From positions 1 to 64,000 of the forward strand of contig JAJRQO010000013.1 of assembly GCA_024280215.1 (NCBI GenBank): a DNA stretch of 64,000 nucleotides, written 5' to 3'. Of the stretch, positions 1 to 64,000 are shown in pieces (position 1 is the first letter of the stretch; every line of letters starts with the position of its first letter). The stretch is from Candidatus Zixiibacteriota bacterium. GTDB lineage: Bacteria > Zixibacteria > MSB-5A5 > GN15 > FEB-12. The translations under genes were made by a program, and so were the position numbers. The notes beneath the pieces were generated by a model. That model worked only from the letters and a program-made list of their open reading frames with translations, was not told the origin of the DNA and searched no databases.

Positions 1-1
1 A

Positions 2-109
2 CTTAAGATATTTGAGTATATTGAATTGTTTTATAACCGTAACCGTCGTCATTCGAGCTTAGGATACAAAAGTCCAGCTCAATTTGAAGTGATGACAAAA
101 CATACTTAA
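2..109 (+). CDS. IS3-family transposase OrfB, C-terminal fragment
   Basis: The window opens inside a reading frame that encodes 35 residues and stops at 107-109. It contains the [19 protein letters not shown] stretch, which is the hallmark C-terminus of the IS3-group rve integrase (OrfB). The rest of the transposase lies off the left edge, so completeness cannot be judged. The frame is followed at once by the probable right terminal inverted repeat of the element. The element points rightward and ends against the 3' end of the leftward KAP NTPase gene. Family recognition is strong; the exact IS subgroup is not assigned. Confidence 0.88.
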
Positions 110-110
110 C

Positions 111-139
111 TCCGTGTCCGTTTTTGCGGGGGAAGTCCA
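111..139 (+). mobile_element. Probable right terminal inverted repeat of the IS3-type element
   Basis: Immediately after the transposase stop lies a GC-richer segment containing ccgtttttgcgggggaagtc and ending in tcca. Read inward on the minus strand it starts TGGACTTCCCCCGC, the form of an IS3-group terminus with the terminal TG/CA dinucleotide. The left end is outside the window, so the target duplication cannot be verified. The boundary falls about 3 bases from the stop codon of the neighbouring gene. Confidence 0.6.
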
Positions 140-142
140 TTA

Positions 143-2671
143 TCAGTCTAATATCAAATTAAAACAATTAGTGATATGAACTGTTTTATGGATTTCATTG
201 TGTTGTAATTTTAGATCAGAATACAACTTAGCCAATTTATTCAAATCTGTAAAATTGTCGTCTTTATAATTCAACTCATCTCTATCTTCTTCTTTTATTA
301 TACCAAAACTTAAATCAATTAGGTTATCCATCGGATTGTCCCAATTATGTTCTTCCATCCACACCAATAACGCTTTTGTTTCATACGGATAGTTTACTGA
401 TAAAGCTAACCAATAGATAAAATTAAATTCAGGCTCTTTATCAAACTCTGTTATATACATATGTCTTGCAATCAGATAAATGTTTAAAAATCTTTTTACT
501 AAACGTGGTGATATATCAAAATTATCTTTATCTAACAAGTCATTTATCCATTGAGCCTCTTCTGTCGTTATTTTTGCTAAGATTTTTTCTTCATGTTCTT
601 CAGTTTCTTTTGGGACAAACTTTGGAATTGGAGCAGGCTTCGGAGTTGGATCTGGTTTAGGAGTTGGATCAAGTTTAGGAGTTGGATCAAGTTTAGGAGT
701 TGGATCAAGTTTAGGAGTTGGATCAGGTTTAGGAGTTGGATCAGGTTTAGGAACAGGTTCATCAATTATTGATGAGCTACTTTTTATTTTAGTTATATCA
801 GTATAGTCTTTCAATATCTGTTTGTTTAATTCCTTTTTCTGTTCTGGTGTTAATTTTGGTAAATGAAATGGTATTTGAATTAATTTTTCTAAATAGAATC
901 GCCCCATATTTTCTTGTTCATGTTTTTCTCCATTATCATTACACATAAACTTATAATGTTGACCTACCGCATTTCTCACAATTCTTGTATCCATCGCTAA
1001 AATAAAGACTAACTGCTTTATAGATAAAAGATGTTTAATTGATTCAAGTATTTCTAATATTTTTTCAGGAGCGCATCTATCAACATCATCTATTACGATT
1101 ACAAATTTCCTTACTGTAGATGTGAGATACGTATTTTTATATTCTTTTAAAATTAACTGAATGTTTTTTGAAATTTTTTCAATAGGATGATGCTTCAATT
1201 TATAATCTTCTAATTTAAATAAATTCGAAATATTTTCAGTGATTGGGTGTGTGAAAATTTTAAAAGTGCCTAAAAATAAATCAATAGCTAATCCTATCCC
1301 TAACGTACTCCCTATTATTTCATACATCCAGTTAGGTTTAAAAATTAAAGTTATGATAATAATTGTAATAATAATAATGAATCTTTTATAAAGTGATTTG
1401 TTATCATGTTTTAACTTTCGTGCTAGATTAAATCTAAGTAATTTTCCTTTAAAATCATTTTCTAATTCTAACATAATGTGATGGATAAACCCTAACCCAA
1501 TATTTTCAGCTTTTGAATATTTCCAAGCATTAAACCAGATTACTTTTGTTCTATCAATATTTAACTCAAATGGAGTCCAGCTTCTTTTACTTACATCATT
1601 ATATTTATTGATTTCATCTTCTATATATTTTATTAGGACCGTTTTGCCCATCCCCCATGGAGCACAAATACCAATTGTAAGAGGTGTGTTTGTATTCTTA
1701 TCTACAATGACACTTGCAATTGCTTCTGCGTACTTTTTATAATTCAACGCATCTTCAGGATTTTCATTTTCATTACTTAATGGCGTCCTACCAATTTCTG
1801 CTTTTTCATTCTCATTAGATAATTTAGTACTTTGTTCACTAAGATTACCTGTGCTCTTACCTCCGCCTGTCTGTATTATTATATTTTTAGGCAAAGATTC
1901 AATTTCTTTTTTAACTTTTTTATTTAATTTTGGAGCGAGTAGAATATCACCAATTATTGATTCGCCAATGCTGCTATTTCTATCTCTTGAAATTTTAGCT
2001 AACCTAATCCAACCTTCACTTTTATTAGATTCTAATTCATCTAAAATGATAGAAATTTCCTTATGGTCATTTTGAATAAGTACATCTGTGATATTATTAT
2101 GAAAACTATTACTATGAATACCAATAAGTTCTGCTTCTTTATTAATCTTTTGAATTTTATTTTTTACTTTACTTGAGTAATCGTTAATATAACTATGACA
2201 CTTATAATAAAAATCACGTGCTAAAGAGCCAGCTTTTGTAGCCTCCTCATAATAATCACCAACAATTGATGGAAAACCGCCGCCCCAAGCTTTTAGATAA
2301 TATTTTTCTAAATCAAACTTTGATGCTAATTGGATATTTTTACTATCTGTTTTGTTTTTTAATTCAAGCTCCAACAAAGAAAGGGCTATACAATAAAGTA
2401 AGTAATTAACAAAGGGTGACTTTAGTTGATATGTATCAAAAAAGTCAGCATTTATTATTGCTTTTCTTGAATTTCCAGTCTTAGTCGAAAATGGTATGTC
2501 ACTATCATCTCTAACAATTTCAAAATTATATGTAGGTTCTTCATTTGAGTTACTATCAATTTTAATTGGTAATTGGAATGATTTTATAACAGCAATAAGC
2601 TCAAATATATGTTCTGTAAATTCTTCTTCACCATATATGTGGTAACTTATGTTTATTTCTGCTTCTGACAT
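143..2671 (-). CDS. KAP-family P-loop NTPase, membrane-associated
   Basis: This 842-residue protein has a Walker A motif (APWGMGKT) near residue 340, a strongly hydrophobic segment at about 427-467, and a Walker B motif ([10 protein letters not shown]) near 529 followed by the conserved ILAMDTRIV segment. These features define the KAP NTPase family (Kidins220/ARMS and PifA); members carry transmembrane segments inserted in the P-loop domain, as here. PifA blocks phage T7 in F-plasmid cells, so a defence role is possible but not shown. Residues 1-250 match nothing I recognise. A Pro-Lys-Asp repeat (about 638-680) lies between the NTPase core and a helical C-terminus. The start has a ribosome site (AGGGAAA). 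The stop lies beside an IS end, so the C-terminus may have been altered by the insertion. Confidence 0.8.
642..749 (-). repeat. Six in-frame 18-bp tandem repeats in the KAP gene
   Basis: Six consecutive 18-base units (ggagttggatcaagttta, with minor variants carrying ctggt or caggt) encode DPTPKL or DPTPKP hexapeptides. The repeat is in frame and keeps the gene open. The protein product is a stiff, proline-rich linker between the NTPase core and the C-terminal helical part. Near-identical units suggest recent expansion or contraction by slippage, so length may vary between strains. Confidence 0.9.
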
Positions 2672-3241
2672 CTGATTTCCCTGTTCCTTTTATAATAGAT
2701 ACATCAAGGTATAAGATGAAAGTAGATTTGGCAATCACAATTTAGTAGCTGGATTCCCAATCAAGTTGGGAATGACATTATGTAATGTTCATACGATTTT
2801 CCTACACTCACTCCCCTCTTTCGCAACACGTCGTATTGTATGGATAACTTAATTTTATAAGAGAAAACAACAATGTTGGTTCCCAGCCTTCGATGGGATG
2901 ACAGGAGTTTTGTGATGCACAAAAAGACTACAATAAATATTAGCCAAAATGGCTTAAGCCATTTTGTTCAATCAAAGCCATTTCCTTGTAACAGACTGCG
3001 TCTGTTTTATTTAAAGAGGAAAATGAGAGAAAAAACGCAAATAAAAAGATGTTTTATATGAAAAACGAACCCATTTTGAATGTCAGGAAAGGGTTCCTGA
3101 CATCACTAAAAAATGTTGGATCCCTGGTCAAGCCAGGGAAGGGGTTGCTGGAGCTTGTTGAAGTATGTTAATTATAAACAAAAAAAACGGCTGATGTCCC
3201 CTATCAGCCGTTCTATCTTCTCTTGTCGAACAAAGTTGTCG
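2672..3241. repeat. Intergenic region with several dispersed palindromes
   Basis: I see no convincing gene here. The stretch holds several imperfect palindromes: ttcccaatcaagttgggaa (about 2755), a related cttcgatgggatgacagg copy (about 2887), atggcttaagccat (about 2951), aggaaagggttcct (about 3087) and ggatccctggtcaagccagg (about 3119). The same families recur at 47.8-48.3, 48.8-48.9 and 50.7-50.8 kb. Short frames across it are products of these repeats. A GC-balanced hairpin (acggctgatgtcccctatca followed by gccgt) near 3188-3215 could end transcription of the regulator gene to the right. Confidence 0.6.
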
Positions 3242-4621
3242 TTAAGCCCCCTCCGACATAGCTTTATCTATTTCATACTTCTTTATTTTGTCAAATAAAG
3301 TCGTATAGTCAATTTTTAGTATCTTCGATGCTTTCCGTTTGTTATTGCGGACATCTTTTAAGACCCGAATAATCGCAGCTTTCTCAGCACGTTTCTGGGC
3401 GTAGCCACCGATCTCTTTGAGACCAGCACCCTCTCGAAGCTGTACTTCATCATCGCGTCTGAGACGAATCGCCAAATGGTCAGGTGTAATTTTTTTACCT
3501 TCGGCTAAAATAATTGCTCGTTCCATGGTATTCTCAAGTTCACGGACATTACCAGGCCAGTGATATTTCATAAGCAAAGAACTGGCATCATTGGTAAGCG
3601 ACTTAATCGGCTTTTTCATTTCACGACAGAATTTATCTATGAAAAATTCAGATAGTTCGGTGACATCATCGGCACGTTCTCTTAGTGGTGGAATTACAAC
3701 AGGAAAAACAGAGAGACGATAATACAAATCTTCACGGAATTTTTTCTGACGAATCAATTCAGGCAGATCCATATTTGTTGCAGCAACAACTCGCACGTCA
3801 ACATCGACTGTTTTAGTACCACCAAGACGTTCAAAATTTTTCTGTTGTAAAACTCTGAGTAGTTTAGCTTGTAGAGAAATATCCATATCGCCGATTTCAT
3901 CTAAGAAAATAGTTCCTGTATGAGCGATTTCAAATTTACCCATCTTACGAGCAATCGCACCTGTAAAGGCACCTTTTTCAGAACCAAACAGTTCATTTTC
4001 TAAAAGTTCACCAGGGATTGCAGCACAATTAAGAGCAATGTATGGTTTATCTTTTCTGAATGACAATGTATGAATTGCTCGAGCAAACAATTCTTTCCCT
4101 GTACCAGACTCACCTTGAAGTAAAACTGATGCATCCGAAGATGCTACTTTATGAATCAGTTTGCTGACTTCAATCATTTTTTCATTTTTACCAATAATCT
4201 GCCCAAAATTTGACGACCCAAAAAGCTCTTGACGAAGCAAAGAGTTCTCCGCAACCAACCGTCTGTTTTCTAATGCCCGACCAACTAAGACACAGAGATG
4301 TTCGGTATCAAATGGTTTAGTAATAAAATCGTATGCACCAAGTCTCATCGCTTCAACGGCATCTTCGATTGTACCAAAAGCAGTCATTAGAATAACTGAT
4401 GTGTCATCATCTATATCTTTAATATCAGCAAGAACTTTTAGCCCGTCGATATCAGGCATCTTTAAATCGGTAAGAACTAAATCATATGATTTATTATGAA
4501 TCAAGTCGAGAGCTTTTTTGCCAGACGAGGCGGAGTCTACTCGGTAGCCCTCTTCATGCAGGGTCTCAGTAAGCATATTGCGCATCGAATCTTTATCATC
4601 GACAACAAGTATATTAGGCAT
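3242..4621 (-). CDS. NtrC-family sigma-54-dependent response regulator
   Basis: This 459-residue protein has three domains in order. The N-terminal receiver domain has a probable phospho-acceptor Asp near residue 52 in LVLTDLKMPD. The AAA+ sigma-54 activation domain has Walker A GESGTGKE near 172, the sigma-54 contact loop GAFTGA near 216 and a Walker B FLDEIGDM. A Fis-type helix-turn-helix lies at about 410-455. It would activate promoters read by RpoN in response to a sensor kinase, which is not next to it. Two near-consensus sigma-54 promoters occur in this window in front of the PEP-CTERM genes (35.6 and 38.9 kb), and regulators of this class (PrsR) control such genes in other bacteria; that link is inference. 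The start has an AGGAG ribosome site. Confidence 0.93.
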   Translation of the reverse strand: MPNILVVDDKDSMRNMLTETLHEEGYRVDSASSGKKALDLIHNKSYDLVLTDLKMPDIDGLKVLADIKDIDDDTSVILMTAFGTIEDAVEAMRLGAYDFITKPFDTEHLCVLVGRALENRRLVAENSLLRQELFGSSNFGQIIGKNEKMIEVSKLIHKVASSDASVLLQGESGTGKELFARAIHTLSFRKDKPYIALNCAAIPGELLENELFGSEKGAFTGAIARKMGKFEIAHTGTIFLDEIGDMDISLQAKLLRVLQQKNFERLGGTKTVDVDVRVVAATNMDLPELIRQKKFREDLYYRLSVFPVVIPPLRERADDVTELSEFFIDKFCREMKKPIKSLTNDASSLLMKYHWPGNVRELENTMERAIILAEGKKITPDHLAIRLRRDDEVQLREGAGLKEIGGYAQKRAEKAAIIRVLKDVRNNKRKASKILKIDYTTLFDKIKKYEIDKAMSEGA

Positions 4622-4760
4622 TTTTACTCCTGTTAAATCTTTTTAACCTTCCAAAAACCGACTCATCAGATCGGTTAACATACTTGTATTATCGGAAATA
4701 TTAGATTGAGATACAGCCAAAGGTTGTACTATTATTGGACATTCTCTTGGACAAAACCAA

Positions 4761-5234
4761 TTATCGAATTTCTTTTATTACTGAGAATCCACAGAAATCT
4801 ATTTTCAAAAAGAAACGTTCGGCAGAGAGTTGCATGTATGAAATTTGTCTCGAATTCAATGAGACCTTGTAATGCCCCTCAGAAAGTTCATCAGCCACTA
4901 ACACCGAGAGTAAATCACCAAAGTTGTTCAACAAAAGTACCGAAGTGAAACAATTTGGCTCTTTGACTTCAAAGGCTAATGAAGTAATATTGTCTTTAAA
5001 TTTTGGTGCTGGTTTATCTACATAAAAGGAATCTACCCGACTTGCTTTGATAATCGTTATCAAACTATCAGTATAGGTAATCTTGGGATCAACCCATGCT
5101 TTTTCATAGTAACTTGTTGCCTCTTCAATAAAGACAGGATTATTATAATACTCTCTTTTTCCACAAGAGACAAAAAGAAAAACAAGCAGGAGTAATAAGA
5201 TAAAAGAACTAATTTTAGTTTTTATAGATTTCAT
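4761..5234 (-). CDS. Small predicted lipoprotein
   Basis: This 157-residue protein begins with a lysine-containing n-region, a hydrophobic core and the lipobox FVSC, with the acylated Cys at about residue 24. The mature part has no family I recognise. It overlaps the upstream FlgD-like gene by four bases (ATGA), so the two are translationally coupled. The NUDIX / FlgD-like / lipoprotein order suggests an envelope-related pair cotranscribed behind a NUDIX gene. Function unknown. Confidence 0.75.
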   Translation of the reverse strand: MKSIKTKISSFILLLLLVFLFVSCGKREYYNNPVFIEEATSYYEKAWVDPKITYTDSLITIIKASRVDSFYVDKPAPKFKDNITSLAFEVKEPNCFTSVLLLNNFGDLLSVLVADELSEGHYKVSLNSRQISYMQLSAERFFLKIDFCGFSVIKEIR

Positions 5235-5854
5235 TTTTTATACCGAAATTCAATAAGATGTTCAAAATCGTTTACTTGTAATTTATAATAATACCGTCCC
5301 GTCGAGATAACCGAAACAGGATTCCAATCAAATTTAACAGAATCACCAACTATTAGGCTATCAACAAAAAGTGAATCGGTGTGATTTTTTTTGGCATTTA
5401 CTATTTCAAGAGAAACTCTCAGAGAATCAGCAAGAAGTTTCAGACTAATATATGGATTTTTCAAATCTGGACTTGTTGAAACAATCACTAAGTTTTCACC
5501 GTCGGTGTATTGCACATGTATATCTTCAATTCTTTTGAAGTCACCAGCAATAATTGCTACTTTATAGATTCCTTCTTTGACATATTCTCCATCAGTATTT
5601 TTTTTATCCCAATAGATATTGTAGTACCCTTTGGTAACAACTTGTTTCATCATGAATCGGACTTGTTTATTCTGACTATCCAGTATGTTTATTTTGACCT
5701 GACTACGATCTTTTTCAACAGGGAACCAGATTCTCATATTTTCAAAGTTAGCCGAATCATGAGGAATTTTCTGCAAATCCCTAAATGATGTCGCCCAAGA
5801 AGATTGCATGATAAAAAAAGTAATCACTATGATAGTAATTTTAGTCATATTCAT
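5231..5854 (-). CDS. Secreted protein with FlgD-like Ig domain
   Basis: This 207-residue protein has a signal peptide (cleavage likely after WAT at about residue 22). It has a segment with the pattern VKINILDSQNKQV, then GYYNIYWDKKNTDG and GIYKVAI, which is the FlgD-type Ig-like fold common in extracellular proteins of FCB-group bacteria. In those, the domain is often a surface or sorting module rather than a flagellar hook cap; no flagellar gene is near. Its start codon shares one base with the stop of the NUDIX gene (TAATG), and its own stop overlaps the lipoprotein start. Role unknown beyond being exported. Confidence 0.7.
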   Translation of the reverse strand: MNMTKITIIVITFFIMQSSWATSFRDLQKIPHDSANFENMRIWFPVEKDRSQVKINILDSQNKQVRFMMKQVVTKGYYNIYWDKKNTDGEYVKEGIYKVAIIAGDFKRIEDIHVQYTDGENLVIVSTSPDLKNPYISLKLLADSLRVSLEIVNAKKNHTDSLFVDSLIVGDSVKFDWNPVSVISTGRYYYKLQVNDFEHLIEFRYKK

Positions 5855-6330
5855 TATACACTTTTATTTGAAAGTAACTCATTTTGGGAGATTGTCCAAA
5901 TTTCTGAAGAACCAGACTTAAACAAATCAGGTATCTTGGTTTGTAAAATATTTGGTTTTAAATTTACTTTTGACAGTTGTCCAATTGATACCCATCGAAC
6001 CGACGGTACTTCTTCAAATGATTCTAACGGAGTTAGACTATTTACTCCTACAAGGTCTGCCATAAATAAATGAGCAATCTCATGATATTGTTTTCCATTA
6101 AGCTCAAAAAGTTGATCAATAAAGCCAACATATTTTTTTATAATAATATCTTTTTGCAACTCTTCCTGCATTTCTCTTTGAAGAGCTTCAGGTATTGACT
6201 CACCCACTTCAATACCGCCTCCAGGAAGATATGTAAATGACAAATCTGGAACATCACAAACTAAGAGATGCTTATCAACAACAATTAAAGCATCCACACA
6301 AATTCTGATTTTTTCAGATTTATTTAACAT
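5854..6330 (-). CDS. NUDIX hydrolase
   Basis: This 158-residue protein carries a complete Nudix box at about residues 38-60: GGIEVGE, seven residues, then REMQEEL, fitting GX5EX7REUXEEXGU. NUDIX enzymes hydrolyse nucleoside diphosphates linked to another group; the substrate cannot be read from the sequence. It is the first gene of a three-gene leftward operon with the FlgD-like and lipoprotein genes. No good ribosome site precedes the chosen ATG, but it is the only start that keeps the first beta strand. Confidence 0.88.
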   Translation of the reverse strand: MLNKSEKIRICVDALIVVDKHLLVCDVPDLSFTYLPGGGIEVGESIPEALQREMQEELQKDIIIKKYVGFIDQLFELNGKQYHEIAHLFMADLVGVNSLTPLESFEEVPSVRWVSIGQLSKVNLKPNILQTKIPDLFKSGSSEIWTISQNELLSNKSV

Positions 6331-6364
6331 TTTTTAAGATATGAAAAACGATAAAAATAACAAT

Positions 6365-6398
6365 AAAAAAACCCGACTGCCGCAAACAGTCGGGTTTT
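6365..6398 (-). terminator. Rho-independent terminator of the 6420-10679 protease gene
   Basis: An AAAACCCGACTG stem pairs perfectly with CAGTCGGGTTTT across a short loop, and the minus strand continues into a T run. It lies about 20 bases past the stop of the protease gene and separates it from the NUDIX operon. Confidence 0.88.
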
Positions 6399-6419
6399 AA
6401 CGCTAAGGGTAGAATATTG

Positions 6420-9400
6420 TTATTTTAGCAATAACATTTTTTTAGTTTCCACAATTCCATCAGTTGTTAATTTGTATAAATAAACACCTGAAGATAAATT
6501 GGAAGCATCAAATTCAAAAGTATGTTGTCCTGCAGAATATCTTCCACTTGCAAGAGTTTCAACTTTTTGTCCGTTAGTATTATAAACTTCAAGCTTAATA
6601 GTCGAAGTTGTTGCCAACATAAATGATACACTTGTTGTTGGGTTAAACGGATTTGGATAATTTTGACGTAGTCCAAATGTTTCAACTAAAAGAGTCGAGT
6701 TACCATTACTGGCAATCATGTTAACAGTAACATTAGTTGATGGTTTAAAGCTGTTTCCAGCATTATCTTTTGCTTCACCTTTCCAAGTCCAGCTTGCAGC
6801 ACCTGATGGTAAATTCATAAGATCCATCTGACCAGTATAGCTTCCGTCAAAATTGTTTGTAAAGTTTATTCTGGTTCTATTCTTATTAGCATCTTTCATC
6901 TCAAACCGTGCTTTACTGATATCGTTGAAATCAACTACATCAGACCACAATTTAACATACATGATCTCATTATTATTAAAGTTGCGATCATCAGTTGAGA
7001 AATCAGCATTTCGGGAAAGAATAAATCCTTCACCTGTAACTGGTCCACCTGCATTGACAGTAATATAATTAGTCATTGTAGAAGTATTCGTTCCACAAGC
7101 ATTTGAAGCTGTCATTGAAACAGTATAGGTTCCTGCTGTGCTATAAGAATATGTTGGGTTTTGAGCATTTGAAGTTCCACCATCACCAAAGTCCCATGCC
7201 CATGATGTAGGGCTATTAGACGTAGCATCACTAAAGCTAACATTCAGAGGAGCATTACCTGTTGTTGGTGTTCCTGAGAATGAAGCAACTGGAGGATTAC
7301 ATGGAGGAGTATTAACAGTAATATAATTAGTCATTGTGGATATGTTATTACCACAAGAATTAGACACTGTTAAACTGACCGAATAAGTACCAGGAGTTGC
7401 ATATGTATAATTAGGGTTCTGAGCGTTTGAACTGCCGCCATCACCAAAGTCCCATGTCCAAGATGTTGCACCAGTAGAGGCGTCAGAGAAACTGACTGCT
7501 AACGGTGCATCACCTGTTGTAGGTGTTCCTGTAAATCCAGCTGTTGGAAGTGTACAAACATTAGCAGTTATATAATTAACTTTCGTGTTTGTATTTGTAC
7601 CACCAGCATTTGTTGCTGTAAGGCTCACCGTATAGGAACCTGCTGATGCATAAGAATGCGATGGGTTCTGAACTGTTGAAGTTCCACCATCACCAAAGTC
7701 CCATGCCCAACTTGTTGGAGAGTTGCTTGATAAATCAGAGAAAGTAACTGCCAATGGAGCAAATCCTGTTGTTGGAGACGCACTAAAATCAGCGACAGGT
7801 GCTGGAGGAGGTCCTGCTGTTATTGTTATAACAGTAGTTGGCTTATATCTGTTTCCTGGATTATCTTTTATTTCACCTTTCCAATCCCAAGTAACATCAT
7901 TGGTAGGAAGGTTTGCCATATTAAATGAACCTGTATAAGTATTATCAAAATGATTTGTTAAATTTGTTCTAACCTTATCGCCATTAGGATTTCTCAATTC
8001 AAATCGAGTTCTACTAATATCGTTAAAGTCAACTTGGTCAGTCCACATCTTGACATACATTGTTTCGTTGTTGCCAAATGATCTGTCATCTGTAGAGAAA
8101 TCAGCATTACGTGACAATATAAAACCTTCACCAGTAACAGGACCGGAATTTACAGTAATATAATTTGTCATCGTAGATGAATTTGAACCACAACTATTTG
8201 TTGCTGTCATAGATACTGTGTATGTACCTGCTACAGTATATGAATAATTCGGGTTCTGAGCTGATGAAGTACCACCATCACCAAAGTCCCATGTCCATGA
8301 TGTAGGAGCATTTGTTGAACCATCAGTAAAACTTACTGACAAAGGAGCATTTCCACTTGTAGGTGATCCTGAGAAAGAGGCAACAGGTGCATTACAAGGA
8401 GGTGTTGTTACGGTGATATAGTTTGTCATCGTAGATGAATTTGAACCACAACTATTTGTTGCTGTCATTGATACCGTAAAAGTACCTGCGGTATTATATG
8501 TATATGATGGGTTTTGAGTAGTGGAAGTTCCACCATCACCAAAGTCCCATGTCCACGATGTTGGAGTATTTGTTGAACCATCTGTAAAGCTAACTGTTAA
8601 TGGATAATCACCAGTTGTAGGTGTTCCTCCAAAAGAGGCAACAGGAGCGTTACATGGTGGAGTTGTTACCGTAATATAATTAACTTGAGTTGATGTATTA
8701 GAACCACAGGAATTTGTAACAGTTTGTGAAACGGTATATGTACCTGCGGCAGTATATGTATGAGATGGATTTGATGCTGTTGAAGTAGAAGCATCGCCAA
8801 AGTCCCATGCATAAGATGCGGCACCATTTGAGCCATCAGTAAAGCTAACAGTCAATGGATAATCACCTGAAAGAGGTGTACCAGAGAATCCTGCAGTAGG
8901 CATAACACAAGGATTAACTGTAATATAGTTCGTCATTGTAGATGTATTAGAACCACAAGAATTAGTAGCAGTTAATGACACAGTATACGTACCAGCACTT
9001 GCATATGTATATGATGGGTTCTGTGCTGTTGATGTACCACCATCACCGAAATCCCAATTCCATGATGAAGCACCAGAAGAACCATCAGTAAAGTTTACTG
9101 TCAACGGTTCTGTACCTGTTGTTGGAGTACCAGAGAAAGATGCGGTAGGGTTCACACAAGGATTTACTGTTATATAATTTACAGATGTTTTTGTATTAGA
9201 ACCATTTGCATTCGTTGCAGTCAAGGCTACTGTATACGTACCTGAAGTATTATATGTATATGATGGGTTTTGTGCTGAAGAAGTTCCACCATCACCAAAG
9301 TCCCACGTCCAAGATGTAGGAGCGTCAGTTGAAATATCTGAGAAACTAACGGTCAAAGGAACTGTTCCTGACAATGGAGTTCCTGAAAAATCAGCTATTG

Positions 9401-10679
9401 GAGGATTAGTATTAGAACCAACAGATAACAAAGCTGCATTTACATCAAGCAGACCATGACCATAACGGTTATCCCATCCAGCAGCACCTAAGTCTACCGT
9501 TGAATTTTCTAAAATAGCTTGAACTTCATCAGGTGTCAAAGTACCACCTGAAGCAGAGATTACTGATGCCGCAGCACCAGCAACGTGTGGACACGCCATT
9601 GATGTACCTTGATAGAAGTAATAACTGAAAGTAGAAAAATTAATACCATCATGAGTTTGTTGCAAAACTCCATCAACATACCCGTCACCATCTTGATCAA
9701 TACTTGTATCACCACCTGGAGCAGTAATATCTACTGAATCATTGTAGGTAGAATAACTTGCTAAAGTAGAATCAAAACGTACTGATGAGACAGACATACA
9801 AGCATCCAAAGCAGCAGGATACTCTAATACTCTTCGACCTGAATTACCAGCAGCACAAATAAGTATTACACCTTTGTTCTTAGCATAGTTACAAGCATCT
9901 TGAATAGTTGTAGAAAGAAAACTTGAGCCCAAACTCATGTTAATAACTTGAGCACCGTTGTCAGCAGCAAAATAGATACCATTCGCAATGACACTACTTG
10001 CTCCACTACCAGCACCATCAAGAACTTTAACAGGCATAATAGAAGCATTGTAGGCAATACCAGTAACACCAAGATTATTATTTGTAGATTGTGCGATTGT
10101 TCCAGTTACATGAGTTCCGTGACCGTTATCATCATTCGCATGTGCATCGTTGTTAATAAAATCATATCCAGCGACAAAATTAGTCTGTGCTAAATCAGGT
10201 GCTTGAGCAAATGAACCAAAATTTTCATACGCTACCCCAACGTCTAAAACTGCCACAATAACACCAGAACCAGTATTTTGATCCCATGCTTGTTCCATAT
10301 TTATCATTGGCATATGCCATTGGTATATGTAAAACGGGTCATTAGGTACTGCATAAGACCTATAGATATAATCTGGTTCAGCGTATAAAACATTTGGATC
10401 GGAAGAATATGTTGCCACCATCTCTTCAACTGTTTTATCAGCAGGGATGGAAATATATTTGAATCCTCCCCTGGCATCTTCGCCTATTACAGAACTTGAA
10501 TAACTATTGATAACTTTTGTATCATCAGTTCCAGCTCTAAATTTAACCAGAATGTGTCCCGCCACATAATCCTGTTGATTTTGTATTTGAGTAGTTTGTT
10601 TAATTTTAAAGATTGGTGCTGCTATTGCAACTGAAGTTACTAATAAAAATGAGAACAATAAAACAATGCTTTTTTTCAT
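6420..10679 (-). CDS. Secreted subtilisin-like (S8) protease with eight PKD domains and a YPNPFNP sorting domain
   Basis: This 1419-residue protein has a signal peptide (about 1-20) and a fervidolysin-like propeptide (about 35-110). The S8 domain has Asp near 145 (AVLDVGVAY), His near 187 (NGHGTHVTG) and Ser near 358 (GTSMACPHVAG). PKD domains 1-5 (WDFGDG cores) cover about 425-840. An unrecognised module of about 105 residues beginning EGFILSRNADFSTDD lies at 843-956. PKD 6-8 follow, then a second copy of that module (1211-1322) and a C-terminal sorting domain with NYPNPFNP and a final MLLLK. In known relatives this domain directs type IX secretion. Asp is followed by Val where DTG or DSG is usual. 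Its first 430 residues closely match the protease at 51.3 kb. The ribosome site is AGGAG. Confidence 0.92.
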   Translation of the reverse strand: MKKSIVLLFSFLLVTSVAIAAPIFKIKQTTQIQNQQDYVAGHILVKFRAGTDDTKVINSYSSSVIGEDARGGFKYISIPADKTVEEMVATYSSDPNVLYAEPDYIYRSYAVPNDPFYIYQWHMPMINMEQAWDQNTGSGVIVAVLDVGVAYENFGSFAQAPDLAQTNFVAGYDFINNDAHANDDNGHGTHVTGTIAQSTNNNLGVTGIAYNASIMPVKVLDGAGSGASSVIANGIYFAADNGAQVINMSLGSSFLSTTIQDACNYAKNKGVILICAAGNSGRRVLEYPAALDACMSVSSVRFDSTLASYSTYNDSVDITAPGGDTSIDQDGDGYVDGVLQQTHDGINFSTFSYYFYQGTSMACPHVAGAAASVISASGGTLTPDEVQAILENSTVDLGAAGWDNRYGHGLLDVNAALLSVGSNTNPPIADFSGTPLSGTVPLTVSFSDISTDAPTSWTWDFGDGGTSSAQNPSYTYNTSGTYTVALTATNANGSNTKTSVNYITVNPCVNPTASFSGTPTTGTEPLTVNFTDGSSGASSWNWDFGDGGTSTAQNPSYTYASAGTYTVSLTATNSCGSNTSTMTNYITVNPCVMPTAGFSGTPLSGDYPLTVSFTDGSNGAASYAWDFGDASTSTASNPSHTYTAAGTYTVSQTVTNSCGSNTSTQVNYITVTTPPCNAPVASFGGTPTTGDYPLTVSFTDGSTNTPTSWTWDFGDGGTSTTQNPSYTYNTAGTFTVSMTATNSCGSNSSTMTNYITVTTPPCNAPVASFSGSPTSGNAPLSVSFTDGSTNAPTSWTWDFGDGGTSSAQNPNYSYTVAGTYTVSMTATNSCGSNSSTMTNYITVNSGPVTGEGFILSRNADFSTDDRSFGNNETMYVKMWTDQVDFNDISRTRFELRNPNGDKVRTNLTNHFDNTYTGSFNMANLPTNDVTWDWKGEIKDNPGNRYKPTTVITITAGPPPAPVADFSASPTTGFAPLAVTFSDLSSNSPTSWAWDFGDGGTSTVQNPSHSYASAGSYTVSLTATNAGGTNTNTKVNYITANVCTLPTAGFTGTPTTGDAPLAVSFSDASTGATSWTWDFGDGGSSNAQNPNYTYATPGTYSVSLTVSNSCGNNISTMTNYITVNTPPCNPPVASFSGTPTTGNAPLNVSFSDATSNSPTSWAWDFGDGGTSNAQNPTYSYSTAGTYTVSMTASNACGTNTSTMTNYITVNAGGPVTGEGFILSRNADFSTDDRNFNNNEIMYVKLWSDVVDFNDISKARFEMKDANKNRTRINFTNNFDGSYTGQMDLMNLPSGAASWTWKGEAKDNAGNSFKPSTNVTVNMIASNGNSTLLVETFGLRQNYPNPFNPTTSVSFMLATTSTIKLEVYNTNGQKVETLASGRYSAGQHTFEFDASNLSSGVYLYKLTTDGIVETKKMLLLK
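7050..9400 (-). repeat. PKD coding repeats
   Basis: Eight in-frame units of roughly 250-260 bases encode PKD domains, in a block of five (about 8160-9400) and a block of three (about 7060-7800), separated by the unrecognised module. Neighbouring units share long near-identical stretches around the WDFGDGGTS and MTNYITV codons, which points to duplication and gene conversion. This may cause assembly or length errors in related genomes. Confidence 0.85.
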
Positions 10680-10777
10680 GGTGACTCCTGTGAGGAAAGA
10701 TAAAAAGTTACATGTTAACTATTCGGTGGTTGATTTTAGAAAAGCTATTTCTATATTATCATACTTCGTCTACAAAT

Positions 10778-10786
10778 CACCTCCTT
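10778..10786 (-). promoter_or_regulatory. Upstream AAGGAGGTG element in protease leader
   Basis: The minus strand carries AAGGAGGTGAT, a perfect anti-Shine-Dalgarno match, about 100 bases ahead of the protease start, which has its own AGGAG. A tiny frame (ATG ATA ATA TAG) follows a few bases later. Similar AGGAGGT elements lie 66-69 bases ahead of the two other PKD subtilase genes. A possible minus-strand promoter (TTGACT, 17 bases, TATCAA) sits at about 10893-10925. The regulatory role is a guess. Confidence 0.35.
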
Positions 10787-10961
10787 GCAAATGCAACGTC
10801 ATAATTTTGACTCCAAAAGTCTTTTTTTAGGAATAGAAAACAAGACAACACTATGCTTTCTACTTTTATTCCTTTGATTATTTTATAATTATATCTAAAT
10901 TGATAATAATTTATACAAGATAAGTCAAGATTTATTTATAGAAATAAGATAACAGCATCTA

Positions 10962-11603
10962 CTATGGTTTACAATTACGGCATGGTGATAGACCGATTTT
11001 AAACCCATCTAATCGATTATCAAATTTTTGGTATCTTCCTGGCACTAATTTCTGAGCTGAATTGCATCCAGGTCGATGCAGCCGAAATGATCCTGTTTTA
11101 TTGATATAGAACTCTTCAGGAGAATATTGAAGTGACCAAAGTCCGACTTTTGCGTTTATCGCCGTCAGTTGAGCTTCTAATAATTCTTTTGTTTTGGGAT
11201 GGTCTGAATCACTATCTTTGAAAAGATACAAATAGCCAAGTCCTTTTTCGAGGATGATTTTATTTACAAATGTATTCTCAACATAGACATATGCTAATAA
11301 TCGTCCATATTTGTCCCGTCTTTTATTTGCATACACTAAAGTAACTACTGCATCATCGGTATGTTTTTTGAGGAGTTCTTTCGCTTCTTGATAGTACTTC
11401 TCCCCTTTTTCAGGAGTATCAATCGCCAAGAGACGGACTTTATCTCCACCATTCAGAACAAAAGTATCTCCATCAATTACCTTGGTAACCCGAAAACGAT
11501 GGTTAGGTGGTAAATCATAGTCGATATCTTCTACAAACCGAAAAACAATCAGTAAAGCTATAACAATTAATAAAGTAGCAAGAGAGAGTTTTTTCTTAGC
11601 CAT
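10962..11603 (-). CDS. Thermonuclease-family (SNase-like) nuclease, membrane-anchored or secreted
   Basis: This 213-residue protein has an N-terminal hydrophobic segment (about 6-22) that may be an uncleaved anchor. The staphylococcal nuclease fold follows: VIDGDTF near 43, VRLLAIDTPE, and RDKYGRLLAYV with the catalytic Arg pattern. The last 45 residues hold a small Cys/His module (HRPGC then SPCRNC), often appended to bacterial SNases and likely to bind zinc. It would cleave DNA or RNA using calcium outside the cytoplasm if the anchor is real. The gene overlaps the end of the SbcC-like gene by eight bases, which indicates cotranscription. Confidence 0.9.
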   Translation of the reverse strand: MAKKKLSLATLLIVIALLIVFRFVEDIDYDLPPNHRFRVTKVIDGDTFVLNGGDKVRLLAIDTPEKGEKYYQEAKELLKKHTDDAVVTLVYANKRRDKYGRLLAYVYVENTFVNKIILEKGLGYLYLFKDSDSDHPKTKELLEAQLTAINAKVGLWSLQYSPEEFYINKTGSFRLHRPGCNSAQKLVPGRYQKFDNRLDGFKIGLSPCRNCKP

Positions 11604-13995
11604 GAAGAATCACCTCAGAATACCCGAATTCATTAGCCTTTACCTCAAGAATCTGTTCTACCCCATCTTTAATATCTTCAATATGGGTAATAAGAATAAT
11701 CTGTGGAAATCGGTTTTTCAAATTTGCCAAAGCCGAAAGAATCAGATATTTCCGTTCATTGTCCTGAGAGCCAAACACTTCATCTAAGATTATAAATGAG
11801 CGACTCAAACCTGCTGTTTCAGTCAAAGATAGGGAAATCGCAAGACGCAAACAAAGGTTGGCTAAATCTTTTTCGCCACCCGAGAAACGTTCGACCCCAT
11901 AAAACTGACCATTATCCATAACTCGTAATTCGTATTTTTCATCAAGTTCAACCAGATTATATTTGTTGCCAGTCATTTCATTAAACAATCGGGATGATAA
12001 ATCTGCCAGAGTTGGTCTTATCGAAGCGATAATATCATGCCTATATTGAGTGAAAAGAGTAGACAATTTTTCACCATAAAAGTGTGCCGCCTTGCTTTTT
12101 TCAAATTCTTCAGCAGCTTGAGCAAATATCTCTTGTTGTTTGAGTTGTTCTTTTATTGAGAGTTCAGTTAGTTCTAACTCTTTTTGCATTTCAGCAAGTT
12201 TGCTTTTTGCTGCTTCAAATTGAGCCTGAGCTTTATTAAACAAGATTGTCAATCGGTCAAATTCTTCATCGGAATACTTGAGAGCATCTGATTTCTGAGA
12301 TGCTTCGGTTACAATTTTTTGTGTAGTTTTAGCATTGTCTGTTATTTTTTCAAGCTCGGAAAGTAGTTGTGGTAAACGTTCAAGCAGACCTTGATAACGA
12401 ATAATCTTATTACGATTTTCTTCAAATTGTTCATTTTGAGACTTAAGAAGCATGAATTCTTGTTCATCAAAATCTATTTCACCAAATTCTTTGATTTTTA
12501 AAGCTATATTTTGGTTCTCAGCAAGTAACCCATCAAGAAGATGTTGTGATTGTTTGATTTTATCATGAATAGAATCAATGGCTGGCTTGAGCAGAATCAT
12601 CTCCTGAAATTGCTTCTCAACCTTGTCAGTTGTTGCTCGGACATCTTTTCCTGCTTGTAACAGAACTGCTTGCTCTTTGGTTTTGGACTCCAAACAACAA
12701 ATAAGCTGGTTTATTTCGTCTTGCATATGTTTCTGTATCGACTTAATATCATCTCCCAATGGACGGTGACATCGGTCGCAAACAGAACCAGACTTTAATG
12801 ATGCAATCTGAGACTTTTCTTTCTTGAGTTTATCAATATCAGATTGCAATCTTTCAATTTCTGTAGTTACACTTGTGTATTGAGATTTTTTTTCATCTAA
12901 TTGAGCTTTCTGCTCCTGTACTTTTTGCTCTAAATCTTTCGGGAATTTTTGACTTTTTTGTTCTAAATTCACTAATTGTGCCGTTAACTCTTTATGTTCA
13001 ATTTGGCTTTTTTCAATTTTCTGCTGAAGAGCTTTCAACTGAGAGGTAAGATCATTAACGTACTTTATATTACTTTGTTGTTTCACTAATAGTGCAAGTT
13101 TACTCGGTACATCTTTTAACAGATTCTGAGATTTAACTATTTCTTCAAGAATATTTGTTTTCTGTTTTAACTCCCTGCTCTCTTTAGTTAGCATATTTTT
13201 TCGTTCAATGAGAGACTTTAAGGTGCTTTGCTGTGCCTTAATCTCAGCCGACATCTTTAGATATTCGACTTGTTTTTTATCGTACTCTTCATAATTTGAA
13301 TGAGCAGATTCGGATAATCTCTTTAACAAGTCATAATTTTCTTTTAATGGTCTGATTGAGGTTATTAGATTTTCTAATTTTTCATGTAATACAATTAGCT
13401 GTTTGTCGACAATTTCTTTTTCAGTCAAAGATTTTTCTAAAAAGCTTATTCTATCTTTATATTGTTTAGTATCAGCCTTCAACAATTGCATTGCTTTGTC
13501 GAGTTTTTCAATCCCAAGCATACCCGCAATATGATCTTTTCGCTTGGCTGGCACTAAATCAGAAAGAGCATTTAACTCCGACTGACTAGCCAAAAATGAG
13601 CTCAAATAACCCCGCCAATCAAGCCCCAAAAGGTTACCAACGTGGTTTTTGGTCTCACTGACCCCTACAGATTCTGATTTATCTCCTCGAAAAAGCTCTA
13701 CTTCAGCTCTGTTAGTACGACCAACTAATCGCCTAATAACGGTATATTTCTCTTCATTAATTAGAAAAACGACTTTGACTTGGCAATTTTCTGTTTCGGA
13801 GACAAAAGTTGATTTAATTTCATCTTTCCCAGACCTTGATGCTTGGTTCCCATATAAAGCCCACGAAATAGCTTCTATTATAGAAGATTTCCCACTACCA
13901 TTTTTACCAACAATAGCAATAACTTTGTCAGGAAAGTCGATTTTGGCAGATTTTATTATCCGAAAATTACTTATTTCAAGTGATTGTAGTCTCAT
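11596..13995 (-). CDS. SbcC/Rad50-like DNA repair ATPase
   Basis: The protein is about 799 residues from the Met that begins MRLQSLEISNFRI; an in-frame Met 28 codons upstream would add sequence unlike the family. It has Walker A GKNGSGKSS near residue 30-37, long heptad coiled coils, a zinc-hook CDRC near 405, the ABC signature FSGGEKDL near 704 and Walker B FIILDEVFG near 735. Rad50/SbcC proteins work with the Mre11/SbcD nuclease on DNA ends and hairpins. No SbcD gene adjoins; the next gene, overlapping by eight bases, is an SNase-like nuclease. It is somewhat shorter than E. coli SbcC. Confidence 0.9.
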   Translation of the reverse strand: MRLQSLEISNFRIIKSAKIDFPDKVIAIVGKNGSGKSSIIEAISWALYGNQASRSGKDEIKSTFVSETENCQVKVVFLINEEKYTVIRRLVGRTNRAEVELFRGDKSESVGVSETKNHVGNLLGLDWRGYLSSFLASQSELNALSDLVPAKRKDHIAGMLGIEKLDKAMQLLKADTKQYKDRISFLEKSLTEKEIVDKQLIVLHEKLENLITSIRPLKENYDLLKRLSESAHSNYEEYDKKQVEYLKMSAEIKAQQSTLKSLIERKNMLTKESRELKQKTNILEEIVKSQNLLKDVPSKLALLVKQQSNIKYVNDLTSQLKALQQKIEKSQIEHKELTAQLVNLEQKSQKFPKDLEQKVQEQKAQLDEKKSQYTSVTTEIERLQSDIDKLKKEKSQIASLKSGSVCDRCHRPLGDDIKSIQKHMQDEINQLICCLESKTKEQAVLLQAGKDVRATTDKVEKQFQEMILLKPAIDSIHDKIKQSQHLLDGLLAENQNIALKIKEFGEIDFDEQEFMLLKSQNEQFEENRNKIIRYQGLLERLPQLLSELEKITDNAKTTQKIVTEASQKSDALKYSDEEFDRLTILFNKAQAQFEAAKSKLAEMQKELELTELSIKEQLKQQEIFAQAAEEFEKSKAAHFYGEKLSTLFTQYRHDIIASIRPTLADLSSRLFNEMTGNKYNLVELDEKYELRVMDNGQFYGVERFSGGEKDLANLCLRLAISLSLTETAGLSRSFIILDEVFGSQDNERKYLILSALANLKNRFPQIILITHIEDIKDGVEQILEVKANEFGYSEVILHG

Positions 13996-14723
13996 ATAGA
14001 GACCTAAATTACGGTAAAATAAAAATGAGTCAAGAGAATCTCGTAAATTGATTGCAATACATCCAAATATGTGATACAAGACAATAATCGGGGTAAATAA
14101 CCAGAGTTAAGTTGAAACTAATTCGACTGTTATGTCGTATAAAGAGAAATATGGAAATCTTTTCCATAAAGTTCTTGACAAAATTTAATAATCCGTTATA
14201 ATATCCCCAAGCGTGTGAAGTTATACTAATAAATCCGAGAGCCAAATCAGATTTTATGTGTAACGACCAACCTACTTTTTAAACAATATATTACTTGCTA
14301 ATGATTTGAAGCCGGACAGCTCCGGTCACAACATAATCTGCTATAGTTAGCCGACAGCTCGGCCGTATCTTTAGCACTGACTGTTTAAATCTGTTAAACG
14401 GTAACGTATAAAATCCTACCTAATCTACTATTAGTTGTTTATGTTTCAATCTGATTGAAATTCAAAACGACACCCAACTGAAAATTAGAGGTTTTCAGAA
14501 GCAATTTTCTCACAATTTTTGCAACTATGGATTGTACCTTGAACTGGTATTTTCCAACTCCGATAATAGGACATTAATTACAATTCGTTTATTAGAGAAC
14601 TTCCCCTGCCCTAGACAATCAGGGATACTATTTTCCGCCTCATGACTTTATTGGTCCGGTGGTTTATACTTTCTAATTAAAAACGTATTAACCCTATTTT
14701 TCCTTATTTTAAGGAGTAAATAA
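13996..14723. promoter_or_regulatory. Long intergenic/leader region with structured elements
   Basis: I see no convincing gene in these roughly 730 bases. The right half is probably the promoter and 5' leader of the large secreted protein gene at 14724, which has its own ribosome site (AAGGAG). It contains two stem-loops with the same loop and different stems (14312-14325 and 14350-14363), and an imperfect repeat gtttaaatctgttaaac near 14390. No known riboswitch was recognised. Confidence 0.4.
14312..14363 (+). promoter_or_regulatory. Twin hairpins with identical CAGC loop
   Basis: The first hairpin is CCGGA-CAGC-TCCGG (14312-14325). The second is GCCGA-CAGC-TCGGC (14350-14363). Both have perfect five-base-pair stems, with different stem bases but the same four-base loop, in an otherwise AT-rich leader. 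This is the pattern of a conserved RNA structure with covariation, for example two protein-binding stem-loops. They lie about 360-410 bases before the start of the large secreted gene. Confidence 0.45.
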
Positions 14724-17700
14724 ATGTTAAAAAGACTGTTAATTGCAGTACTCGCTTTAAGCTTTGTTTTAGCTTTTACCGGTACAGCTTTTTCAGAAAT
14801 ATATCCTGAAGCAGATGCTGTGAAGTTGAACTCGTTTGACTCAAGCAACCCAAAAGCGGGTCTCTTGAAAAGTGTTCTTCCTATACAACCTGCCTCAAGA
14901 GCTCTTGGCACTAACGTACAAAAATTGCCTGCTGGTGTGTCTATTCCTGCCCCACCACTTGCAACTTTCTGTCAAGATCTATGGTACGATGGCGGAGCTG
15001 CATTCTTCTGGTTACTCGGTGACGCGTATCCTGAAGAATCACTCATGAACGTACGATATACTTCTGATGCTAATTTTTCATGTACACTAAAAACTTTCTG
15101 GTTAAATCTGTACGGACCTGCTATGGTCGGTACACCTGACATGATGGTTTACTTATGGGAAGATGACGGTTTTGGATTTCCAGGACTGGCATTAGACTCA
15201 ATTTTTGTTCCTAACGCAAGCCTTCCAACTACTTTTGCTTGGATGAGTTTTGACTTCTTTGGTTCACCTAATGCTCCAGTCGGTGGCTGGGTATTTGCTG
15301 ATGGTGAAGAATATCATTACGGTATCAAAGTCTTAGACTCTGGTACAGGTACTGATGAAATCGCGATGCTTATCGATGATGGTACTGGTCCAAATAATGG
15401 CCAAGCACGTACTTCATTCTTCGATACAAACATTTCGGCCTGGGGGACAATGTTAGGCGTTTATGGAACTGACTACACTATGGTTCAATCTTCAGAGAAC
15501 TGTTGTGGCGAAATACCATTTACCGATTGCTATTCTCAAAGTTATTATACTGGTTTGGCGTTTTTATGGTCTGTACCTGACGATACTTGGGGTAACACCG
15601 AGTATTCAGTACGTTTCGACGTAGGTGGTCCTGAAACTTTAGTTTCTACTGACTTCTACATCTATGACGCTGGCGATGGACATTTTGGCGATGACGATGT
15701 TATCGTTACTATTTATGGCGATGCTGCCGGACTTCCTGATGGAGTTCCTGTATTTTCAGCAACTTTACCTGCTGGTACATACGTCAATGGTTGGAATAAT
15801 GTTGCTGTTGGAATGGTATTCGACGCATCTTTCCACATTAGTTTAACTTCTTCAGGCACACCTGGTGTTGCTTGGGAATATATCCTTACTGATGACGGAA
15901 CCAACCCACAAGGTCACTCAAGCACACTTGACGGTGGCGTTTGGATGACTATGGCTGCTTCATGGGGTGGTGATTATGCTCCAGCGATATGGGCCAATAT
16001 GTGTCGTGACCAATTTTCTGAATGTAAAACTAAATCTTACTATAATGGTTTAGCATTTACATGGGGAATTGGAAATGGCTTTAGAGATGCTGCTTCTGTT
16101 CGTATGAAAGTTGACGGAATCTACTGTCAAGTTAACGAAGCTGCATTTTTATTATATGATGTAGGTGACCCTACAACTTATACACATGATTCTAAAATTT
16201 CTATCTATACTGATGCTGCTGGACTTCCTGGTACAGAACTTGCTTCTGTTATCATTCCTGCTGCTTCTCATGTATTATATCCTGCATTACAAACAGCTGA
16301 TTTCTCTGGCTTAGACGTTTATGTCTCTGGTGATTATCATGTTGTTTTCGAATCTCTTAATGGACCTACAAATGACTCTGGTGTTGTATTCCTATCTGAT
16401 GATGGAACATTCAACAATGGTGGTCGTTCAACTGGTTTATTTGTAGCTTCTGGTGTTTGGGAAACAATGGTTGATCACTACGGTGATGACTATGGATGGG
16501 TAGCCTTTGGCTCTCATTGTTGTACTCCATTCCCTGAAAGAGCATGTGATCCTCTTGTTGACGCTGGTTGGTCAACATACCAAGGTTCTCAAGCCCGTAC
16601 AGGTGCTTCTGAATTATCCCTTGGTGATTCATGGTGTAATTTGAATCTAAATTGGAGCTTTGATGGCCCTAATGCAGTTTCATTTACAGGCCCAGTCATC
16701 TCTGGTGACTTTGCTGTTTGTTCTTTCACAAGTAGCTATATCGTATTTGACATTATCACTGGTGCTCCTGTCTATACATTAGACAACACTTTTGGTGATG
16801 GAAACTTAATTGGTACAGATGGTATCCGTTGTGCTCCAGCTATTGTTGGTGGCGTCATGTATATCTCTGGTGGTTCTTCTAATGGTATTGGTGCTGTTGA
16901 TTTTGCAACTGGCACATTAATCTGGCAGCGTACAATCGCTACTGGTGGACCTACAAGTATCTACGGCCAAACTCGTTTCTCAGTCATGACTGTCTTAAAT
17001 GATGGTGTTGACGATATTTTATATTTTACAACTGATAATGGTGCTGTTGCTGCTGTTTATGCTGCGACTGGTGCTTTATATGCTGGTTGGGCAACTAACC
17101 CAATTTACCTTGGTAACCCACTTTATATTTCTGGTGCTACTGATGGTACAAGCTTATTCTATGCTACACAATCAGGTGCATCTGATGGTGATATCGTCTC
17201 TGTTGACGCTTTCACTGGTATTATCAACTGGCAGTTAACTGCTACTGATGGTCTTATTGCTTCTGGTGAAGCTGGATATAACGGATACCCTGAAGGTTTC
17301 CGTGGTGGTGTTGCTTATCAAAACGGTGCTTTATATGCTGTTTCTTGGGCAAACGACGTAGGTGCTAATGACCATCCAATCGATGGTTGGTTCTATGCTG
17401 TTGATGCTGGTTCTGGTTCTCATATCGTTCCTCCAACAAAAACAAATAGAGCTATCTATTCTACAGTTACTGTAGATCAGAATGCTATCTACGCTCCAAC
17501 ATTATCTCAGTGGGCTAACCCAACTGATCCTACTGGTGGAAATTTAATTGCTTTCCAAAAATCCACTGGTGCTCAAATTTGGGGTGCTAAAACTGCTGAT
17601 GATGCTAATTACTATAGTTCTGCTATTTTAACATGTGAACCAGGTGGCGTTGATGATAGACTTTATGTCTTTAATGCTAATGGTTTCTTTGAATGTTATG

Positions 17701-19691
17701 ATACAAAAGATGGTAATCAATTATTCCGTCGCCGTGTTGACCATCCTTCAGGTTCTGAAGTTGGTTTAGCTGGTGCTTTAGCTATGACAGCTACTGACGG
17801 AATCCACATGATGTTTGCTGACTTCTATGGTGGTCTTTATGACTTCACTTTAGGTGCTGACAGACCTCGTATGGAAATTCAAGCTTATCAACCAAATGTT
17901 GCTGTTGAATTTGGTTCCAACCCAGCCTTACCGGTTAACGTTGGTCCTATCATGGTTAACACTGGTTGTCTTGACTTAAACATCGCTTCTGCTCAAGTTG
18001 ATGAACTTCCTATTACTGGAGCTTCATTCCCTGACTTTGCTGTTGGTTATGTCGCTGAAGATATGATGGCTCGCGCTGCTACTATCGCTGATGATATGCA
18101 ACGTGAAGCATTCTTATCAAAATCCAGATTGCTTGAAGATAACCTTTTTGACACTGAAGCTATTTTCGATGTTAAATCTGATTATAACGAAAAAGCAACT
18201 TCCCGCTTTGCTGCTGGTATCCCTGCTTGGTTTGTCTCTTTAGACGCTCCTATTGCTGGTGATATTGTTGCTGCTGGTGATTCTGCTGACTTACTTATCA
18301 CTGTTAATCAACCATTGATTAACCGTGGTCCACAGTCTGTATATATCGCTTGGGGTTCTGACGATCCTGACTTCTTCTTAAACGCTGCTGCTGATGCTGC
18401 TGGTTTCCTTCCTGGAATCAAGCTTACTGTCGTTGGTGGTTGTTTAACAGATACTACTGAACTTAACTTCGGTGGTGGATCTTCTAATATTCAACTTGTT
18501 ACTAATACCGGACGTTTAGGTACTGGTGACTGGACTCCTCATGGTTTTGATATTGATGGTGACAACGCTTCATTCTACCAAGGAACTTTGATCTATGGTA
18601 CTTCGAAGTATGCTATCGCTATGAATACTCAAGATTGGTCTTCAGGTGGTGGAGAAACTGATGCATGGACTTCTATGCAAGCTGATCCTAACTACTGTGA
18701 TAACCAATGTAAACCTGCTTTAACAGCTGGTGTTGCTGTAGGTGCTATTACATCTGATGGTCTTACATACACAGCTATTTCTGCTGACATGGTATGTAAA
18801 ACATACATCGATTCAGTTGAAAACTTTGATACTGATCCTGACCCATTAGTAACAGCTTGGGCTTGGAATGATTTCAGTGTCAAATCTTTCGATGATACAC
18901 TTACTATGGGTCTTACAGTAAATGCTCGCGTAATCGGTGTTTCCGATTTACCTGCACTTGCTAACTTGACTCTTGAAATCATGGATTTCACAGAACGTAA
19001 TGGTAACCCAGTATCTAACTGGTACCTTGGTTCTGTAATCGATTATGATGTTGGTTCTGATATTGCTACTTTCGATCAAAGCATTTCTACTGCTTGGGCT
19101 CATAACCCAGCTGCTGATGCTGCATGGGGTTCTATTAAGATTCCATTTGGTTGTGGTACAGTCGGTGCTGGACAAGACTTTGATTATACATCTGTTCGTA
19201 ATATCAAAGGCTTAGACGGTAACTCAGCATTATTTACCGATGATCTATATCATGATTCAGCTTATACATATTTAAGTGCTCCTTATGGTACAGTTCTTCC
19301 TACACAACCTCAATCAGCTGATTTCGAAATGCATACTGGTTATGCTTCTCACGATTTTGCTGGTGGTGACTCATACTCTATCGGTATTGCTCACTTTGGT
19401 GTAACTGGTTTAGCTGATGCTACTTCAGGTGCAGAACTTGCTGACATGGCTAACCTTGTTAACAAATGGGCCGGTTTCGGTCGTGGTGACGTAAACAATG
19501 ACGGCGGTATTAACTTAGCTGACATTATTTATCTTGCTGGTACTGTTAACAATGCTGGACCTGGTGCGATTCCGTTTGCTCATATGGGTGACGTTAACGC
19601 TGATGGTGCTATTGACGCTGGCGATATAAATTACTTAGTAGATTACTACTTCAATTGTGGTCCTTGCCCAATCGGAGACTGGATGTTCTAA
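14724..19691 (+). CDS. Very large secreted protein: three repeat domains, beta-propeller, dockerin-like C-terminus
   Basis: This 1655-residue protein has a signal peptide (cleavage after about residue 25). Three related domains of about 150-190 residues each open with a Cys and a YYxGLAFxW-like stretch (about 88-255, 260-430, 432-605). A PQQ-type beta-propeller region (about 610-1050) has repeated GDGxLIxT and FATGTLIWQ motifs, and beta-rich modules follow. At the end are two calcium loops, DVNNDGGINLADI and DVNADGAIDAGDI, of the dockerin type I kind. It probably stays at the cell surface. Codon use is strikingly uniform (GCT for Ala, GGT for Gly, mainly after about 16.6 kb), which suggests high expression. 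A strong terminator follows. No enzyme activity can be assigned. Confidence 0.85.
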   Translation: MLKRLLIAVLALSFVLAFTGTAFSEIYPEADAVKLNSFDSSNPKAGLLKSVLPIQPASRALGTNVQKLPAGVSIPAPPLATFCQDLWYDGGAAFFWLLGDAYPEESLMNVRYTSDANFSCTLKTFWLNLYGPAMVGTPDMMVYLWEDDGFGFPGLALDSIFVPNASLPTTFAWMSFDFFGSPNAPVGGWVFADGEEYHYGIKVLDSGTGTDEIAMLIDDGTGPNNGQARTSFFDTNISAWGTMLGVYGTDYTMVQSSENCCGEIPFTDCYSQSYYTGLAFLWSVPDDTWGNTEYSVRFDVGGPETLVSTDFYIYDAGDGHFGDDDVIVTIYGDAAGLPDGVPVFSATLPAGTYVNGWNNVAVGMVFDASFHISLTSSGTPGVAWEYILTDDGTNPQGHSSTLDGGVWMTMAASWGGDYAPAIWANMCRDQFSECKTKSYYNGLAFTWGIGNGFRDAASVRMKVDGIYCQVNEAAFLLYDVGDPTTYTHDSKISIYTDAAGLPGTELASVIIPAASHVLYPALQTADFSGLDVYVSGDYHVVFESLNGPTNDSGVVFLSDDGTFNNGGRSTGLFVASGVWETMVDHYGDDYGWVAFGSHCCTPFPERACDPLVDAGWSTYQGSQARTGASELSLGDSWCNLNLNWSFDGPNAVSFTGPVISGDFAVCSFTSSYIVFDIITGAPVYTLDNTFGDGNLIGTDGIRCAPAIVGGVMYISGGSSNGIGAVDFATGTLIWQRTIATGGPTSIYGQTRFSVMTVLNDGVDDILYFTTDNGAVAAVYAATGALYAGWATNPIYLGNPLYISGATDGTSLFYATQSGASDGDIVSVDAFTGIINWQLTATDGLIASGEAGYNGYPEGFRGGVAYQNGALYAVSWANDVGANDHPIDGWFYAVDAGSGSHIVPPTKTNRAIYSTVTVDQNAIYAPTLSQWANPTDPTGGNLIAFQKSTGAQIWGAKTADDANYYSSAILTCEPGGVDDRLYVFNANGFFECYDTKDGNQLFRRRVDHPSGSEVGLAGALAMTATDGIHMMFADFYGGLYDFTLGADRPRMEIQAYQPNVAVEFGSNPALPVNVGPIMVNTGCLDLNIASAQVDELPITGASFPDFAVGYVAEDMMARAATIADDMQREAFLSKSRLLEDNLFDTEAIFDVKSDYNEKATSRFAAGIPAWFVSLDAPIAGDIVAAGDSADLLITVNQPLINRGPQSVYIAWGSDDPDFFLNAAADAAGFLPGIKLTVVGGCLTDTTELNFGGGSSNIQLVTNTGRLGTGDWTPHGFDIDGDNASFYQGTLIYGTSKYAIAMNTQDWSSGGGETDAWTSMQADPNYCDNQCKPALTAGVAVGAITSDGLTYTAISADMVCKTYIDSVENFDTDPDPLVTAWAWNDFSVKSFDDTLTMGLTVNARVIGVSDLPALANLTLEIMDFTERNGNPVSNWYLGSVIDYDVGSDIATFDQSISTAWAHNPAADAAWGSIKIPFGCGTVGAGQDFDYTSVRNIKGLDGNSALFTDDLYHDSAYTYLSAPYGTVLPTQPQSADFEMHTGYASHDFAGGDSYSIGIAHFGVTGLADATSGAELADMANLVNKWAGFGRGDVNNDGGINLADIIYLAGTVNNAGPGAIPFAHMGDVNADGAIDAGDINYLVDYYFNCGPCPIGDWMF

Positions 19692-19725
19692 ACACCAGTT
19701 TTGTAATTTATTTTGTACTTTTTTC

Positions 19726-19759
19726 GAAGCGAGGAGTTTTACTCCTCGCTTCTTTTTTT
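19726..19759 (+). terminator. Rho-independent terminator after the large secreted protein gene
   Basis: GAAGCGAGGAG pairs with CTCCTCGCTTC over a five-base loop and is followed by seven T. The 11-bp perfect stem makes it a strong terminator, fitting a highly expressed single-gene unit. Confidence 0.92.
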
Positions 19760-19793
19760 ATATTTTATTTTAACCAAATATAAATTATTTTAA

Positions 19794-20891
19794 ATGATGA
19801 ATCAAAATGACCTCGACAAAAAAAACCATGCTGTCTATAAGTTAGTTGGTGATCTTTATAATATCACCGCTATCTACAATACCAACGATGAAACAATTCT
19901 AACTTTATTCCCAATTTATAATAATAAAATTTCCCTCAAGCACCTCAAAGATAGAATGAAACTCGCGGGTTATACCTATTCAATACAAGAAGATGATGAC
20001 CATCTTGTCTTAAAGATCAATTCAAAACCATCATTTAAAATTCCACCTTTGAATATTGTTCTGTTTTTCATCACACTCTTCTCAGTCTATGTCGTTCCAG
20101 TTTTTCTACAGAACTACTATCAGGATGGTGCCGTTTCATTTTCTCAAATCATCTCAGCCACTTATCAAGCTCTCTTGGACGGACAGAATATTCTTTTTAC
20201 TATCGCAATGATTTCGATTTTGTTTGTTCATGAAATGGGACATTATGTAGCCAGTCGTAAACGACATATTATTACATCATGGCCATATTTTATCCCCGCA
20301 CCAAATATCATTGGTACTTTTGGAGCCATTATTAAATCGAAGTCACCATTTTGGAATCGTCGTGATTTAATTGAAGTAGGAGCATGGGGACCGATTGCTG
20401 GTTGGGTCGTTGCCTTGGGGTGGACAGTCTATGGAATTGCAACCGCAACAGTCACACCACTTGAGTTTCCAGTTGAATCGGGTTACTTGGGAGAACCTCT
20501 CATTTTTAAAATTCTTACATTTATATTTATAGAGTCAAACTCGGAGCATTATGTTATTGAACTCAATGAAGCAATTTTTGCTGGTTGGGTCGGGATGCTT
20601 GTCACAGCTATCAATATGTTGCCGATAGGACAGCTTGATGGTGGGCATGTTGTCTATGGTTTGCTGAAAAAGAAGCAACATTTCATTTCATATATAGCGA
20701 TGGGTGGATTATTTGTGTTAGGTTTTGAGTCACCGATATGGTGGATGTTTGCACTGATGGGAATTGTATTTGGAATGAAGCACCCGTCCACGTTACAAGA
20801 TTCTAAAAAACTTTCGACAACAGCAATTATTTTAGGACTGAGTTCGTTACTAATATTTTTACTCTCTTTTACACCGAGACCTTTTCAGTAA
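19794..20891 (+). CDS. Site-2 protease family (M50) membrane metalloprotease
   Basis: This 365-residue protein has several membrane segments. The zinc motif HEMGH is near residue 145 and the second metal-site motif GQLDGGH near 280, both within hydrophobic stretches. This fits the EGY1-like branch of site-2 proteases, which cut membrane proteins within the bilayer. The cytoplasmic N-terminus (about 1-80) matches no domain I know. Met-1 and Met-2 are both possible starts. Its last 23 bases overlap the tail of the convergent HD-GYP gene. In this genome it could act on anti-sigma or sorting substrates, but nothing in the sequence shows which. Confidence 0.9.
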   Translation: MMNQNDLDKKNHAVYKLVGDLYNITAIYNTNDETILTLFPIYNNKISLKHLKDRMKLAGYTYSIQEDDDHLVLKINSKPSFKIPPLNIVLFFITLFSVYVVPVFLQNYYQDGAVSFSQIISATYQALLDGQNILFTIAMISILFVHEMGHYVASRKRHIITSWPYFIPAPNIIGTFGAIIKSKSPFWNRRDLIEVGAWGPIAGWVVALGWTVYGIATATVTPLEFPVESGYLGEPLIFKILTFIFIESNSEHYVIELNEAIFAGWVGMLVTAINMLPIGQLDGGHVVYGLLKKKQHFISYIAMGGLFVLGFESPIWWMFALMGIVFGMKHPSTLQDSKKLSTTAIILGLSSLLIFLLSFTPRPFQ

Positions 20892-22383
20892 GTTTCACTT
20901 CTACAAGCTGAACGAGATCTTCTTCTCGACCATACAAATCGACAAAGTCAACCTTGCCTTGTTGCATAATCCAAATAAACGTATCAACAATCAAAGGGTC
21001 AAACTGCGTCCCCTTGTATTTTCGTAATTCACCAACAGCAACTTTTAGTGAACGTCCTTTGCGGTACGGTCTATCTGACATAATCGCATCAAATGTATCA
21101 GCCACAGAGAGAAGACGACCTTCAATCGGAATTTTTTCGCCAGCTAATTGGTTTGGATAACCAGTACCGTCATATTTTTCATGATGAGACATAATATATG
21201 GAATGGCAGGTTTAAATAATTCAATACCTTGAATTATTTTAAAACCCATATCAGGATGGTTGTTCATACTAAGTTGTTCTTCAGTAGTCAGCTTATCCTG
21301 TTTGTTCAAGATGGCATCTGGAACACCAATTTTTCCAATATCATGAAGAGTACAACCAATTTTTAAATAATGTAGTTTCTGTTCTGACCAGCCAAATTCT
21401 AAAGCAATAAGCTCAGCAAGTTTACAAACCCGTGTCGTATGTCCTGCAGTATACGCATCTCTTGCTTCAATAGCATTTGCTAAAGCGGAGAAAGCTTGCA
21501 GGTAAGAATATTCTAAATCATGATAGAGCTTGAAATTCATAAATGTCGATGCTGCCGAGTTGCTCAGTAGCATAAGCACGTCAAGTTGCCCAGAAGTTAT
21601 ATTATCAAACCTGTTGATTGTCACAAGATTAATTATTCCAACAAGTTCACGTCTGCTACAAATCGGTTGCGTTATAAAAGTTTTAATATGAAACTGCCTA
21701 TCTACTTCAATTGTCTCTTTTGTAATGATTGGTTCATGTGATTTTGCTTGAATGACTTTATCTATTATAGAGAAATCACTAACTTCATCGATATATTTTT
21801 CATCATCACAATCATTTACATGGGCAAATATTTCTTTTGATTTCGAATCCAGAGAAATGAGCGAAACAGCAGTTGCATCAAGTTCATTTTTACAAGACTT
21901 CGCCACCAGACGCATAAATTCTTCTTTGTTCTCTTCAGTGGCTGCAGCAGTAGCAGCCTTTAAGAAAGCAACTTGTTCCTTTAAGGCAACATTATCTCGA
22001 ATTATTTGCTGATGTGCTAAACCTCTTTTAATCGTCTCCCGTAGTAAATCAAGCTTAAATGGTTTCACTAAAAAATCATAGGCACCTTTTTTTAGAACTT
22101 CAATAGCAGCTTCAACAGTTGGATGAGCAGTCATCAGGATAACGACAGCATCATCATGGTTCTCTTGGGTCGTATCAATAACATCTACACCAGAAAATTC
22201 TCCCATAACCAAATCCGTCAGGACTAAATCAACCTGATTGTTTTTAATATATTCAATCCCCTCGCCTACTTCAGAAAAAACATGTACATCATAGTTAAAT
22301 GATGAAAGAGCTTCTTTAATAATATTACAAATATACTTTTCATCATCAACAACGATAACTTGTGAAATAGTGGTGTTAGACAT
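20869..22383 (-). CDS. Response regulator with GAF-like and HD-GYP domains (probable c-di-GMP phosphodiesterase)
   Basis: This 504-residue protein has a receiver domain at 1-125 with a phospho-acceptor Asp in LVLTDLVMG near 57. A GAF-like sensor region covers about 140-290. The HD-GYP domain (about 300-495) has GHTTRV, LHDIGK near 346, MSHHEKYDG and GTGYP near 407, so the metal ligands and signature are intact. HD-GYP enzymes break down cyclic di-GMP and so affect adhesion and exopolysaccharide. The ribosome site GGAAAGGA is good. The sensor partner is not adjacent. Confidence 0.92.
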   Translation of the reverse strand: MSNTTISQVIVVDDEKYICNIIKEALSSFNYDVHVFSEVGEGIEYIKNNQVDLVLTDLVMGEFSGVDVIDTTQENHDDAVVILMTAHPTVEAAIEVLKKGAYDFLVKPFKLDLLRETIKRGLAHQQIIRDNVALKEQVAFLKAATAAATEENKEEFMRLVAKSCKNELDATAVSLISLDSKSKEIFAHVNDCDDEKYIDEVSDFSIIDKVIQAKSHEPIITKETIEVDRQFHIKTFITQPICSRRELVGIINLVTINRFDNITSGQLDVLMLLSNSAASTFMNFKLYHDLEYSYLQAFSALANAIEARDAYTAGHTTRVCKLAELIALEFGWSEQKLHYLKIGCTLHDIGKIGVPDAILNKQDKLTTEEQLSMNNHPDMGFKIIQGIELFKPAIPYIMSHHEKYDGTGYPNQLAGEKIPIEGRLLSVADTFDAIMSDRPYRKGRSLKVAVGELRKYKGTQFDPLIVDTFIWIMQQGKVDFVDLYGREEDLVQLVEVKLTEKVSV

Positions 22384-22487
22384 TGAAGTCCTTTCCTTCT
22401 AATAGTTCTACATCATCTATCGGAGAAAAAGAACTTCTGTATATAAGATAAATATAATCTGTATAAAGCTTGCGCTGGTAAATCTAA

Positions 22488-23336
22488 TTATATTTGGTCT
22501 GCCCTATACGAAGAGCGAACAAGAGGTCCTGATACTACTTTTTTAATCCCAGATTCCTCGGCAAACTGTTTCAATTTGACAAATTCATCAGGATGATAAT
22601 ACTTAATAACGGGGAGATGCTGTTTAGAAGGTGCAAGATATTGACCAATGGTTAAGACTGAAACATTGTGATGGTGCAAATCATCAAAAAGAATTTTGAG
22701 CTCATCAATCGTCTCACCAACCCCAACCATGATACCAGATTTGGTTTTAATCTCGGAGTTTTCGGAGACATATTTTAAAAGATTTAAAGAAGATTTATAA
22801 TCAGCTTGAGGTCTTACGACTGAATACCTTGATTTTACTGTTTCAAGATTATGATTAAAGACATCGGGAGTGCAATCTATTATCGTCTTAATCGCATCTG
22901 GAGCATGTAAAAAATCAGGTGTTAATAATTCGATTAGAATATTAGGGAGAATCTTGCGAATTTCTTTGACAGTTTTGCTAAACTGAATCGCTCCGCCATC
23001 TGTCAGGTCATCACGAGTTACAGAAGTTATGACAACATATTTTAACTTAAGCTTGGCAGACATTTCAGCTACTCTCCTCGGTTCAGTTGAGTCAACCATA
23101 TGTGGACGACCAGCTTCGATATCACAAAAACTGCAATTTCTGGTGCATTTAGACCCAAGAATCAAAAATGTTGCTGTTCCACGGTCAAAACATTCAGATC
23201 TGTTGGGACAGTTAGCAGCATGACAAACAGTCTGCAACCCATACTCTTTAATAAGCTGATTTACTTCTTTAAACTTCTCGCCCCCAACAGCTTTAATCTT
23301 GAGCCATACTGGTTTTCGTTCTCTATTTATATCCAT
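22488..23336 (-). CDS. lipA: Lipoyl synthase
   Basis: This 282-residue radical SAM enzyme inserts sulfur into octanoyl groups on lipoyl domains. Both iron-sulfur cluster motifs are present: the auxiliary CHAANCPNRSEC at about 37-48, and the radical SAM CTRNCSFC at about 63-70. The C-terminal RSSYRAD carries the conserved Ser that ligates the auxiliary cluster. Length is normal. No lipB or lipoate ligase gene is adjacent. The ribosome site is weak. Confidence 0.97.
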   Translation of the reverse strand: MDINRERKPVWLKIKAVGGEKFKEVNQLIKEYGLQTVCHAANCPNRSECFDRGTATFLILGSKCTRNCSFCDIEAGRPHMVDSTEPRRVAEMSAKLKLKYVVITSVTRDDLTDGGAIQFSKTVKEIRKILPNILIELLTPDFLHAPDAIKTIIDCTPDVFNHNLETVKSRYSVVRPQADYKSSLNLLKYVSENSEIKTKSGIMVGVGETIDELKILFDDLHHHNVSVLTIGQYLAPSKQHLPVIKYYHPDEFVKLKQFAEESGIKKVVSGPLVRSSYRADQI

Positions 23337-23470
23337 AAATATTATACTTCTTTAAGTTACTTGTTTTCATAAAAAGTTTATACAGAAATTACTCAAATTT
23401 TAATCAAGTATAATTGAAATTGCTCGATAATCAAGAAAAAGGATAAACATTTGACATATAAGGATATTTC

Positions 23471-25576
23471 ATGACATATCGGAAATTATTTATTTTCCTC
23501 TGTATAGCACTTTTCTCTTTTGCTTCTTCAACCCTTGCACAAGGAAAAAGTAATATCTCTGTTACGAAAGTTAATAATACAACAATAAATGAAATCAGAA
23601 TTCGTCCATCATTATCTACTGCTGATACATGCATCCTTCGTCATGACCAAGGAATTGTATTTCGGATAAACGGCTGGGTTGTTGGAAATGAATTGTACAA
23701 AAGTTATCTAGACCCATCAGTTGGTTGTCCAACACCATATCCGTTTACTATCACTGAAATAAATATGCCGATGATTTTTAATGATTCAACTACTATGACT
23801 GTTTCAGTAGATGTAGAGCGTGTTGATTATTCAAATCCGAATTGTCCATTTCCTGATACTGTAATGTTAGGAATTTCATCAGCCTATACTATTACAATTC
23901 CAAATGCAGGAATTTATGAATTATGGATTCCGCTTGACCAACCAATCATAGTTAATGAACCATTTTTTGCGGGCTTTTTTATTGGTGAAATTACAAATCC
24001 ACTCTGTTCTGCTTCTGTGGTCATTGATGATAATTTAAGTACGATTTGCATGTCATATAATGTTTGGGATGATACCCTTGGATTTATTGATTTAAATAAT
24101 AATGAGTTTTTCAACTTCCCTGGACAATTAGTTCTTTATGCATCTGGTATAACAGGGGGAAACTCACTTGAACCAACACCACAAGTTTCTCTATTATCAC
24201 CAGCAATGAACGATAGTTTGTATAAAACAGTTGAAATTTGGGTAAATGAGAATTCAGGCTCTTCTATAATTGACTATGTTTCATTTGCATATGAATCTGG
24301 AGCAAATTATATAGAGATTGGAAGAGATTACGATGGCACTCAAGCATTTCGAGATGGAGTCACTACTGGTAATGGTGGTAACGGATATAGTTTGAATTGG
24401 GATTTTTCTACTGTTGCAGCTGTTACTGAAGGTATCTACAATATCAAAGTAACCGCTGTCGATACTCTCGGAAGAGAAGCATCGGAAATATTTTCAATCT
24501 TTTTAGAACCTACTCCTCCTATTGGTACGATTACATCACCAGTCAATGAAGCAGTTTTCTGTCCTTCATTTGATATATTGATGTCATCAAAAGATGAAAA
24601 CCTATCGACAATTAGTTTAGGATATAAACGAGCAGAACCAGATTTCTCAATAAACTCTCAGACACTACTTCTCTCAGATTTTGGAGATTTCTATTCACCA
24701 GCAGTCGCCGCAGCACTGGCTGTAGAAGTTTTATCTAATCGTGGATATTCATATATCATGCGAGATGGTTTTAATACTTTAACAGTTGCTCAGATGACAA
24801 CTCATCTTGCGGGGTTTATGAATATCGTACAAAACTCAGGAGCCTCTGATGAATCTATTTATCAAGGTTTAAAGACTTTTAACTCAACGGTTGGTAGTAC
24901 TATTGATTTAAACTATCAAAGATTTCCTAACTATTTAGATTTACGCAGTAAGATTGAGTTCAATGGTCAAGTAATGATGATTGGTCTTGGCGGTACAAGT
25001 AATTCTTGGTTGCTCATAGATGGATTCAATGGTAATAAATTATTAAATGGCTCATACCAAATTAAGATATCTAACCCATTAACAGCATCGATTGAAATAG
25101 TAGAACTTCGAAATCTCAACGTTGGTTGTGAAATTTTTTATGAAGGTGCTTGGCAACCTCTCGAAATCGCAATCACAATGTCAGTACCTGGATGGAATAA
25201 GGAATTAGTTAATTTTGGGGCTGATTTTAACAGAGCAGATGGCTGGTCTTTTAATTGGACTCCTCCAAATCTCTGGCAAAACTATTACTACTTTATTGAG
25301 ACCAAAGGATTTGATCAAACTGGAATGAGTGGATTCGATGTCACAATGCTTCAATATGACTGTACCCAATTTTATGCTGCTGGTGATTTCAACAATGACG
25401 GTGTAGCTGACATACTCGATTTAGATTTGCTTATAGTATATTTTACAACTCATGGTCCTCCACCAATCGGAGGTGATGCCAGAGCTGATACAAATTGTGA
25501 TGGATATTTAAATATTACAGATATTGTATACTTCGCAAACTTCATATTTGGTGCCGCAGCAACACCATGCTATTAA
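23471..25576 (+). CDS. Secreted dockerin-like protein
   Basis: This 701-residue protein has a signal peptide (cleavage near LAQ, about residue 23). Its first domain (about 35-230) resembles the repeated domain of the protein at 14.7 kb. An Ig-like or cadherin-like segment starts near TITSPVNEAVFCP (about 352), and a beta-rich region continues to about 635. The C-terminus has two calcium loops, DFNNDGVADILDLD and DTNCDGYLNITDI, of dockerin type, ending in Cys-Tyr. No catalytic motif is visible. It is monocistronic with its own terminator. A surface or matrix role is likely. Confidence 0.82.
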   Translation: MTYRKLFIFLCIALFSFASSTLAQGKSNISVTKVNNTTINEIRIRPSLSTADTCILRHDQGIVFRINGWVVGNELYKSYLDPSVGCPTPYPFTITEINMPMIFNDSTTMTVSVDVERVDYSNPNCPFPDTVMLGISSAYTITIPNAGIYELWIPLDQPIIVNEPFFAGFFIGEITNPLCSASVVIDDNLSTICMSYNVWDDTLGFIDLNNNEFFNFPGQLVLYASGITGGNSLEPTPQVSLLSPAMNDSLYKTVEIWVNENSGSSIIDYVSFAYESGANYIEIGRDYDGTQAFRDGVTTGNGGNGYSLNWDFSTVAAVTEGIYNIKVTAVDTLGREASEIFSIFLEPTPPIGTITSPVNEAVFCPSFDILMSSKDENLSTISLGYKRAEPDFSINSQTLLLSDFGDFYSPAVAAALAVEVLSNRGYSYIMRDGFNTLTVAQMTTHLAGFMNIVQNSGASDESIYQGLKTFNSTVGSTIDLNYQRFPNYLDLRSKIEFNGQVMMIGLGGTSNSWLLIDGFNGNKLLNGSYQIKISNPLTASIEIVELRNLNVGCEIFYEGAWQPLEIAITMSVPGWNKELVNFGADFNRADGWSFNWTPPNLWQNYYYFIETKGFDQTGMSGFDVTMLQYDCTQFYAAGDFNNDGVADILDLDLLIVYFTTHGPPPIGGDARADTNCDGYLNITDIVYFANFIFGAAATPCY

Positions 25577-25581
25577 AATGT

Positions 25582-25611
25582 AAAAAGCCCGCATAAAGCG
25601 GGCTTTTTTTT
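25582..25611. terminator. Bidirectional terminator at the left edge of the phage module
   Basis: GCCCGC, a five-base loop and GCGGGC, flanked by an A run on the left and a T run on the right, can terminate transcription from both sides. It ends the dockerin gene and the leftward phage gene run. The same stem (GCCCGC/GCGGGC) is reused at 41942-41975. Confidence 0.9.
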
Positions 25612-25912
25612 ACTTTCTACTGAGTGATGCAGAAATAGCTCTTCTTGCAATTTGAGGAGAGATATCGCAAATAGAAATCAAGGTGTCGATTGCGGTGTCA
25701 AGATGCTTCACCCAATCTTTTTCTGGATGTTTATTTTTTAAATCATCAGTGATTTCATCAGCAATAGTAGCGATGTATTGTGCATACTTTTTTCTTTTGC
25801 CAATTTGTAAAAAGGGTATCACATATTTATTGGTTATATGACCTACCAGTAACATACCTGCCGAACTGAGCAGCCCTAACCATGAAGTAGGGGTTGAAAA
25901 AAATGATTCCAT
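25610..25912 (-). CDS. Holin-like small membrane protein of the phage module
   Basis: This 100-residue protein has one clear membrane segment (about 12-34), then a basic stretch (GKRKKYAQ) and an amphipathic helical C-terminus. Size, layout and position at the end of the structural gene run resemble phage holins of the LLH type, but sequence-level support is weak. No endolysin gene is next to it. It starts 13 bases after the preceding gene's stop. Confidence 0.45.
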   Translation of the reverse strand: MESFFSTPTSWLGLLSSAGMLLVGHITNKYVIPFLQIGKRKKYAQYIATIADEITDDLKNKHPEKDWVKHLDTAIDTLISICDISPQIARRAISASLSRK

Positions 25913-25925
25913 AAAACCTCTCTTT

Positions 25926-27383
25926 TTACCAGCTGATTTGCCAGTTTGTTAATGTTGGGATTGTGATTCGTTGTCGCATTATTGTTCCATCTTTTTTTGC
26001 AATGGAAATTTCATACAACTGCCCTGACGGGTTGAGTGAATCCGATGGTATTAAATCTATATAGAAATATCCTAATGAATCTGAAAGAGTACTTACTTTG
26101 AATGGAGAGACTATAAGTGATCCAGCTCGGGCAACACCACCTGGTAATGATGCTGTAATAGTTGCTTTCGATTCTGGATTACCATTTATGTCATAAATAT
26201 AGGCATAGGCTCGGCATAAATTTGGTTGTGATGGTTGACCTGGATTGAAAGAATAACCAAATAACGAATCTTCTCCTGCTCCTGTAACAACAACAGTATC
26301 GAATGCATTAAATATATAGCCAGGTGAATTAGCAGCAATTAAATAGCTTCCTGGGTCAAGATTGAAGAGAAGTTCGCCATCGATTGTACTTCGGCCAGTT
26401 GCGATGAGAACTGTCTGTGATAAATTTCTTAAAGATGCTGAGACTGATGGAATCGGAACTACCAACGAAGTATCCATCAAAGTAATTTTATAAGCGTAAA
26501 TTCCCGAACCTGAACTATTGAGCGAATCTAAAATAACACTAACTGAATCTTGCAAGCTGGACAGCTCTTTTGCCTTAATATCATAACCTGTTCCTTTGCC
26601 AATAGCCACCAAACCATCACCGTTGCCAGCACTTCCCGCTTCTGATTTAATTCCAGAACCGTTCCCAGTATTTATTGCGTATAATCCATTGCCTCCTTGC
26701 GTAGATTCAAGATACATACCATGTCCACTTGAAGATTGTGAACTGGCATAGATAGCTGAACCATCAGGATTGCTGACAAAAAGTTGTTTTAACTCAAGTT
26801 GAAAATTAGATTCCCCATCAACAAGTGCTTCAAGTGAATCGGCAGCATTGCTATCATTTGAGATTGACAACACATTTGCTTTTGCATTTACAGAATCTGA
26901 TAATGAGTTAAACGTTGAACGGCTTGAAAGGAGAACGTCAATATTATCTAATCTTGCATTATAATCCGCACCACTATAGAGTTGAAAAGTTCCCGAATGC
27001 ACCGTTGTTAAGCCTAATGAAATATCTTTGACTGAGAGCAACCATGTATAAACTCCATTGGATGGACTACCTCCGTCAATATCAGCAATCGCAACTCCAT
27101 AGGAATAACAACTCCCTATGTTTGGAAATGATTGACTAACTATATTGGAATTATTTCCAAGAAAAGTTGTATTATACGCGACAGCACCTTCGGGATAAAA
27201 TGTTAATAGTCCAATTGAATCAGTCGTGGCAATATTAGTTAAACTTCCAAGTGAATCTAAAAGATAAAAGTTAAGGGTCAAACTATCTGATCCAGTAGCA
27301 CCTGAATTGTTGACAACATTTGCTTTTAAATTTAGACCGAACAGAAACAGATATAAAACAATTAAAAGAAGTTTCAATTTCAT
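25926..27383 (-). CDS. Exported adhesin- or fibre-like protein at the end of the phage module
   Basis: This 485-residue protein begins with a clear signal peptide (MKLKLLLIVLYLFLFG). The N-terminal beta-rich domain (about 25-150) is followed by a helical spacer and a Gly/Ser-rich repeat zone (about 205-270: GMYLESTQGGNGLYAINTG and similar), typical of fibre or beta-helix stalks. Two carboxypeptidase-regulatory-like beta sandwiches end the protein. It is in the same orientation as the phage genes and three bases from the upstream one. A signal peptide is unusual for a virion fibre, so it may be a host surface protein captured by the module or an exported factor. Confidence 0.6.
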   Translation of the reverse strand: MKLKLLLIVLYLFLFGLNLKANVVNNSGATGSDSLTLNFYLLDSLGSLTNIATTDSIGLLTFYPEGAVAYNTTFLGNNSNIVSQSFPNIGSCYSYGVAIADIDGGSPSNGVYTWLLSVKDISLGLTTVHSGTFQLYSGADYNARLDNIDVLLSSRSTFNSLSDSVNAKANVLSISNDSNAADSLEALVDGESNFQLELKQLFVSNPDGSAIYASSQSSSGHGMYLESTQGGNGLYAINTGNGSGIKSEAGSAGNGDGLVAIGKGTGYDIKAKELSSLQDSVSVILDSLNSSGSGIYAYKITLMDTSLVVPIPSVSASLRNLSQTVLIATGRSTIDGELLFNLDPGSYLIAANSPGYIFNAFDTVVVTGAGEDSLFGYSFNPGQPSQPNLCRAYAYIYDINGNPESKATITASLPGGVARAGSLIVSPFKVSTLSDSLGYFYIDLIPSDSLNPSGQLYEISIAKKDGTIMRQRITIPTLTNWQISW

Positions 27384-27385
27384 TT

Positions 27386-27994
27386 TTATTTCCTTCCAAT
27401 ACTTAAATTTCTTCGTCGATTTGCGACCATACTTCCGCCACCGCCACTTGCTGTATAGGTGATGTAGATAGAGTATTCGCTATTATTATTGACTGTCGCA
27501 CCACTTGCAAATGGATCATCTGTAGGAGATGCGTCGGATGCTCTGTATCCTGAAATTGTGTTCGCATCATTATGGATCCGAACAGAACTCGATCCAACAG
27601 TCTTGTTACGTACAAACAACCAATAGTCTGATGATGCGACGATTGTTCCTGAGATAGTTGCTGACCACCATTGGTAAGAACTCGAACTAATCACGATTTC
27701 ACTACTCTCACTAATAAGGGCATGGGGATAACCACCAGTATCATCATAGATTAAAACAACAATAGTATCTGTACCATTCCAGTTGTTATGACCGTTGATA
27801 TATGCGGTGGTGAGTATACCTCCAGAACTTGGTGTATACTTTGAGCCATACACATTAGTCCCTAAATTATTACCAATTGTATTAGATGTCGTACCAACTG
27901 TTGCATAACCAATATTATCAGCCAAAACAGTCGTACTCAGACAAAGTAAGATGAACAATGTTAGACATATACTAAGTATATATTTATTTTTCAT
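27386..27994 (-). CDS. Exported jelly-roll-like protein of the phage module
   Basis: This 202-residue protein has a signal peptide (cleavage near VLA, about residue 25). It has a single beta-rich domain with the pattern of extracellular jelly-roll modules (VVLIYDDTGGYP, DYWLFVRN), similar in style to the repeats in the 14.7-kb gene. The last residues (RRRNLSIGRK) are basic. It overlaps the upstream small gene by 11 bases, so it is cotranscribed with phage genes. Function unknown; a carbohydrate-binding or adhesion role is possible. Confidence 0.6.
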   Translation of the reverse strand: MKNKYILSICLTLFILLCLSTTVLADNIGYATVGTTSNTIGNNLGTNVYGSKYTPSSGGILTTAYINGHNNWNGTDTIVVLIYDDTGGYPHALISESSEIVISSSSYQWWSATISGTIVASSDYWLFVRNKTVGSSSVRIHNDANTISGYRASDASPTDDPFASGATVNNNSEYSIYITYTASGGGGSMVANRRRNLSIGRK

Positions 27995-28250
27995 TTTTAT
28001 CCTGAAGTTTAGTCTCGTTATTTTTTGCTTCTGATTTTAAATTATCATGTCTGATTTTATTTATCATCTTCCAGAATTTTTTCTGTTCAGAATTTTCAGG
28101 TGATAATTTTCTTCTTAATTCTATCATTTTAAGAAAGTCTCCTAATTTAACTTTTTCATCCCCATTTTTTTCAAGTTGTTTATAATAATTTTTTATAAGG
28201 TTATCGAGCAAATCAAGTTCCGATTGAATTTCCTTTTCGCTTTCATTCAA
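27984..28250 (-). CDS. Small charged helical protein in the phage module
   Basis: This 88-residue protein is rich in Glu and Lys, predicted helical, without Cys or membrane segments. It sits between phage structural genes and overlaps the next gene. I recognise no family; it could be a chaperone or minor structural protein. Confidence 0.6.
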   Translation of the reverse strand: MNESEKEIQSELDLLDNLIKNYYKQLEKNGDEKVKLGDFLKMIELRRKLSPENSEQKKFWKMINKIRHDNLKSEAKNNETKLQDKNEK

Positions 28251-28255
28251 TAATT

Positions 28256-28627
28256 TTACTCTCCCATCTCAACTATGTATAAGTCAACTGGAATTGGGGC
28301 TGTTGAACTGTCTGAGCGGACAATTTTAAACCCAAGACTTGATTCATCACCAACGATATATGCTCTATCATCTGTTTTTTGTTTTATAATCACTTTTGGG
28401 TTTTGTAAACTACTTGGTAAATTATTACCTTTATGATCAATAAGATCACTAAAAGAAATAACCTGACTACTATCTCCAATTGAAGTTGAATTAAACAATA
28501 CTGATAAAACAGCATTGACATTTTCAACAAGTAGATATTCAAAATCTCCCCATCCGATAGTTCCGTAGACATTCAGATTCGGGACATACCAACTTCTCTT
28601 TGTATTTGCTAAGGCATAACCTGTCAT
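28256..28627 (-). CDS. Phage module protein, unknown (possible minor structural)
   Basis: This 123-residue protein is beta-rich with no signal peptide. It is tightly packed between a connector-like gene and a small helical gene. Its size and place fit a tail-completion or head-fibre protein, but there is no diagnostic motif. Confidence 0.6.
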   Translation of the reverse strand: MTGYALANTKRSWYVPNLNVYGTIGWGDFEYLLVENVNAVLSVLFNSTSIGDSSQVISFSDLIDHKGNNLPSSLQNPKVIIKQKTDDRAYIVGDESSLGFKIVRSDSSTAPIPVDLYIVEMGE

Positions 28628-28639
28628 AAGAACTCCTTT

Positions 28640-29104
28640 TTAACTATGGGTTGGTGGTTGTATATGTTTGAGTGGCGACTTAAATGACTCTATAAGCTTT
28701 TCTGAACGACTTAAGTAAAGCTCGGCAAGTTTTATCCATGATGTTGCATTGCTATCTTTTTTGTTAGAACCGATCAGCTCACGCATCGCAGATGAACGAC
28801 AGATTATTTCTAATGCTCGATAGGTTGCGGCAGTTTGTAACACTAAGTCTGCACCAAACTGTTTGTCGGGATCAACCTGCTTTTCAATAATTGCATTTGC
28901 TTCAATGACAGCATTATTTAAAATTTCATCGGTATAATTATTGTAAATCGGTTCATAATCGATATAGAGAGATTCACCAAGTTGAATAGCTCCTGAAGGA
29001 ATTTTTTGAATCTCACCAGAGTTATAATCTATTCGATAATCAGTATCTTCTACATAGACGGTATATGGCAGAAAGAAAAATGTCACCGTATCTCCAATGG
29101 ACAA
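28640..29104 (-). CDS. Phage head-tail connector-like protein
   Basis: This 154-residue protein has a beta N-terminus (YTVYVEDTDYRIDYNSGEI) and a helical C-terminal half with AATYRALEIICRSSAMRELI. The latter resembles the helical core of phage connector or adaptor proteins that count residues per subunit such as gp6-like families. It lies downstream of the capsid gene, as connectors do. Assignment rests on layout and fold impression, not on a diagnostic motif. Confidence 0.5.
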   Translation of the reverse strand: MSIGDTVTFFFLPYTVYVEDTDYRIDYNSGEIQKIPSGAIQLGESLYIDYEPIYNNYTDEILNNAVIEANAIIEKQVDPDKQFGADLVLQTAATYRALEIICRSSAMRELIGSNKKDSNATSWIKLAELYLSRSEKLIESFKSPLKHIQPPTHS

Positions 29105-29140
29105 TTGCCCATTGTCTTTTAAAGTGCATATTGCATTTTT

Positions 29141-29452
29141 TTAGTCTATAACAAAGTCGATATTCTCTTTATAGATTTCTCCAAGAGATGAATCAGATGC
29201 ACAGACAAGAGAACCCCGTACTATTGGTGTCGTATGAATGGTAAATGATGTTTCTGAAACTGAGAACAATTTTGTTGTTGGAAGATAATTTGTAATAGTT
29301 TTTACAATGACAGAATTATCCAGAATCGGACCATTAAATATTTTCATATATGCAACAGTATCACAGATAAGTAATTGGTCCAGTATATAGTCTGTCATTG
29401 GTTGACTATATTCTATATGGCTTCTTATTAAATCAACATTTGTATATGACAT
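29141..29452 (-). CDS. Small phage module protein, unknown
   Basis: This 103-residue protein has a helical N-terminus (YTNVDLIRSHIEYSQPM) and a beta-rich rest. The N-terminal pattern recalls short connector or gp6-like proteins, and the final DFVID matches the style of the neighbouring 154-residue protein, in which a similar YRIDY segment lies near the N-terminus. It ends 36 bases before that gene and starts one base past the stop of the propeller gene. Confidence 0.5.
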   Translation of the reverse strand: MSYTNVDLIRSHIEYSQPMTDYILDQLLICDTVAYMKIFNGPILDNSVIVKTITNYLPTTKLFSVSETSFTIHTTPIVRGSLVCASDSSLGEIYKENIDFVID

Positions 29453-29453
29453 T

Positions 29454-30866
29454 CTACCTCCGAACCGATACTGATTGAATTAGTGTAATTGACCTAAGCT
29501 GGGTTCCGATAGGTGCTAAAGTAAATGCTGAGTTTACTTCAATTTTTATCCAATAACGACTGACGCCATTGATTATATTTTTTTGCCAGTCTTGCGGAGA
29601 TGAATCAAAGTCATCCCAGAGTAAAACATCTTGAGCGGACGCGTCAAGATTATAAACACCGCTTGATGGTACAAATGACTTCCAATTGCTTCCATCATAA
29701 TATGAATAAGTAACGCTCCCACCTACTCCCGCAGTTGATAGCAACATATGTAGAAATCTAAATTTCACGTCAGACCCACAATACAATTTATCTGCAACTG
29801 ATGAACATAATTGAGAAGAAGCTGAATGAAACAAATCAGCAGATATTGAATTAGCTGCTTCCGTAGTTTTCTCTTCATAGGTTGATGAATTAATATCATA
29901 AAGCATTACTGAATCAAAAACTGCTGCTCTTTTTTCTAAAGTAGCAGGAGTTGAAAAAGTTCCAGTTTGTCTATTGGCTTGTTTGAGTTGAAATTGATTA
30001 GTATTAAACTCAGAGAGATATAATATTACTGGGATATTGTTCACAAGAGTCATTTGTGGGAAAAATGATTCAGAGGAATCCAAAACAGTAATAGGACTCC
30101 AATTTTTACCATCATACTCCCTATAGTTTAACTGATTATCGTCATAGACTACTCCGACAAATCCCCCAGATAATACTATCGCATCAAAATGTTCATCTAT
30201 ATTTGTACTTGATGCGATGGTGTATTCTGTTGTCCAACTACCACCACTTAGAAGACGTGATTGTTGCTTAACAGCATTCCAATCGGTGACATAGACAACA
30301 AATAAATTATTATCTGATGCCATGATTTTGGGAATTACCATTGAATATCCATTTGCAATAATTTCACCATTATCTGATGGTGAAGTTCCCCATGTTACAG
30401 CATCATCATCAGACGTTTTCACATGTAAATCAAAGACAGAACTATTTAATCTTGAAAAACTAACGTAAAACACTCCATTTGAATCGATTGTTACTGAAGG
30501 AGTGTTTGTAACACCAGCATTATAAACAAATACTTTAGAACCGATAGTCCATCCTGTGTCACTGATTGACAGTTTTACTGATACAAGATAGTTCGTTGTT
30601 ATTTCACAATAAATCAGATAGACATCACCTGTTGGACTCATAGCGACATCAATCGCATCATTGGCAGAGTCTGTTACTATTGAAGTAAGTGTACTCCAAC
30701 TATCATACGGCGAGCTTGAAAAGCTATATTTGATTTCATTGTCTGATGTTTTATAGACTGCTATCATTCTTCCCGCATATTTACCTGAAAGAACTTTCAA
30801 TAATTTTTTCCCAGTTGGTGCCCCAAAACCACCAATAGCAGTTGTTTCGGATAATTTAGTTTGCAT
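29454..30866 (-). CDS. Beta-propeller (BNR-like) protein with baseplate-type C-terminal domain
   Basis: This 470-residue protein has no signal peptide. Residues about 10-310 form repeats of short beta strands with SxDxGxTW-like turns (for example TSDDDAVTWGTSP), the style of sialidase-like propellers. Residues about 360-460 include VTYSYYDGSNWKSF and a late YWIKIEV, a pattern seen in phage tail-fibre and baseplate proteins. It probably binds a surface carbohydrate as a spike or fibre. It lies next to the capsid gene and is transcribed with it. Confidence 0.55.
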   Translation of the reverse strand: MQTKLSETTAIGGFGAPTGKKLLKVLSGKYAGRMIAVYKTSDNEIKYSFSSSPYDSWSTLTSIVTDSANDAIDVAMSPTGDVYLIYCEITTNYLVSVKLSISDTGWTIGSKVFVYNAGVTNTPSVTIDSNGVFYVSFSRLNSSVFDLHVKTSDDDAVTWGTSPSDNGEIIANGYSMVIPKIMASDNNLFVVYVTDWNAVKQQSRLLSGGSWTTEYTIASSTNIDEHFDAIVLSGGFVGVVYDDNQLNYREYDGKNWSPITVLDSSESFFPQMTLVNNIPVILYLSEFNTNQFQLKQANRQTGTFSTPATLEKRAAVFDSVMLYDINSSTYEEKTTEAANSISADLFHSASSQLCSSVADKLYCGSDVKFRFLHMLLSTAGVGGSVTYSYYDGSNWKSFVPSSGVYNLDASAQDVLLWDDFDSSPQDWQKNIINGVSRYWIKIEVNSAFTLAPIGTQLRSITLIQSVSVRR

Positions 30867-30917
30867 ATTCCTCCTAAATTTACCCAGACTCTTTTAACGA
30901 GCCTGGGCATAATAGTT

Positions 30918-32018
30918 TTAGTAGCTTGTATCAAGTACTATAGCTGCTTGTTTTAATATCTTGGCATAGGTAACAGATTCGGAAATCACTGCTTCCTCAA
31001 ATCGTTGATCGATTACTTTATCGTATTCAATCATGAGTGGTTGGGTGATAACTTCTTCTACAGCAAATCTATTATCCAAACCAATAATTAAATCAGTAGG
31101 GACTTCATCTGAACGAACAAGACCTGCTCCCAATGGTGAGAATAGTTCACCAGAGTTTTGGAATCTATAACCAGCCATTGGGTCTTTAAATTCAGATAAC
31201 GTCAAAATTGATTTCAGTTGATTTACATGACAAATAATTGTGTTCATTTCAAATGGGGAGAAATTCGACCACAGGGTAATCAAGTCATCATAAGTCAATG
31301 TACCTGTGAGAGCAGTGTTGACGGTCGATGCGGCATTATTGTTGCCGTCACCATTGATAATACAATCAACCAATAGACCAATTTTATCCGTTTGAATTTT
31401 AAAACCAATATACCAGAGAAGAACTCTGAATTGCGAAGTTGTGCGATAACGCAGAGCTTTGTAACTTGTCTTCAAAGCTAAGCCATAATCGACAACATTG
31501 ACGGCATGGTTCTGTTCGGTCACCATGAGTTGTGGAACTTCAGAACCATCACCGATAGGACGCATTGAAAACTTAGACGTGTCATCAGTGTTGATATAAA
31601 AAGGAGTATAGGAATTGCTTGCGATTGTCGTAGAGTTTGCAATTAGTTTGCTCAACTCAGGACGCATCGACATACCCTTTTTTACTTCACGAAGCATAAA
31701 CTCTGGAAGCAAAGCAGGTGCTTGTTGATAAAACTGTTCAACAGTAGTAGGTGTCTTACCAGCGAGTTTCACTCCCGAAAGTACAAGTTGACGTTCAAAG
31801 GCATCAAGCGGAGAACCAACCACTGATGGATCATATTCATCTGACTCAAGTAGTTCTGTAAGAGTTAAACCTTTTGTGTCCGCTTCAGCATACAAATCTT
31901 TTGAGATTTCAAATGATGCTGCCCGACTAAGGTCAATTGATGCGGAGTTTAGAAAAGAATCATCGTTATGTAATTGATTCATGATAAATGGTGAATTCAT
32001 AAATTTATTAAAATCCAT
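30918..32018 (-). CDS. Major capsid protein (HK97-fold type)
   Basis: This 366-residue protein follows the decoration protein gene, the normal position for the capsid gene. It has the flow of HK97-type capsids: a helical N-terminal part (1-110), an SKLIANSTTIASNSYTPFY region, a spine-helix-like segment around ALKTSYKALRYRT and a final beta segment (DQRFEEAVISESVTYAKIL). No exact signature motif exists, so the call relies on composition, size and neighbours. The ribosome site GAAAGG is good. Confidence 0.75.
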   Translation of the reverse strand: MDFNKFMNSPFIMNQLHNDDSFLNSASIDLSRAASFEISKDLYAEADTKGLTLTELLESDEYDPSVVGSPLDAFERQLVLSGVKLAGKTPTTVEQFYQQAPALLPEFMLREVKKGMSMRPELSKLIANSTTIASNSYTPFYINTDDTSKFSMRPIGDGSEVPQLMVTEQNHAVNVVDYGLALKTSYKALRYRTTSQFRVLLWYIGFKIQTDKIGLLVDCIINGDGNNNAASTVNTALTGTLTYDDLITLWSNFSPFEMNTIICHVNQLKSILTLSEFKDPMAGYRFQNSGELFSPLGAGLVRSDEVPTDLIIGLDNRFAVEEVITQPLMIEYDKVIDQRFEEAVISESVTYAKILKQAAIVLDTSY

Positions 32019-32031
32019 TATAGAACCTTTC

Positions 32032-32451
32032 TTAGTTTAGTAAAATGATACAATCAGTTGTACCGTTAACGTCCAGCACAGTACCACGCGAAACATTTCC
32101 GCCAGCAGGGTCAGATGCAACTGTTGGAGCCTGCTTTACAGTACCATTACCACCACCAACAACTTGATTACCAATAGTTGGGTAAGTTGTTGAAGTAGCC
32201 AAACGACACACACCGCCGATTTGTACTGTTGCGACTCGTTCGCCATCATCATTGTCGGTGAGGGTAAGAGCGATTAGTTTTCCAAGAAGTTGAGCGTCTG
32301 ATGCCAAAGGACCGACTTCGCTATTGCCAGAGACAGCGACTGGTTCACCAATATTGGTATCTTTGAGATCATCAATACTGGCTGTTTGTGAAATTTTAAA
32401 TGTAGCTAAGACTGGTGCTACTGTTTCCAAATTATGATTTCTTACTGACAT
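32032..32451 (-). CDS. Capsid decoration/cement-like protein
   Basis: This 139-residue protein is beta-rich and Gly/Thr-rich without Cys-rich motifs or a signal peptide. Its position directly before the capsid gene and its pattern (alternating VATVQIGGVCRLA with TTYPTIGNQVVG) match small trimeric head-stabilising proteins. It ends 13 bases before the capsid start codon. Confidence 0.6.
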   Translation of the reverse strand: MSVRNHNLETVAPVLATFKISQTASIDDLKDTNIGEPVAVSGNSEVGPLASDAQLLGKLIALTLTDNDDGERVATVQIGGVCRLATSTTYPTIGNQVVGGGNGTVKQAPTVASDPAGGNVSRGTVLDVNGTTDCIILLN

Positions 32452-32521
32452 AAATTCCTCTTAAGTTTTTTATCTATTTATGAGGGAGAGCTCCCACAAC
32501 TAAGGGATGAAAATCCCGCAA

Positions 32522-32950
32522 TTATTTACAAGATGAATAATTTTTATTTCGCTTCTTTTGTTGGAGCATGCTTTGAAATGTCGATGGAAAGGCGGTGTGA
32601 AATCGTGCTTCTGTTTTGTTATATTGTGCTATCAACTGCTCAGGATTCATTTCTGATAATTCTTGTAACGATTGCTCGACATCTTTTAGCTTAGGTCTTT
32701 TGCTGGCGACAACATGCATTGCTTTTTCCATTGTATTGATTTTTTGTAAAATATTTTCTTTGAAAGTTAGAAGTTCGCTCTCTAACGTTTCATAGCTTTC
32801 ATAGAGAGTTTGAATTCGGTCAAGTTGGACAATGAGCTTGTCAAAATCAATAAGTTCTAATTTTTCAGATTTGAGTTGTTCTCGAACAGATAACAAATTT
32901 ACTATTTCTTGTTTAATTGTTTCCAACTTTTGCTCCTTCTTTATTTTCAA
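32522..32950 (-). CDS. Coiled-coil protein, possible scaffold
   Basis: This 142-residue protein is almost entirely heptad-patterned helix, rich in Glu, Lys, Leu and Gln. A coiled-coil protein between the protease and the capsid gene is the usual place for a scaffolding protein, which is the best guess. It overlaps the upstream membrane protein gene by 38 bases in another frame. Confidence 0.5.
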   Translation of the reverse strand: MKIKKEQKLETIKQEIVNLLSVREQLKSEKLELIDFDKLIVQLDRIQTLYESYETLESELLTFKENILQKINTMEKAMHVVASKRPKLKDVEQSLQELSEMNPEQLIAQYNKTEARFHTAFPSTFQSMLQQKKRNKNYSSCK

Positions 32951-33224
32951 GTAAAAACTCTATCTTACTCAATCGCTTGTCTATATCTTTCGAGAAAGTA
33001 TAGAATTGTTCTTTCGATAAAACTCCTTGGTTTAGGATATACTCAATATTTGTAAGTTTTTTGTCCAACTGCTCGACAGTTTTCATTTCTGCCTTGGCTG
33101 CTAATTCTACTTTGATAGATTGAATTGATAAAAAGTATGAAGTGGCTACCCCTAAAATTATCATAATAAATTTTATCATCGGAGTGTTTAGCATTATAAG
33201 ACCTTTCTCTTCATTTTTTTTCAT
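32913..33224 (-). CDS. Membrane-anchored coiled-coil protein of the phage module
   Basis: This 103-residue protein has one membrane segment (about 16-32) and a long coiled coil (about 40-95, VEQLDKKLTNIEYIL). The ribosome site AAGGAAACT supports the first Met. Layout resembles spanin- or holin-like phage proteins, yet it sits among head genes. It is divergent from the lipoprotein gene to the right, separated by about 70 bases holding both promoters. Confidence 0.5.
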   Translation of the reverse strand: MKKNEEKGLIMLNTPMIKFIMIILGVATSYFLSIQSIKVELAAKAEMKTVEQLDKKLTNIEYILNQGVLSKEQFYTFSKDIDKRLSKIEFLLENKEGAKVGNN

Positions 33225-33296
33225 AGTTTCCTTTTTTTAGTTGACGACAGATTATGATTTCACATCCTTTTTGTATGAAAACTGAAAGGACTTACG

Positions 33297-33992
33297 ATGA
33301 AATATTTTCTTATATGTTGTATGGTGTTATCACTCGCTCTTTTTACAGGCTGTGAAGATTCGAACAATATTACACAAAACCAACAACAGGTTGACGGACT
33401 ATCTTTGCTTGGATTAGTTGATGGAAGAACTATGGTATATATTCAAACTGATACTGCTATCTCATACGACCCGATTGCTATTACGACACATGACACAACC
33501 CTTTCTGTATTAATCACTGGTTCTGGAAGTGACTGGATTATTCACAATGGCTCGAACAAAATTATCAATTTAAAAACAGCCTCCTCTTCAATTATTCAAA
33601 ATGGATACTGGAAAAAAATCAATGGGCAAGATTCACTTATTTATTTTGCCTCTCCACCACTGATTATGGAGCGGACATTGAGCAGCACTCTGGCTTGGGA
33701 CTACTACACCCCTTTCTACAACCCAGATTCAGTAGCTATTTATTTTTCATTCTACCATGCCAACTTTGGGTTCAAAGTAAGTAAAGAATATGTTGGGATA
33801 GAATCGATCATTACTCCTGCTGGTGAATTTAACAGCTACCGTTTTGATCTTCAGATATTCACGACAAATTTTGGCAATGATCCTATCGCTACATCGTCTG
33901 AATACTATGTACCTAACATTGGTTTAGTGAAACAAGATTTCAACATTGGTGCTTTGAGAAGATCTCTTATATTGGTCAGTTACACTAATTAG
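33297..33992 (+). CDS. Predicted lipoprotein inserted in the phage module
   Basis: This 231-residue protein has a signal peptide with lipobox LFTGC (acylated Cys near 19). The rest is beta-rich with no recognised family. It runs opposite to the phage genes and its last eight bases overlap the tail of the head-protease gene. It could be a host cargo (moron) gene or a lineage-specific lipoprotein. No signal of phage morphogenesis is visible. Confidence 0.75.
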   Translation: MKYFLICCMVLSLALFTGCEDSNNITQNQQQVDGLSLLGLVDGRTMVYIQTDTAISYDPIAITTHDTTLSVLITGSGSDWIIHNGSNKIINLKTASSSIIQNGYWKKINGQDSLIYFASPPLIMERTLSSTLAWDYYTPFYNPDSVAIYFSFYHANFGFKVSKEYVGIESIITPAGEFNSYRFDLQIFTTNFGNDPIATSSEYYVPNIGLVKQDFNIGALRRSLILVSYTN

Positions 33993-35457
33993 AGTTATAG
34001 AATAGAAATTTTTCTTTTTGATGAATACACATAGGTTGTAAAGTAAAGTTTTTGATATTTGCTCCAGATAATGATACTTGCATTGAATCATTATCTTCTC
34101 TTAGCACACGCATAAAGCCGTTATCTAATTGAGAACTTTTTAGTGAACTTGCTTCAACAGATTCCAACTTTTCAGCAATAAATTTATTCCCACATAAAAA
34201 CTTCTGTTTTAAAAATCGACGAACGAGAAAATGTTTTTCACCAGTCTTTGTATAAAGAGACAAGACCAAGTCAGAGCCTTTAGAGCTGATTGAATATCTT
34301 GGATTATTTTCTGTTTGGTTTGTATTTTTTAAAACTGTAGGTTTATAGTATAGTCCTAAATTATTTAAGGGAAGTTCATCAGCAGAAAAGATTCGGATAC
34401 CTTCTTTTGTCATAATTGATAGGGCAACTGTCTGTATATCATTTTTGAGGGCTACTTTATAACGTATGTTTTTTATATTTTGATAATTAGATTTCATCAA
34501 TTCATAATTAGGGAAAAGTCGTAGTTCTACTCTTTTTACTTTGCATTGTTCACCACACAAAAATTTTGTTAACTCATCTTTTGAGCATCTTTCTTTACCT
34601 CGATAGCCGATTAACTGTCCAAAGTGGTTTGACAAATTCTTTGGATACTCTTTAAACAACTTACTTACAATCTGTTGTGATATATTTAAATTATCTAACA
34701 GATGGATTTCTAATGAAGTGTTTGTTGAATTAAGAACCACATCAATACCTTCATACCGTGGTGTTATTAAATAAGTTGTTTTATTATCAAGTACATCAAG
34801 CGAACGTATTTCAGCTATCTGATTTGCAGTCGAAAGATTTCTTTTTATGACAAGTTCGTTAGATATTGAAGTATTTGGAATCGCCCCTCTATAAACCATT
34901 GATGTCTCCAAAACTTTATCAATATCTTTATAGTAAAAAAAGCAACTCTGATTCTTACTGTTTATGGTATATATGCCGAAAGGTTCATGGCGACATGTGC
35001 GAATATCTGCTTTACAAATTGAACATTCAGGAGTTAAAAAGGTAAAGCCGATTGAACATTCTTTGATAATTCCTCCATCAATATTTTTTTGTAAATCGTC
35101 AGCGTTGTCGGAAGTCTTCATCCAATAAAAATAACTCTTTACCCAATGCATATTTTCTTTAAACAGAACTTCTGCATAAAAATTACGACCAATTGGTAGT
35201 TGGTCTTTCTTATGACCTACTAAAACTGGCGAGTCAATAATTTTATCTTTTATTTTATATAATTCTTCAAGAGGAAATTTCCCTCCACAACTATTTAACT
35301 CTTCAGAAACAATATACATACATCTGATATGCACATCATCAGCAGTTAATTTTTCTGACGGCATAATATTGTTATTTAATATTTCGATTAAGTTATCAAT
35401 CTTACCAATTGATGTATCACTTAAAGTTGCTTGTAGTTTACCAATGTTTGAATTCAT
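33985..35457 (-). CDS. Phage head maturation protease with a long C-terminal extension
   Basis: This protein is 490 residues. The first ~215 resemble prohead proteases: a His in VLVGHKKDQLPIGR near 80, a nucleophile Ser in ECSIGF near 134, then a Cys/His cluster (CSICKADIRTCRH) and VLETSMVYRGAIPN. Such proteases trim scaffold and capsid during head assembly. Normal family members are about 200-250 residues; the remaining 275 here, beta-rich with several Cys, match no family I know. They could be a scaffold fusion, a DNA-binding part or a separate function. Confidence 0.65.
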   Translation of the reverse strand: MNSNIGKLQATLSDTSIGKIDNLIEILNNNIMPSEKLTADDVHIRCMYIVSEELNSCGGKFPLEELYKIKDKIIDSPVLVGHKKDQLPIGRNFYAEVLFKENMHWVKSYFYWMKTSDNADDLQKNIDGGIIKECSIGFTFLTPECSICKADIRTCRHEPFGIYTINSKNQSCFFYYKDIDKVLETSMVYRGAIPNTSISNELVIKRNLSTANQIAEIRSLDVLDNKTTYLITPRYEGIDVVLNSTNTSLEIHLLDNLNISQQIVSKLFKEYPKNLSNHFGQLIGYRGKERCSKDELTKFLCGEQCKVKRVELRLFPNYELMKSNYQNIKNIRYKVALKNDIQTVALSIMTKEGIRIFSADELPLNNLGLYYKPTVLKNTNQTENNPRYSISSKGSDLVLSLYTKTGEKHFLVRRFLKQKFLCGNKFIAEKLESVEASSLKSSQLDNGFMRVLREDNDSMQVSLSGANIKNFTLQPMCIHQKEKFLFYNSN

Positions 35458-35636
35458 AAAATCTCCTTTTTAAAAGATGTATAAAAGCTGAACAGTTATA
35501 ATTTTAGTGCATTCATCTATCTTTTTTGCATTAGACGTGCAACAGATATCATAACCGCATGAACACTATCTCATTTTGAAATCGAAAAACCGTCCTATTT
35601 TACTCCATTATTGATGTTTACTCTTATGTATTAAAG

Positions 35637-35652
35637 TGGCACAGCCTTTGCT
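35637..35652 (+). promoter_or_regulatory. Sigma-54 promoter of the first PEP-CTERM gene
   Basis: The sequence tggcacagcctttgct matches the RpoN consensus TGGCACRNNNNTTGCW in every defined position, with GG and GC at the required ten-base spacing. Its -12 GC lies about 47 bases before the ATG at 35698. An enhancer-binding activator would be needed; one of that class is encoded at 3.2-4.6 kb. Confidence 0.85.
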
Positions 35653-35697
35653 TTAATTCTAACCGACAGGCTTGATAAATTCAAACAAGGAATAAAG

Positions 35698-36039
35698 ATG
35701 ATACTTTATAAGAAAAAGAACGTTCCAGTCACACGGTATTTACTATCTATCATTGTTTTTACTCTCGGACTAACTTTAGCTGTTGATGATGTCTATGGGT
35801 TACAGTTACCATTCGGTCAGAATGCAACCGATTCATACAATGATTATTTATCAAATGACATCGAGTCATCTGATGATGACGCCAGAGCCCTTGCAATCAA
35901 TGATATCAGAGTAGATAATTATGATATTCAAGAAGAGAATACTGACAGCGTCCCAACTTCTGTTCCAGAACCTTCTACATTGATTCTTTTGGCAAGTGGA
36001 CTCGGTCTGTTTCGTTTAGCTCATAGAAAAAAATCGTGA
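35698..36039 (+). CDS. PEP-CTERM surface protein, short
   Basis: This 113-residue protein has an N-terminal hydrophobic signal segment (about 15-35), a short acidic mature part rich in Asp (SSDDDARA) and a C-terminal PEP-CTERM sorting signal: VPEPSTLIL, a hydrophobic stretch, and a basic tail (HRKKS). PEP-CTERM proteins are processed by exosortase and are linked to exopolysaccharide production. The gene is rightward, inside the leftward phage head module, between the protease and terminase genes. It has a consensus sigma-54 promoter and its own terminator, so it is an independent unit. The mature part of about 55 residues is small for the family. Confidence 0.88.
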   Translation: MILYKKKNVPVTRYLLSIIVFTLGLTLAVDDVYGLQLPFGQNATDSYNDYLSNDIESSDDDARALAINDIRVDNYDIQEENTDSVPTSVPEPSTLILLASGLGLFRLAHRKKS

Positions 36040-36066
36040 AAATTCCCCTTACTTATCCCTTATTCG

Positions 36067-36101
36067 CACCTTCTTAATCTATACTTTAAGAAGGTGTTTT
36101 T
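36067..36101 (+). terminator. Terminator after the first PEP-CTERM gene
   Basis: CACCTTCTTAA pairs with TTAAGAAGGTG over a short loop and is followed by five T. Placed between the PEP-CTERM stop and the terminase stop, it closes the rightward unit. On the minus strand it lacks an equally strong T run. Confidence 0.8.
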
Positions 36102-37428
36102 ATATTCGCCCAACTTTTGGAGTAATCACAGAATAACTCTTCCTATATAGTGACCAAAGTGCTAAAGCAAGTGCCATAATCGAATCACATTCATTATTTT
36201 TATCCCACCGAGCTTCTCGCATCTCATCTTCAAATGCCCAAATTTTGCCATCTCCATCTGGTAGTTCCCATCTTTGATACCAAATTTTATTCTGCTCGTG
36301 AAAAAACTCGACATTGGTAAGCAACTCTGCTTTCACAGACTCTGTAAATATAACTGGGGTCGGATTGTAATCTCTGAGTTGCTCTACAACCACATCACCC
36401 AACCCAGTAGCATCAACAAACAATCGACCTGGATATTTATGCTGCCTTACTTTAATTTTCTGAATAATATCTTTCCAGTCAAACATTTTAAACCGCTCAA
36501 CAGAAACTATCAATGCTGTTCCGTTTTTCACTTGAACGGTGATACCTACTGTTGCTGTTTTCTTACGTGCTAAATCCCATCCACTAATGTAGTATGGTTC
36601 TTTCTCAGCTCTAAATTCTTCTACTTTTTCAGCATGCCCATGTATAGCAGAATCAACATGAACCCCTTTTATAATTTCACCCCCCGAATCAACAAACTGC
36701 CCCATAATATTTTGCTGAACTCTTCGCTCTGTAAAAGCCTTGACGCGCTCATCTAAAGCATGCGCTGAGATAAAACTATTTTCCCTACTATCACCAGATT
36801 GAAAATATCCTTTTCTCTTTTTTTGTGAAATTTCAAGCATCCTCCTGTAGAACCAATTTTTCCCATTAGGCGTCGAAATCAAATCAAGCATCCCTTCACG
36901 ATCAGCAAGCCTCATCTGGATGACTTCTTCAACGACATACTCTGGAGCTGACTCAAAGGCTACTTCATCAAAAATAAAATAGTCATAGTCATTCCCCAAA
37001 AGATACTCTCCTCTATTTTGGGTTGACCTCGCTTCAATAGTTGCCCCATTAGACAATACCAATTTAGGAAATGGCGTCTTAGTAATTGTCAAAAGCAGAG
37101 GTTCTAAGATTTTTGATTCACGAGCTAAGGAAACAACCAGTTGAAAAATAATATTTGCTTGATCCTGAGTTATCGATGCGGTCACTACACGATATTTTTT
37201 TCGTAAATCGAATTTGATATCTCTGATACGAAAAAATGCACGGTACAAGATTTTAATTGCCGAAACAAATGACTTCCCCCATCTATTCCCTGTCACCAGC
37301 ATGTTTTCTTTTGTAGAAGAATTATTAAGCCATTTAACCTGACCTTGGTGTAGACTAACCCCTAAAACCTCCTTGGCAAAATACTCAGGTTTTTGAAATG
37401 CAAGATTCCAATCTATTGCTCCTGTCAT
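36100..37428 (-). CDS. Phage terminase large subunit
   Basis: This 442-residue protein is the DNA-packaging motor. The ATPase has Walker A GNRWGKS near residue 46 and Walker B YFIFDEVAF near 150. The C-terminal nuclease domain has acidic residues in ISGWDLARKK near 280, LFVDATGLGD near 340 and ECDSIMALALAL near 415, the expected three sites. All are intact, so it may be active. It begins two bases past the portal stop. No small terminase gene was recognised. Confidence 0.92.
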   Translation of the reverse strand: MTGAIDWNLAFQKPEYFAKEVLGVSLHQGQVKWLNNSSTKENMLVTGNRWGKSFVSAIKILYRAFFRIRDIKFDLRKKYRVVTASITQDQANIIFQLVVSLARESKILEPLLLTITKTPFPKLVLSNGATIEARSTQNRGEYLLGNDYDYFIFDEVAFESAPEYVVEEVIQMRLADREGMLDLISTPNGKNWFYRRMLEISQKKRKGYFQSGDSRENSFISAHALDERVKAFTERRVQQNIMGQFVDSGGEIIKGVHVDSAIHGHAEKVEEFRAEKEPYYISGWDLARKKTATVGITVQVKNGTALIVSVERFKMFDWKDIIQKIKVRQHKYPGRLFVDATGLGDVVVEQLRDYNPTPVIFTESVKAELLTNVEFFHEQNKIWYQRWELPDGDGKIWAFEDEMREARWDKNNECDSIMALALALWSLYRKSYSVITPKVGRI

Positions 37429-37430
37429 AA

Positions 37431-38669
37431 TTATCGTAAAAGCTTTTCTACTTGTAGAGTGGCAGCATCTTTTTCAAGCAGCCCCGCATTATATAGCTTG
37501 ATAAGTGAATCTATCTCTTGTGAACGTACCGATGAAATCTCGCTTGCTTGATAGGCAAAACTATTATCAAATTGATATGAACATTTCTCATTTATGCCAT
37601 GGAGTGCCAGTTCAAGATTTCCGAGCCATTCTAAAAAACAGATTACTTCTGCTTGTACAGAGTTGACTGACCGCATGACCACATCAAACTTAAATGATGC
37701 CCATGTTGTAGTTGAGCCAAATGAATAGCCGAGTAAGAATGGTGCCAAATTTGTTCCAGCACAAATTTCTTCTATCATTGAACGATGATTCATAAACCAA
37801 CTGTTTGTAACAGACTTTACATTTTCAGGTCCTACATGATTAATTGTAACATTATCCCAAGTCACTGGATTCTCATCAATGTCGCATGATTTAATCATCG
37901 AAACAGTTGAATCAAAATAAGAATTGATTCTGTCTATATATGCTGTATCTGCTTCACCACTCATTCGCTCTGGCGGTGTAATTTGCACATGCAATCGGTG
38001 GAAGCCAGAGTTATGACTTGTACGACGCATATCATCTACTAATTGTTGTTCTATATATGAGACGAACGGCACTGTATGTAAAATTGATTTACCTAACCGA
38101 TTTTTGCTATCGGCATTAAATGGAATCGCATAAAAATCATCTCGATCTAAGACAATTTTCTTCTCTTGAAGTTCAAGATAGAAGCTATTCTTCTCATCTA
38201 ATTGAATATCTGATGCTGAAATAGGTAAAAATCTATCTATGGAACTACCATCTTTTTCAAGCAGGACAAACCCAGAATACAGACCATCACGATAGTATGT
38301 CCGAAATAATTCCGAGACAAATGATACCATTGAGCCTGATTTTCCAATAGAATTGTAATATAATTTTTCTGATAATCGCTTGAGAATTTCCTGACCAGAA
38401 TCAGATTTGACATAATAATTCCCTGGAGCAGCCGATAGTCTAACCCAAGTTTCAAGACATGCATGTACGACAGGAACAGTATCTGATAAAAATTGGTATA
38501 ACTGATATTTGAATCGACCATTTTGAAAATCGGCAATAGAATAATCTAAAATTGAATCCAATGATTTTGGATTCCCCTTTTTTAAAACATTGTGAGATTT
38601 TAATGTTACATTATTTCTGAGATAAGTGGAATTAATTGCGGACTTCTCTTGTTTACTAAAAAAATTCAT
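37431..38669 (-). CDS. Phage portal protein
   Basis: This protein is 412 residues from the Met that follows a strong AAAGGAG site. The stem and wing regions are suggested by the helical core (RDGLYSGFVLLEK, AIPFNADSKNRLGKSIL) and by the segment HRSMIEEICAGTNLAPFLLGYSFGSTTTWASF, which is characteristic of Mu-gp29/SPP1-like portals, where a helix near the end lines the channel. Portals form the dodecameric entrance to the capsid. It is the first gene of the leftward head module. A TTG start six codons upstream is possible but less likely. Confidence 0.82.
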   Translation of the reverse strand: MNFFSKQEKSAINSTYLRNNVTLKSHNVLKKGNPKSLDSILDYSIADFQNGRFKYQLYQFLSDTVPVVHACLETWVRLSAAPGNYYVKSDSGQEILKRLSEKLYYNSIGKSGSMVSFVSELFRTYYRDGLYSGFVLLEKDGSSIDRFLPISASDIQLDEKNSFYLELQEKKIVLDRDDFYAIPFNADSKNRLGKSILHTVPFVSYIEQQLVDDMRRTSHNSGFHRLHVQITPPERMSGEADTAYIDRINSYFDSTVSMIKSCDIDENPVTWDNVTINHVGPENVKSVTNSWFMNHRSMIEEICAGTNLAPFLLGYSFGSTTTWASFKFDVVMRSVNSVQAEVICFLEWLGNLELALHGINEKCSYQFDNSFAYQASEISSVRSQEIDSLIKLYNAGLLEKDAATLQVEKLLR

Positions 38670-38866
38670 AAATTCTCCTTTTAACAAGATTAAGTAATAT
38701 TTTTTCCATTTATTTTGTAGAAAAAATGTAACTCTTTATTACGTAAGGAGCTTAAAAGTACAATTTGTGCATATTATTGCTCTTATCTCAAGTCGTTTTC
38801 TTGCTCAAAATATATTATCTGCTTGTCTTTCAACATCATACGAATACATAAAAATGGTCTACTTTA

Positions 38867-38882
38867 AGGCACAATAATTGCT
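38867..38882 (+). promoter_or_regulatory. Sigma-54 promoter of the second PEP-CTERM gene
   Basis: The sequence aggcacaataattgct fits the RpoN consensus except for the first base (A for T). GG and GC are ten bases apart. It lies about 36 bases ahead of the ATG at 38918, closely mirroring the layout before the first PEP-CTERM gene. Confidence 0.82.
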
Positions 38883-38917
38883 TTAGAATAAGCTATAACA
38901 TTGAAAGGTATTTAATT

Positions 38918-39673
38918 ATGAAGAAAATTTTACTGACACTAACTTTATTGGCTCTTTTATCAACCCCAACATTTGCTTTTAATTATTCTTACTATGATTT
39001 TGGGCAAGACAATATTTTTGATTCCAATAACAACTATGCACCAATTGACTACCCTTATGGAATCGGTAATCTGCCTTCTCCTGGTCAGTATAATCCTGGT
39101 GGTGAATTTTATGACTTGGAAGCTCTCAATGTTGCCTCCGACGATGACTTTTTATACATCTCAATCACAAATTCATTTGGTTACCAACAAGATCAATTCC
39201 GATTAGGTGATTTATTCATTGGAGTCGGTGATGAAAAATATAGCTATGCGGTTGATTTACAAGCAGGTGGTCTCAATGGTGGACTATTTGAAGTAAATAG
39301 CTGGAACTATATCCAAAATGATCCATATTCCTACTACGACTATACAGATATACGTGATGCCGCTGGTGCTCATGAATTAAATTCAGGCAATCTTTTAGGT
39401 GGTGTATCATCTATGATGTCATTTGAAGCTGGTCTCGAACAAGACTTTATGAACCCAAACTATGCCAATGGCGATACATATATTTGGGAATTAAAAATTG
39501 ATAGAGCACTTATCAATGGTGGTAATCTATCCAATTTATCTTTCCACGTAAATGTTGGCTGTGGTAACGATCTTATGGAAACAACATACTCAGCAGTCCC
39601 TGAACCAGCTACAATGTTATTGTTTGGACTTGGACTTTTGGGTGGAGCATTTCAAAGACGCCGTAAATTATAA
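38918..39673 (+). CDS. PEP-CTERM surface protein
   Basis: This 251-residue protein has a signal peptide (cleavage near TFA, about residue 21). The middle domain (about 25-220) is beta-rich with many Tyr, Asn and Asp. The C-terminus is a canonical PEP-CTERM signal: VPEPATMLLFGLGLLG and the basic tail RRRKL. This would be exported and processed by an exosortase, then held at or released from the cell surface. A sigma-54 promoter precedes it and a terminator follows. It points away from the portal gene, at the right edge of the phage head module. Confidence 0.92.
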   Translation: MKKILLTLTLLALLSTPTFAFNYSYYDFGQDNIFDSNNNYAPIDYPYGIGNLPSPGQYNPGGEFYDLEALNVASDDDFLYISITNSFGYQQDQFRLGDLFIGVGDEKYSYAVDLQAGGLNGGLFEVNSWNYIQNDPYSYYDYTDIRDAAGAHELNSGNLLGGVSSMMSFEAGLEQDFMNPNYANGDTYIWELKIDRALINGGNLSNLSFHVNVGCGNDLMETTYSAVPEPATMLLFGLGLLGGAFQRRRKL

Positions 39674-39697
39674 GCATTACATACAATTTATTGATTA

Positions 39698-39724
39698 AAA
39701 CTCTGCTTTTAGCAGAGTTTTTTT
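39698..39724 (+). terminator. Terminator after the second PEP-CTERM gene
   Basis: AAACTCTGCT pairs with AGCAGAGTTT over a tight loop and is followed by several T. It isolates the PEP-CTERM gene from the TPR lipoprotein gene. Confidence 0.85.
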
Positions 39725-39835
39725 CTGCCTTTTTCTCTCAATTTTTTCAAAAATTTGACTTGTACCCCTCAATAAATTCCTCTATATTTGTCTCACAATA
39801 ATGTAGCCTTAATAGAAATATCCGATACTAATACA

Positions 39836-41344
39836 ATGACACACGATAAAAAAATTATTTTATATCCGACCCTTTTACTACTTTTTGTTCTCGCTGCTTG
39901 TTCAGGCAATAAACCAATGCAGGCAAGATATGAAGCAGAACAGATGTTTCATAAAGCAGAAAATTCGCTAAAACAAGCAAGAGCTTTTAATCCAAAGCTA
40001 TCTAAAACACAACAAAACGAAATTCAAACATCATTTAAAGCATTAGTAGATTTTTGTTACGATCAACTTTCTAAAACTGACTCTGCCTTACATCCTGTTG
40101 AATTTAATGAATTCAACTATATCACTTACCAAGCCACAACTCGTCTCTCACAACTTTATTACCTCAGTAATCAATTTAATAACTGTGTTGAAATAACAAA
40201 TAGACTGTTGACCGAAATCAATATCCCTATGACACAAAAAGCTGCCGTATATATTAACCTCGGACAAGCACTCCAATCTGCTGGTCAATGGGACTCCTCC
40301 TACGCTGTTTATAACAATGCCTTAAAACATTTTTCTCCACCACTTTCAAATACAAAAGAAATCATTGGTTCAATCTTTAATCTTCCTCTCTATATTTATC
40401 GAGTTGTAAATTATATTAAAGACAATCAGGCAACCAATAAAGAAATTTTTAAAGCTGAAAAATATTATCTTGATTTGATTCAGGCGTTCCCAAATCAAAA
40501 GTTAGAAATTGCATCACGTTCAAACTTAGCAAAACTCTACGAAGAGACAAATCAATGGGAAAAAGAGCTCGCCCAGTTGAAACTTCTAACAAACCCAGAA
40601 TCAAAATCTTATGCAACTGTCTTACTTAAAACAGCCGATATCTATGGTGGTAAACTGAAACAACATGATACCGCTTTAACCATATATGATTTCATCTACG
40701 ACCAAACAACCGACAAAGATGGTGATATGCGGGCGGTCTTACTCTTTAAAAAATCTTTAGTTATGATTGACCAAGCAAAATATGATGCCGCTCGAACATT
40801 GTTGCATCAAATAAAAAATGACTACCCACTAGTATATGACCAAAGTGCACTCTTTCAGTATAATCTTGCTCGCTCATTTGAATTACAAAACAAATGGAAC
40901 CGGGCTGAACAAGAATACAATTTATTGTTAGAAAAATTTAAAGGCTCGTCGGAATCTATGATGACTCTGTTATATATTGTTGATTATTTTAAGAAGCAGA
41001 AAAATGATTCAGAAAAAACGAGATGGTTCCTCAAGGCAGATAAATATTTTTCTGAACTTATTCAGTCTGGAAGAGGTAGTCTATTGGAAGCGAGAGCAAT
41101 GCTCTATCAGGCAGATTTGTATAATCGTGACAATAATTTCAATAAATCTGCTGAAATATTAACCGCAATATTTAACAAATACCCTGAAACCGACCCAGGC
41201 AAACAAGCACTTATTAAAGCTATCCGACTGTATCAATACAAGTTAGACGACTCACAAAAAGCTGATTCGCTCTTAGGAATACTAAAATTAACACTTGCCA
41301 AAACAGTTGTAAATTCAAATACTCAGGATATTTTAGATAACTAA
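39836..41344 (+). CDS. TPR-repeat lipoprotein
   Basis: The protein is about 502 residues from the Met that begins MTHDKKIILYP; an upstream TTG frame extension lacks a signal peptide start. It has a lipobox LAAC (Cys near residue 22) and tetratricopeptide-like helix pairs through most of the length (for example AAVYINLGQALQSAGQWDSSYAVYNNAL). BamD- or PilF-like layouts are similar, but no family is assigned. The next gene, probably cotranscribed, encodes a secreted protein whose frame starts one base after this stop. It likely acts as an outer-membrane or periplasmic scaffold. Confidence 0.82.
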   Translation: MTHDKKIILYPTLLLLFVLAACSGNKPMQARYEAEQMFHKAENSLKQARAFNPKLSKTQQNEIQTSFKALVDFCYDQLSKTDSALHPVEFNEFNYITYQATTRLSQLYYLSNQFNNCVEITNRLLTEINIPMTQKAAVYINLGQALQSAGQWDSSYAVYNNALKHFSPPLSNTKEIIGSIFNLPLYIYRVVNYIKDNQATNKEIFKAEKYYLDLIQAFPNQKLEIASRSNLAKLYEETNQWEKELAQLKLLTNPESKSYATVLLKTADIYGGKLKQHDTALTIYDFIYDQTTDKDGDMRAVLLFKKSLVMIDQAKYDAARTLLHQIKNDYPLVYDQSALFQYNLARSFELQNKWNRAEQEYNLLLEKFKGSSESMMTLLYIVDYFKKQKNDSEKTRWFLKADKYFSELIQSGRGSLLEARAMLYQADLYNRDNNFNKSAEILTAIFNKYPETDPGKQALIKAIRLYQYKLDDSQKADSLLGILKLTLAKTVVNSNTQDILDN

Positions 41345-41375
41345 GATGTACAATAATAAAAACAATGGAGAACCA

Positions 41376-41933
41376 ATGACTAAAACAGCTAAATTTTTTC
41401 TATTTGCATCAGCTTTACTTTTATTGCCAATTGTAGCATCAGCACAAGTTGACAGCTTTGGAAATATTGACACTCTTTATGCTGAGCTCACTAAAATCGA
41501 CGATCAAAACTGGAGCATCACCGTCTCATTAACAAATGATGAACCAGTTGTTGGTTTAGCAATACCTTTCAAAATGACTGCTGGACCTGTTAGAATTGTT
41601 GCTGATTCAGCAATCTATACTGGTGGAAGAGTCGAAACATTTGCTTTCAAAAATTATCGTGCTGATACCACAATTCAATGTGTTACATTGGGCATGATTG
41701 CCAACTTAGGACCAACACATAATGTTCTTAAACCTGGAAACGGTAGATTGGTGACAATTTTTGTTTCTTCTTTAGATGGATCAACAATTGATAAGCTCAC
41801 TATTGATACAACTACAACAAGTCCAAACAATTCTCTTATGGTTATTGCTGATCAGTTCCAAGGAGCTGACACAATACAATCAGTAGATAGAGAACGGATG
41901 AAAATTTATCCAGTCTTTGTAATCAAAGAATAA
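41376..41933 (+). CDS. Secreted cohesin-like beta-sandwich protein
   Basis: This protein is about 185 residues from the Met preceded by GGAGA (an earlier in-frame ATG at 41346 is less likely). It has a signal peptide (cleavage near ASA). The mature part is a single beta sandwich with the strand pattern NWSITVSLTNDEPVVGLAIPFKM and later LVTIFVSSLDGSTI, which is reminiscent of cohesin or related cellulosome-type folds. If it is a cohesin, it could be the partner of dockerin-like tails found on proteins in this window; that is inference. A bidirectional terminator follows. Confidence 0.6.
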   Translation: MTKTAKFFLFASALLLLPIVASAQVDSFGNIDTLYAELTKIDDQNWSITVSLTNDEPVVGLAIPFKMTAGPVRIVADSAIYTGGRVETFAFKNYRADTTIQCVTLGMIANLGPTHNVLKPGNGRLVTIFVSSLDGSTIDKLTIDTTTTSPNNSLMVIADQFQGADTIQSVDRERMKIYPVFVIKE

Positions 41934-41941
41934 ATTTAAGT

Positions 41942-41975
41942 AAAAAAAGCCCGCTACCAAGCGGGCTTTTTTTTT
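41942..41975. terminator. Bidirectional terminator
   Basis: GCCCGC and GCGGGC around a TACCAA loop, flanked by an A run and a T run, can end transcription from both directions. It is placed between the convergent cohesin-like gene and the PD-(D/E)XK nuclease gene. It shares its stem with the terminator at 25582. Confidence 0.9.
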
Positions 41976-43227
41976 ACTCTATAATCAAAGGTTCATCAGG
42001 ATCTTTTGTGATTTTCTTTTTAATCGTTACACGAGCCTGAACGATTGAATCAATATATGGTTCTATTTTTTGAAGCAATTCGGGTTCTAAACGACCTTTT
42101 TTTACAATCTCTTTCATAAATGTATTACTATCTAAAACAAAATAATCCTCAAAACCCGCTTCTCTACAAATAAAATTTAACTCAGAATACCGTTTCTTAT
42201 CTTTTGACTTGCCTACAAATTTTTGTTCATTTTTAACACTCACATTAACTTTTCCAAAGTCAGATTCAAAAATTGAAATATCAGCTTGCTTGGAAATCTC
42301 GATTAGATTCAATTTCAATGTTTCTACTTCTTCTTTGAGAATATCAGACTCTTTTTTCTTTGTGATATATTCATCTGCTAATGCTTTTAGTTTTTCAGGT
42401 GAAAGTTCACCTATATCTGACTTTTCTTCATCTTCAAGTAATTTGCTATGAACTTTGGCAGGACAAATTTTAGTGTAATCGCAAAAACGACAAAAGGAAC
42501 TTTCTTTAATTGGAAAATTATCATTGTTGAAAGAATCGATGATTTCATAAATAGAATTTCTAAACTCTTCTACTAAATTTTCCTCTTCATCCTCTCTCAT
42601 TTTATATTTTACTTCTTCCCCATGACGAAGAAAATACTGCACTAACTCAATTTCTTTAAACTGAGGATAGTTTGCTCTTACTGCCAACAAATAAAGACCC
42701 ATCTGAAAATGGTACCCTTTATCTTTTGGCTTTGCTAAATAATTACCTGTTTTATAATCTGTAATTTCTATAACACCATCAGGGCGTTTTGTGATTTTAT
42801 CAATGCGACAATTAAAACTGAAATCTGTACCAGGAAGTTCAAAACTTAAACTTTGCTCCGTCCCTAAAAGCGTATTTTGATTAAAAGGTTGAAATTTCTC
42901 ATAATATTTTACAAGAATATCCTCTCCAATTTTTATATAATCGTCTACTGTCTGATATTCTGATGAGACTTCTATTAAGTCAATTGCGTGATTATTCCAT
43001 AATTTTTTGTACTCAGTAATCATATCATCTTGAGGCATGAGTACATTATCAAACCCAAGCTTATACAACTTCTCTAAGATAGAATGAACAACCGACCCCA
43101 TAACGGCAGAAGCATTTCCTCGAGATTCCCGTTTCACTTTATCTACTTTTTCAAACTTGAATTTCCTCGGGCAACTATCATATGTTGCCAAGGAGGAATA
43201 ACTATATCTTTTCAAATGCTCTACCAT
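41974..43227 (-). CDS. PD-(D/E)XK nuclease, RecB/AddB-type with iron-sulfur-type cysteines
   Basis: This 417-residue protein has the RecB-family nuclease layout: an N-terminal YDSCPRKFKF (Cys near 19), a His in GSVVHSILEKL, the catalytic EITDYKTGNY near 157, and a C-terminal CRFCDYTKIC cluster near 247-256. The four cysteines fit a [4Fe-4S] cluster that closes the nuclease domain, as in AddB and Cas4. It lacks helicase motifs, so it is a stand-alone nuclease. It overlaps the glycosyltransferase gene by seven bases. No CRISPR array is near. Confidence 0.88.
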   Translation of the reverse strand: MVEHLKRYSYSSLATYDSCPRKFKFEKVDKVKRESRGNASAVMGSVVHSILEKLYKLGFDNVLMPQDDMITEYKKLWNNHAIDLIEVSSEYQTVDDYIKIGEDILVKYYEKFQPFNQNTLLGTEQSLSFELPGTDFSFNCRIDKITKRPDGVIEITDYKTGNYLAKPKDKGYHFQMGLYLLAVRANYPQFKEIELVQYFLRHGEEVKYKMREDEEENLVEEFRNSIYEIIDSFNNDNFPIKESSFCRFCDYTKICPAKVHSKLLEDEEKSDIGELSPEKLKALADEYITKKKESDILKEEVETLKLNLIEISKQADISIFESDFGKVNVSVKNEQKFVGKSKDKKRYSELNFICREAGFEDYFVLDSNTFMKEIVKKGRLEPELLQKIEPYIDSIVQARVTIKKKITKDPDEPLIIE

Positions 43228-44258
43228 TCGTGATCCATCTCTTTAATCTCTTTGTATTTATAATAGGTAAACATGACTTTCAAAAATCCATAACCTAATC
43301 CAAAATGAACGGTCGGAAAAATCAACAAACCATACAGTAAACAACCAAGATGCTTTTCTTTAATCGCTAAGACAAATGAATAGACTAAGATAATCAACAG
43401 ATAAAATGCTAAGACGGTACGAAACATTTCGTAGACTGGAGTAATAATAAAAGAAAGCACCAAAGCAATTCCAAAAATAAGCACCGCTGCTCCCGCAAAC
43501 CATTGTATCGGTGAAAAGATATTATGTTTCTGAGCAAACTTAAAACGTCCCATACCATAACGATTCATCTGTTTCCACAAGCCCTGTATCGAATTCCGAG
43601 GATAATATAAAACTGTCAGTTTTTGCGAAAGATATGATTTCAACCCTGCTGTTTTCACACGGTGGTTAAACTCGACATCTTCACAAGCATCAAATTTTTC
43701 GTCAAAATATCCAACCTTATCAAAAACAGAACGACGGTACATCGCTCCCGATGAGGTTGGGTCGACTTCTCCATCAAATTCAGCATATATCTCAGAACCT
43801 GGGTTATGCCCAAGCGATGAACCACGGCAGAGTGCAACAGATTTTTCAAACTCATTTATATCTGGAGGAAGCATCGGTTGTGGTCGACATAAACAATCAG
43901 CATTGGTCGTTTCAAAAGTCTCAATAATATCTGAGAGAAAATTTTTATTCGGGATATATGTATGTCCATCTAAAATTAAAAGATATGGAGCTGTCGAATT
44001 TTTGACTCCTACATTTCTTCCCGATGATGGTACTTTACCTGGGTTATCTAATACTTTCAAAGAGCCAAAACGCCCCTTAAATGATTCTGCAATTTCCCGT
44101 GTTTTATCAGTTGAAAATCCATCGGCAATAATAATCTCAATTTGATCCATAGGGAAATCTTGCAGATATACTTGGTCAAGAGTTTGACCTAAAAACTTTT
44201 CTTCGTTTCGTACTGGCATTATTATAGCCAATTTGTATTTTGAATCACTTGATGTCAT
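43221..44258 (-). CDS. Family 2 glycosyltransferase with C-terminal membrane segments
   Basis: This 345-residue protein has a GT-A domain: IIMPVRNEEKFL, ADGFSTDKTREIA, and NVGVKNSTAPYLLILDGHTY with DGH at the usual nucleotide-sugar site. A later CEDVEFNHRVK contains the general ED base motif. Three to four membrane segments lie at about 245-330. This fits an enzyme making a surface or exopolysaccharide from a membrane-bound acceptor. The gene overlaps the nuclease gene, an unusual partner. No sugar can be assigned. Confidence 0.9.
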   Translation of the reverse strand: MTSSDSKYKLAIIMPVRNEEKFLGQTLDQVYLQDFPMDQIEIIIADGFSTDKTREIAESFKGRFGSLKVLDNPGKVPSSGRNVGVKNSTAPYLLILDGHTYIPNKNFLSDIIETFETTNADCLCRPQPMLPPDINEFEKSVALCRGSSLGHNPGSEIYAEFDGEVDPTSSGAMYRRSVFDKVGYFDEKFDACEDVEFNHRVKTAGLKSYLSQKLTVLYYPRNSIQGLWKQMNRYGMGRFKFAQKHNIFSPIQWFAGAAVLIFGIALVLSFIITPVYEMFRTVLAFYLLIILVYSFVLAIKEKHLGCLLYGLLIFPTVHFGLGYGFLKVMFTYYKYKEIKEMDHEW

Positions 44259-44350
44259 GCATCTTTCCTTTGTACAACAATCTTAATAAAGCTCTATTTG
44301 TACTAATATAAAAAGATTGAGGTTAAGAAAGAAACTAAAATTTTGATTTA

Positions 44351-45493
44351 TCAGAGATTCTGATAAAATTGAGAAATCTGATTAGATTTGTTGTTTGATG
44401 AAAACGTCTTAATAAACTGGACAGAATTTTCAGAGATATTTTTGGTTAGATTTTCATCTTCAATTAATAATAGTAGATTATCTGCCAATCGAGAATAATC
44501 ATTAAACTGATATACAAGGATGTTTTCTTTTTGAATCAGATGGTCAACCATACCAATAGGACTTGCGATAACGGGTAAACCATGAGCCATCGCAGTAAGG
44601 ATTTCAGGAGCAAAATACTCAATATGATAACTATGGACAAAAATTTCAGCCTGAGTGAACAACTCCGCCATCTCAGATTCAGTGTGAAGCGAAACACCTG
44701 AATATGATGTAAGTAATTTTTCAATATGATTTTTTTGCGAACCATTTCCCACAAACAAAAGTTCGCTTCGAGGATATTTTTGTTTCACCAATTCAAATGC
44801 TTTTAAAACAGAATTAGCATTAAAAACAGACTCGAAATTTGCTGCGACTAAGATTTTAGGCTGGACATTTTCTATAACCCGTGCTTCGATATTCTCTACT
44901 TGCACTCTTCCCTTAAACGAAACTGCCTTTATTTTTTTCAATTTCAAAGTCCGACACTGACGATCCGACTGCACAACAACACCATCCGCAAATTTCAAGA
45001 AAAAGCGAACTATCGAACTCGACTCTTCGGGCAGATAATAATCTTTAAAATTACAAAACTCTAAAACAACATTTTTTCTATAAAACTTACCTATAACTAA
45101 TAATGGGATTATTTGAAAAAGAAATGAAACGGTAGAAAAGAAAAAAAGATGCATCGTCGCTACTGATTTTATATTTTTCCGAATCAATAAACAGAACTGA
45201 CAGAAAGCATAAATCTCTTGAACAAATTTTGGTGCGGATAACAATAAACTCGTATCTCTATCAATAGATTGATAATTCAACAAACGATTATTGTCTGATT
45301 CTTCCGCTTGAAGAAGTTCAGCATATTTGTTTTGCACAAAATCAGCTTGTTGATTACTGGTCAAAAGAGGCATAGCATATAGAACAGAAAGTGCATCCTG
45401 TAGATTTTCCACATTTTTGGTAGCAATTTCGCCTAATTCTATTCTTCTGTTTTCAGCATTTGACATAATATATCTATCGACACCTTTCATCAT
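44351..45493 (-). CDS. Family 4-type glycosyltransferase
   Basis: This 380-residue protein has a C-terminal GT-B half: PKILVAANFESVFNA, RSELLFVGNGSQK, then AEIFVHSYHIEYFAPEILTAMAHGLPVIAS, the classic GT4 donor-binding motif with the Glu of EX7E replaced by a nearby EYFAPE. The N-terminal half has less usual sequence and one hydrophobic stretch (about 115-140). A Met at residue 10 is an alternative start. It is followed by the GT2 gene at about 90 bases, so the two may act in one polysaccharide pathway. Confidence 0.82.
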   Translation of the reverse strand: MMKGVDRYIMSNAENRRIELGEIATKNVENLQDALSVLYAMPLLTSNQQADFVQNKYAELLQAEESDNNRLLNYQSIDRDTSLLLSAPKFVQEIYAFCQFCLLIRKNIKSVATMHLFFFSTVSFLFQIIPLLVIGKFYRKNVVLEFCNFKDYYLPEESSSIVRFFLKFADGVVVQSDRQCRTLKLKKIKAVSFKGRVQVENIEARVIENVQPKILVAANFESVFNANSVLKAFELVKQKYPRSELLFVGNGSQKNHIEKLLTSYSGVSLHTESEMAELFTQAEIFVHSYHIEYFAPEILTAMAHGLPVIASPIGMVDHLIQKENILVYQFNDYSRLADNLLLLIEDENLTKNISENSVQFIKTFSSNNKSNQISQFYQNL

Positions 45494-45621
45494 CTTGTAC
45501 TCAAAAAAGAGCTTTCCGATTCAATTTTTTTATAGTATTTTGTTTTTTTGACGAAGCAAAGTGCTTCTATTAAGCTAATATTTAACAGCTACTTACAAGA
45601 ATTGTTCAATAAAGGATCAGA

Positions 45622-47772
45622 ATGCAACTTGATTACATACAAACAATAGCTTCAGAATTAAACATTAAGCAAGCTCAAGCAAAAGCGACGATTGCTCTTC
45701 TTGATGATGACGCCACTGTCCCATTTATCTCCCGTTACCGTAAAGAGGTAACTGGCTCGCTTGACGAAGTACAAGTCATGGCAATAAGAGATCGGATTCT
45801 GCAACTCCGTGAACTCGACAAAAGACGAGACGCTATTTTAAAATCTCTTGAAGAACGGGAATTACTCACCGACGAACTCAAAGAACAAATTATCAACGCT
45901 TCAACCATGTCCGAGCTTGAAGATATCTACCTCCCATACAAACCAAAACGTCGTACTCGGGCTACTATTGCCAAAGAAAAAGGACTCGAACCTCTTTCGG
46001 ATTACCTCTTCAATCAACCTGATGGTGATGTCTACAAAGAAGCTGAAAAATTTATCAACGAAGAAAAAGAAGTTCTCACTTCAGACGACGCTTTGGCTGG
46101 TGCCAGAGATATTATCGCAGAATGGGTTTCAGAAGATACCTTCATTCGTTCCGAACTTCGTTATCTTTTTGCCCACAAAGGAATTTTGACATCAACAGTC
46201 GTGAAAGGCAAAGAAACCGAAGGCGAAAAATATAAAGATTACTTCGAATGGTCAGAGCCTATCATCAAAACACCTTCGCATCGTCTCCTCGCAATCAGAC
46301 GTGGTGAAGCGGAGTCAATTCTTTCGATGCATGTCACTCCTCCCGAAGCAGATGCTCTTGAAATCCTTGAAGAAGAATACCTTGTCAAAGAAAACCAAGC
46401 TGCCGAACAAGTTCTCACCGCTTTACATGATAGTTACAAACGGCTCCTGACCCCATCGATGGAAACAGAAATTCGAACCGAGACAAAAAAATCAGCCGAC
46501 ACCGAAGCTATAAAAGTCTTTGCGGATAATCTGCGAGAACTTCTAATGGCTCCCCCACTCGGACAGAAAAACATCATCGCCATTGACCCAGGTTTCCGTA
46601 CAGGTTGTAAAGTTGTCTGCCTCAACAAACAGGGCAAACTTATTGACAATACTACTATCTACCCGACAGGTTCAGAGAAACAACTCAATCAAGCGGGCGA
46701 AACTATCACAAATTTAGTCAAAAAATATGACACCGAAATTATCGCAGTCGGCAATGGAACCGCAGGACGAGAGACAGTTCAATTTGTCAAAGAACTCCAG
46801 CTCGGTAGCCATGTCACCGTTGAGATGGTCAACGAATCGGGAGCGTCAATTTACTCCGCATCCGAAGTCGCCCGTGATGAATTCCCCGATTATGACTTAA
46901 CCGTACGTGGCTCTGTATCTATCGGACGACGCTTGATGGATCCTCTTGCCGAGCTTGTCAAAATCGACGCCAAGTCTATCGGTGTAGGACAGTACCAACA
47001 TGATGTCGACCAATCTTCACTCAAGCAAGGACTTGATGATACCGTCATCAGTTGTGTAAACTCAGTTGGTGTCGAGCTCAACACCGCCAGTAAACAATTG
47101 CTCACCTATGTCTCTGGCTTAGGACCTCAACTTGCCCAAAACATAATCGACCAACGCAATGAAAACGGTCCATTTAAAACCCGTAAAGAACTTCAAAAAG
47201 TAAAACGGCTTGGTCCAAAAGCGTACGAACAAGCGGCAGGGTTCCTGCGTGTTGCTGATTCTGACAATCCACTCGATAGGTCGGCGGTTCATCCTGAGAG
47301 TTACCATATTGTCGACCAGATGGCGAAAGATTTACAATGCGAACTAATCGAGCTGATGCAAAATGATGAGCTTCGTAAAAAAATCAAAATCTCCACCTAT
47401 GTCTCGGACAAAGTTGGTCTACCGACACTTCAAGATATTGTAGATGAGCTCGCCAAACCAGGACGTGACCCTCGTGAGCAGTATGAATCGTTTTCCTTTG
47501 ATGAATCGGTTTCAAAACCTGAAGACTTACAAGTCGGGATGCAACTGCCAGGAATTGTGACCAATGTGACAAACTTTGGAGCATTTGTAGATGTTGGCGT
47601 GCATCAGGACGGACTGGTGCATATCAGTGAACTTGCCGACAAATTTGTCAAAGACCCAACCACTATTGTCAAAGTACATCAAAAAGTCAAAGTGACCGTG
47701 ACTGGTGTTGACCTGCCTCGCAAACGAATCGCTCTTTCGATGCGTTCCAAACGAGATGAAAAACTAACATAA
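45622..47772 (+). CDS. tex: Tex-family S1 RNA-binding protein
   Basis: This 716-residue protein shows the Tex layout: an N-terminal helical domain with FISRYRKEVTGSLDEVQ, a YqgF-like fold around IIAIDPGFRTGCKVVCLN (about 318-335), helix-hairpin-helix motifs (VSGLGPQLAQNIID and KRLGPKAYEQAAGFL) and a C-terminal S1 domain (GMQLPGIVTNVTNFGAFVDV). Tex is a broadly conserved transcription-associated nucleic-acid-binding protein. Length matches. An AAGGA site precedes the start. Confidence 0.97.
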   Translation: MQLDYIQTIASELNIKQAQAKATIALLDDDATVPFISRYRKEVTGSLDEVQVMAIRDRILQLRELDKRRDAILKSLEERELLTDELKEQIINASTMSELEDIYLPYKPKRRTRATIAKEKGLEPLSDYLFNQPDGDVYKEAEKFINEEKEVLTSDDALAGARDIIAEWVSEDTFIRSELRYLFAHKGILTSTVVKGKETEGEKYKDYFEWSEPIIKTPSHRLLAIRRGEAESILSMHVTPPEADALEILEEEYLVKENQAAEQVLTALHDSYKRLLTPSMETEIRTETKKSADTEAIKVFADNLRELLMAPPLGQKNIIAIDPGFRTGCKVVCLNKQGKLIDNTTIYPTGSEKQLNQAGETITNLVKKYDTEIIAVGNGTAGRETVQFVKELQLGSHVTVEMVNESGASIYSASEVARDEFPDYDLTVRGSVSIGRRLMDPLAELVKIDAKSIGVGQYQHDVDQSSLKQGLDDTVISCVNSVGVELNTASKQLLTYVSGLGPQLAQNIIDQRNENGPFKTRKELQKVKRLGPKAYEQAAGFLRVADSDNPLDRSAVHPESYHIVDQMAKDLQCELIELMQNDELRKKIKISTYVSDKVGLPTLQDIVDELAKPGRDPREQYESFSFDESVSKPEDLQVGMQLPGIVTNVTNFGAFVDVGVHQDGLVHISELADKFVKDPTTIVKVHQKVKVTVTGVDLPRKRIALSMRSKRDEKLT

Positions 47773-48300
47773 TCTTTCGAGTCATACTAAATTGTATTCG
47801 TAGGTCAGAACCCTTTAGTGGTTCTGACATTTTCGTAGAGGCGTTACATGTAACGCCCCTACAAACGGAACAGGCAAGCCTGTTCCCTACAAACTTACCC
47901 ACCCCCTCCCCGTGCTTGACACGGGGTCCAGTCCTCACGGCATATTTAGACAATTCAAAATGGCTTCGTTCCCCATATAAAAAAGTTTTTAAAACCATTT
48001 TTTCGACTCAAGTTTCATTGTAACCATAACGGTTGTATATAAATACAACGAAATGGCTTTGCCTAAAAAAATGGCTTAAAGCCATTTTTTTACTACAAGT
48101 TTTGTAGTGATATTTGACATCAATTTTCCTCTCTTGTCATCCCAGACTTGATCTGGGATCCAACATTGTTGTTTTAATTCCAAATTAAGTCGTTCGTAGT
48201 ATGAAGTTTGTTGAGGATTATGTGAAATTGTGTAGAGATAGTGAGAGATTTCTGAACCCACCCTAAGGGGGGGCACTAGAGATTAAACTGATTTCTGGTT
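47773..48300. repeat. Palindrome-rich intergenic region
   Basis: I see no gene in these 528 bases. It contains gtaacgcccctacaaacggaacaggcaagcctgttcc (core palindrome ggaacaggcaagcctgttcc, about 47868-47887), ccccgtgcttgacacggggt (about 47907), atggcttaaagccat (about 48068) and tcccagacttgatctggga (about 48137). These match families at 2.7-3.2, 48.8 and 50.7 kb. Small frames that run across it are repeat artefacts. Confidence 0.7.
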
Positions 48301-48675
48301 CTAACTAAACAACGACTTTTCTTCATTCAAAAATTGTATCATTATAATATTTATAATTGGGGCTAATGCTAACAGAATCATTAATTGTAGAAAATAATCA
48401 GTATTTATAAACATACTAATAAATAAAAAGCAGTATACAAGATGAAGAATTATAAAAAGTCGCATAGATTTATCATCTTTATAAGAATTTGATAGAAACT
48501 TTTTAACCAAAACAATTATAGAAGTAAATTGGTACAGCATAAAGAAAACCATAGAGATAATCGTAACAATAGGGAAATGTCCAATAGTAAAATCAATATC
48601 CATAAACATAATTATAAAAGAGATTAAATAGACTACCAACAATATTACATTCATCTTAATCAGAGTTTTTTTCAT
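48301..48675 (-). CDS. Small four-segment membrane protein, unknown
   Basis: This protein is 124 residues from the ATG with a GGAAGG site (five residues later than the first in-frame Met). Four hydrophobic segments of 18-22 residues (about 7-27, 35-57, 70-90, 95-115) take up nearly all of the protein, separated by short basic or polar turns. I recognise no family. It lies alone between two palindrome-rich stretches and has no clear operon partner. Confidence 0.6.
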   Translation of the reverse strand: MKKTLIKMNVILLVVYLISFIIMFMDIDFTIGHFPIVTIISMVFFMLYQFTSIIVLVKKFLSNSYKDDKSMRLFIILHLVYCFLFISMFINTDYFLQLMILLALAPIINIIMIQFLNEEKSLFS

Positions 48676-49013
48676 AACAAACCTTCCCAAACATCAGGGA
48701 TACTGAATTTCCACTAAACAATCTATATGAAATATATTTCTTTTTAAATGTAATATCAATTTAAATATCTACTTTAATTGTTCCTGTTCTGGATTCCGTG
48801 TCAAGCAGGGAAAGGAGTTCAAAAGACTGGGTCCCAGATCAAGTCTTGGATGACAATAAGGACTGTAGTATAGTAAGCCTCCTACAATTCGAACATTATT
48901 GTCGGAACCACAGGGGTTTCGACCTACTTAATATCTCGTAATTATCTGCTTGACTTTATTACTATTTTTCGGCTTTTTCTCGTAGGAAAAATAACTTAAA
49001 AAATGGATTAAAA
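48676..49013. repeat. Intergenic region with two palindrome copies and the ettA leader
   Basis: There is no gene. It holds two more diverged palindromes of the ctggattccgtgtcaagcag and gggtcccagatcaagtcttg kind (about 48791-48858), then ggaaccacaggggtttcgac (about 48904), which is mirrored by cgaaaccctgtgatttcg at about 50792. The rest is AT-rich and would contain the promoter of the ABC-F gene at 49014. Confidence 0.6.
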
Positions 49014-50693
49014 ATGGCTGATCAATATATCTATACCATGCTTGGATTAGACAAGCATTATGGGCAAAAACAAATACTTAAAAATATCAATCTCTGCTTC
49101 TACCCTGGTGCCAAAATTGGTATCGTCGGAGTAAATGGTTCGGGTAAATCAACTGTTCTCAAAATTATGGCTGGTCTCGATGAAGAATTTACAGGGCAGG
49201 CTGAACTCACTCCTGGTAACCAATCTGGCATCGTGCTTCAGGAACCGCTCTTAGATGATGAAATGACTGTTAAACAGACAATCGAATCAGCATTTGTAAA
49301 AATAAATAAGATGCTTGCCGACTACGACAAAGTGACGGCATCGATGGCGGAAGAATTAACCGATGAGCAGATGCAAAAAGCGATGGATCGAATGGCGGTC
49401 TTACAAGACCAACTTGATGCCGCCGATGCGTGGAGTTTGGATCAGAAAATTTCCCATGCCTCCGATGCGATGTGTTTGCCTGATGATGACCGTATTATCA
49501 AAACTCTCTCTGGTGGTGAAAAACGTCGGGTCGCTTTGTGTAAAGCACTTCTTGAAAAACCTGATTTACTACTGCTTGATGAACCGACCAACCATCTTGA
49601 TGCTGAGACAATTGACTGGCTTGAAATTCAGTTACGTGAATATCCTGGGACGGTGATTGTTGTCACTCATGATCGGTATTTCCTTGACAATATTACTAAG
49701 TGGATTTTAGAACTTGATGGTGGCGAAGGGATTCCATACGAAGGTAACTACACCTCATGGATTCAGCAGAAACTTGAAAAACTTGCTGCCGCACAAAAAG
49801 GAACTTCGCATAGAACAAAAGCATTAGAGCATGAATTAAAATGGATCAAGATGAGTAACAACGACCGTCAGGAACTTGCTCGTGAACGTATTGCTGATTA
49901 TGAAAAACTGATTACCAAAGAAAAACGGAAAATGCAGGGCGACCAAAATGCTATCGAAATTGTTCGTGGTCCTGAACTTGGTTCACAAGTGTTAGAATTT
50001 GCCAATGTGAATAGAGGGTACGATGGCAACAGTTTGATTGAAGGGCTTGATTTCAAACTTCCTCGTTCGGCGATTGTTGGGGTGATTGGTCCAAATGGTA
50101 CTGGTAAAACGACGCTTTTCAAAATGATAACTGGTGATGAAAAACCTGATTCAGGTGAAGTCATAGTTGGGCAAACAGTCAAGGTGTCATTTGTCGACCA
50201 AGAACGTTCTACAATTGAAGATACTCATTCGCTGATTCAAGAGGTTGGTGAAGGGCTTGAAGAGATTGATTTTGGTGACAGAAAAATTCCTATCCGTCAG
50301 TATCTTTCACGTTTTGGATTCAAAGGTTCCGACCAGCAGAAAAAAGCGAATGAACTTTCTGGTGGTGAACGAAATCGAGTACATCTTGCCAAAGTTCTCA
50401 AACAAGGTGGAAATGTTTTGCTTCTTGATGAACCTACAAACGATCTTGATGTGAATACGCTTCGGATGCTTGAGGATGCAATATTGGATTTCTCGGGATG
50501 TATCTTGTGTATTTCGCATGATCGTTTTTTCTTAAACCGTATTTGTACTCATCTGTTAGTTTTTGAAGGTGACCAAAAAGTACATTGGTTCGAGGGGAAC
50601 TATGATGACTATGAAGAATGGCGTAAGAGAACTCATGGTACGGCTCTGTTTGAAAACCGTCGGAATAGATATCGGAAATTAGTCAAGCATTAG
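49014..50693 (+). CDS. ettA: Energy-dependent translational throttle protein EttA (ABC-F)
   Basis: This 559-residue soluble protein has two ABC ATPase domains and no membrane segment. Walker A motifs are GVNGSGKST near 38-46 and GPNGTGKT near 357-364; signatures are LSGGEKRRVAL and LSGGERNRVHL; both Walker B motifs read LLLDEPTN. The EttA-type arm (about 95-150) and the P-site tRNA linker with LKWIKMSNNDRQELARERI separate this subfamily from Uup and YheS. EttA binds the ribosomal E site and adjusts translation to the ATP/ADP ratio. Length fits the family (about 555). Confidence 0.95.
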   Translation: MADQYIYTMLGLDKHYGQKQILKNINLCFYPGAKIGIVGVNGSGKSTVLKIMAGLDEEFTGQAELTPGNQSGIVLQEPLLDDEMTVKQTIESAFVKINKMLADYDKVTASMAEELTDEQMQKAMDRMAVLQDQLDAADAWSLDQKISHASDAMCLPDDDRIIKTLSGGEKRRVALCKALLEKPDLLLLDEPTNHLDAETIDWLEIQLREYPGTVIVVTHDRYFLDNITKWILELDGGEGIPYEGNYTSWIQQKLEKLAAAQKGTSHRTKALEHELKWIKMSNNDRQELARERIADYEKLITKEKRKMQGDQNAIEIVRGPELGSQVLEFANVNRGYDGNSLIEGLDFKLPRSAIVGVIGPNGTGKTTLFKMITGDEKPDSGEVIVGQTVKVSFVDQERSTIEDTHSLIQEVGEGLEEIDFGDRKIPIRQYLSRFGFKGSDQQKKANELSGGERNRVHLAKVLKQGGNVLLLDEPTNDLDVNTLRMLEDAILDFSGCILCISHDRFFLNRICTHLLVFEGDQKVHWFEGNYDDYEEWRKRTHGTALFENRRNRYRKLVKH

Positions 50694-50872
50694 AATAATT
50701 TTTGTAGGGAACAGGCTTGCCTGTTCCGAAATGGCAGAACCTCTAAAGAGCTTGAAAGCTCGTTGGGTTCTTCCCTACCGTATCTTTTAGGCCGAAACCC
50801 TGTGATTTCGATATGGTAGACAGGGCAATGCCCTATCAGTACATCAAGTGATTAGTATCCGTCCATAAATTT

Positions 50873-50905
50873 AAAGGAGCAGTTATCGACACTGCTCCTT
50901 TTTTT
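50873..50905 (+). terminator. Terminator downstream of ettA
   Basis: AAAGGAGCAGT pairs with ACTGCTCCTTT over a seven-base loop and is followed by a T run, about 180 bases past the ettA stop. The intervening palindromes may be part of its 3' UTR. Confidence 0.85.
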
Positions 50906-50963
50906 CATCGTCATTTTAATAATTATATTATCAATATATCTCTCTAACAAAATCTTATAGTCA

Positions 50964-50996
50964 TAAAAAAACCCTGTGAACTAAATCACAGGGTTT
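50964..50996 (-). terminator. Minus-strand terminator of a possible small transcript
   Basis: AAACCCTGTGA pairs with TCACAGGGTTT over six bases and, on the minus strand, ends in seven T. The large protease gene to its right already has its own terminator, so this hairpin should serve a separate leftward transcript from the 51.0-51.2 kb region. Confidence 0.75.
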
Positions 50997-51021
50997 ATAT
51001 ATTATAAACGGGCAAGCCCTG

Positions 51022-51123
51022 TTATGTGGTAGTTCTTCCTCTAAAAGAGACAGGATATCCCGCATCTGATTGAAGGTTCAGTTTGACTGTTAAATCATAA
51101 TTTATCATTTTACTCATAATCAT
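51022..51123 (-). CDS. Possible 33-residue small protein or sRNA transcript
   Basis: The frame encodes 33 residues beginning MIMSKMINYDLTVKL and ending FRGRTTT. A minus-strand -35-like TTGACT lies upstream (about 51179-51184), and an isolated terminator follows at 50964-50996. The ribosome site is poor, so this could be a noncoding RNA. There is no family assignment; the protein has basic and polar residues and no membrane segment. Confidence 0.3.
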   Translation of the reverse strand: MIMSKMINYDLTVKLNLQSDAGYPVSFRGRTTT

Positions 51124-51215
51124 CTTATTTTTTAGTTCTCGTTTCAAATTCAAATCCGAATAAACATAAAAAGAAAAATAAGTCAAGAACTATTTTTATT
51201 TTTTCACAAATAAAC

Positions 51216-51250
51216 AAAAAAAAGACCAATCCGCTTAAGCGGACTGGTCA
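51216..51250 (-). terminator. Terminator of the 51274-53685 protease gene
   Basis: GACCAATCCGC pairs with GCGGACTGGTC across TTAA with one mismatch, and the minus strand continues into a T run. A sister hairpin with the same GACCAGTCC outer stem follows the other PKD subtilase gene at 53.95 kb. Confidence 0.88.
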
Positions 51251-51273
51251 CATATAAAAAGACTAAAAGTATA

Positions 51274-53685
51274 TTATTTCATCAAGACCATTTTTTTAGT
51301 ATCAACATTTTCACCAGCAGTTAAGCGGTAGAAATAGATACCAGATGGTTTTGTTGAAGCGTCCCAATTAACAACGTGGCTACCTGCTGAGAATTGACCA
51401 GCAGCTAATACGTCTACTTTTTGACCTTGAATATTAAAGACTTCAATTGTTACCTGTGTTGCTTGTGGTAAACTAAATGAAATCTCTGTTGTTGGGTTAA
51501 ATGGATTTGGATAGTTTTGGTTTAAACCAAATGTACCAGGAATTGCAAATTCAACTGCATTTCCATCACTAAATACAACTCCACTTTCACAAGCTTTAGT
51601 CACGAGATTTGATGCTGGCTCATAGGAGTTAGATGCATGAGTTACATTTGTTACCTCAAAACACCATTCTCCAACGGCTCTTTTTATTTTTGCTGTAGCA
51701 AAAGTAATTGTTCCATCTGTACCAGTTACTCCCGAATTTGAACCAGACGATGGACCATCATAGACTACACTAACTGTTGCATTTGCCAAAGGTTGAGAAG
51801 CATTATCATAAATTGTAACTGTACAATAACCAGTAGAGTTTATCCCTTGAGACGCACGAGTTACAACTATATTCTGTACATACATTGTTCCACCAACAGG
51901 TGGGTCTGTTACGACAATATAGTCTACTATTGTTTTTGTGTCAGAACCATAAGCATTTGTGGCAGTCATTGCGACTGTATACGTACCAGCGGTCGTATAT
52001 GTATATAGTGGATTTTGAGATGTTGATGTTCCACCATCACCAAAGGTCCAACTCCATGATGTTGGAGCGTTGGTTGATAAGTCAGTAAAGTTGACATTTA
52101 AAGGTGCATCACCAGATGTCGGAGTTCCTGAGAAATTAGCAACAGGAGGATCGTTTGCTGGAGCAGTTGCTGTAATATAGCCAACTTTTGTATCAGCATC
52201 CGACCCAAAAGCATTAGTTGCTGTTAATGTTACAGTATATGTACCAGCAACTGAATATGTGTATGATGGATTTTGAGCTGTTGAAGTACCACCATCACCA
52301 AATGTCCAACTCCATGATGTTGGAGAGTTTGTTGATTGGTCAGTAAAAGTAACATTCAAAGGAACATCACCTGATGTTGGAGTTCCTGAAAATGCAGCAA
52401 CAGGAGGATCATTACTTGGAGTTACTAATAATAGAGCAGCATTCGCATCAAGAATACCATACCCATATTCTTCATCCCAACCAACAGGTCCCATATCTAC
52501 AGCTGAGTTTTCTAAAATAGTTTGAACTTCATCAGGTGTCAAAGTACCACCAGATGCTGAAATAACTAAAGCCGCAACACCAGCAACATGTGGAGAAGCC
52601 ATTGAAGTACCTTGATAGAAATAATAACTAAAAGTAGTATAGTTGGAACCATCATGAGTTTGTTGTAAAACGCCGTCAATATATCCGTCGCCATCTTGAT
52701 CAACAGATGTATCTCCACCTGGAGCAGCTATATCAACAGAATCATTATAAGTTGAGTAACTTGTTATAGCAGCATCATAACGTACAGCACCAACAGAAAC
52801 ACATGATTCATAGGCGGCTGGATATTCTAATACTCTACGACCAGAGTTACCAGCAGCACAAATAATTGTAACACCTTTGCTCTTGGCATAGATACATGCA
52901 TCGTTCATAGTAGTTGAGAAATATGTAGAACCTAAACTCATATTAATAACTTTGGCACCATTGTCAGCGGCATAATATATACCATTGGCAATACCATCGG
53001 TAGCTCCAGAACCAGAAGCATCTAAAACTTTCACAGGCATTATAGAACAATCAAAAGCAATACCAGTTACACCTAAATTATTATTTGTAGACTGTGCGAT
53101 CGTACCAGCAACATGTGTTCCGTGACCATTATCATCATTTGGATGAGTATCGTTGTTTATGAAATCATAGCCTTGTACAAAATTTGTTTGTGCCAAATCT
53201 GGAGCCTGAGCATAGATATCATAATCTTCATAGGCAACACCAGCATCTAAAATAGCGACAATAACACCAGCACCTGTGTTTTGATCCCATGCTTGTTCCA
53301 TATTAATCATAGGCATATGCCATTGATATACATAATAAGGATCGTTTGGAACCATATATGATGTATAAATATAGTTTGGCTCAGCATATAAAACATTTGG
53401 ATTTGAAGAATACTCTGATACCATTTGTTCAACTGTTTTATCTGCTGGAATTGCAATATGTTTATATCCACCTCGTGCGTTACCTTCTATAGTAGCACAA
53501 CCGAGTCCTTGGATTGCTTTAGAATCATCAAATCCTTCACGAAATTTGACTAAAATTTGACCAGGTACAAAATCTTGACCTATTTGAACATTTGCTTGAG
53601 TTTTAATTTTAAAAGATGGTGAGGCAAGTACAACTGATGACATTAATAATGCACTAATGATTAGTAAGGTTAAAACTTTTTTCAT
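51274..53685 (-). CDS. Secreted subtilisin-like protease with two PKD domains and a YPNPFNP sorting domain
   Basis: This 803-residue protein has a signal peptide, a propeptide (about 35-110) and an S8 domain with Asp near 143 (AILDAGVAY), His in NGHGTHVAG and Ser near 358 (GTSMASPHVAG). An EF-hand-like DQDGDGYIDG insert lies within it. Two PKD domains (WTFGDGG) cover about 425-600, then come an Ig-like domain (about 605-715) and the NYPNPFNP C-terminal sorting domain ending MVLMK. The N-terminal 430 residues closely match the 1419-residue protease at 6.4 kb, and the C-terminal half matches the 903-residue protease at 54.0 kb, so it looks like a mosaic of both. An AGGAGGTG element lies 66 bases ahead of the start. 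Confidence 0.92.
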   Translation of the reverse strand: MKKVLTLLIISALLMSSVVLASPSFKIKTQANVQIGQDFVPGQILVKFREGFDDSKAIQGLGCATIEGNARGGYKHIAIPADKTVEQMVSEYSSNPNVLYAEPNYIYTSYMVPNDPYYVYQWHMPMINMEQAWDQNTGAGVIVAILDAGVAYEDYDIYAQAPDLAQTNFVQGYDFINNDTHPNDDNGHGTHVAGTIAQSTNNNLGVTGIAFDCSIMPVKVLDASGSGATDGIANGIYYAADNGAKVINMSLGSTYFSTTMNDACIYAKSKGVTIICAAGNSGRRVLEYPAAYESCVSVGAVRYDAAITSYSTYNDSVDIAAPGGDTSVDQDGDGYIDGVLQQTHDGSNYTTFSYYFYQGTSMASPHVAGVAALVISASGGTLTPDEVQTILENSAVDMGPVGWDEEYGYGILDANAALLLVTPSNDPPVAAFSGTPTSGDVPLNVTFTDQSTNSPTSWSWTFGDGGTSTAQNPSYTYSVAGTYTVTLTATNAFGSDADTKVGYITATAPANDPPVANFSGTPTSGDAPLNVNFTDLSTNAPTSWSWTFGDGGTSTSQNPLYTYTTAGTYTVAMTATNAYGSDTKTIVDYIVVTDPPVGGTMYVQNIVVTRASQGINSTGYCTVTIYDNASQPLANATVSVVYDGPSSGSNSGVTGTDGTITFATAKIKRAVGEWCFEVTNVTHASNSYEPASNLVTKACESGVVFSDGNAVEFAIPGTFGLNQNYPNPFNPTTEISFSLPQATQVTIEVFNIQGQKVDVLAAGQFSAGSHVVNWDASTKPSGIYFYRLTAGENVDTKKMVLMK

Positions 53686-53750
53686 CGTGACTCCCGTTTT
53701 TTTGAGTTCCTACTCGTTTATATTAGTTTCCTATTCTGTAATATCTCAGT

Positions 53751-53760
53751 CACACCTCCT
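53751..53760 (-). promoter_or_regulatory. Upstream AGGAGGTGTG element in protease leader
   Basis: This strong anti-Shine-Dalgarno match is 66 bases ahead of the protease start and is not followed by a nearby ATG. It parallels elements before the proteases at 10.7 and 56.7 kb. Function unknown. Confidence 0.35.
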
Positions 53761-53948
53761 AAATAAATAAAATTGTTTTCTCAGTTCTTACATACTACCT
53801 AACGTTCAAAGTTAAAGAGAACCAGAATGGTTTGAAAAATACATGATAGTGGATATTTTTATATATAATTAAATATTAAACTATTGTTAGTGCTTATTAT
53901 CTGTTCATCAAGGCAACATTAGTTTAATGTTGATTTAATAAAAATCAA

Positions 53949-53981
53949 AAAAAAGACCAGTCCATATAAAGGGACTGGTCT
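53949..53981 (-). terminator. Terminator of the 54006-56717 protease gene
   Basis: GACCAGTCC pairs with GGACTGGTC across a short AT loop, with a T run on the minus strand. Its outer stem is nearly that of the terminator at 51216. Confidence 0.88.
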
Positions 53982-54005
53982 TATATAAAGAAGACTTAAA
54001 ATATA

Positions 54006-56717
54006 CTATTTCATCAGTATCATCTTTTTAGTATCAACATTTTCACCAGCAATTAAGCGATAGAAATAAATACCTGATGGTTTCGTTGAGGCATCCCAAG
54101 TAACAATATGAGATCCAGCAGAGAAAGAACCTGCTGCTAATATATCTACTTTTTGACCTTTGATATTAAAGACTTCAAGAGTCACTTCAGATGCTTGTGG
54201 CAAGCTAAATGAAATTTCAGTTGAAGGATTAAATGGATTTGGATAATTTTGATTTAATCCAAATGTACCAGGTATTCCTAATACAATAGCATCACCATTA
54301 GCAAATACAACTCCGCTTTCACATGCTTTAGTCACATGATTATCACCTGAAGAATATGAATTTGATGCGTGAGTTATATTCGTTACTTCAAAACACCATT
54401 CTCCTGATGGATTTTTTATCTTAGCAGTATTAAATGAAACTACACCATTTGCATCTGTTGCAGCAGTAGCTGTACCACCAGTTGGTCCAGTTGCTAATAC
54501 AGTTACAGAAGCATTGGCAAGAGGTTGCTCGTTGGAATCATTAATAATAATCGTACCAACACCGTTTCTATTCGGACCTTTTGATGCACGAGTAACAGCA
54601 ATTGACTCAACATGCATGGTACCACCAACTGGTGGAGTATTAACTGTAATATAGTTAGTGGCAGTCTTTGTATCATTTCCAAATGCATTTGTTGCTGTTA
54701 AAGATACAGTATATGTACCAGCAGTTGTATATGTATATGATGGGTTCTGAGCAGAAGAAGTGCCACCATCACCGAATGTCCAACTCCACGATGATGGAGT
54801 ATTAGTTGATAAATCTGTAAAGTTCACAACTAATGGGGCATCACCTGATGTTGGTGTACCAGAAAAATCAGCAACTGGCGGGTTCGCTGATGGTTGTGTT
54901 GCGTTTATATACCCGACTTTTGTGTTGGTATCATTCCCATTCGCATTTGTCGCTGTAAGTGATACGGTATATGTACCAGCAACAGTATAAGTATGTGATG
55001 GATTTTGAGCTGATGAAGTTCCACCATCTCCAAATGTCCAACTCCAAGAAGTAGGTCCATTAGTTGATTGGTCAGTAAAATTAACAGCTAAGTTAATGTC
55101 ACCTGATGTAGGAGAACCAACAAATCCGGCGGTTGGTGGATTCGTATTTGGTCCCGCAGCATCCATAGCAGCTCTAACGTCAACAATACCAACACCAACA
55201 TTTTTAGACATGTTGTATGCTTTTGCATTTTGCATAATTAAATCAATTTTATCTTGAGCGGTAAGAGACTGATCAAAAGATTCTAACAAACCAATTACAC
55301 CAGCAACATGTGGAGCCGCCATTGAAGTTCCATCTAAGACAGAGATATAATCATTTGCTGGATCGGTGTTTACATGATAAGTCGAAAGAATTTCTACTCC
55401 CGGAGCAGCAATATCAACCCATGAGCCATAGTTTGAAAATGATGCTGGATCACCAAATTTATCTGTCGCCCCGACATCAACACAATCACCACGACTACCT
55501 AAATAGTCAGCAGAAGAAGAATTTGAGTTACCAGCAGCAACTACAATTACAACATCTTGCGATAAAAGAAAATCAACTGCAGCACCTAAACCACCAGTGT
55601 TAGAAGAACCCCATGAGCAGTTAATTGATGCAACATTAATACCTGATGCTTTTAAATTGCCAAGATAATTCATTGCTTCGGCAGCAGCAGACATCATAAC
55701 AAAACCTGATTCTTGCCCTCTGTATCTTCCTGTATATCCTATACGACATGGTACAATCTTTACACCATTGGCTATACCACCTGCTGTACCGTCGGAAAAT
55801 CCACCCGCAACTCCAGCAACTTGAGTACCGTTGTTAGTAATCGCACCAATCGTACCGGCTACATGAGTACCATGACCATTATGATCGGCAGGATCATTAT
55901 CTTTGCCACCACAATCAGTATCTGTACAACTAACACCAGAATATCCAGATTCAAAAAAATCATATCCGATTACATCATCAATATAACCATTACCGTCATT
56001 ATCGATTCCATCACCTGGGGTTTCACCTGGGTTTGTCCAGATATTACCATTAGTTACATTGTCAGCTGGCCCAGGTACATCAGAACCACCAAGGTCACGG
56101 TGATAATGACGAACACCTGAGTCTAAAACGCCAACAACAACTGTTGCATCACCAGCTGTTGAATTCCAAGCTGTTTCTGCATTAATACCATAGGTATCCC
56201 AATAATGCCACTGGTTAAATTGGAAATCAGGATTTGCTAAACCATCATAGTATGTATCATTGGCAGCAGCATATAGTTTATGAATCGCATCTTTTTCTAC
56301 ATGGTCAACTTGAGGTAAGGCTTCATACGCAGTTACAACTTCGTCTAAAACTCCATTGTTAAATTCTACAACATAATACCTTGAAAGGACTGCGAGTTCT
56401 TTTGAGGATGTCGCCGATGACATACTTTGTACATCAGTACCTTTAAACATCGGACGTAATTCGTGTACTTGAAATTTTTGTGCTAAGGCAGAAAAGCCAT
56501 CAAGACTATTTAATGCTACAGAAGAACTATTATCTTTTGCATGGTTAACCAATGTGCCTTCGCTTAAGACAACTATAACTCTATTTTCAACATAACCAAC
56601 AAATGACGAGCCATCAAAAACATTAGCTTGTTGGTCGACTGCTATAAATTTTTCAGCTTGTACTAATCCTGAGATTAGTAATGAAAGAGCAAGAACAAAG
56701 GTGATAATTCGTTTCAT
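54006..56717 (-). CDS. Secreted subtilisin-like protease with two PKD domains and a YPNPFNP sorting domain
   Basis: This 903-residue protein has a signal peptide, a propeptide with a different N-terminus from the other two, and an S8 domain with Asp near 197 (GVLDSGVRH), His near 282 (NGHGTHVAG) and Ser near 464 (GTSMAAPHVAG). A calcium-rich insert (DGIDNDGNGYID) and a Cys-containing loop (CTDTDCGG) lie before the His. Two PKD domains (about 530-700), an Ig-like domain and the NYPNPFNP sorting domain ending MILMK follow. It shares the tail module, not the protease core, with the 51.3 kb gene. The ribosome site is AGGAGG. It ends the transcription unit begun upstream or is separate; a terminator at 56.9 kb separates it from the CHAT operon. 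Confidence 0.92.
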   Translation of the reverse strand: MKRIITFVLALSLLISGLVQAEKFIAVDQQANVFDGSSFVGYVENRVIVVLSEGTLVNHAKDNSSSVALNSLDGFSALAQKFQVHELRPMFKGTDVQSMSSATSSKELAVLSRYYVVEFNNGVLDEVVTAYEALPQVDHVEKDAIHKLYAAANDTYYDGLANPDFQFNQWHYWDTYGINAETAWNSTAGDATVVVGVLDSGVRHYHRDLGGSDVPGPADNVTNGNIWTNPGETPGDGIDNDGNGYIDDVIGYDFFESGYSGVSCTDTDCGGKDNDPADHNGHGTHVAGTIGAITNNGTQVAGVAGGFSDGTAGGIANGVKIVPCRIGYTGRYRGQESGFVMMSAAAEAMNYLGNLKASGINVASINCSWGSSNTGGLGAAVDFLLSQDVVIVVAAGNSNSSSADYLGSRGDCVDVGATDKFGDPASFSNYGSWVDIAAPGVEILSTYHVNTDPANDYISVLDGTSMAAPHVAGVIGLLESFDQSLTAQDKIDLIMQNAKAYNMSKNVGVGIVDVRAAMDAAGPNTNPPTAGFVGSPTSGDINLAVNFTDQSTNGPTSWSWTFGDGGTSSAQNPSHTYTVAGTYTVSLTATNANGNDTNTKVGYINATQPSANPPVADFSGTPTSGDAPLVVNFTDLSTNTPSSWSWTFGDGGTSSAQNPSYTYTTAGTYTVSLTATNAFGNDTKTATNYITVNTPPVGGTMHVESIAVTRASKGPNRNGVGTIIINDSNEQPLANASVTVLATGPTGGTATAATDANGVVSFNTAKIKNPSGEWCFEVTNITHASNSYSSGDNHVTKACESGVVFANGDAIVLGIPGTFGLNQNYPNPFNPSTEISFSLPQASEVTLEVFNIKGQKVDILAAGSFSAGSHIVTWDASTKPSGIYFYRLIAGENVDTKKMILMK

Positions 56718-56785
56718 GAATCCTCCTAAAAAGGGTTTTATCCTATAAAGTTACAAGAATTAACATTTCTATTGTTTTGTTTATT

Positions 56786-56793
56786 ACCTCCTT
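56786..56793 (-). promoter_or_regulatory. Upstream AAGGAGGT element in protease leader
   Basis: AAGGAGGTAATAAAC on the minus strand lies 69 bases ahead of the protease start, which has its own AGGAGG. No start codon follows at normal spacing. It is one of three such elements before the PKD subtilase genes. Confidence 0.3.
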
Positions 56794-56893
56794 ACAACCA
56801 ATTTGGCGTTTGACGGTTTTATTTATTTTATTTGATTTACTTAATAGAGTGATTAGAATGCGAGATAAATACAACAAAAGAGATTATATAGAC

Positions 56894-56930
56894 AAAAAAA
56901 GCCCCTGTTATCTTAAATTATCAGGGGCTT
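56894..56930 (-). terminator. Terminator of the sigma/CHAT/subtilase operon
   Basis: AGCCCCTG pairs with CAGGGGCT over an AT-rich extension, with a minus-strand T run. It lies about 22 bases past the stop of the last gene of the operon and separates it from the PKD subtilase gene to the left. Confidence 0.88.
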
Positions 56931-56952
56931 TGCGTAATTCGTTGTGGGTATG

Positions 56953-58416
56953 CTATTTGGTAGCGTCACCAGATTTGTAACACGGTTTAAATTCACGCCA
57001 TTTAACGAAAATATGGTGAACCATTATAGCAATATCTGACGGTTTTGCATCTCCGTCACAATCAAGATCAACCAATGCGTCCGTTACGATATTTCCTTGA
57101 CGCTCAATTGATTCAGAATTATTTCCACCTCCATTATTATTCCTATTTGTAATATAATCAATCATCATAGTTAGGTCACGGATATCACGAACACCATCGC
57201 CATTTAAATCTCCAATAGAAAGTTGCGAGACAGCATTATAACTATTAATCATACCATAACCATATTGCACATCAGGGATTATCACATTACCCCATAAAAG
57301 TTCTGTACGAGTTGTATTTTTCAGATGCTCTTTAAAGTCAGCAGGAGTGTAGTTACTTTCAATTTGTTTCATCATCGCAACGGTTCCACTCACAATTGGT
57401 GCGGAAAATGAAGTACCACTCCATGTTCCCCAATTAAATTCACCAGCCAATGAAGAATACATATTCACACCAGGTGCGACAACATCGACATAATCACCAT
57501 AGTTAGAAAAACCTGCTAAAAGCTCTAAAGTATCAATAGCGGCAACAGCAATAACATCAGGGTGGGCAGCTGGAAAATATGGTAAGTCACTACTTTCATT
57601 GCCAGTTGCGGCAATCATAACCACATTGTTAAGAGTAGCATCGTCAATTGCTGATTGTAAGACATCAATCAATTCAGTCGTACCAAAACTCATATTGATA
57701 ATATCGGCACCATGCTTGACCGCCCAGTCAATTGCTTTGGCAACATTAAATTGGTCACCAACACCTTCCCCATCAAAAGCACGCAATGGCATGATTGAAG
57801 CATCAGGTGCTGTCAGAAGGAGTAGTCCTGTAACAAAAGTACCATGCCCATATATTGAGCCAGCTTGTTCAGATGGATTGGATGTATTTAAAATAAAATC
57901 ATGTCCTGGTAAAACAGTAGAACTAATCATAAGAGGATGCGAATAATCTATGCCATTATCAATCACGGCAATAACAACATTTTTACCCGTCGCAATTAGC
58001 TGGGCATCATCGATGCCTAAATCATAAGAACCAGCTTGCCCATAAAAATCAACAGGTGATACACTTTTATTTAAAATTGGTTCCGATTCATCGGGAAAGC
58101 CCTGACTGATTTGAAATACTTCAGGAATATCAATTGAAGAATTAAAAGAAGCTAACTCAACATCATTGTATGAGTTTAATTGTGCAACGACTTTATCAAC
58201 AGAACGATTTTTAGAAAATTTCATTAAGAAAGTTCTATTAGTTGTAATTGAGTCTGAAACTATAAGTTGCAACTCTGCCGCAATAGCAGTTACATTTGCA
58301 TTTGCCTTAACTTTGACAACTGCTTCACCTAATTTTTTCCCCCCAGCATTTACTACGGTAATACCAAAAAGAATAAAGATGGCAATCAAAGTGGTTTTTT
58401 TCAAATATCGTTTCAT
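56953..58416 (-). CDS. Secreted subtilisin-like protease with dockerin-like tail, last gene of the sigma/CHAT operon
   Basis: This 487-residue protein has a signal peptide (cleavage near VNA), a propeptide (about 30-110) and an S8 domain with Asp near 150 (AVIDNGIDY), His near 190 (YGHGTFVTG) and Ser near 335 (SGTSFSAPIVSG). The tail (about 395-480) has DLNGDGVRDIRDL and DLDCDGDAKPSDI calcium loops of dockerin type, separated by an Asn/Gly linker. It has no PKD or YPNPFNP domain, unlike the other subtilases. It starts 29 bases past the CHAT gene stop, so it is probably its cotranscribed output: an extracellular protease controlled by the sigma factor of the same operon. Confidence 0.92.
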   Translation of the reverse strand: MKRYLKKTTLIAIFILFGITVVNAGGKKLGEAVVKVKANANVTAIAAELQLIVSDSITTNRTFLMKFSKNRSVDKVVAQLNSYNDVELASFNSSIDIPEVFQISQGFPDESEPILNKSVSPVDFYGQAGSYDLGIDDAQLIATGKNVVIAVIDNGIDYSHPLMISSTVLPGHDFILNTSNPSEQAGSIYGHGTFVTGLLLLTAPDASIMPLRAFDGEGVGDQFNVAKAIDWAVKHGADIINMSFGTTELIDVLQSAIDDATLNNVVMIAATGNESSDLPYFPAAHPDVIAVAAIDTLELLAGFSNYGDYVDVVAPGVNMYSSLAGEFNWGTWSGTSFSAPIVSGTVAMMKQIESNYTPADFKEHLKNTTRTELLWGNVIIPDVQYGYGMINSYNAVSQLSIGDLNGDGVRDIRDLTMMIDYITNRNNNGGGNNSESIERQGNIVTDALVDLDCDGDAKPSDIAIMVHHIFVKWREFKPCYKSGDATK

Positions 58417-58445
58417 TTTTTCACTCTATACTTTGACGGTTAAAA

Positions 58446-61199
58446 TTAATTTCCAATTAAAATAAAGGCACCCCAATATGCAGGGTCTTGTACATGTTTT
58501 GCAATATAATGTATTGCTTTTTTATATGCTTTTTCAATGTTCTTCTTTTGAGAGAGTTGATGATAGAACTCGTTCATAAATAGCATGGTCACCTTGTCAT
58601 CAACTGGCCATAAAGAAGCAAGTACGTATCTACACCCTCCTCGATAAAATGATTTTGCCAAAGAAAATGTATTACCATAGTTTAACCCTGGAGCAGCAGT
58701 TTGGCAACCAGAAAGTGTTACTAACTCAGCCTTGATTCCGTGACCATATAAATCGAAAGGAAACAAAACTCCGTCGGTCATCATTATCCGTGAGAACAAA
58801 GGGTTCTCTGAAGATCTCGAAGCATGTGCAGCAATATGAATAAATCCATTCACTTCAGAGCATGCTTTTTTTAATGTAGTAATTTTCGCATCCTGATTAG
58901 CGTAAAGATTTGAGTTTTTGAAATGTTGCTGAATCTTCTCACCTTCTATTTCTACCAATGGAAGTGATTCATGTGATGCTGAGAAAATTGCATTTTTAAG
59001 TTTTGAAAAATCTATTTTTTCGATTGTATCACCATGCAATGATTGAGGGTCGGCGATAATATTTATATTATAGTCCTCATACATGTATACCTTATCATTA
59101 TTAAGCAGGGCAATAAACGGTACTTGATTCAAGACAGCATCTGGAATAATAAAAAGCGAATCTACATGCGAAGAAATATTTGCAGGAGCAATAAGAGCAT
59201 TATACATCTCTTGCAAATATGCATTTTTAATTTCAGATACATTTTCAGAGCTGGGTTTGTGGATTGACTGTTCAAAAATAAATTGAATTTTTCTTACTAA
59301 AGCAGTGAGTTCAGCAAGAGTAAGTGGTAAGTTGACATATTTCACCGAAAGAGCATCCTGAACAAAAAGACCAATTTTATCACCTGAGATGAAATAATTT
59401 AATATAGTTTCATTCTCTTTAAGCGATATGTTCTTTTGTTGTTCTTTTGATTGGAGTTCAATAGGAAAGATATTTTTTTGATAGGCTCTTGCTTTTTGCT
59501 CTAAATGCCACAATTGTTTTTCAGTTTTTAAAACAACTTGCGAGGTAAGTACGAGACGTTTTCCCTTTTGAGGAAATTTATATGCTTGGGATAAATTTTG
59601 TCTGAGAGAATCTATCTGAGTCAGAATTATTTTTGGGACATTCTCTTGTAAAATTTCCGTTGGTATAATTTTTTCATTCAACAATGAAATTGCTTTGAGA
59701 TTATAAAGATATGATTGTTCAATTTCACCAATATATAATGAACACTCAACAATGCGAGCGTATATATTAAATTTATCGGCAGCAAAGAAAAATTTGATTT
59801 CGTCTGAGTGCAAAGCGTGCATCATCGTTTCAACAATTTTCACCGCTTTTAAAAATTCGGACTGTGCCTTGTCATACAATTTTTGAGCAAAGTAATGTTC
59901 ACCCAAAAGTGTGTAAATTTTTCTTTGTTGCTCGTTGGTTAGCTTGTTTGTTAATAACGAGCTGAGTACCTTGAATGCTTTTGTTTCATTTCTCGTGAGG
60001 AAGAGTGTCTCAATATATGCGATGTCTGCGTCATGTTCCCGTCTGATATCTTTACTTTTCTTATAATATTTTTTCGCTGAGACAGATGCTTCCAACGCTT
60101 TTCTGTATTTTTTCTGATTGAGAAAAATTGAAGTCATAGCGTATTCAATCATCCCCAACCATAAACTATTTTTTTCTTTTATGAAAATTTTCTTAGCCGA
60201 ATTCAGTAATAGTTTTGATTGTGTTATATCGCCAAGCTCGATTTTAGCAATTGCAGCGAAATAATTCGCTTTGCCCTCTTCATAAGGCATGTTATATTTC
60301 TTGAAAATTGGAAGAATCAATTCTGAAAGCATGATAACGGAACCATACTGGTTCAACTGTAAATTCAATTCTGCTAAATCAAGTTGTGTGACCGCAACCG
60401 CTGTCTTGTCACCAAGCTTCTCAAAAGAATCATATACTTTTTCAAAAAGTGAAAGAGCGTCGGTATATTTACTTTCCAGATATAGCAAATAGGCAATCGA
60501 GTATTCTGTTTGTTGAAAGGCAAGTTCCATCTTTGCTTTTTTATAAAATGCACCCGCCTCAAGATAAAGTTTTTTCGCTTGACCAAGTTCATTCATATTG
60601 GCGTAAATATTAGCACGGTTAAAATCGACAATAGCACAAGCAACTCCACCCTCTTTTGCAAATATTTTTTTAGCCTTATTATAGTATTCAAGAGCGAGTC
60701 TATTTTTATCCATACGATGATATATGTTACCAATGTTGGTCATAACCTGACCAGCATGATTTGATAAATCATGTCGTTTAAAATACGTAAGTGCTTTTTT
60801 GCCAATTTTAAGACCATCGTCATATTTAGACAGATACATATATACTTCAATCATACCTTTTTGGATTAATGCGGTCGAATAATAATCTTTATGAGTAGAT
60901 GTAGATGTGAGTGCTTTTTGGTAAAAAGTTATAGACGTTTTATAGTCAGCATTCCAAAGAGCGAGCCGAGCATGCATTGAAAAAAGTTTGTGATTGTACT
61001 CTTTTGGAATAAATTTGAAACAGTTTTTGATAACAAACAGATACGCATCAGCATCTTTGATACTTTTACGATAAAGCTGATTTAAACTCCGACTTATTTC
61101 CAAGATCATGAGATTGTAATCATCGTTATAATCGTCATGCAACAGCTGTTGTAAATCAACTTTGCTTTGTATCTGTTTGAGTCTCTCTATTTTAATCAT
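58446..61199 (-). CDS. TPR-CHAT caspase-like protease
   Basis: This 917-residue protein has no signal peptide, so it is cytoplasmic. Residues about 80-500 form many tetratricopeptide helices (for example GQVMTNIGNIYHRMDKNRLALEYYNKA), an assembly or sensing platform. The C-terminal CHAT domain (about 600-917) has LFIIPDAVLNQVPFIAL, the catalytic His in HIAAHAS near 789, Cys in LSGCQTAAPG near 831, and the conserved CRYVLASLWPVDDKV. Both catalytic residues are intact. CHAT proteases are caspase relatives; TPR-CHAT proteins such as Csx29 cut a partner when activated. Its start overlaps the anti-sigma-like gene by four bases. The physiological substrate is unknown. Confidence 0.92.
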   Translation of the reverse strand: MIKIERLKQIQSKVDLQQLLHDDYNDDYNLMILEISRSLNQLYRKSIKDADAYLFVIKNCFKFIPKEYNHKLFSMHARLALWNADYKTSITFYQKALTSTSTHKDYYSTALIQKGMIEVYMYLSKYDDGLKIGKKALTYFKRHDLSNHAGQVMTNIGNIYHRMDKNRLALEYYNKAKKIFAKEGGVACAIVDFNRANIYANMNELGQAKKLYLEAGAFYKKAKMELAFQQTEYSIAYLLYLESKYTDALSLFEKVYDSFEKLGDKTAVAVTQLDLAELNLQLNQYGSVIMLSELILPIFKKYNMPYEEGKANYFAAIAKIELGDITQSKLLLNSAKKIFIKEKNSLWLGMIEYAMTSIFLNQKKYRKALEASVSAKKYYKKSKDIRREHDADIAYIETLFLTRNETKAFKVLSSLLTNKLTNEQQRKIYTLLGEHYFAQKLYDKAQSEFLKAVKIVETMMHALHSDEIKFFFAADKFNIYARIVECSLYIGEIEQSYLYNLKAISLLNEKIIPTEILQENVPKIILTQIDSLRQNLSQAYKFPQKGKRLVLTSQVVLKTEKQLWHLEQKARAYQKNIFPIELQSKEQQKNISLKENETILNYFISGDKIGLFVQDALSVKYVNLPLTLAELTALVRKIQFIFEQSIHKPSSENVSEIKNAYLQEMYNALIAPANISSHVDSLFIIPDAVLNQVPFIALLNNDKVYMYEDYNINIIADPQSLHGDTIEKIDFSKLKNAIFSASHESLPLVEIEGEKIQQHFKNSNLYANQDAKITTLKKACSEVNGFIHIAAHASRSSENPLFSRIMMTDGVLFPFDLYGHGIKAELVTLSGCQTAAPGLNYGNTFSLAKSFYRGGCRYVLASLWPVDDKVTMLFMNEFYHQLSQKKNIEKAYKKAIHYIAKHVQDPAYWGAFILIGN

Positions 61200-61783
61200 A
61201 ATGTCAGTTCAATAAGTCCCTCTTTAGAATCATTCTTCATAATATATAGAGAATTCTTGCCTATCGCAATTCGTTCAAATCGAAATAATCCAAATTTATC
61301 CACCGACGTATTCTGATTTTTCTTTTTTGTCTCAACAGTTACTGAAAACTCCTCATAGGAATCAAGTCCTTCAATTTGACCGATGAGTTCGACTGAATCA
61401 ACAGTAATCGGATACATCTTCAATTCAATTACAAGTTCACCTATTCGATACTTGAGTTGTCTGGTATCAACTGAGGCTGGCCTTATACCCTCAGGTAATG
61501 GCAGGAGTGATGAATCAAAAAGCTGTATTCCATATTGTAGTTTGTCAGATGCTTGATTTTTCAGAAAATCTTGATACAGTTTTTGAGAGAGTTTTTGAGT
61601 TGCTGAAATAATCGGTTTTGAGCCATGCCCTGAAATTGCCGACATATCTTTCAACATATCGTACATTTCAGCCAGTTCTGGAACCTGTTGCATCTCAGCA
61701 ACAAGAGCTTTTTCCTCAATTCCCGTTAGAGAGCCACTCAATAAAGCAATGAGTCGCTCAATTCTTTCTTGATTTACTTTCAT
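61196..61783 (-). CDS. Putative anti-sigma-like partner protein
   Basis: This 195-residue protein has no membrane segment. The N-terminal ~65 residues are helical (RIERLIALLSGSLTGIEEKAL, MYDMLKDM), in the size and place of a sigma-binding domain, without the zinc HxxxCxxC motif of classic anti-sigma factors. The middle is a linker. About residues 110-190 look like a beta sandwich (ELVIELKMYPITVDSVELIGQI). It sits between an ECF sigma gene and a TPR-CHAT gene and overlaps the latter by four bases. By analogy with Csx30, it may bind the sigma factor and be cut by the CHAT protease; this is inference. The ribosome site AGAGGTG is good. Confidence 0.65.
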   Translation of the reverse strand: MKVNQERIERLIALLSGSLTGIEEKALVAEMQQVPELAEMYDMLKDMSAISGHGSKPIISATQKLSQKLYQDFLKNQASDKLQYGIQLFDSSLLPLPEGIRPASVDTRQLKYRIGELVIELKMYPITVDSVELIGQIEGLDSYEEFSVTVETKKKNQNTSVDKFGLFRFERIAIGKNSLYIMKNDSKEGLIELTL

Positions 61784-61834
61784 TTAGCACCTCTGACTTC
61801 TAAGAGACATAACTTAAGGAGAAAATACATACTA

Positions 61835-62428
61835 TTATTTAAAACCTTTTCTTTTTAAGATTTTTTTTAATTTTTTCAGACTCCGAATTCGTGTCGGTCC
61901 AATAGATGCAATCGGGATGTTCAATTTTTTTGAAATCTCTTCATAGCTTGGTTCATTCTCATCTAAAAACAAGTGCCAAATTAACTTATACTCTTTTTGC
62001 GGAAGCTCTATGATTGCTTTAATTAGACCTTCTAAGTTTTCGGACTCATTGAGAATCTCATCTGGAGTCTTAAATGTTGTCACAGATATAGATTTAGATA
62101 TTTCAGGGTCAACGGTATCAAAAAGTTGTTTTCGACGAATGACTCTCAATATCTCTCTACGTGTAATAGTAGATACATAGCTAATTATTTTTTCAGAAGA
62201 TTTAAGATTTGACAGATTCTGTAGAAGGAGATAGCAAACCTGTCCAAAAATATCTAATGACTCTTCTTTAGACAACCGCATTAAACGACAAACAGATAAA
62301 ATAGCAGGAGTTATTTTTTCGACTAAATTTGCCCACGCAGATTCATCGCCGTCAATACAACGTTTAATAAGTTCTTGATATTCTGATTTGTTTGTCTTTG
62401 TCATTGTTGAATAGTGGTTACTGTTCAT
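61835..62428 (-). CDS. ECF sigma factor
   Basis: This 197-residue protein has sigma region 2 at about 25-100 (CIDGDESAWANLVEKIT, RREILRVIRRK) and region 4 at about 140-195 (PSYEEISKKLNIPIASIGPTRIRSLKKLKKI). Region 3 is absent, as in all ECF sigmas. The IPIASIGPTR motif in region 4 is typical of a group of sigma factors often found beside CHAT-type genes. A second Met nine codons later is possible; neither start has a strong ribosome site. It is the first gene of the operon and would direct RNA polymerase to its own and perhaps other promoters. Confidence 0.9.
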   Translation of the reverse strand: MNSNHYSTMTKTNKSEYQELIKRCIDGDESAWANLVEKITPAILSVCRLMRLSKEESLDIFGQVCYLLLQNLSNLKSSEKIISYVSTITRREILRVIRRKQLFDTVDPEISKSISVTTFKTPDEILNESENLEGLIKAIIELPQKEYKLIWHLFLDENEPSYEEISKKLNIPIASIGPTRIRSLKKLKKILKRKGFK

Positions 62429-62499
62429 ATAAAAGTGAAAACGCTCTTATATTAAAGTAATTGATTTCAAAAAAAAGACAACTGAAATTATCTTGTGAG

Positions 62500-63768
62500 T
62501 TATCTTTTCCGATTAAATGGCATCGTCATACATCTTGCTCCACCTCGCCCACGAGATAGTTCAGCACCACTTAATGTGATAAGTGTTTTGTCCAAAAACT
62601 CGACATCTGTTTTTAAAAATTCTTTTGGTGAAACTATCGCATATCCAATATCTTTGAATGCTTTAATTGTCTGAATATTTCGTTCATAGATAAACGCAAC
62701 TCTTGGAAGTACAGCAAACAGATTGGCACCATCGGTCCATTGTTCACGTGTTTGATAATGTGGAATATCACCACCGCATGGGATTCGATTGGTAAATCCA
62801 TAACCTAATCGTTCTAATGAAGAAAATATCGTGGCTGGTGATGATTCATGAACTAATTTAACTTTCCCATTAACTAATTCATAGGTGAAACATGGACATC
62901 TAAGCGAGCTTTCTTCTTCTGAAAAGAAACGAGGATAATAAACACAGTCATCTTCCCCTATAATAGTGAAGACGGTATCAAGATGCATCGTCGCTCGGTC
63001 GGCTGGCATCTTTACTTTAATGATTCTTTTAACAATCTGTTCATCAAGCAATCTCTTGGTGAGTAACTCAATAGCAATATCAGTGGTTCGTTCTGAAGAA
63101 CCAATCAATAATGTCTCATGGTCAACTGCTATCATATCACCCCCCTCAAGATGTACATTATCAGGCAAGCCATGCTTCGTGGCATCATCTAAGATATCGA
63201 TAATTTCGATATCTTTAAAAAGAGGATGGTTCCGAAAGATATAACGTGCCAAAAGTCCTTCACGACGTCTGACAGATTTTGCAGGATGGCTGAGTATGAC
63301 CGCATCATTAAAAAACATACCAATGTCACGTGTAAATAAAAGGTTCGGCGTTGGTGGAAACAAAACTTTGTAAACTTCGTGTTCTTTATCTTCAGGTTTA
63401 TAAGCACCTGCGACCATGAGTTCGGCGAGTTCTTTTTGAGTGAATTCATCGGAAAGCATAAGATCGTGCGTTTTTATACCTACCCCTTCCAGTGCAGAGA
63501 TTGCTCCAACTATATCAGAGCGGATTTCACGGTCTCCCAAAATATCAGAAAGTAAATCAACAAACTCAACAACAGAATCAGAACCAACGGCATGTTGTAT
63601 ACAAGAGGTAAACTCGGCATGATCGGCAGCAGCATCTTCTGTGAAGAGCACATCTTCAATAAGATATTTTTCCTGCATGTTATGTTCAACAGTGACTAAG
63701 TTCCACTCATATCCAGGTCGATGAACGACAACATTTTTGAGTGGGTGATATTCTGAGCGTATAGACAT
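62500..63768 (-). CDS. arcA: Arginine deiminase
   Basis: This 422-residue enzyme converts arginine to citrulline and ammonia. It has the family motifs FTRDIGMFFNDAVILS, HLEGGDMI near 207, HLDTVFTII near 261 and the catalytic Cys near 412 in RGGARCMTMPFNRK. Length matches. An AGAAGGAA site precedes the start. No arcB, arcC or arginine/ornithine antiporter gene is adjacent, so pathway context is missing; it could serve arginine catabolism or acid tolerance. Confidence 0.95.
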   Translation of the reverse strand: MSIRSEYHPLKNVVVHRPGYEWNLVTVEHNMQEKYLIEDVLFTEDAAADHAEFTSCIQHAVGSDSVVEFVDLLSDILGDREIRSDIVGAISALEGVGIKTHDLMLSDEFTQKELAELMVAGAYKPEDKEHEVYKVLFPPTPNLLFTRDIGMFFNDAVILSHPAKSVRRREGLLARYIFRNHPLFKDIEIIDILDDATKHGLPDNVHLEGGDMIAVDHETLLIGSSERTTDIAIELLTKRLLDEQIVKRIIKVKMPADRATMHLDTVFTIIGEDDCVYYPRFFSEEESSLRCPCFTYELVNGKVKLVHESSPATIFSSLERLGYGFTNRIPCGGDIPHYQTREQWTDGANLFAVLPRVAFIYERNIQTIKAFKDIGYAIVSPKEFLKTDVEFLDKTLITLSGAELSRGRGGARCMTMPFNRKR

Positions 63769-63917
63769 ATTTAATTCCTTCTTTGCTTTTTAATAAGTAC
63801 GAAAAACAGACCAAGATAGGTGACTATAAATAAATAATCAACAGATATTTGCACCTCTTATTACCCACTTTTTTATATCGACACAAAGTTAGCTCCCCCT
63901 CACCATCATGGACAATC

Positions 63918-64000
63918 TTACTCATATTCTTCTTGACGCAACCAAGTCATATTGTTATATTTTTCACAATCAAGTGTGTTGCTCTCCTGTTTATTTCTTG
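63918..64000 (-). CDS. Possible C-terminal end of a protein extending beyond the window
   Basis: A leftward frame enters at the right edge and runs 26 residues to a stop at 63918-63920, ending WLRQEEYE. It has plausible codon use and polar composition, but nothing can be assigned. Confidence 0.35.
   Translation of the reverse strand, partial: RNKQESNTLDCEKYNNMTWLRQEEYE

Follow-up and report, generated by a model that had tools for sequence, protein, structure and literature searches.

Why should two genes in a run of phage-type head genes encode proteins with signal peptides, and do these proteins serve a particle or the cell that carries them? The question is raised by the genes for SP485 and SP202 in a 64,000-nucleotide stretch of Zixibacterial DNA (hereafter the window), which lies on a contig of 110,396 bases in a genome of 3.03 Mb (42 contigs, 96% complete). 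The original prediction regarded both as exported, fibre-like or adhesin-like products, translationally linked to a phage gene run, and proposed that they may decorate the carrier cell.

A head module with an exported pair

The module spans approximately 25610-38687, from the holin-like end to the portal end (Table 1). The exported pair lies near one end of it, as had been predicted; the run takes in this full extent and not the end alone.

Table 1. Genes of the head module and its chromosomal neighbours in the window.
Feature	Position	Strand	Remarks
Portal protein	37431..38687	-	phrog_3753
Large terminase	36100..37428	-	ATPase and nuclease motifs intact, invariant across relatives
prot490, 490 aa	33985..35457	-	Linked through gut relatives to XkdF-type head maturation protease (N-terminal part)
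TM103, 103 aa	32913..33224	-	N-terminal membrane anchor and coiled-coil-like tail; 43/53 loci
cc142, 142 aa	32522..32950	-	Conserved, coiled-coil-like
Decoration-type virion protein, 139 aa	32032..32451	-	phrog_4588
Major capsid protein	30918..32018	-	phrog_3922, E 9.3e-64
Beta-propeller with C-terminal beta domain (BNR_2), 470 aa	29454..30866	-	Candidate short-tail nozzle
Adaptor-like gene (g103+g154)	28640..29452	-	~270 aa in relatives; broken in window
g123, 123 aa, conserved module protein	28256..28627	-	49/53 loci
g88, 88 aa, conserved module protein	27984..28250	-	
SP202, 202 aa, exported, hypervariable slot	27386..27994	-	Signal peptide; Arg-rich tail NRRRNLSIGRK
SP485, 485 aa, exported, fibre-like	25926..27383	-	Signal peptide, N-terminal domain, Gly-rich repeat/helical middle, two C-terminal beta domains
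Holin-like membrane protein, 100 aa	25610..25912	-	phrog_6918 holin in 4/11 family members
Dockerin protein, neighbour past exported end	23471-25576	+	
Radical SAM, neighbour past exported end	22488-23336	-	
TPR protein, neighbour past portal end	39788-41344	+	
195-aa exported-type protein, neighbour past portal end	41346-41933	+	

The family profile of prot490 matched a gut protein, which itself scored 23.9 bits against the XkdF protease model (cut-off 24). Position and a helical C-terminal half suggest that the adaptor-like gene encodes a head-tail adaptor, its profile match being weak; searched by sequence against the PDB, the adaptor profile gave no matches and g123 chance matches alone. 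The propeller found its best structural match in lectins (Photorhabdus PLL4, Z 27.9) and also matched viral propellers, with a P22 gp10-type protein ranked 16th. Since propeller folds match many things, we do not claim it as a tail nozzle. The holin-like identity of the 100-residue protein is putative, given its weak homology. Within the module, we recognised neither a small terminase nor a tape measure nor an endolysin, and no tail gene, of siphovirus type or other, beyond the adaptor and propeller.

Two host-type genes lie on the plus strand inside the head module, at 33297-33992 (a DUF3108-like lipoprotein) and 35698-36039 (a PEP-CTERM protein), and recur in 8 and 3 relatives' loci, respectively. 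TM103 is a membrane-anchored, coiled-coil-like protein amid the head genes in 43 of 53 loci.

Both exported proteins begin with textbook Sec signals, MKLKLLLIVLYLFLFGLNLKA with cleavage before N in SP485 and MKNKYILSICLTLFILLCLSTTVLA with cleavage before D in SP202 (sites placed by eye). The SP202 gene overlaps its upstream neighbour by 11 bases and the SP485 gene starts 2 bases past the SP202 stop; in relatives, the two exported genes are at most 40 nt apart in 39 of 46 loci. The close linkage noted originally is confirmed. Signal peptides were called with a strict home-made rule in loci fetched from relatives of the window module. They were found in 41 of 48 SP485 homologues (35 at the longest-ORF start) and in 37 of the 46 genes that occupy the slot before SP485. 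By the same rule, no signal peptide was present in the portal (0/33), terminase (0/34), capsid (0/51), propeller (0/48), decoration (0/50) or adaptor (0/50) proteins, nor in g88 and cc142, while prot490 (1/48), g123 (2/49) and the holin-like protein (3/28) were rarely flagged and TM103 often (35/43), as expected for a membrane anchor. A lenient rule, which called 45 of 48 SP485 homologues, was discarded as unspecific because it flagged 33 of 50 decoration proteins at some start. The clear signal peptides first noted in the two genes are confirmed, with start misreading excluded as a general cause, and from the signals in homologues across the class we infer export by the Sec route.

SP485 family members occur in 48 of the 53 fetched loci. 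Two of the other five (G112 and G092) end at a contig edge, one is the other half of the split G043 module and one (G138) lies outside the class, leaving only G129 without SP485 on the sequence present. SP485 is single copy in the window genome, and in most loci it has a fixed position between the adaptor-side genes and the holin-like gene. The exported pair is an integral part of the head module.

Inheritance of the module across the class

Searched with the capsid protein, 112 of 146 genomes gave a match, 111 of them among the class's 132 and 1 among the 14 from elsewhere, with one copy per genome apart from fragmented copies. The capsid family model found it in 121 of 386 genomes, that is 111/132 in the class and 10/254 outside, and in 0/14 named controls. 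When the class is limited to genomes with a completeness of 90% or more and a contamination of 5% or less, 73 of 78 carry the capsid, and three of the five misses have the SP485 family, itself found in 117 of 146 genomes, every one inside the class. Named capsid relatives are mostly MAGs of Candidatus Zixiibacteriota, and identity over near-full-length matches drops with rank, from ~82-91% within the genus to ~53-65% at class level. A capsid of 90% identity also appears in a MAG labelled Flavobacteriaceae, on a probably misbinned Zixibacterial contig (JAKISU010000154).

Trees were built with FastTree, with rpoB as the sole host marker. Capsid and rpoB correlate with a Mantel r of 0.918 (n=47), against a best value of 0.254 in 999 permutations; their trees have 33 of 44 splits in common and 1 strong contradiction, and in the capsid tree all eight multi-member families tested, as well as the order, are monophyletic. 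Agreement with rpoB was similar for the portal (r 0.912, n 29) and the terminase (r 0.869, n 31) and weaker for SP485 (r 0.719, n 46), which showed 8 strongly supported conflicts.

In the dN/dS analysis we gave weight to congeneric pairs with unsaturated dS, most other pairs being near saturation. For G014/G036, where dS is ~0.25-0.6 for most genes, the dN/dS values were 0.006/0.44 for the capsid, 0.051/0.49 for the terminase and 0.255/0.87 for SP485, and dN was 0.040 for the portal, 0.044 for the propeller, 0.059 for the adaptor and 0.032 for the holin-like gene. For G103/G118 they were 0.005/0.26 (capsid) and 0.084/0.44 (SP485). Ratios were higher in G089/G096, with pN/pS up to 0.81 (g123). 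Judged by these substitution rates, the capsid and the terminase are under purifying selection. Aligned to solved terminases, the terminase family has Walker A in 31/31 members, the Walker B Asp-Glu in 34/34 and the nuclease aspartates in 33/33, 33/33 and 32/32; assuming that these residues have their usual roles, their invariance points to DNA packaging.

Gene order is conserved around the capsid, and the chromosomal neighbours are kept as well (dockerin in 25 of 53 loci, TPR in 19, radical SAM and the 195-aa gene in 17 each); nearly all of these loci belong to four families of one order. A 31% match to an HD-domain response regulator on the other side in one genome (G074) was left out of the synteny. 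We probed for the terminase in 19 genomes, picked since the terminase or other pieces had not been seen near the capsid, and found it in 16, in most of them outside the fetched capsid stretch. It lies on the same contig at ~60 kb or less in four genomes (G009, G081, G089, G122) and at a greater distance or on a different contig in the remaining ones; in five single-contig genomes, it is ~90 kb (G121) to 1.3 Mb (G129) away from the capsid or exported half. The single-contig genomes G030 and G050 have the exported half and the terminase with no capsid match, and G043, also a single contig, has the capsid as two overlapping pieces 0.6 Mb apart; these rearrangements may be real or may be assembly faults. 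No tyrosine integrase match was found on the window's contig, and five were found on other contigs of the genome.

Among 50,697 phage records there was no close relative of the capsid or of SP485; six distant capsid records (25-36% identity) were found, five of which are unannotated gut records. A search of IMG/VR for the capsid by short-peptide patterns, which detect close relatives only, found none. Two gut relatives have a small terminase (PF03592). The records MT835952 and MT835508 match the module profiles for portal, protease and capsid. Both carry the label 'Bacteriophage sp.' and come from human faeces, yet look like bacterial chromosome fragments; as bacterial chromosomal genes flank their short head module, we did not treat them as phages. 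In two loci outside the class, inspected by eye, a capsid relative lies near genes with signal-like N-termini (5359-5997 and 6372-7166 in L170; 5647-6102 and 2740-4815 in L175), and in a third (L174) no such genes adjoin the head genes. L170 and L175 suggest that the exported arrangement is not confined to Zixibacteria.

Taken together, the sequence data make a strong case for a domesticated, vertically inherited host module present across the class. Of the phage gene run originally described, the phage-type head genes stand and the phage does not.

The window copy is split in its adaptor-like gene by an in-frame TAA (29141-29143), as seen against three congeners; elsewhere the terminase is broken in G003 and SP485, by a TAG, in G002. 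Leaving SP485 out of the count, 7 breaks occur in 6 of the 54 loci examined. Recoding of stops in the genus was considered and dropped, the breaks being few and the stops mixed with frameshifts. In the window genome DprA is present and ComEC has no match, an absence that we rejected as a class trait since ComEC is present in 121 of the 132 genomes of the class. Because of the adaptor stop and the missing ComEC match, the window copy may be decaying towards loss; among alphaproteobacteria, gene transfer agents (GTAs) have been described that were lost or became pseudogenes (PMC10883770).

SP485 and the hypervariable slot protein

In the family alignment, SP485 begins with the signal and an N-terminal domain; the middle, made of repeats or helices, varies, and the C-terminal half is conserved. 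The Gly-rich repeats noted originally are real and lie at about residues 215-272. Comparison of predicted structures with phage fibres and host adhesins, the check proposed at the outset, returned matches of both kinds. The SP485 model has low confidence overall (mean pLDDT 55.6) and very low confidence in the middle, its usable part being 293-485, where two beta domains are predicted at ~295-380 and 389-485. Their top PDB matches are CnaB and pilin-type surface-protein folds, and the viral matches include several phage tail fibres. The domain at 295-380 matches CnaB/carboxypeptidase-regulatory domains (8bdw, Z 11.8, 85 aligned), a likeness of fold only.

The domain at 389-485 superposes on the 125-residue chain a of 8KEG, the neck-anchoring domain of gp82 from cyanophage A-1(L) (Z 10.4, rmsd 2.1, 90 aligned). 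This domain (residues 1-125) attaches the neck fibre to the neck ring, and its pilin-like fold is remarked on by the authors in the account of the structure (PMC10966104). As the fold is pilin-like too, the predicted match is only suggestive; besides, the domain is N-terminal in gp82 and C-terminal in SP485, A-1(L) is a myophage, and the two proteins have no sequence match. Searched by sequence against the PDB, the SP485 profile gave three matches, all with E values of 0.037 or worse and taken as chance, and neither SP485 (CarboxypepD_reg, 18.5 bits against a cut-off of 32.3) nor SP202 could be assigned with confidence to a Pfam family.

A search of IMG/VR found one relative of the SP485 repeat region, on the tailed-phage contig IMGVR_UViG_3300030616_000036, with 45% identity across SP485 residues 234-277. 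Unlike SP485, this 359-residue fibre starts with MQSINLFRNPNGDFELIF and has no signal peptide; its adjoining genes look tail-type by eye. The likeness to fibres and adhesins that had been read from the sequence is thus supported by this repeat relative and by the tail-fibre, CnaB and neck-fibre anchor folds. Since the phage relative starts without a signal, the simplest history for SP485 would be a virion fibre that later gained a signal peptide.

The proteins in the slot before SP485 range from 134 to 1194 residues and fall into 13 separate groups. Only 139 of 1035 slot pairs are alike, compared with 627 of 1035 pairs for SP485 and 946 of 946 for the capsid. An Arg-rich triplet is found within the last 50 residues of 28 of the 46 slot proteins, where shuffling predicts 0.56, and often sits between a Gly/Ser/Pro linker and hydrophobic residues; SP202 of the window, which is outside the 46, also has such a tail. 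Elsewhere, the tail occurs in 39 of 630 other ORFs and in 11 of 120 other signal-bearing ORFs, the latter mostly PEP-CTERM proteins and SP485 relatives. A home-made rule found a C-terminal membrane-like stretch in 0/46 slot proteins, and a lipobox-like pattern was seen in none of these and in 1 of 48 SP485 homologues. The Arg tail may be a common docking tail on exchangeable bodies.

Function of the module and alternative explanations

The number of known GTAs is small, and those studied in depth come mostly from alphaproteobacteria. GTAs have been defined by six features and are outlined as phage-derived head and packaging genes that are fixed in host chromosomes, inherited and selected, sometimes at several loci (PMC9662315). 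The three features testable from sequence are all seen in the module: similarity of the capsid, portal, terminase and decoration genes to caudoviricete proteins (PHROG/Pfam), full endogenisation (conserved neighbours, a distant terminase and no tyrosine integrase match on the contig) and co-diversification with the host (the capsid-rpoB correlation). The other three features of the definition are a cargo of mostly random host DNA, an element too large for its own particle and delivery of DNA to other cells. The scattered insertion sites and host-discordant trees of an active or recent prophage were not found. A GTA-like function is therefore likely on sequence grounds, and the ComEC of most class genomes is compatible with DNA delivery to other cells.

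The module resembles RcGTA-type GTAs in having chromosomal, host-inherited and selected head and packaging genes of phage origin, sometimes at several loci; it differs from them in its phylum, in having no recognised siphovirus-type tail genes, in its two Sec-exported fibre proteins and in being known from genes alone. By description rather than by sequence comparison, it also resembles the FpGTA of Faecalibacterium, portrayed as a compact podovirus-like set of terminase, portal, head proteins and capsid, with a holin and more than one locus, and unlike the module in its possible small terminase and in a separate operon for fibre, receptor-binding and lysis genes (PMC12946183). In searches of the open PMC literature, we found among the papers listed no prior report of this Zixibacterial module, whether as a GTA, a prophage or a phage capsid, nor any of a signal peptide combined with a tail fibre.

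Considering all the above results, we favour, with a probability of roughly 55%, a domesticated tailed-phage head module that probably works as a podovirus-like GTA, with the exported pair as its recognition or adhesion part. Such a module would build a DNA-packaging capsid and may use the holin-like protein, on its weak homology, for release; phage autonomy would have been lost, and the last two structural genes would yield fibre-like proteins exported from the cytoplasm through Sec. SP485 would be the constant part and the slot protein the hypervariable part with its common Arg-rich C-terminal tail. A phage fibre with an acquired signal peptide would be held outside the inner membrane, while capsids would assemble inside. 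Recognition or adhesion is the likely role of the exported fibres wherever they act; as for the site, we slightly prefer the particle to the cell. An encounter of the pair with the particle, at the envelope or following lysis, is a tentative proposal to which we give somewhat less than even odds, and a lasting exposure of the pair on the cell surface is an alternative that we take seriously while doubting it. A GTA of split compartments, whose capsids are filled in the cytoplasm and joined at the envelope or after lysis by a Sec-secreted constant fibre and an Arg-tagged exchangeable recognition protein, seems rather unlikely in all its parts. To our knowledge, there is no known route for mounting a Sec-exported protein on a cytoplasm-made capsid.

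Several observations weigh against the GTA reading, which here relies on genes: the small terminase, tape measure and endolysin that were not recognised, the adaptor stop and missing ComEC match of the window genome, the pilin-like character of the neck-fibre fold, the 85-residue CnaB matches that score as high as the neck-fibre match, the weaker agreement of the SP485 tree with rpoB, and a holin assignment that draws on 4 of 11 family members. The exported pair might instead be surface adhesins or receptors of the carrier cell, which would hold donor and recipient together or receive particles and never join one. The Sec signals of the SP485 family and the CnaB and pilin-type folds among its top matches would suit such a role, while the related repeats in a tailed-phage fibre and the fixed place of SP485 in most loci argue against it, and the scarcity of any recognisable membrane anchor or lipobox may do so; we regard it as doubtful, if a serious contender. 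Two options stay live, decoration of the carrier cell, as first proposed, and mounting on a particle. The suggested motive of blocking superinfection would lose force without a phage.

A domesticated capsid put to a different use, such as a DNA store, a killing particle or an envelope-linked compartment, with the exported pair as its surface part, would account for the unusually many envelope-directed proteins (two exported, one holin-like, and TM103), for the recognised tail ending at adaptor and propeller and for the ComEC without a match in the window genome. We consider it improbable, as the invariant ATPase and nuclease motifs of the terminase point to DNA packaging and ComEC is widespread in the class. 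Much less probable still is an ordinary prophage, or recent remnants of one, carrying two host-like morons: the phage head genes, the broken gene in the window and the breaks in other loci would fit it, whereas the class-wide single copy, the rpoB-like tree, the dN/dS values, the kept neighbours, a terminase far off on the same chromosome, the lack of a tyrosine integrase match on the contig and the lack of a close capsid relative among phage records all speak against it. An artefactual origin of the signal peptides, through the choice of start codon, has a negligible chance. A few homologues have uncertain starts and 7 of 48 fail the strict rule, but 41 keep the signal where the head proteins have none, which excludes a misread start as its source for the family.

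Carried by nearly all good-quality genomes of an entire uncultured class, the capsid module would be one of the most ancient and widely distributed of domesticated phage systems. Fibres exported by Sec would challenge the picture of how virion parts reach a particle, and split-compartment assembly, if true, would let recognition be swapped freely with the capsid left untouched.

Follow-up and report, generated by a model that had tools for sequence, protein, structure and literature searches.

Removal of an anti-sigma factor by proteolysis is a known principle, exemplified by SigW and RsiW, where the inhibitor is a membrane protein that is removed by PrsW, RasP and ClpXP. A related logic operates in type III-E CRISPR systems, in which CHAT cleavage of the sigma-bound inhibitor Csx30 has been shown experimentally (PMC10028731, PMC9729208). 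A third relevant group is the ECF54 sigma factors of Actinobacteria, for whose gene neighborhoods a summary (PMC8999054, citing Casas-Pastor 2021 and Huang 2015) lists carboxypeptidase, subtilase and CHAT proteins. In the same summary, ECF54 is said to be without an anti-sigma factor and regulation by proteolysis is proposed (PMC8999054).

The locus considered here lies in a stretch of 64,000 nucleotides (the window) from a Candidatus Zixiibacteriota genome assembly of 3.03 Mb. Four genes on the minus strand are encoded in the order ECF sigma factor, a 195-residue protein that we call p195, TPR-CHAT protease and S8 subtilase, followed by a terminator:

61835..62428, minus strand: ECF sigma factor, 197 aa (TIGR02937, 1.1e-16; SigW chain of 5WUQ, 6.7e-06)
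61196..61783, minus strand: p195, putative soluble anti-sigma-like protein with zinc ligands lost and candidate CHAT substrate, 195 aa (conserved family; AF2 model; profile matches)
58446..61199, minus strand: TPR-CHAT protease, 917 aa (Pfam CHAT, 3.3e-43)
56953..58416, minus strand: exported S8 subtilase with a prodomain and a C-terminal dockerin-like region, 487 aa (Peptidase_S8, 9.2e-46)
56894..56931, minus strand: Rho-independent terminator with a 10-bp stem and T-run (dG -16.4 kcal/mol, z -3.9)

By ORF coordinates, 51 nt separate sigma from p195, p195 and CHAT overlap by 4 nt, and 29 nt separate CHAT from S8. Terminator-like matches inside the operon are weak (5, versus 2.7 +/- 1.9 in shuffles). 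A first-pass annotation of this DNA had described the same layout, gaps and one terminator, all of which we reproduced, the terminator being strong, and its proposal that the four genes form a single operon is supported. An arginine-deiminase-like gene (62500-63768, minus strand) sits 71 bp upstream on the same strand; at the congener locus L024 a gene of similar size takes that position, 10 bp before sigma, and it is absent in L021 and L022. Directly downstream are two more secreted subtilases (51274-53685 and 54006-56717, minus strand) with PKD repeats and T9SS sorting tails. Of the 10 S8 domains in the genome, these two and the operon S8 account for 3, all within about 6 kb, and a fourth S8 domain occurs in the window at 9453-10271. 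Extra S8 genes are also found near many related quartets (L022, L030, L033, L039, L085).

Relatives of p195 are present at the genus, family and order level, those with a name being Candidatus Zixiibacteriota MAGs. Within the phylum, the p195 profile has a match in about half of the 132 genomes, the weakest of these matches spanning the N-terminal domain only. Our first survey comprised 52 p195 loci, including the window itself re-fetched, and represents about 50 distinct Zixibacteria loci. CHAT is encoded downstream of p195 in 52/52 of these. Sigma is upstream in 49/52, the other three being one locus with sigma in an overlapped frame (L044) and two cut by a contig edge, and S8 follows CHAT in 43/52, the remaining nine being cut at a contig or fetch edge. 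The order sigma, p195, CHAT, S8 is kept across Zixibacteria wherever contigs reach. Using a profile built on the Zixibacteria loci, we found the identical order in at least three other phyla (L107, L109 with sigma in frame 1, L132-L135, L139, L141-L146 and L150), while the rest of the loci from other phyla are cut by contig ends. Because the quartet recurs in the same order in Zixibacteria and beyond, the arrangement is far outside what chance would produce, which answers the concern, raised in the first-pass annotation, that the operon might not be conserved elsewhere. The 4-nt overlap of p195 and CHAT is seen in 43 of the 77 pairs called, a count that includes duplicates. Over 42 complete quartets, the pairwise distances of each of the four proteins correlate with those of the others at r 0.85-0.91 (permutation maximum 0.21), indicating that the proteins travel as a unit, with shared ancestry accounting for part of the correlation. 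The four genes are passed on together by vertical descent and occur in several copies per genome, unlike a patchy, mobile element.

A few loci depart from this organization. At L040 (8087-13884) the CHAT gene is divergent and sigma, p195 and S8 are still together, so that the order is broken and the components are kept. At L140 a second sigma-p195 pair lies between CHAT and S8. At L110 (1042-6724, minus strand), sigma, p195 and CHAT are followed by three secreted proteins with T9SS tails (BNR/sortilin-like, PD40 and DUF3160) and no S8, a replacement suggesting that the output gene may be exchangeable.

The sigma factor matches the sigma70-ECF model, and its best and only PDB match is the SigW chain of the SigW-RsiW complex; its closest relatives among plasmid records are actinobacterial. 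The TPR-CHAT protein carries TPR_12 repeats and the sole CHAT domain of the source genome. A single-sequence phmmer search with it returned TPR matches only, while the CHAT profile matches the Craspase TPR-CHAT/Csx29 structures at 4.5e-15. His788, His792 and Cys832 are invariant, and the His792/Cys832 dyad is present in 46/46 proteins:

58824..58826, minus strand: CHAT His792 codon, catalytic dyad (invariant 46/46)
58704..58706, minus strand: CHAT Cys832 codon, catalytic dyad (invariant 46/46)

The protease is thus intact, as initially annotated. The catalytic residues named at that time, His789 and Cys831, need correction: positions 789 and 831 are Ile and Gly, so the catalytic mutants proposed on that basis would miss.

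We found no match to p195 in Pfam, NCBIfam or PADLOC, and no transmembrane segment in p195 (maximum KD19 1.24) or in any family member examined. The AF2 model (pLDDT 89.6) consists of four helices, an extended stretch at residues 91-107 and a beta-sandwich at residues 108-194, from which we delineated three regions:

61550..61771, minus strand: p195 residues 5-78, putative four-helix anti-sigma-type domain (AF2 helices 5-16, 21-33, 35-51 and 56-78; HxxxCxxC located there in sister clades)
61460..61516, minus strand: p195 residues 90-108, extended hinge DSxxxPxPxGxRxxxxxxR, a possible site of cleavage or recognition (conservation; extended in the model, at lower confidence)
61202..61462, minus strand: p195 residues 108-194, Ig/CarboxypepD_reg-like beta-sandwich (model strands; CarboxypepD_reg in relatives; weak fold matches)

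The N-terminal region has the trait of class I anti-sigma factors (ASDI), an approximately 80-aa helical domain encoded beside the cognate ECF sigma gene. The HxxxCxxC motif of the zf-HC2 subtype is absent from the window's p195, as the first-pass annotation had observed. The family comprises three subgroups, and the window's subgroup is without the zinc ligands. In a sister subgroup with the same operon, HxxxCxxC is at the expected place in 13/15 members, and it is also present in p195 of other phyla, where the L107 protein exceeds the curated zf-HC2 cutoff (25.6 vs 22.2 bits). Searching the PDB with the p195 family profile gave matches to RsiW (0.046), RslA (0.059) and DdvA (1.0), individually weak and all over the N-terminal domain; anti-sigma factors are three of the five PDB matches. 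We also modeled sigma and p195 as one fused chain, translating the stops that lie in frame between the two genes as Gln (NCBI table 6). The model has a pTM of 0.67 and carries no interface score, and a fold search with it showed no anti-sigma-bound sigma shape. Judged from its sequence, p195 is very probably a soluble class I anti-sigma factor whose zinc ligands were lost in the window's clade. The profile matches and zinc-bearing homologs supply homology evidence for the earlier suggestion that p195 inhibits the sigma factor. The SigW-RsiW complex (5WUQ) provides the nearest solved structures for both proteins, but RsiW is membrane-bound, whereas p195 is soluble, is without a zinc site and has a beta-sandwich tail.

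CarboxypepD_reg was matched by 6/43 family members (best 1.8e-05), and a fold search with p195 returned Ig/FN3-like matches only, all weak. In an alignment of 43 sequences no columns other than D90, S91 and R101, all in the hinge, are invariant; P95, G99 and R108 are nearly so, and the hinge D, S and R are invariant across phyla too. An extended, invariant linker between a putative sigma-binding domain and a tail resembles a protease target, though its conservation could reflect contact with sigma rather than cleavage.

We modestly favor reading the whole quartet as a cytoplasmic protease-gated sigma switch. The N-terminal class I anti-sigma domain of p195, recognized by profile and model, would hold the ECF sigma factor. 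The TPRs of TPR-CHAT would receive a cytoplasmic cue, with the His792/Cys832 dyad as the presumed enzyme. On this cue, CHAT would cut p195, a step that we consider likely; the most likely site is the invariant hinge that joins the anti-sigma domain to the beta-sandwich. The freed sigma factor would then transcribe its targets, which in related lineages probably include its own operon, an ECF-type promoter being found there and not in the window. The last product of the operon, a protease with a signal peptide, would go outside the cytoplasm as a putative output. Alternatively, p195 could be an anti-sigma factor that is released by signal binding or conformational change, with CHAT cutting another target or serving as a non-cleaving partner-switch adaptor. 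Conformational change is a common response of soluble zinc anti-sigma factors (PMC8999054), and the zinc site, a typical redox sensor, is kept in sister clades. We regard this alternative as unlikely: a mere adaptor would not need catalytic residues, yet the dyad is invariant in all 46 proteins; the zinc site is lost in the window's clade and the hinge is nonetheless invariant; and the substrates of CHAT proteases are commonly the products of neighboring genes (PMC9729208).

The protease-gated switch that we favor shares with CASP a TPR-CHAT protease with a homologous CHAT domain, an ECF sigma factor and a putative sigma-binding inhibitor. It differs in that p195 has 195 aa and no detectable similarity to the 565-aa Csx30, that the operon adds an S8 protease, that Cas7-11/RAMP is missing here, and that a crRNA target is excluded as the activating cue. 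No RAMP protein (PF03787; Cas7-11/gRAMP) was matched in the genome, which is 96% complete, in line with the initial annotation that no cas gene is present. Searched against the PDB at E<=10, the p195 profile did not match any Csx30 chain, and the parallel to Csx30 drawn in that annotation was not borne out by similarity. From the missing RAMP protein and the missing homology to Csx30 we conclude that the window's system is not a member of CASP. Two candidate identifications were rejected: p195 as a Csx30 homolog, for want of a profile match, and the locus as a defense island, since PADLOC gave one generic subtilase model and otherwise weak matches, and a RAMP protein was not found. The homology of CHAT to Csx29-type TPR-CHAT, and a sigma/inhibitor/protease logic in common with CASP, would suit a quartet that serves as a module against phage or for programmed death, in the manner of type III-E CASP or bacterial gasdermin systems. 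Such a role seems distinctly improbable, given that the source genome has no RAMP/Cas protein match, that PADLOC yields, besides that generic subtilase model (1.1e-21), weak hits to IetS and SAVED_CHAT only, that inheritance is vertical and multicopy, and that the final gene encodes an exported protease and no toxin or nuclease.

Besides its peptidase domain, the S8 protein has a Fervidolysin_NPro-like prodomain (2.8e-05) and a weak C-terminal Dockerin_1 match (4e-3), and its catalytic triad D153/H191/S336 is invariant in 55/55 proteins. Its N-terminus is a predicted signal peptide:

58345..58416, minus strand: S8 signal peptide MKRYLKKTTLIAIFILFGITVVNA (seen by inspecting the sequence; nearly every family member has a hydrophobic N-terminus)

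In Zixibacteria the S8 C-termini vary between dockerin-like and T9SS-type, and elsewhere some S8 proteins have a lipobox. A hydrophobic signal in nearly all members combined with variable C-termini suggests that an extracytoplasmic destination is constant while the mode of anchoring changes. In Nonomuraea and Miltoncostaea, however, the adjacent S8 has no evident signal peptide, and the ancestral role of S8 may therefore not be secretion. This weakens the reading of S8 as the output of the switch, which we consider about evenly balanced with a slight lean in favor. S8 could also be part of the signaling chain itself, for example as a sensor or as a second protease in a cascade: it is linked as tightly as the other three genes, and the seemingly signal-less actinobacterial proteins could act on cytoplasmic partners. 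A place in the chain is nonetheless rather improbable, both because S8 carries a signal peptide and a dockerin-like or T9SS-type C-terminus in the window and in nearly all Zixibacteria, with a lipobox in some S8 proteins elsewhere, and because the operon has no membrane-spanning partner able to relay an outside signal inward. In another phylum, a cohesin-domain protein (3e-14) is encoded directly after the S8 gene (L107, 4150-5553, minus strand); the Zixibacteria S8 proteins have dockerin-like tails.

The quartet is close to ECF54 as far as the neighborhood description in PMC8999054 allows the two to be likened: both combine an ECF sigma factor with genes for CHAT and S8 proteins and, probably, for a small protein of CarboxypepD_reg type. 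Against that description, the window's p195 has a class I anti-sigma-like domain (profile, model and zinc-bearing homologs), its S8 is an exported protein and its genes stand in another order. A tblastn search with sigma identified an actinobacterial relative in Nonomuraea gerenzanensis (L173, 5610-8021) with the order S8-sigma-p195-like and CHAT nearby on the opposite strand. Its sigma factor is 32% identical to the window's, and its p195-like protein (152 aa; about 1e-6 against the p195 profile) has retained the YDS hinge and the last helix, with the first three helices missing. This protein thus differs from p195 in appearing to be without an anti-sigma domain apart from the last helix and hinge. 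The 'carboxypeptidase' named in the summarized ECF54 literature is probably a CarboxypepD_reg-type beta-sandwich protein, which in this branch forms the anti-sigma tail.

Going by the same summary, the association of sigma, CHAT and subtilase is already known in outline from Actinobacteria; since these neighborhoods and regulation by proteolysis have been proposed (PMC8999054), the first-pass description of an undescribed circuit is too strong. What is new is that the module is much wider than Actinobacteria and, probably, that the 'carboxypeptidase' is the p195-type beta-sandwich protein and that p195 in Zixibacteria and other phyla has a complete anti-sigma domain. More tentatively, at slightly less than an even balance, these loci may form a family of caspase-like switches that spans several phyla and works independently of CRISPR: TPR-CHAT would cleave the soluble anti-sigma factor at its invariant hinge, and the co-encoded exported protease would be the output. 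If so, the family would be a free-living counterpart, and possibly the ancestral stock, of the Csx29-Csx30-CASP-sigma circuit, ECF54-type sigma factors would have an anti-sigma factor after all, and caspase-type anti-sigma proteolysis would be a general mode of bacterial signaling rather than a CRISPR oddity. CHAT proteases are common in bacteria and, to our knowledge, few have a known substrate; the module offers one candidate, which is encoded next door and has one conserved hinge. The ECF literature, as represented in that summary, would also need correcting on the 'carboxypeptidase' neighbor of such sigma factors.

Upstream of sigma in the window we noted one candidate element:

62454..62481, minus strand: TTGTC-N17-TACTTT, candidate promoter of housekeeping or ECF type, 25 nt upstream of the start codon of sigma (same element in congeners L021 and L022)

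Across four congeners this element is not enriched genome-wide over a reversed control. An ECF-type motif upstream of sigma was not found in Zixibacteria, where dyad counts and Gibbs sampling were no better than shuffles, or marginal; the same Gibbs sampler recovers AGGTG/TGATAC in another phylum. A housekeeping-like TTG-N17-20-TAnnTT pattern precedes 27/65 sigma genes and 76/331 control genes, and since it is enriched in both it is not specific to sigma. In the other phylum, AGGTG-N16-TGATAC is directly upstream of sigma in 7/7 genomes searched. It occurs 21 times in those genomes, the reversed pattern twice, and a pair at the sigma locus makes up 14 of the 21 occurrences. This supports autoregulation and a small regulon in that phylum, and for the window it would apply by analogy only. 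The original claim that sigma drives the operon thus gains an ECF-type promoter in relatives from another phylum and finds no such motif in Zixibacteria. The second member of the pair lies antisense at the sigma 3' end in all 7 genomes (L131 1809-1835, plus strand; L132 10045-10071, plus strand; also L133-L136 and L108). Its nucleotides are conserved even where the codons differ, and it is a possible antisense promoter or second regulatory site.
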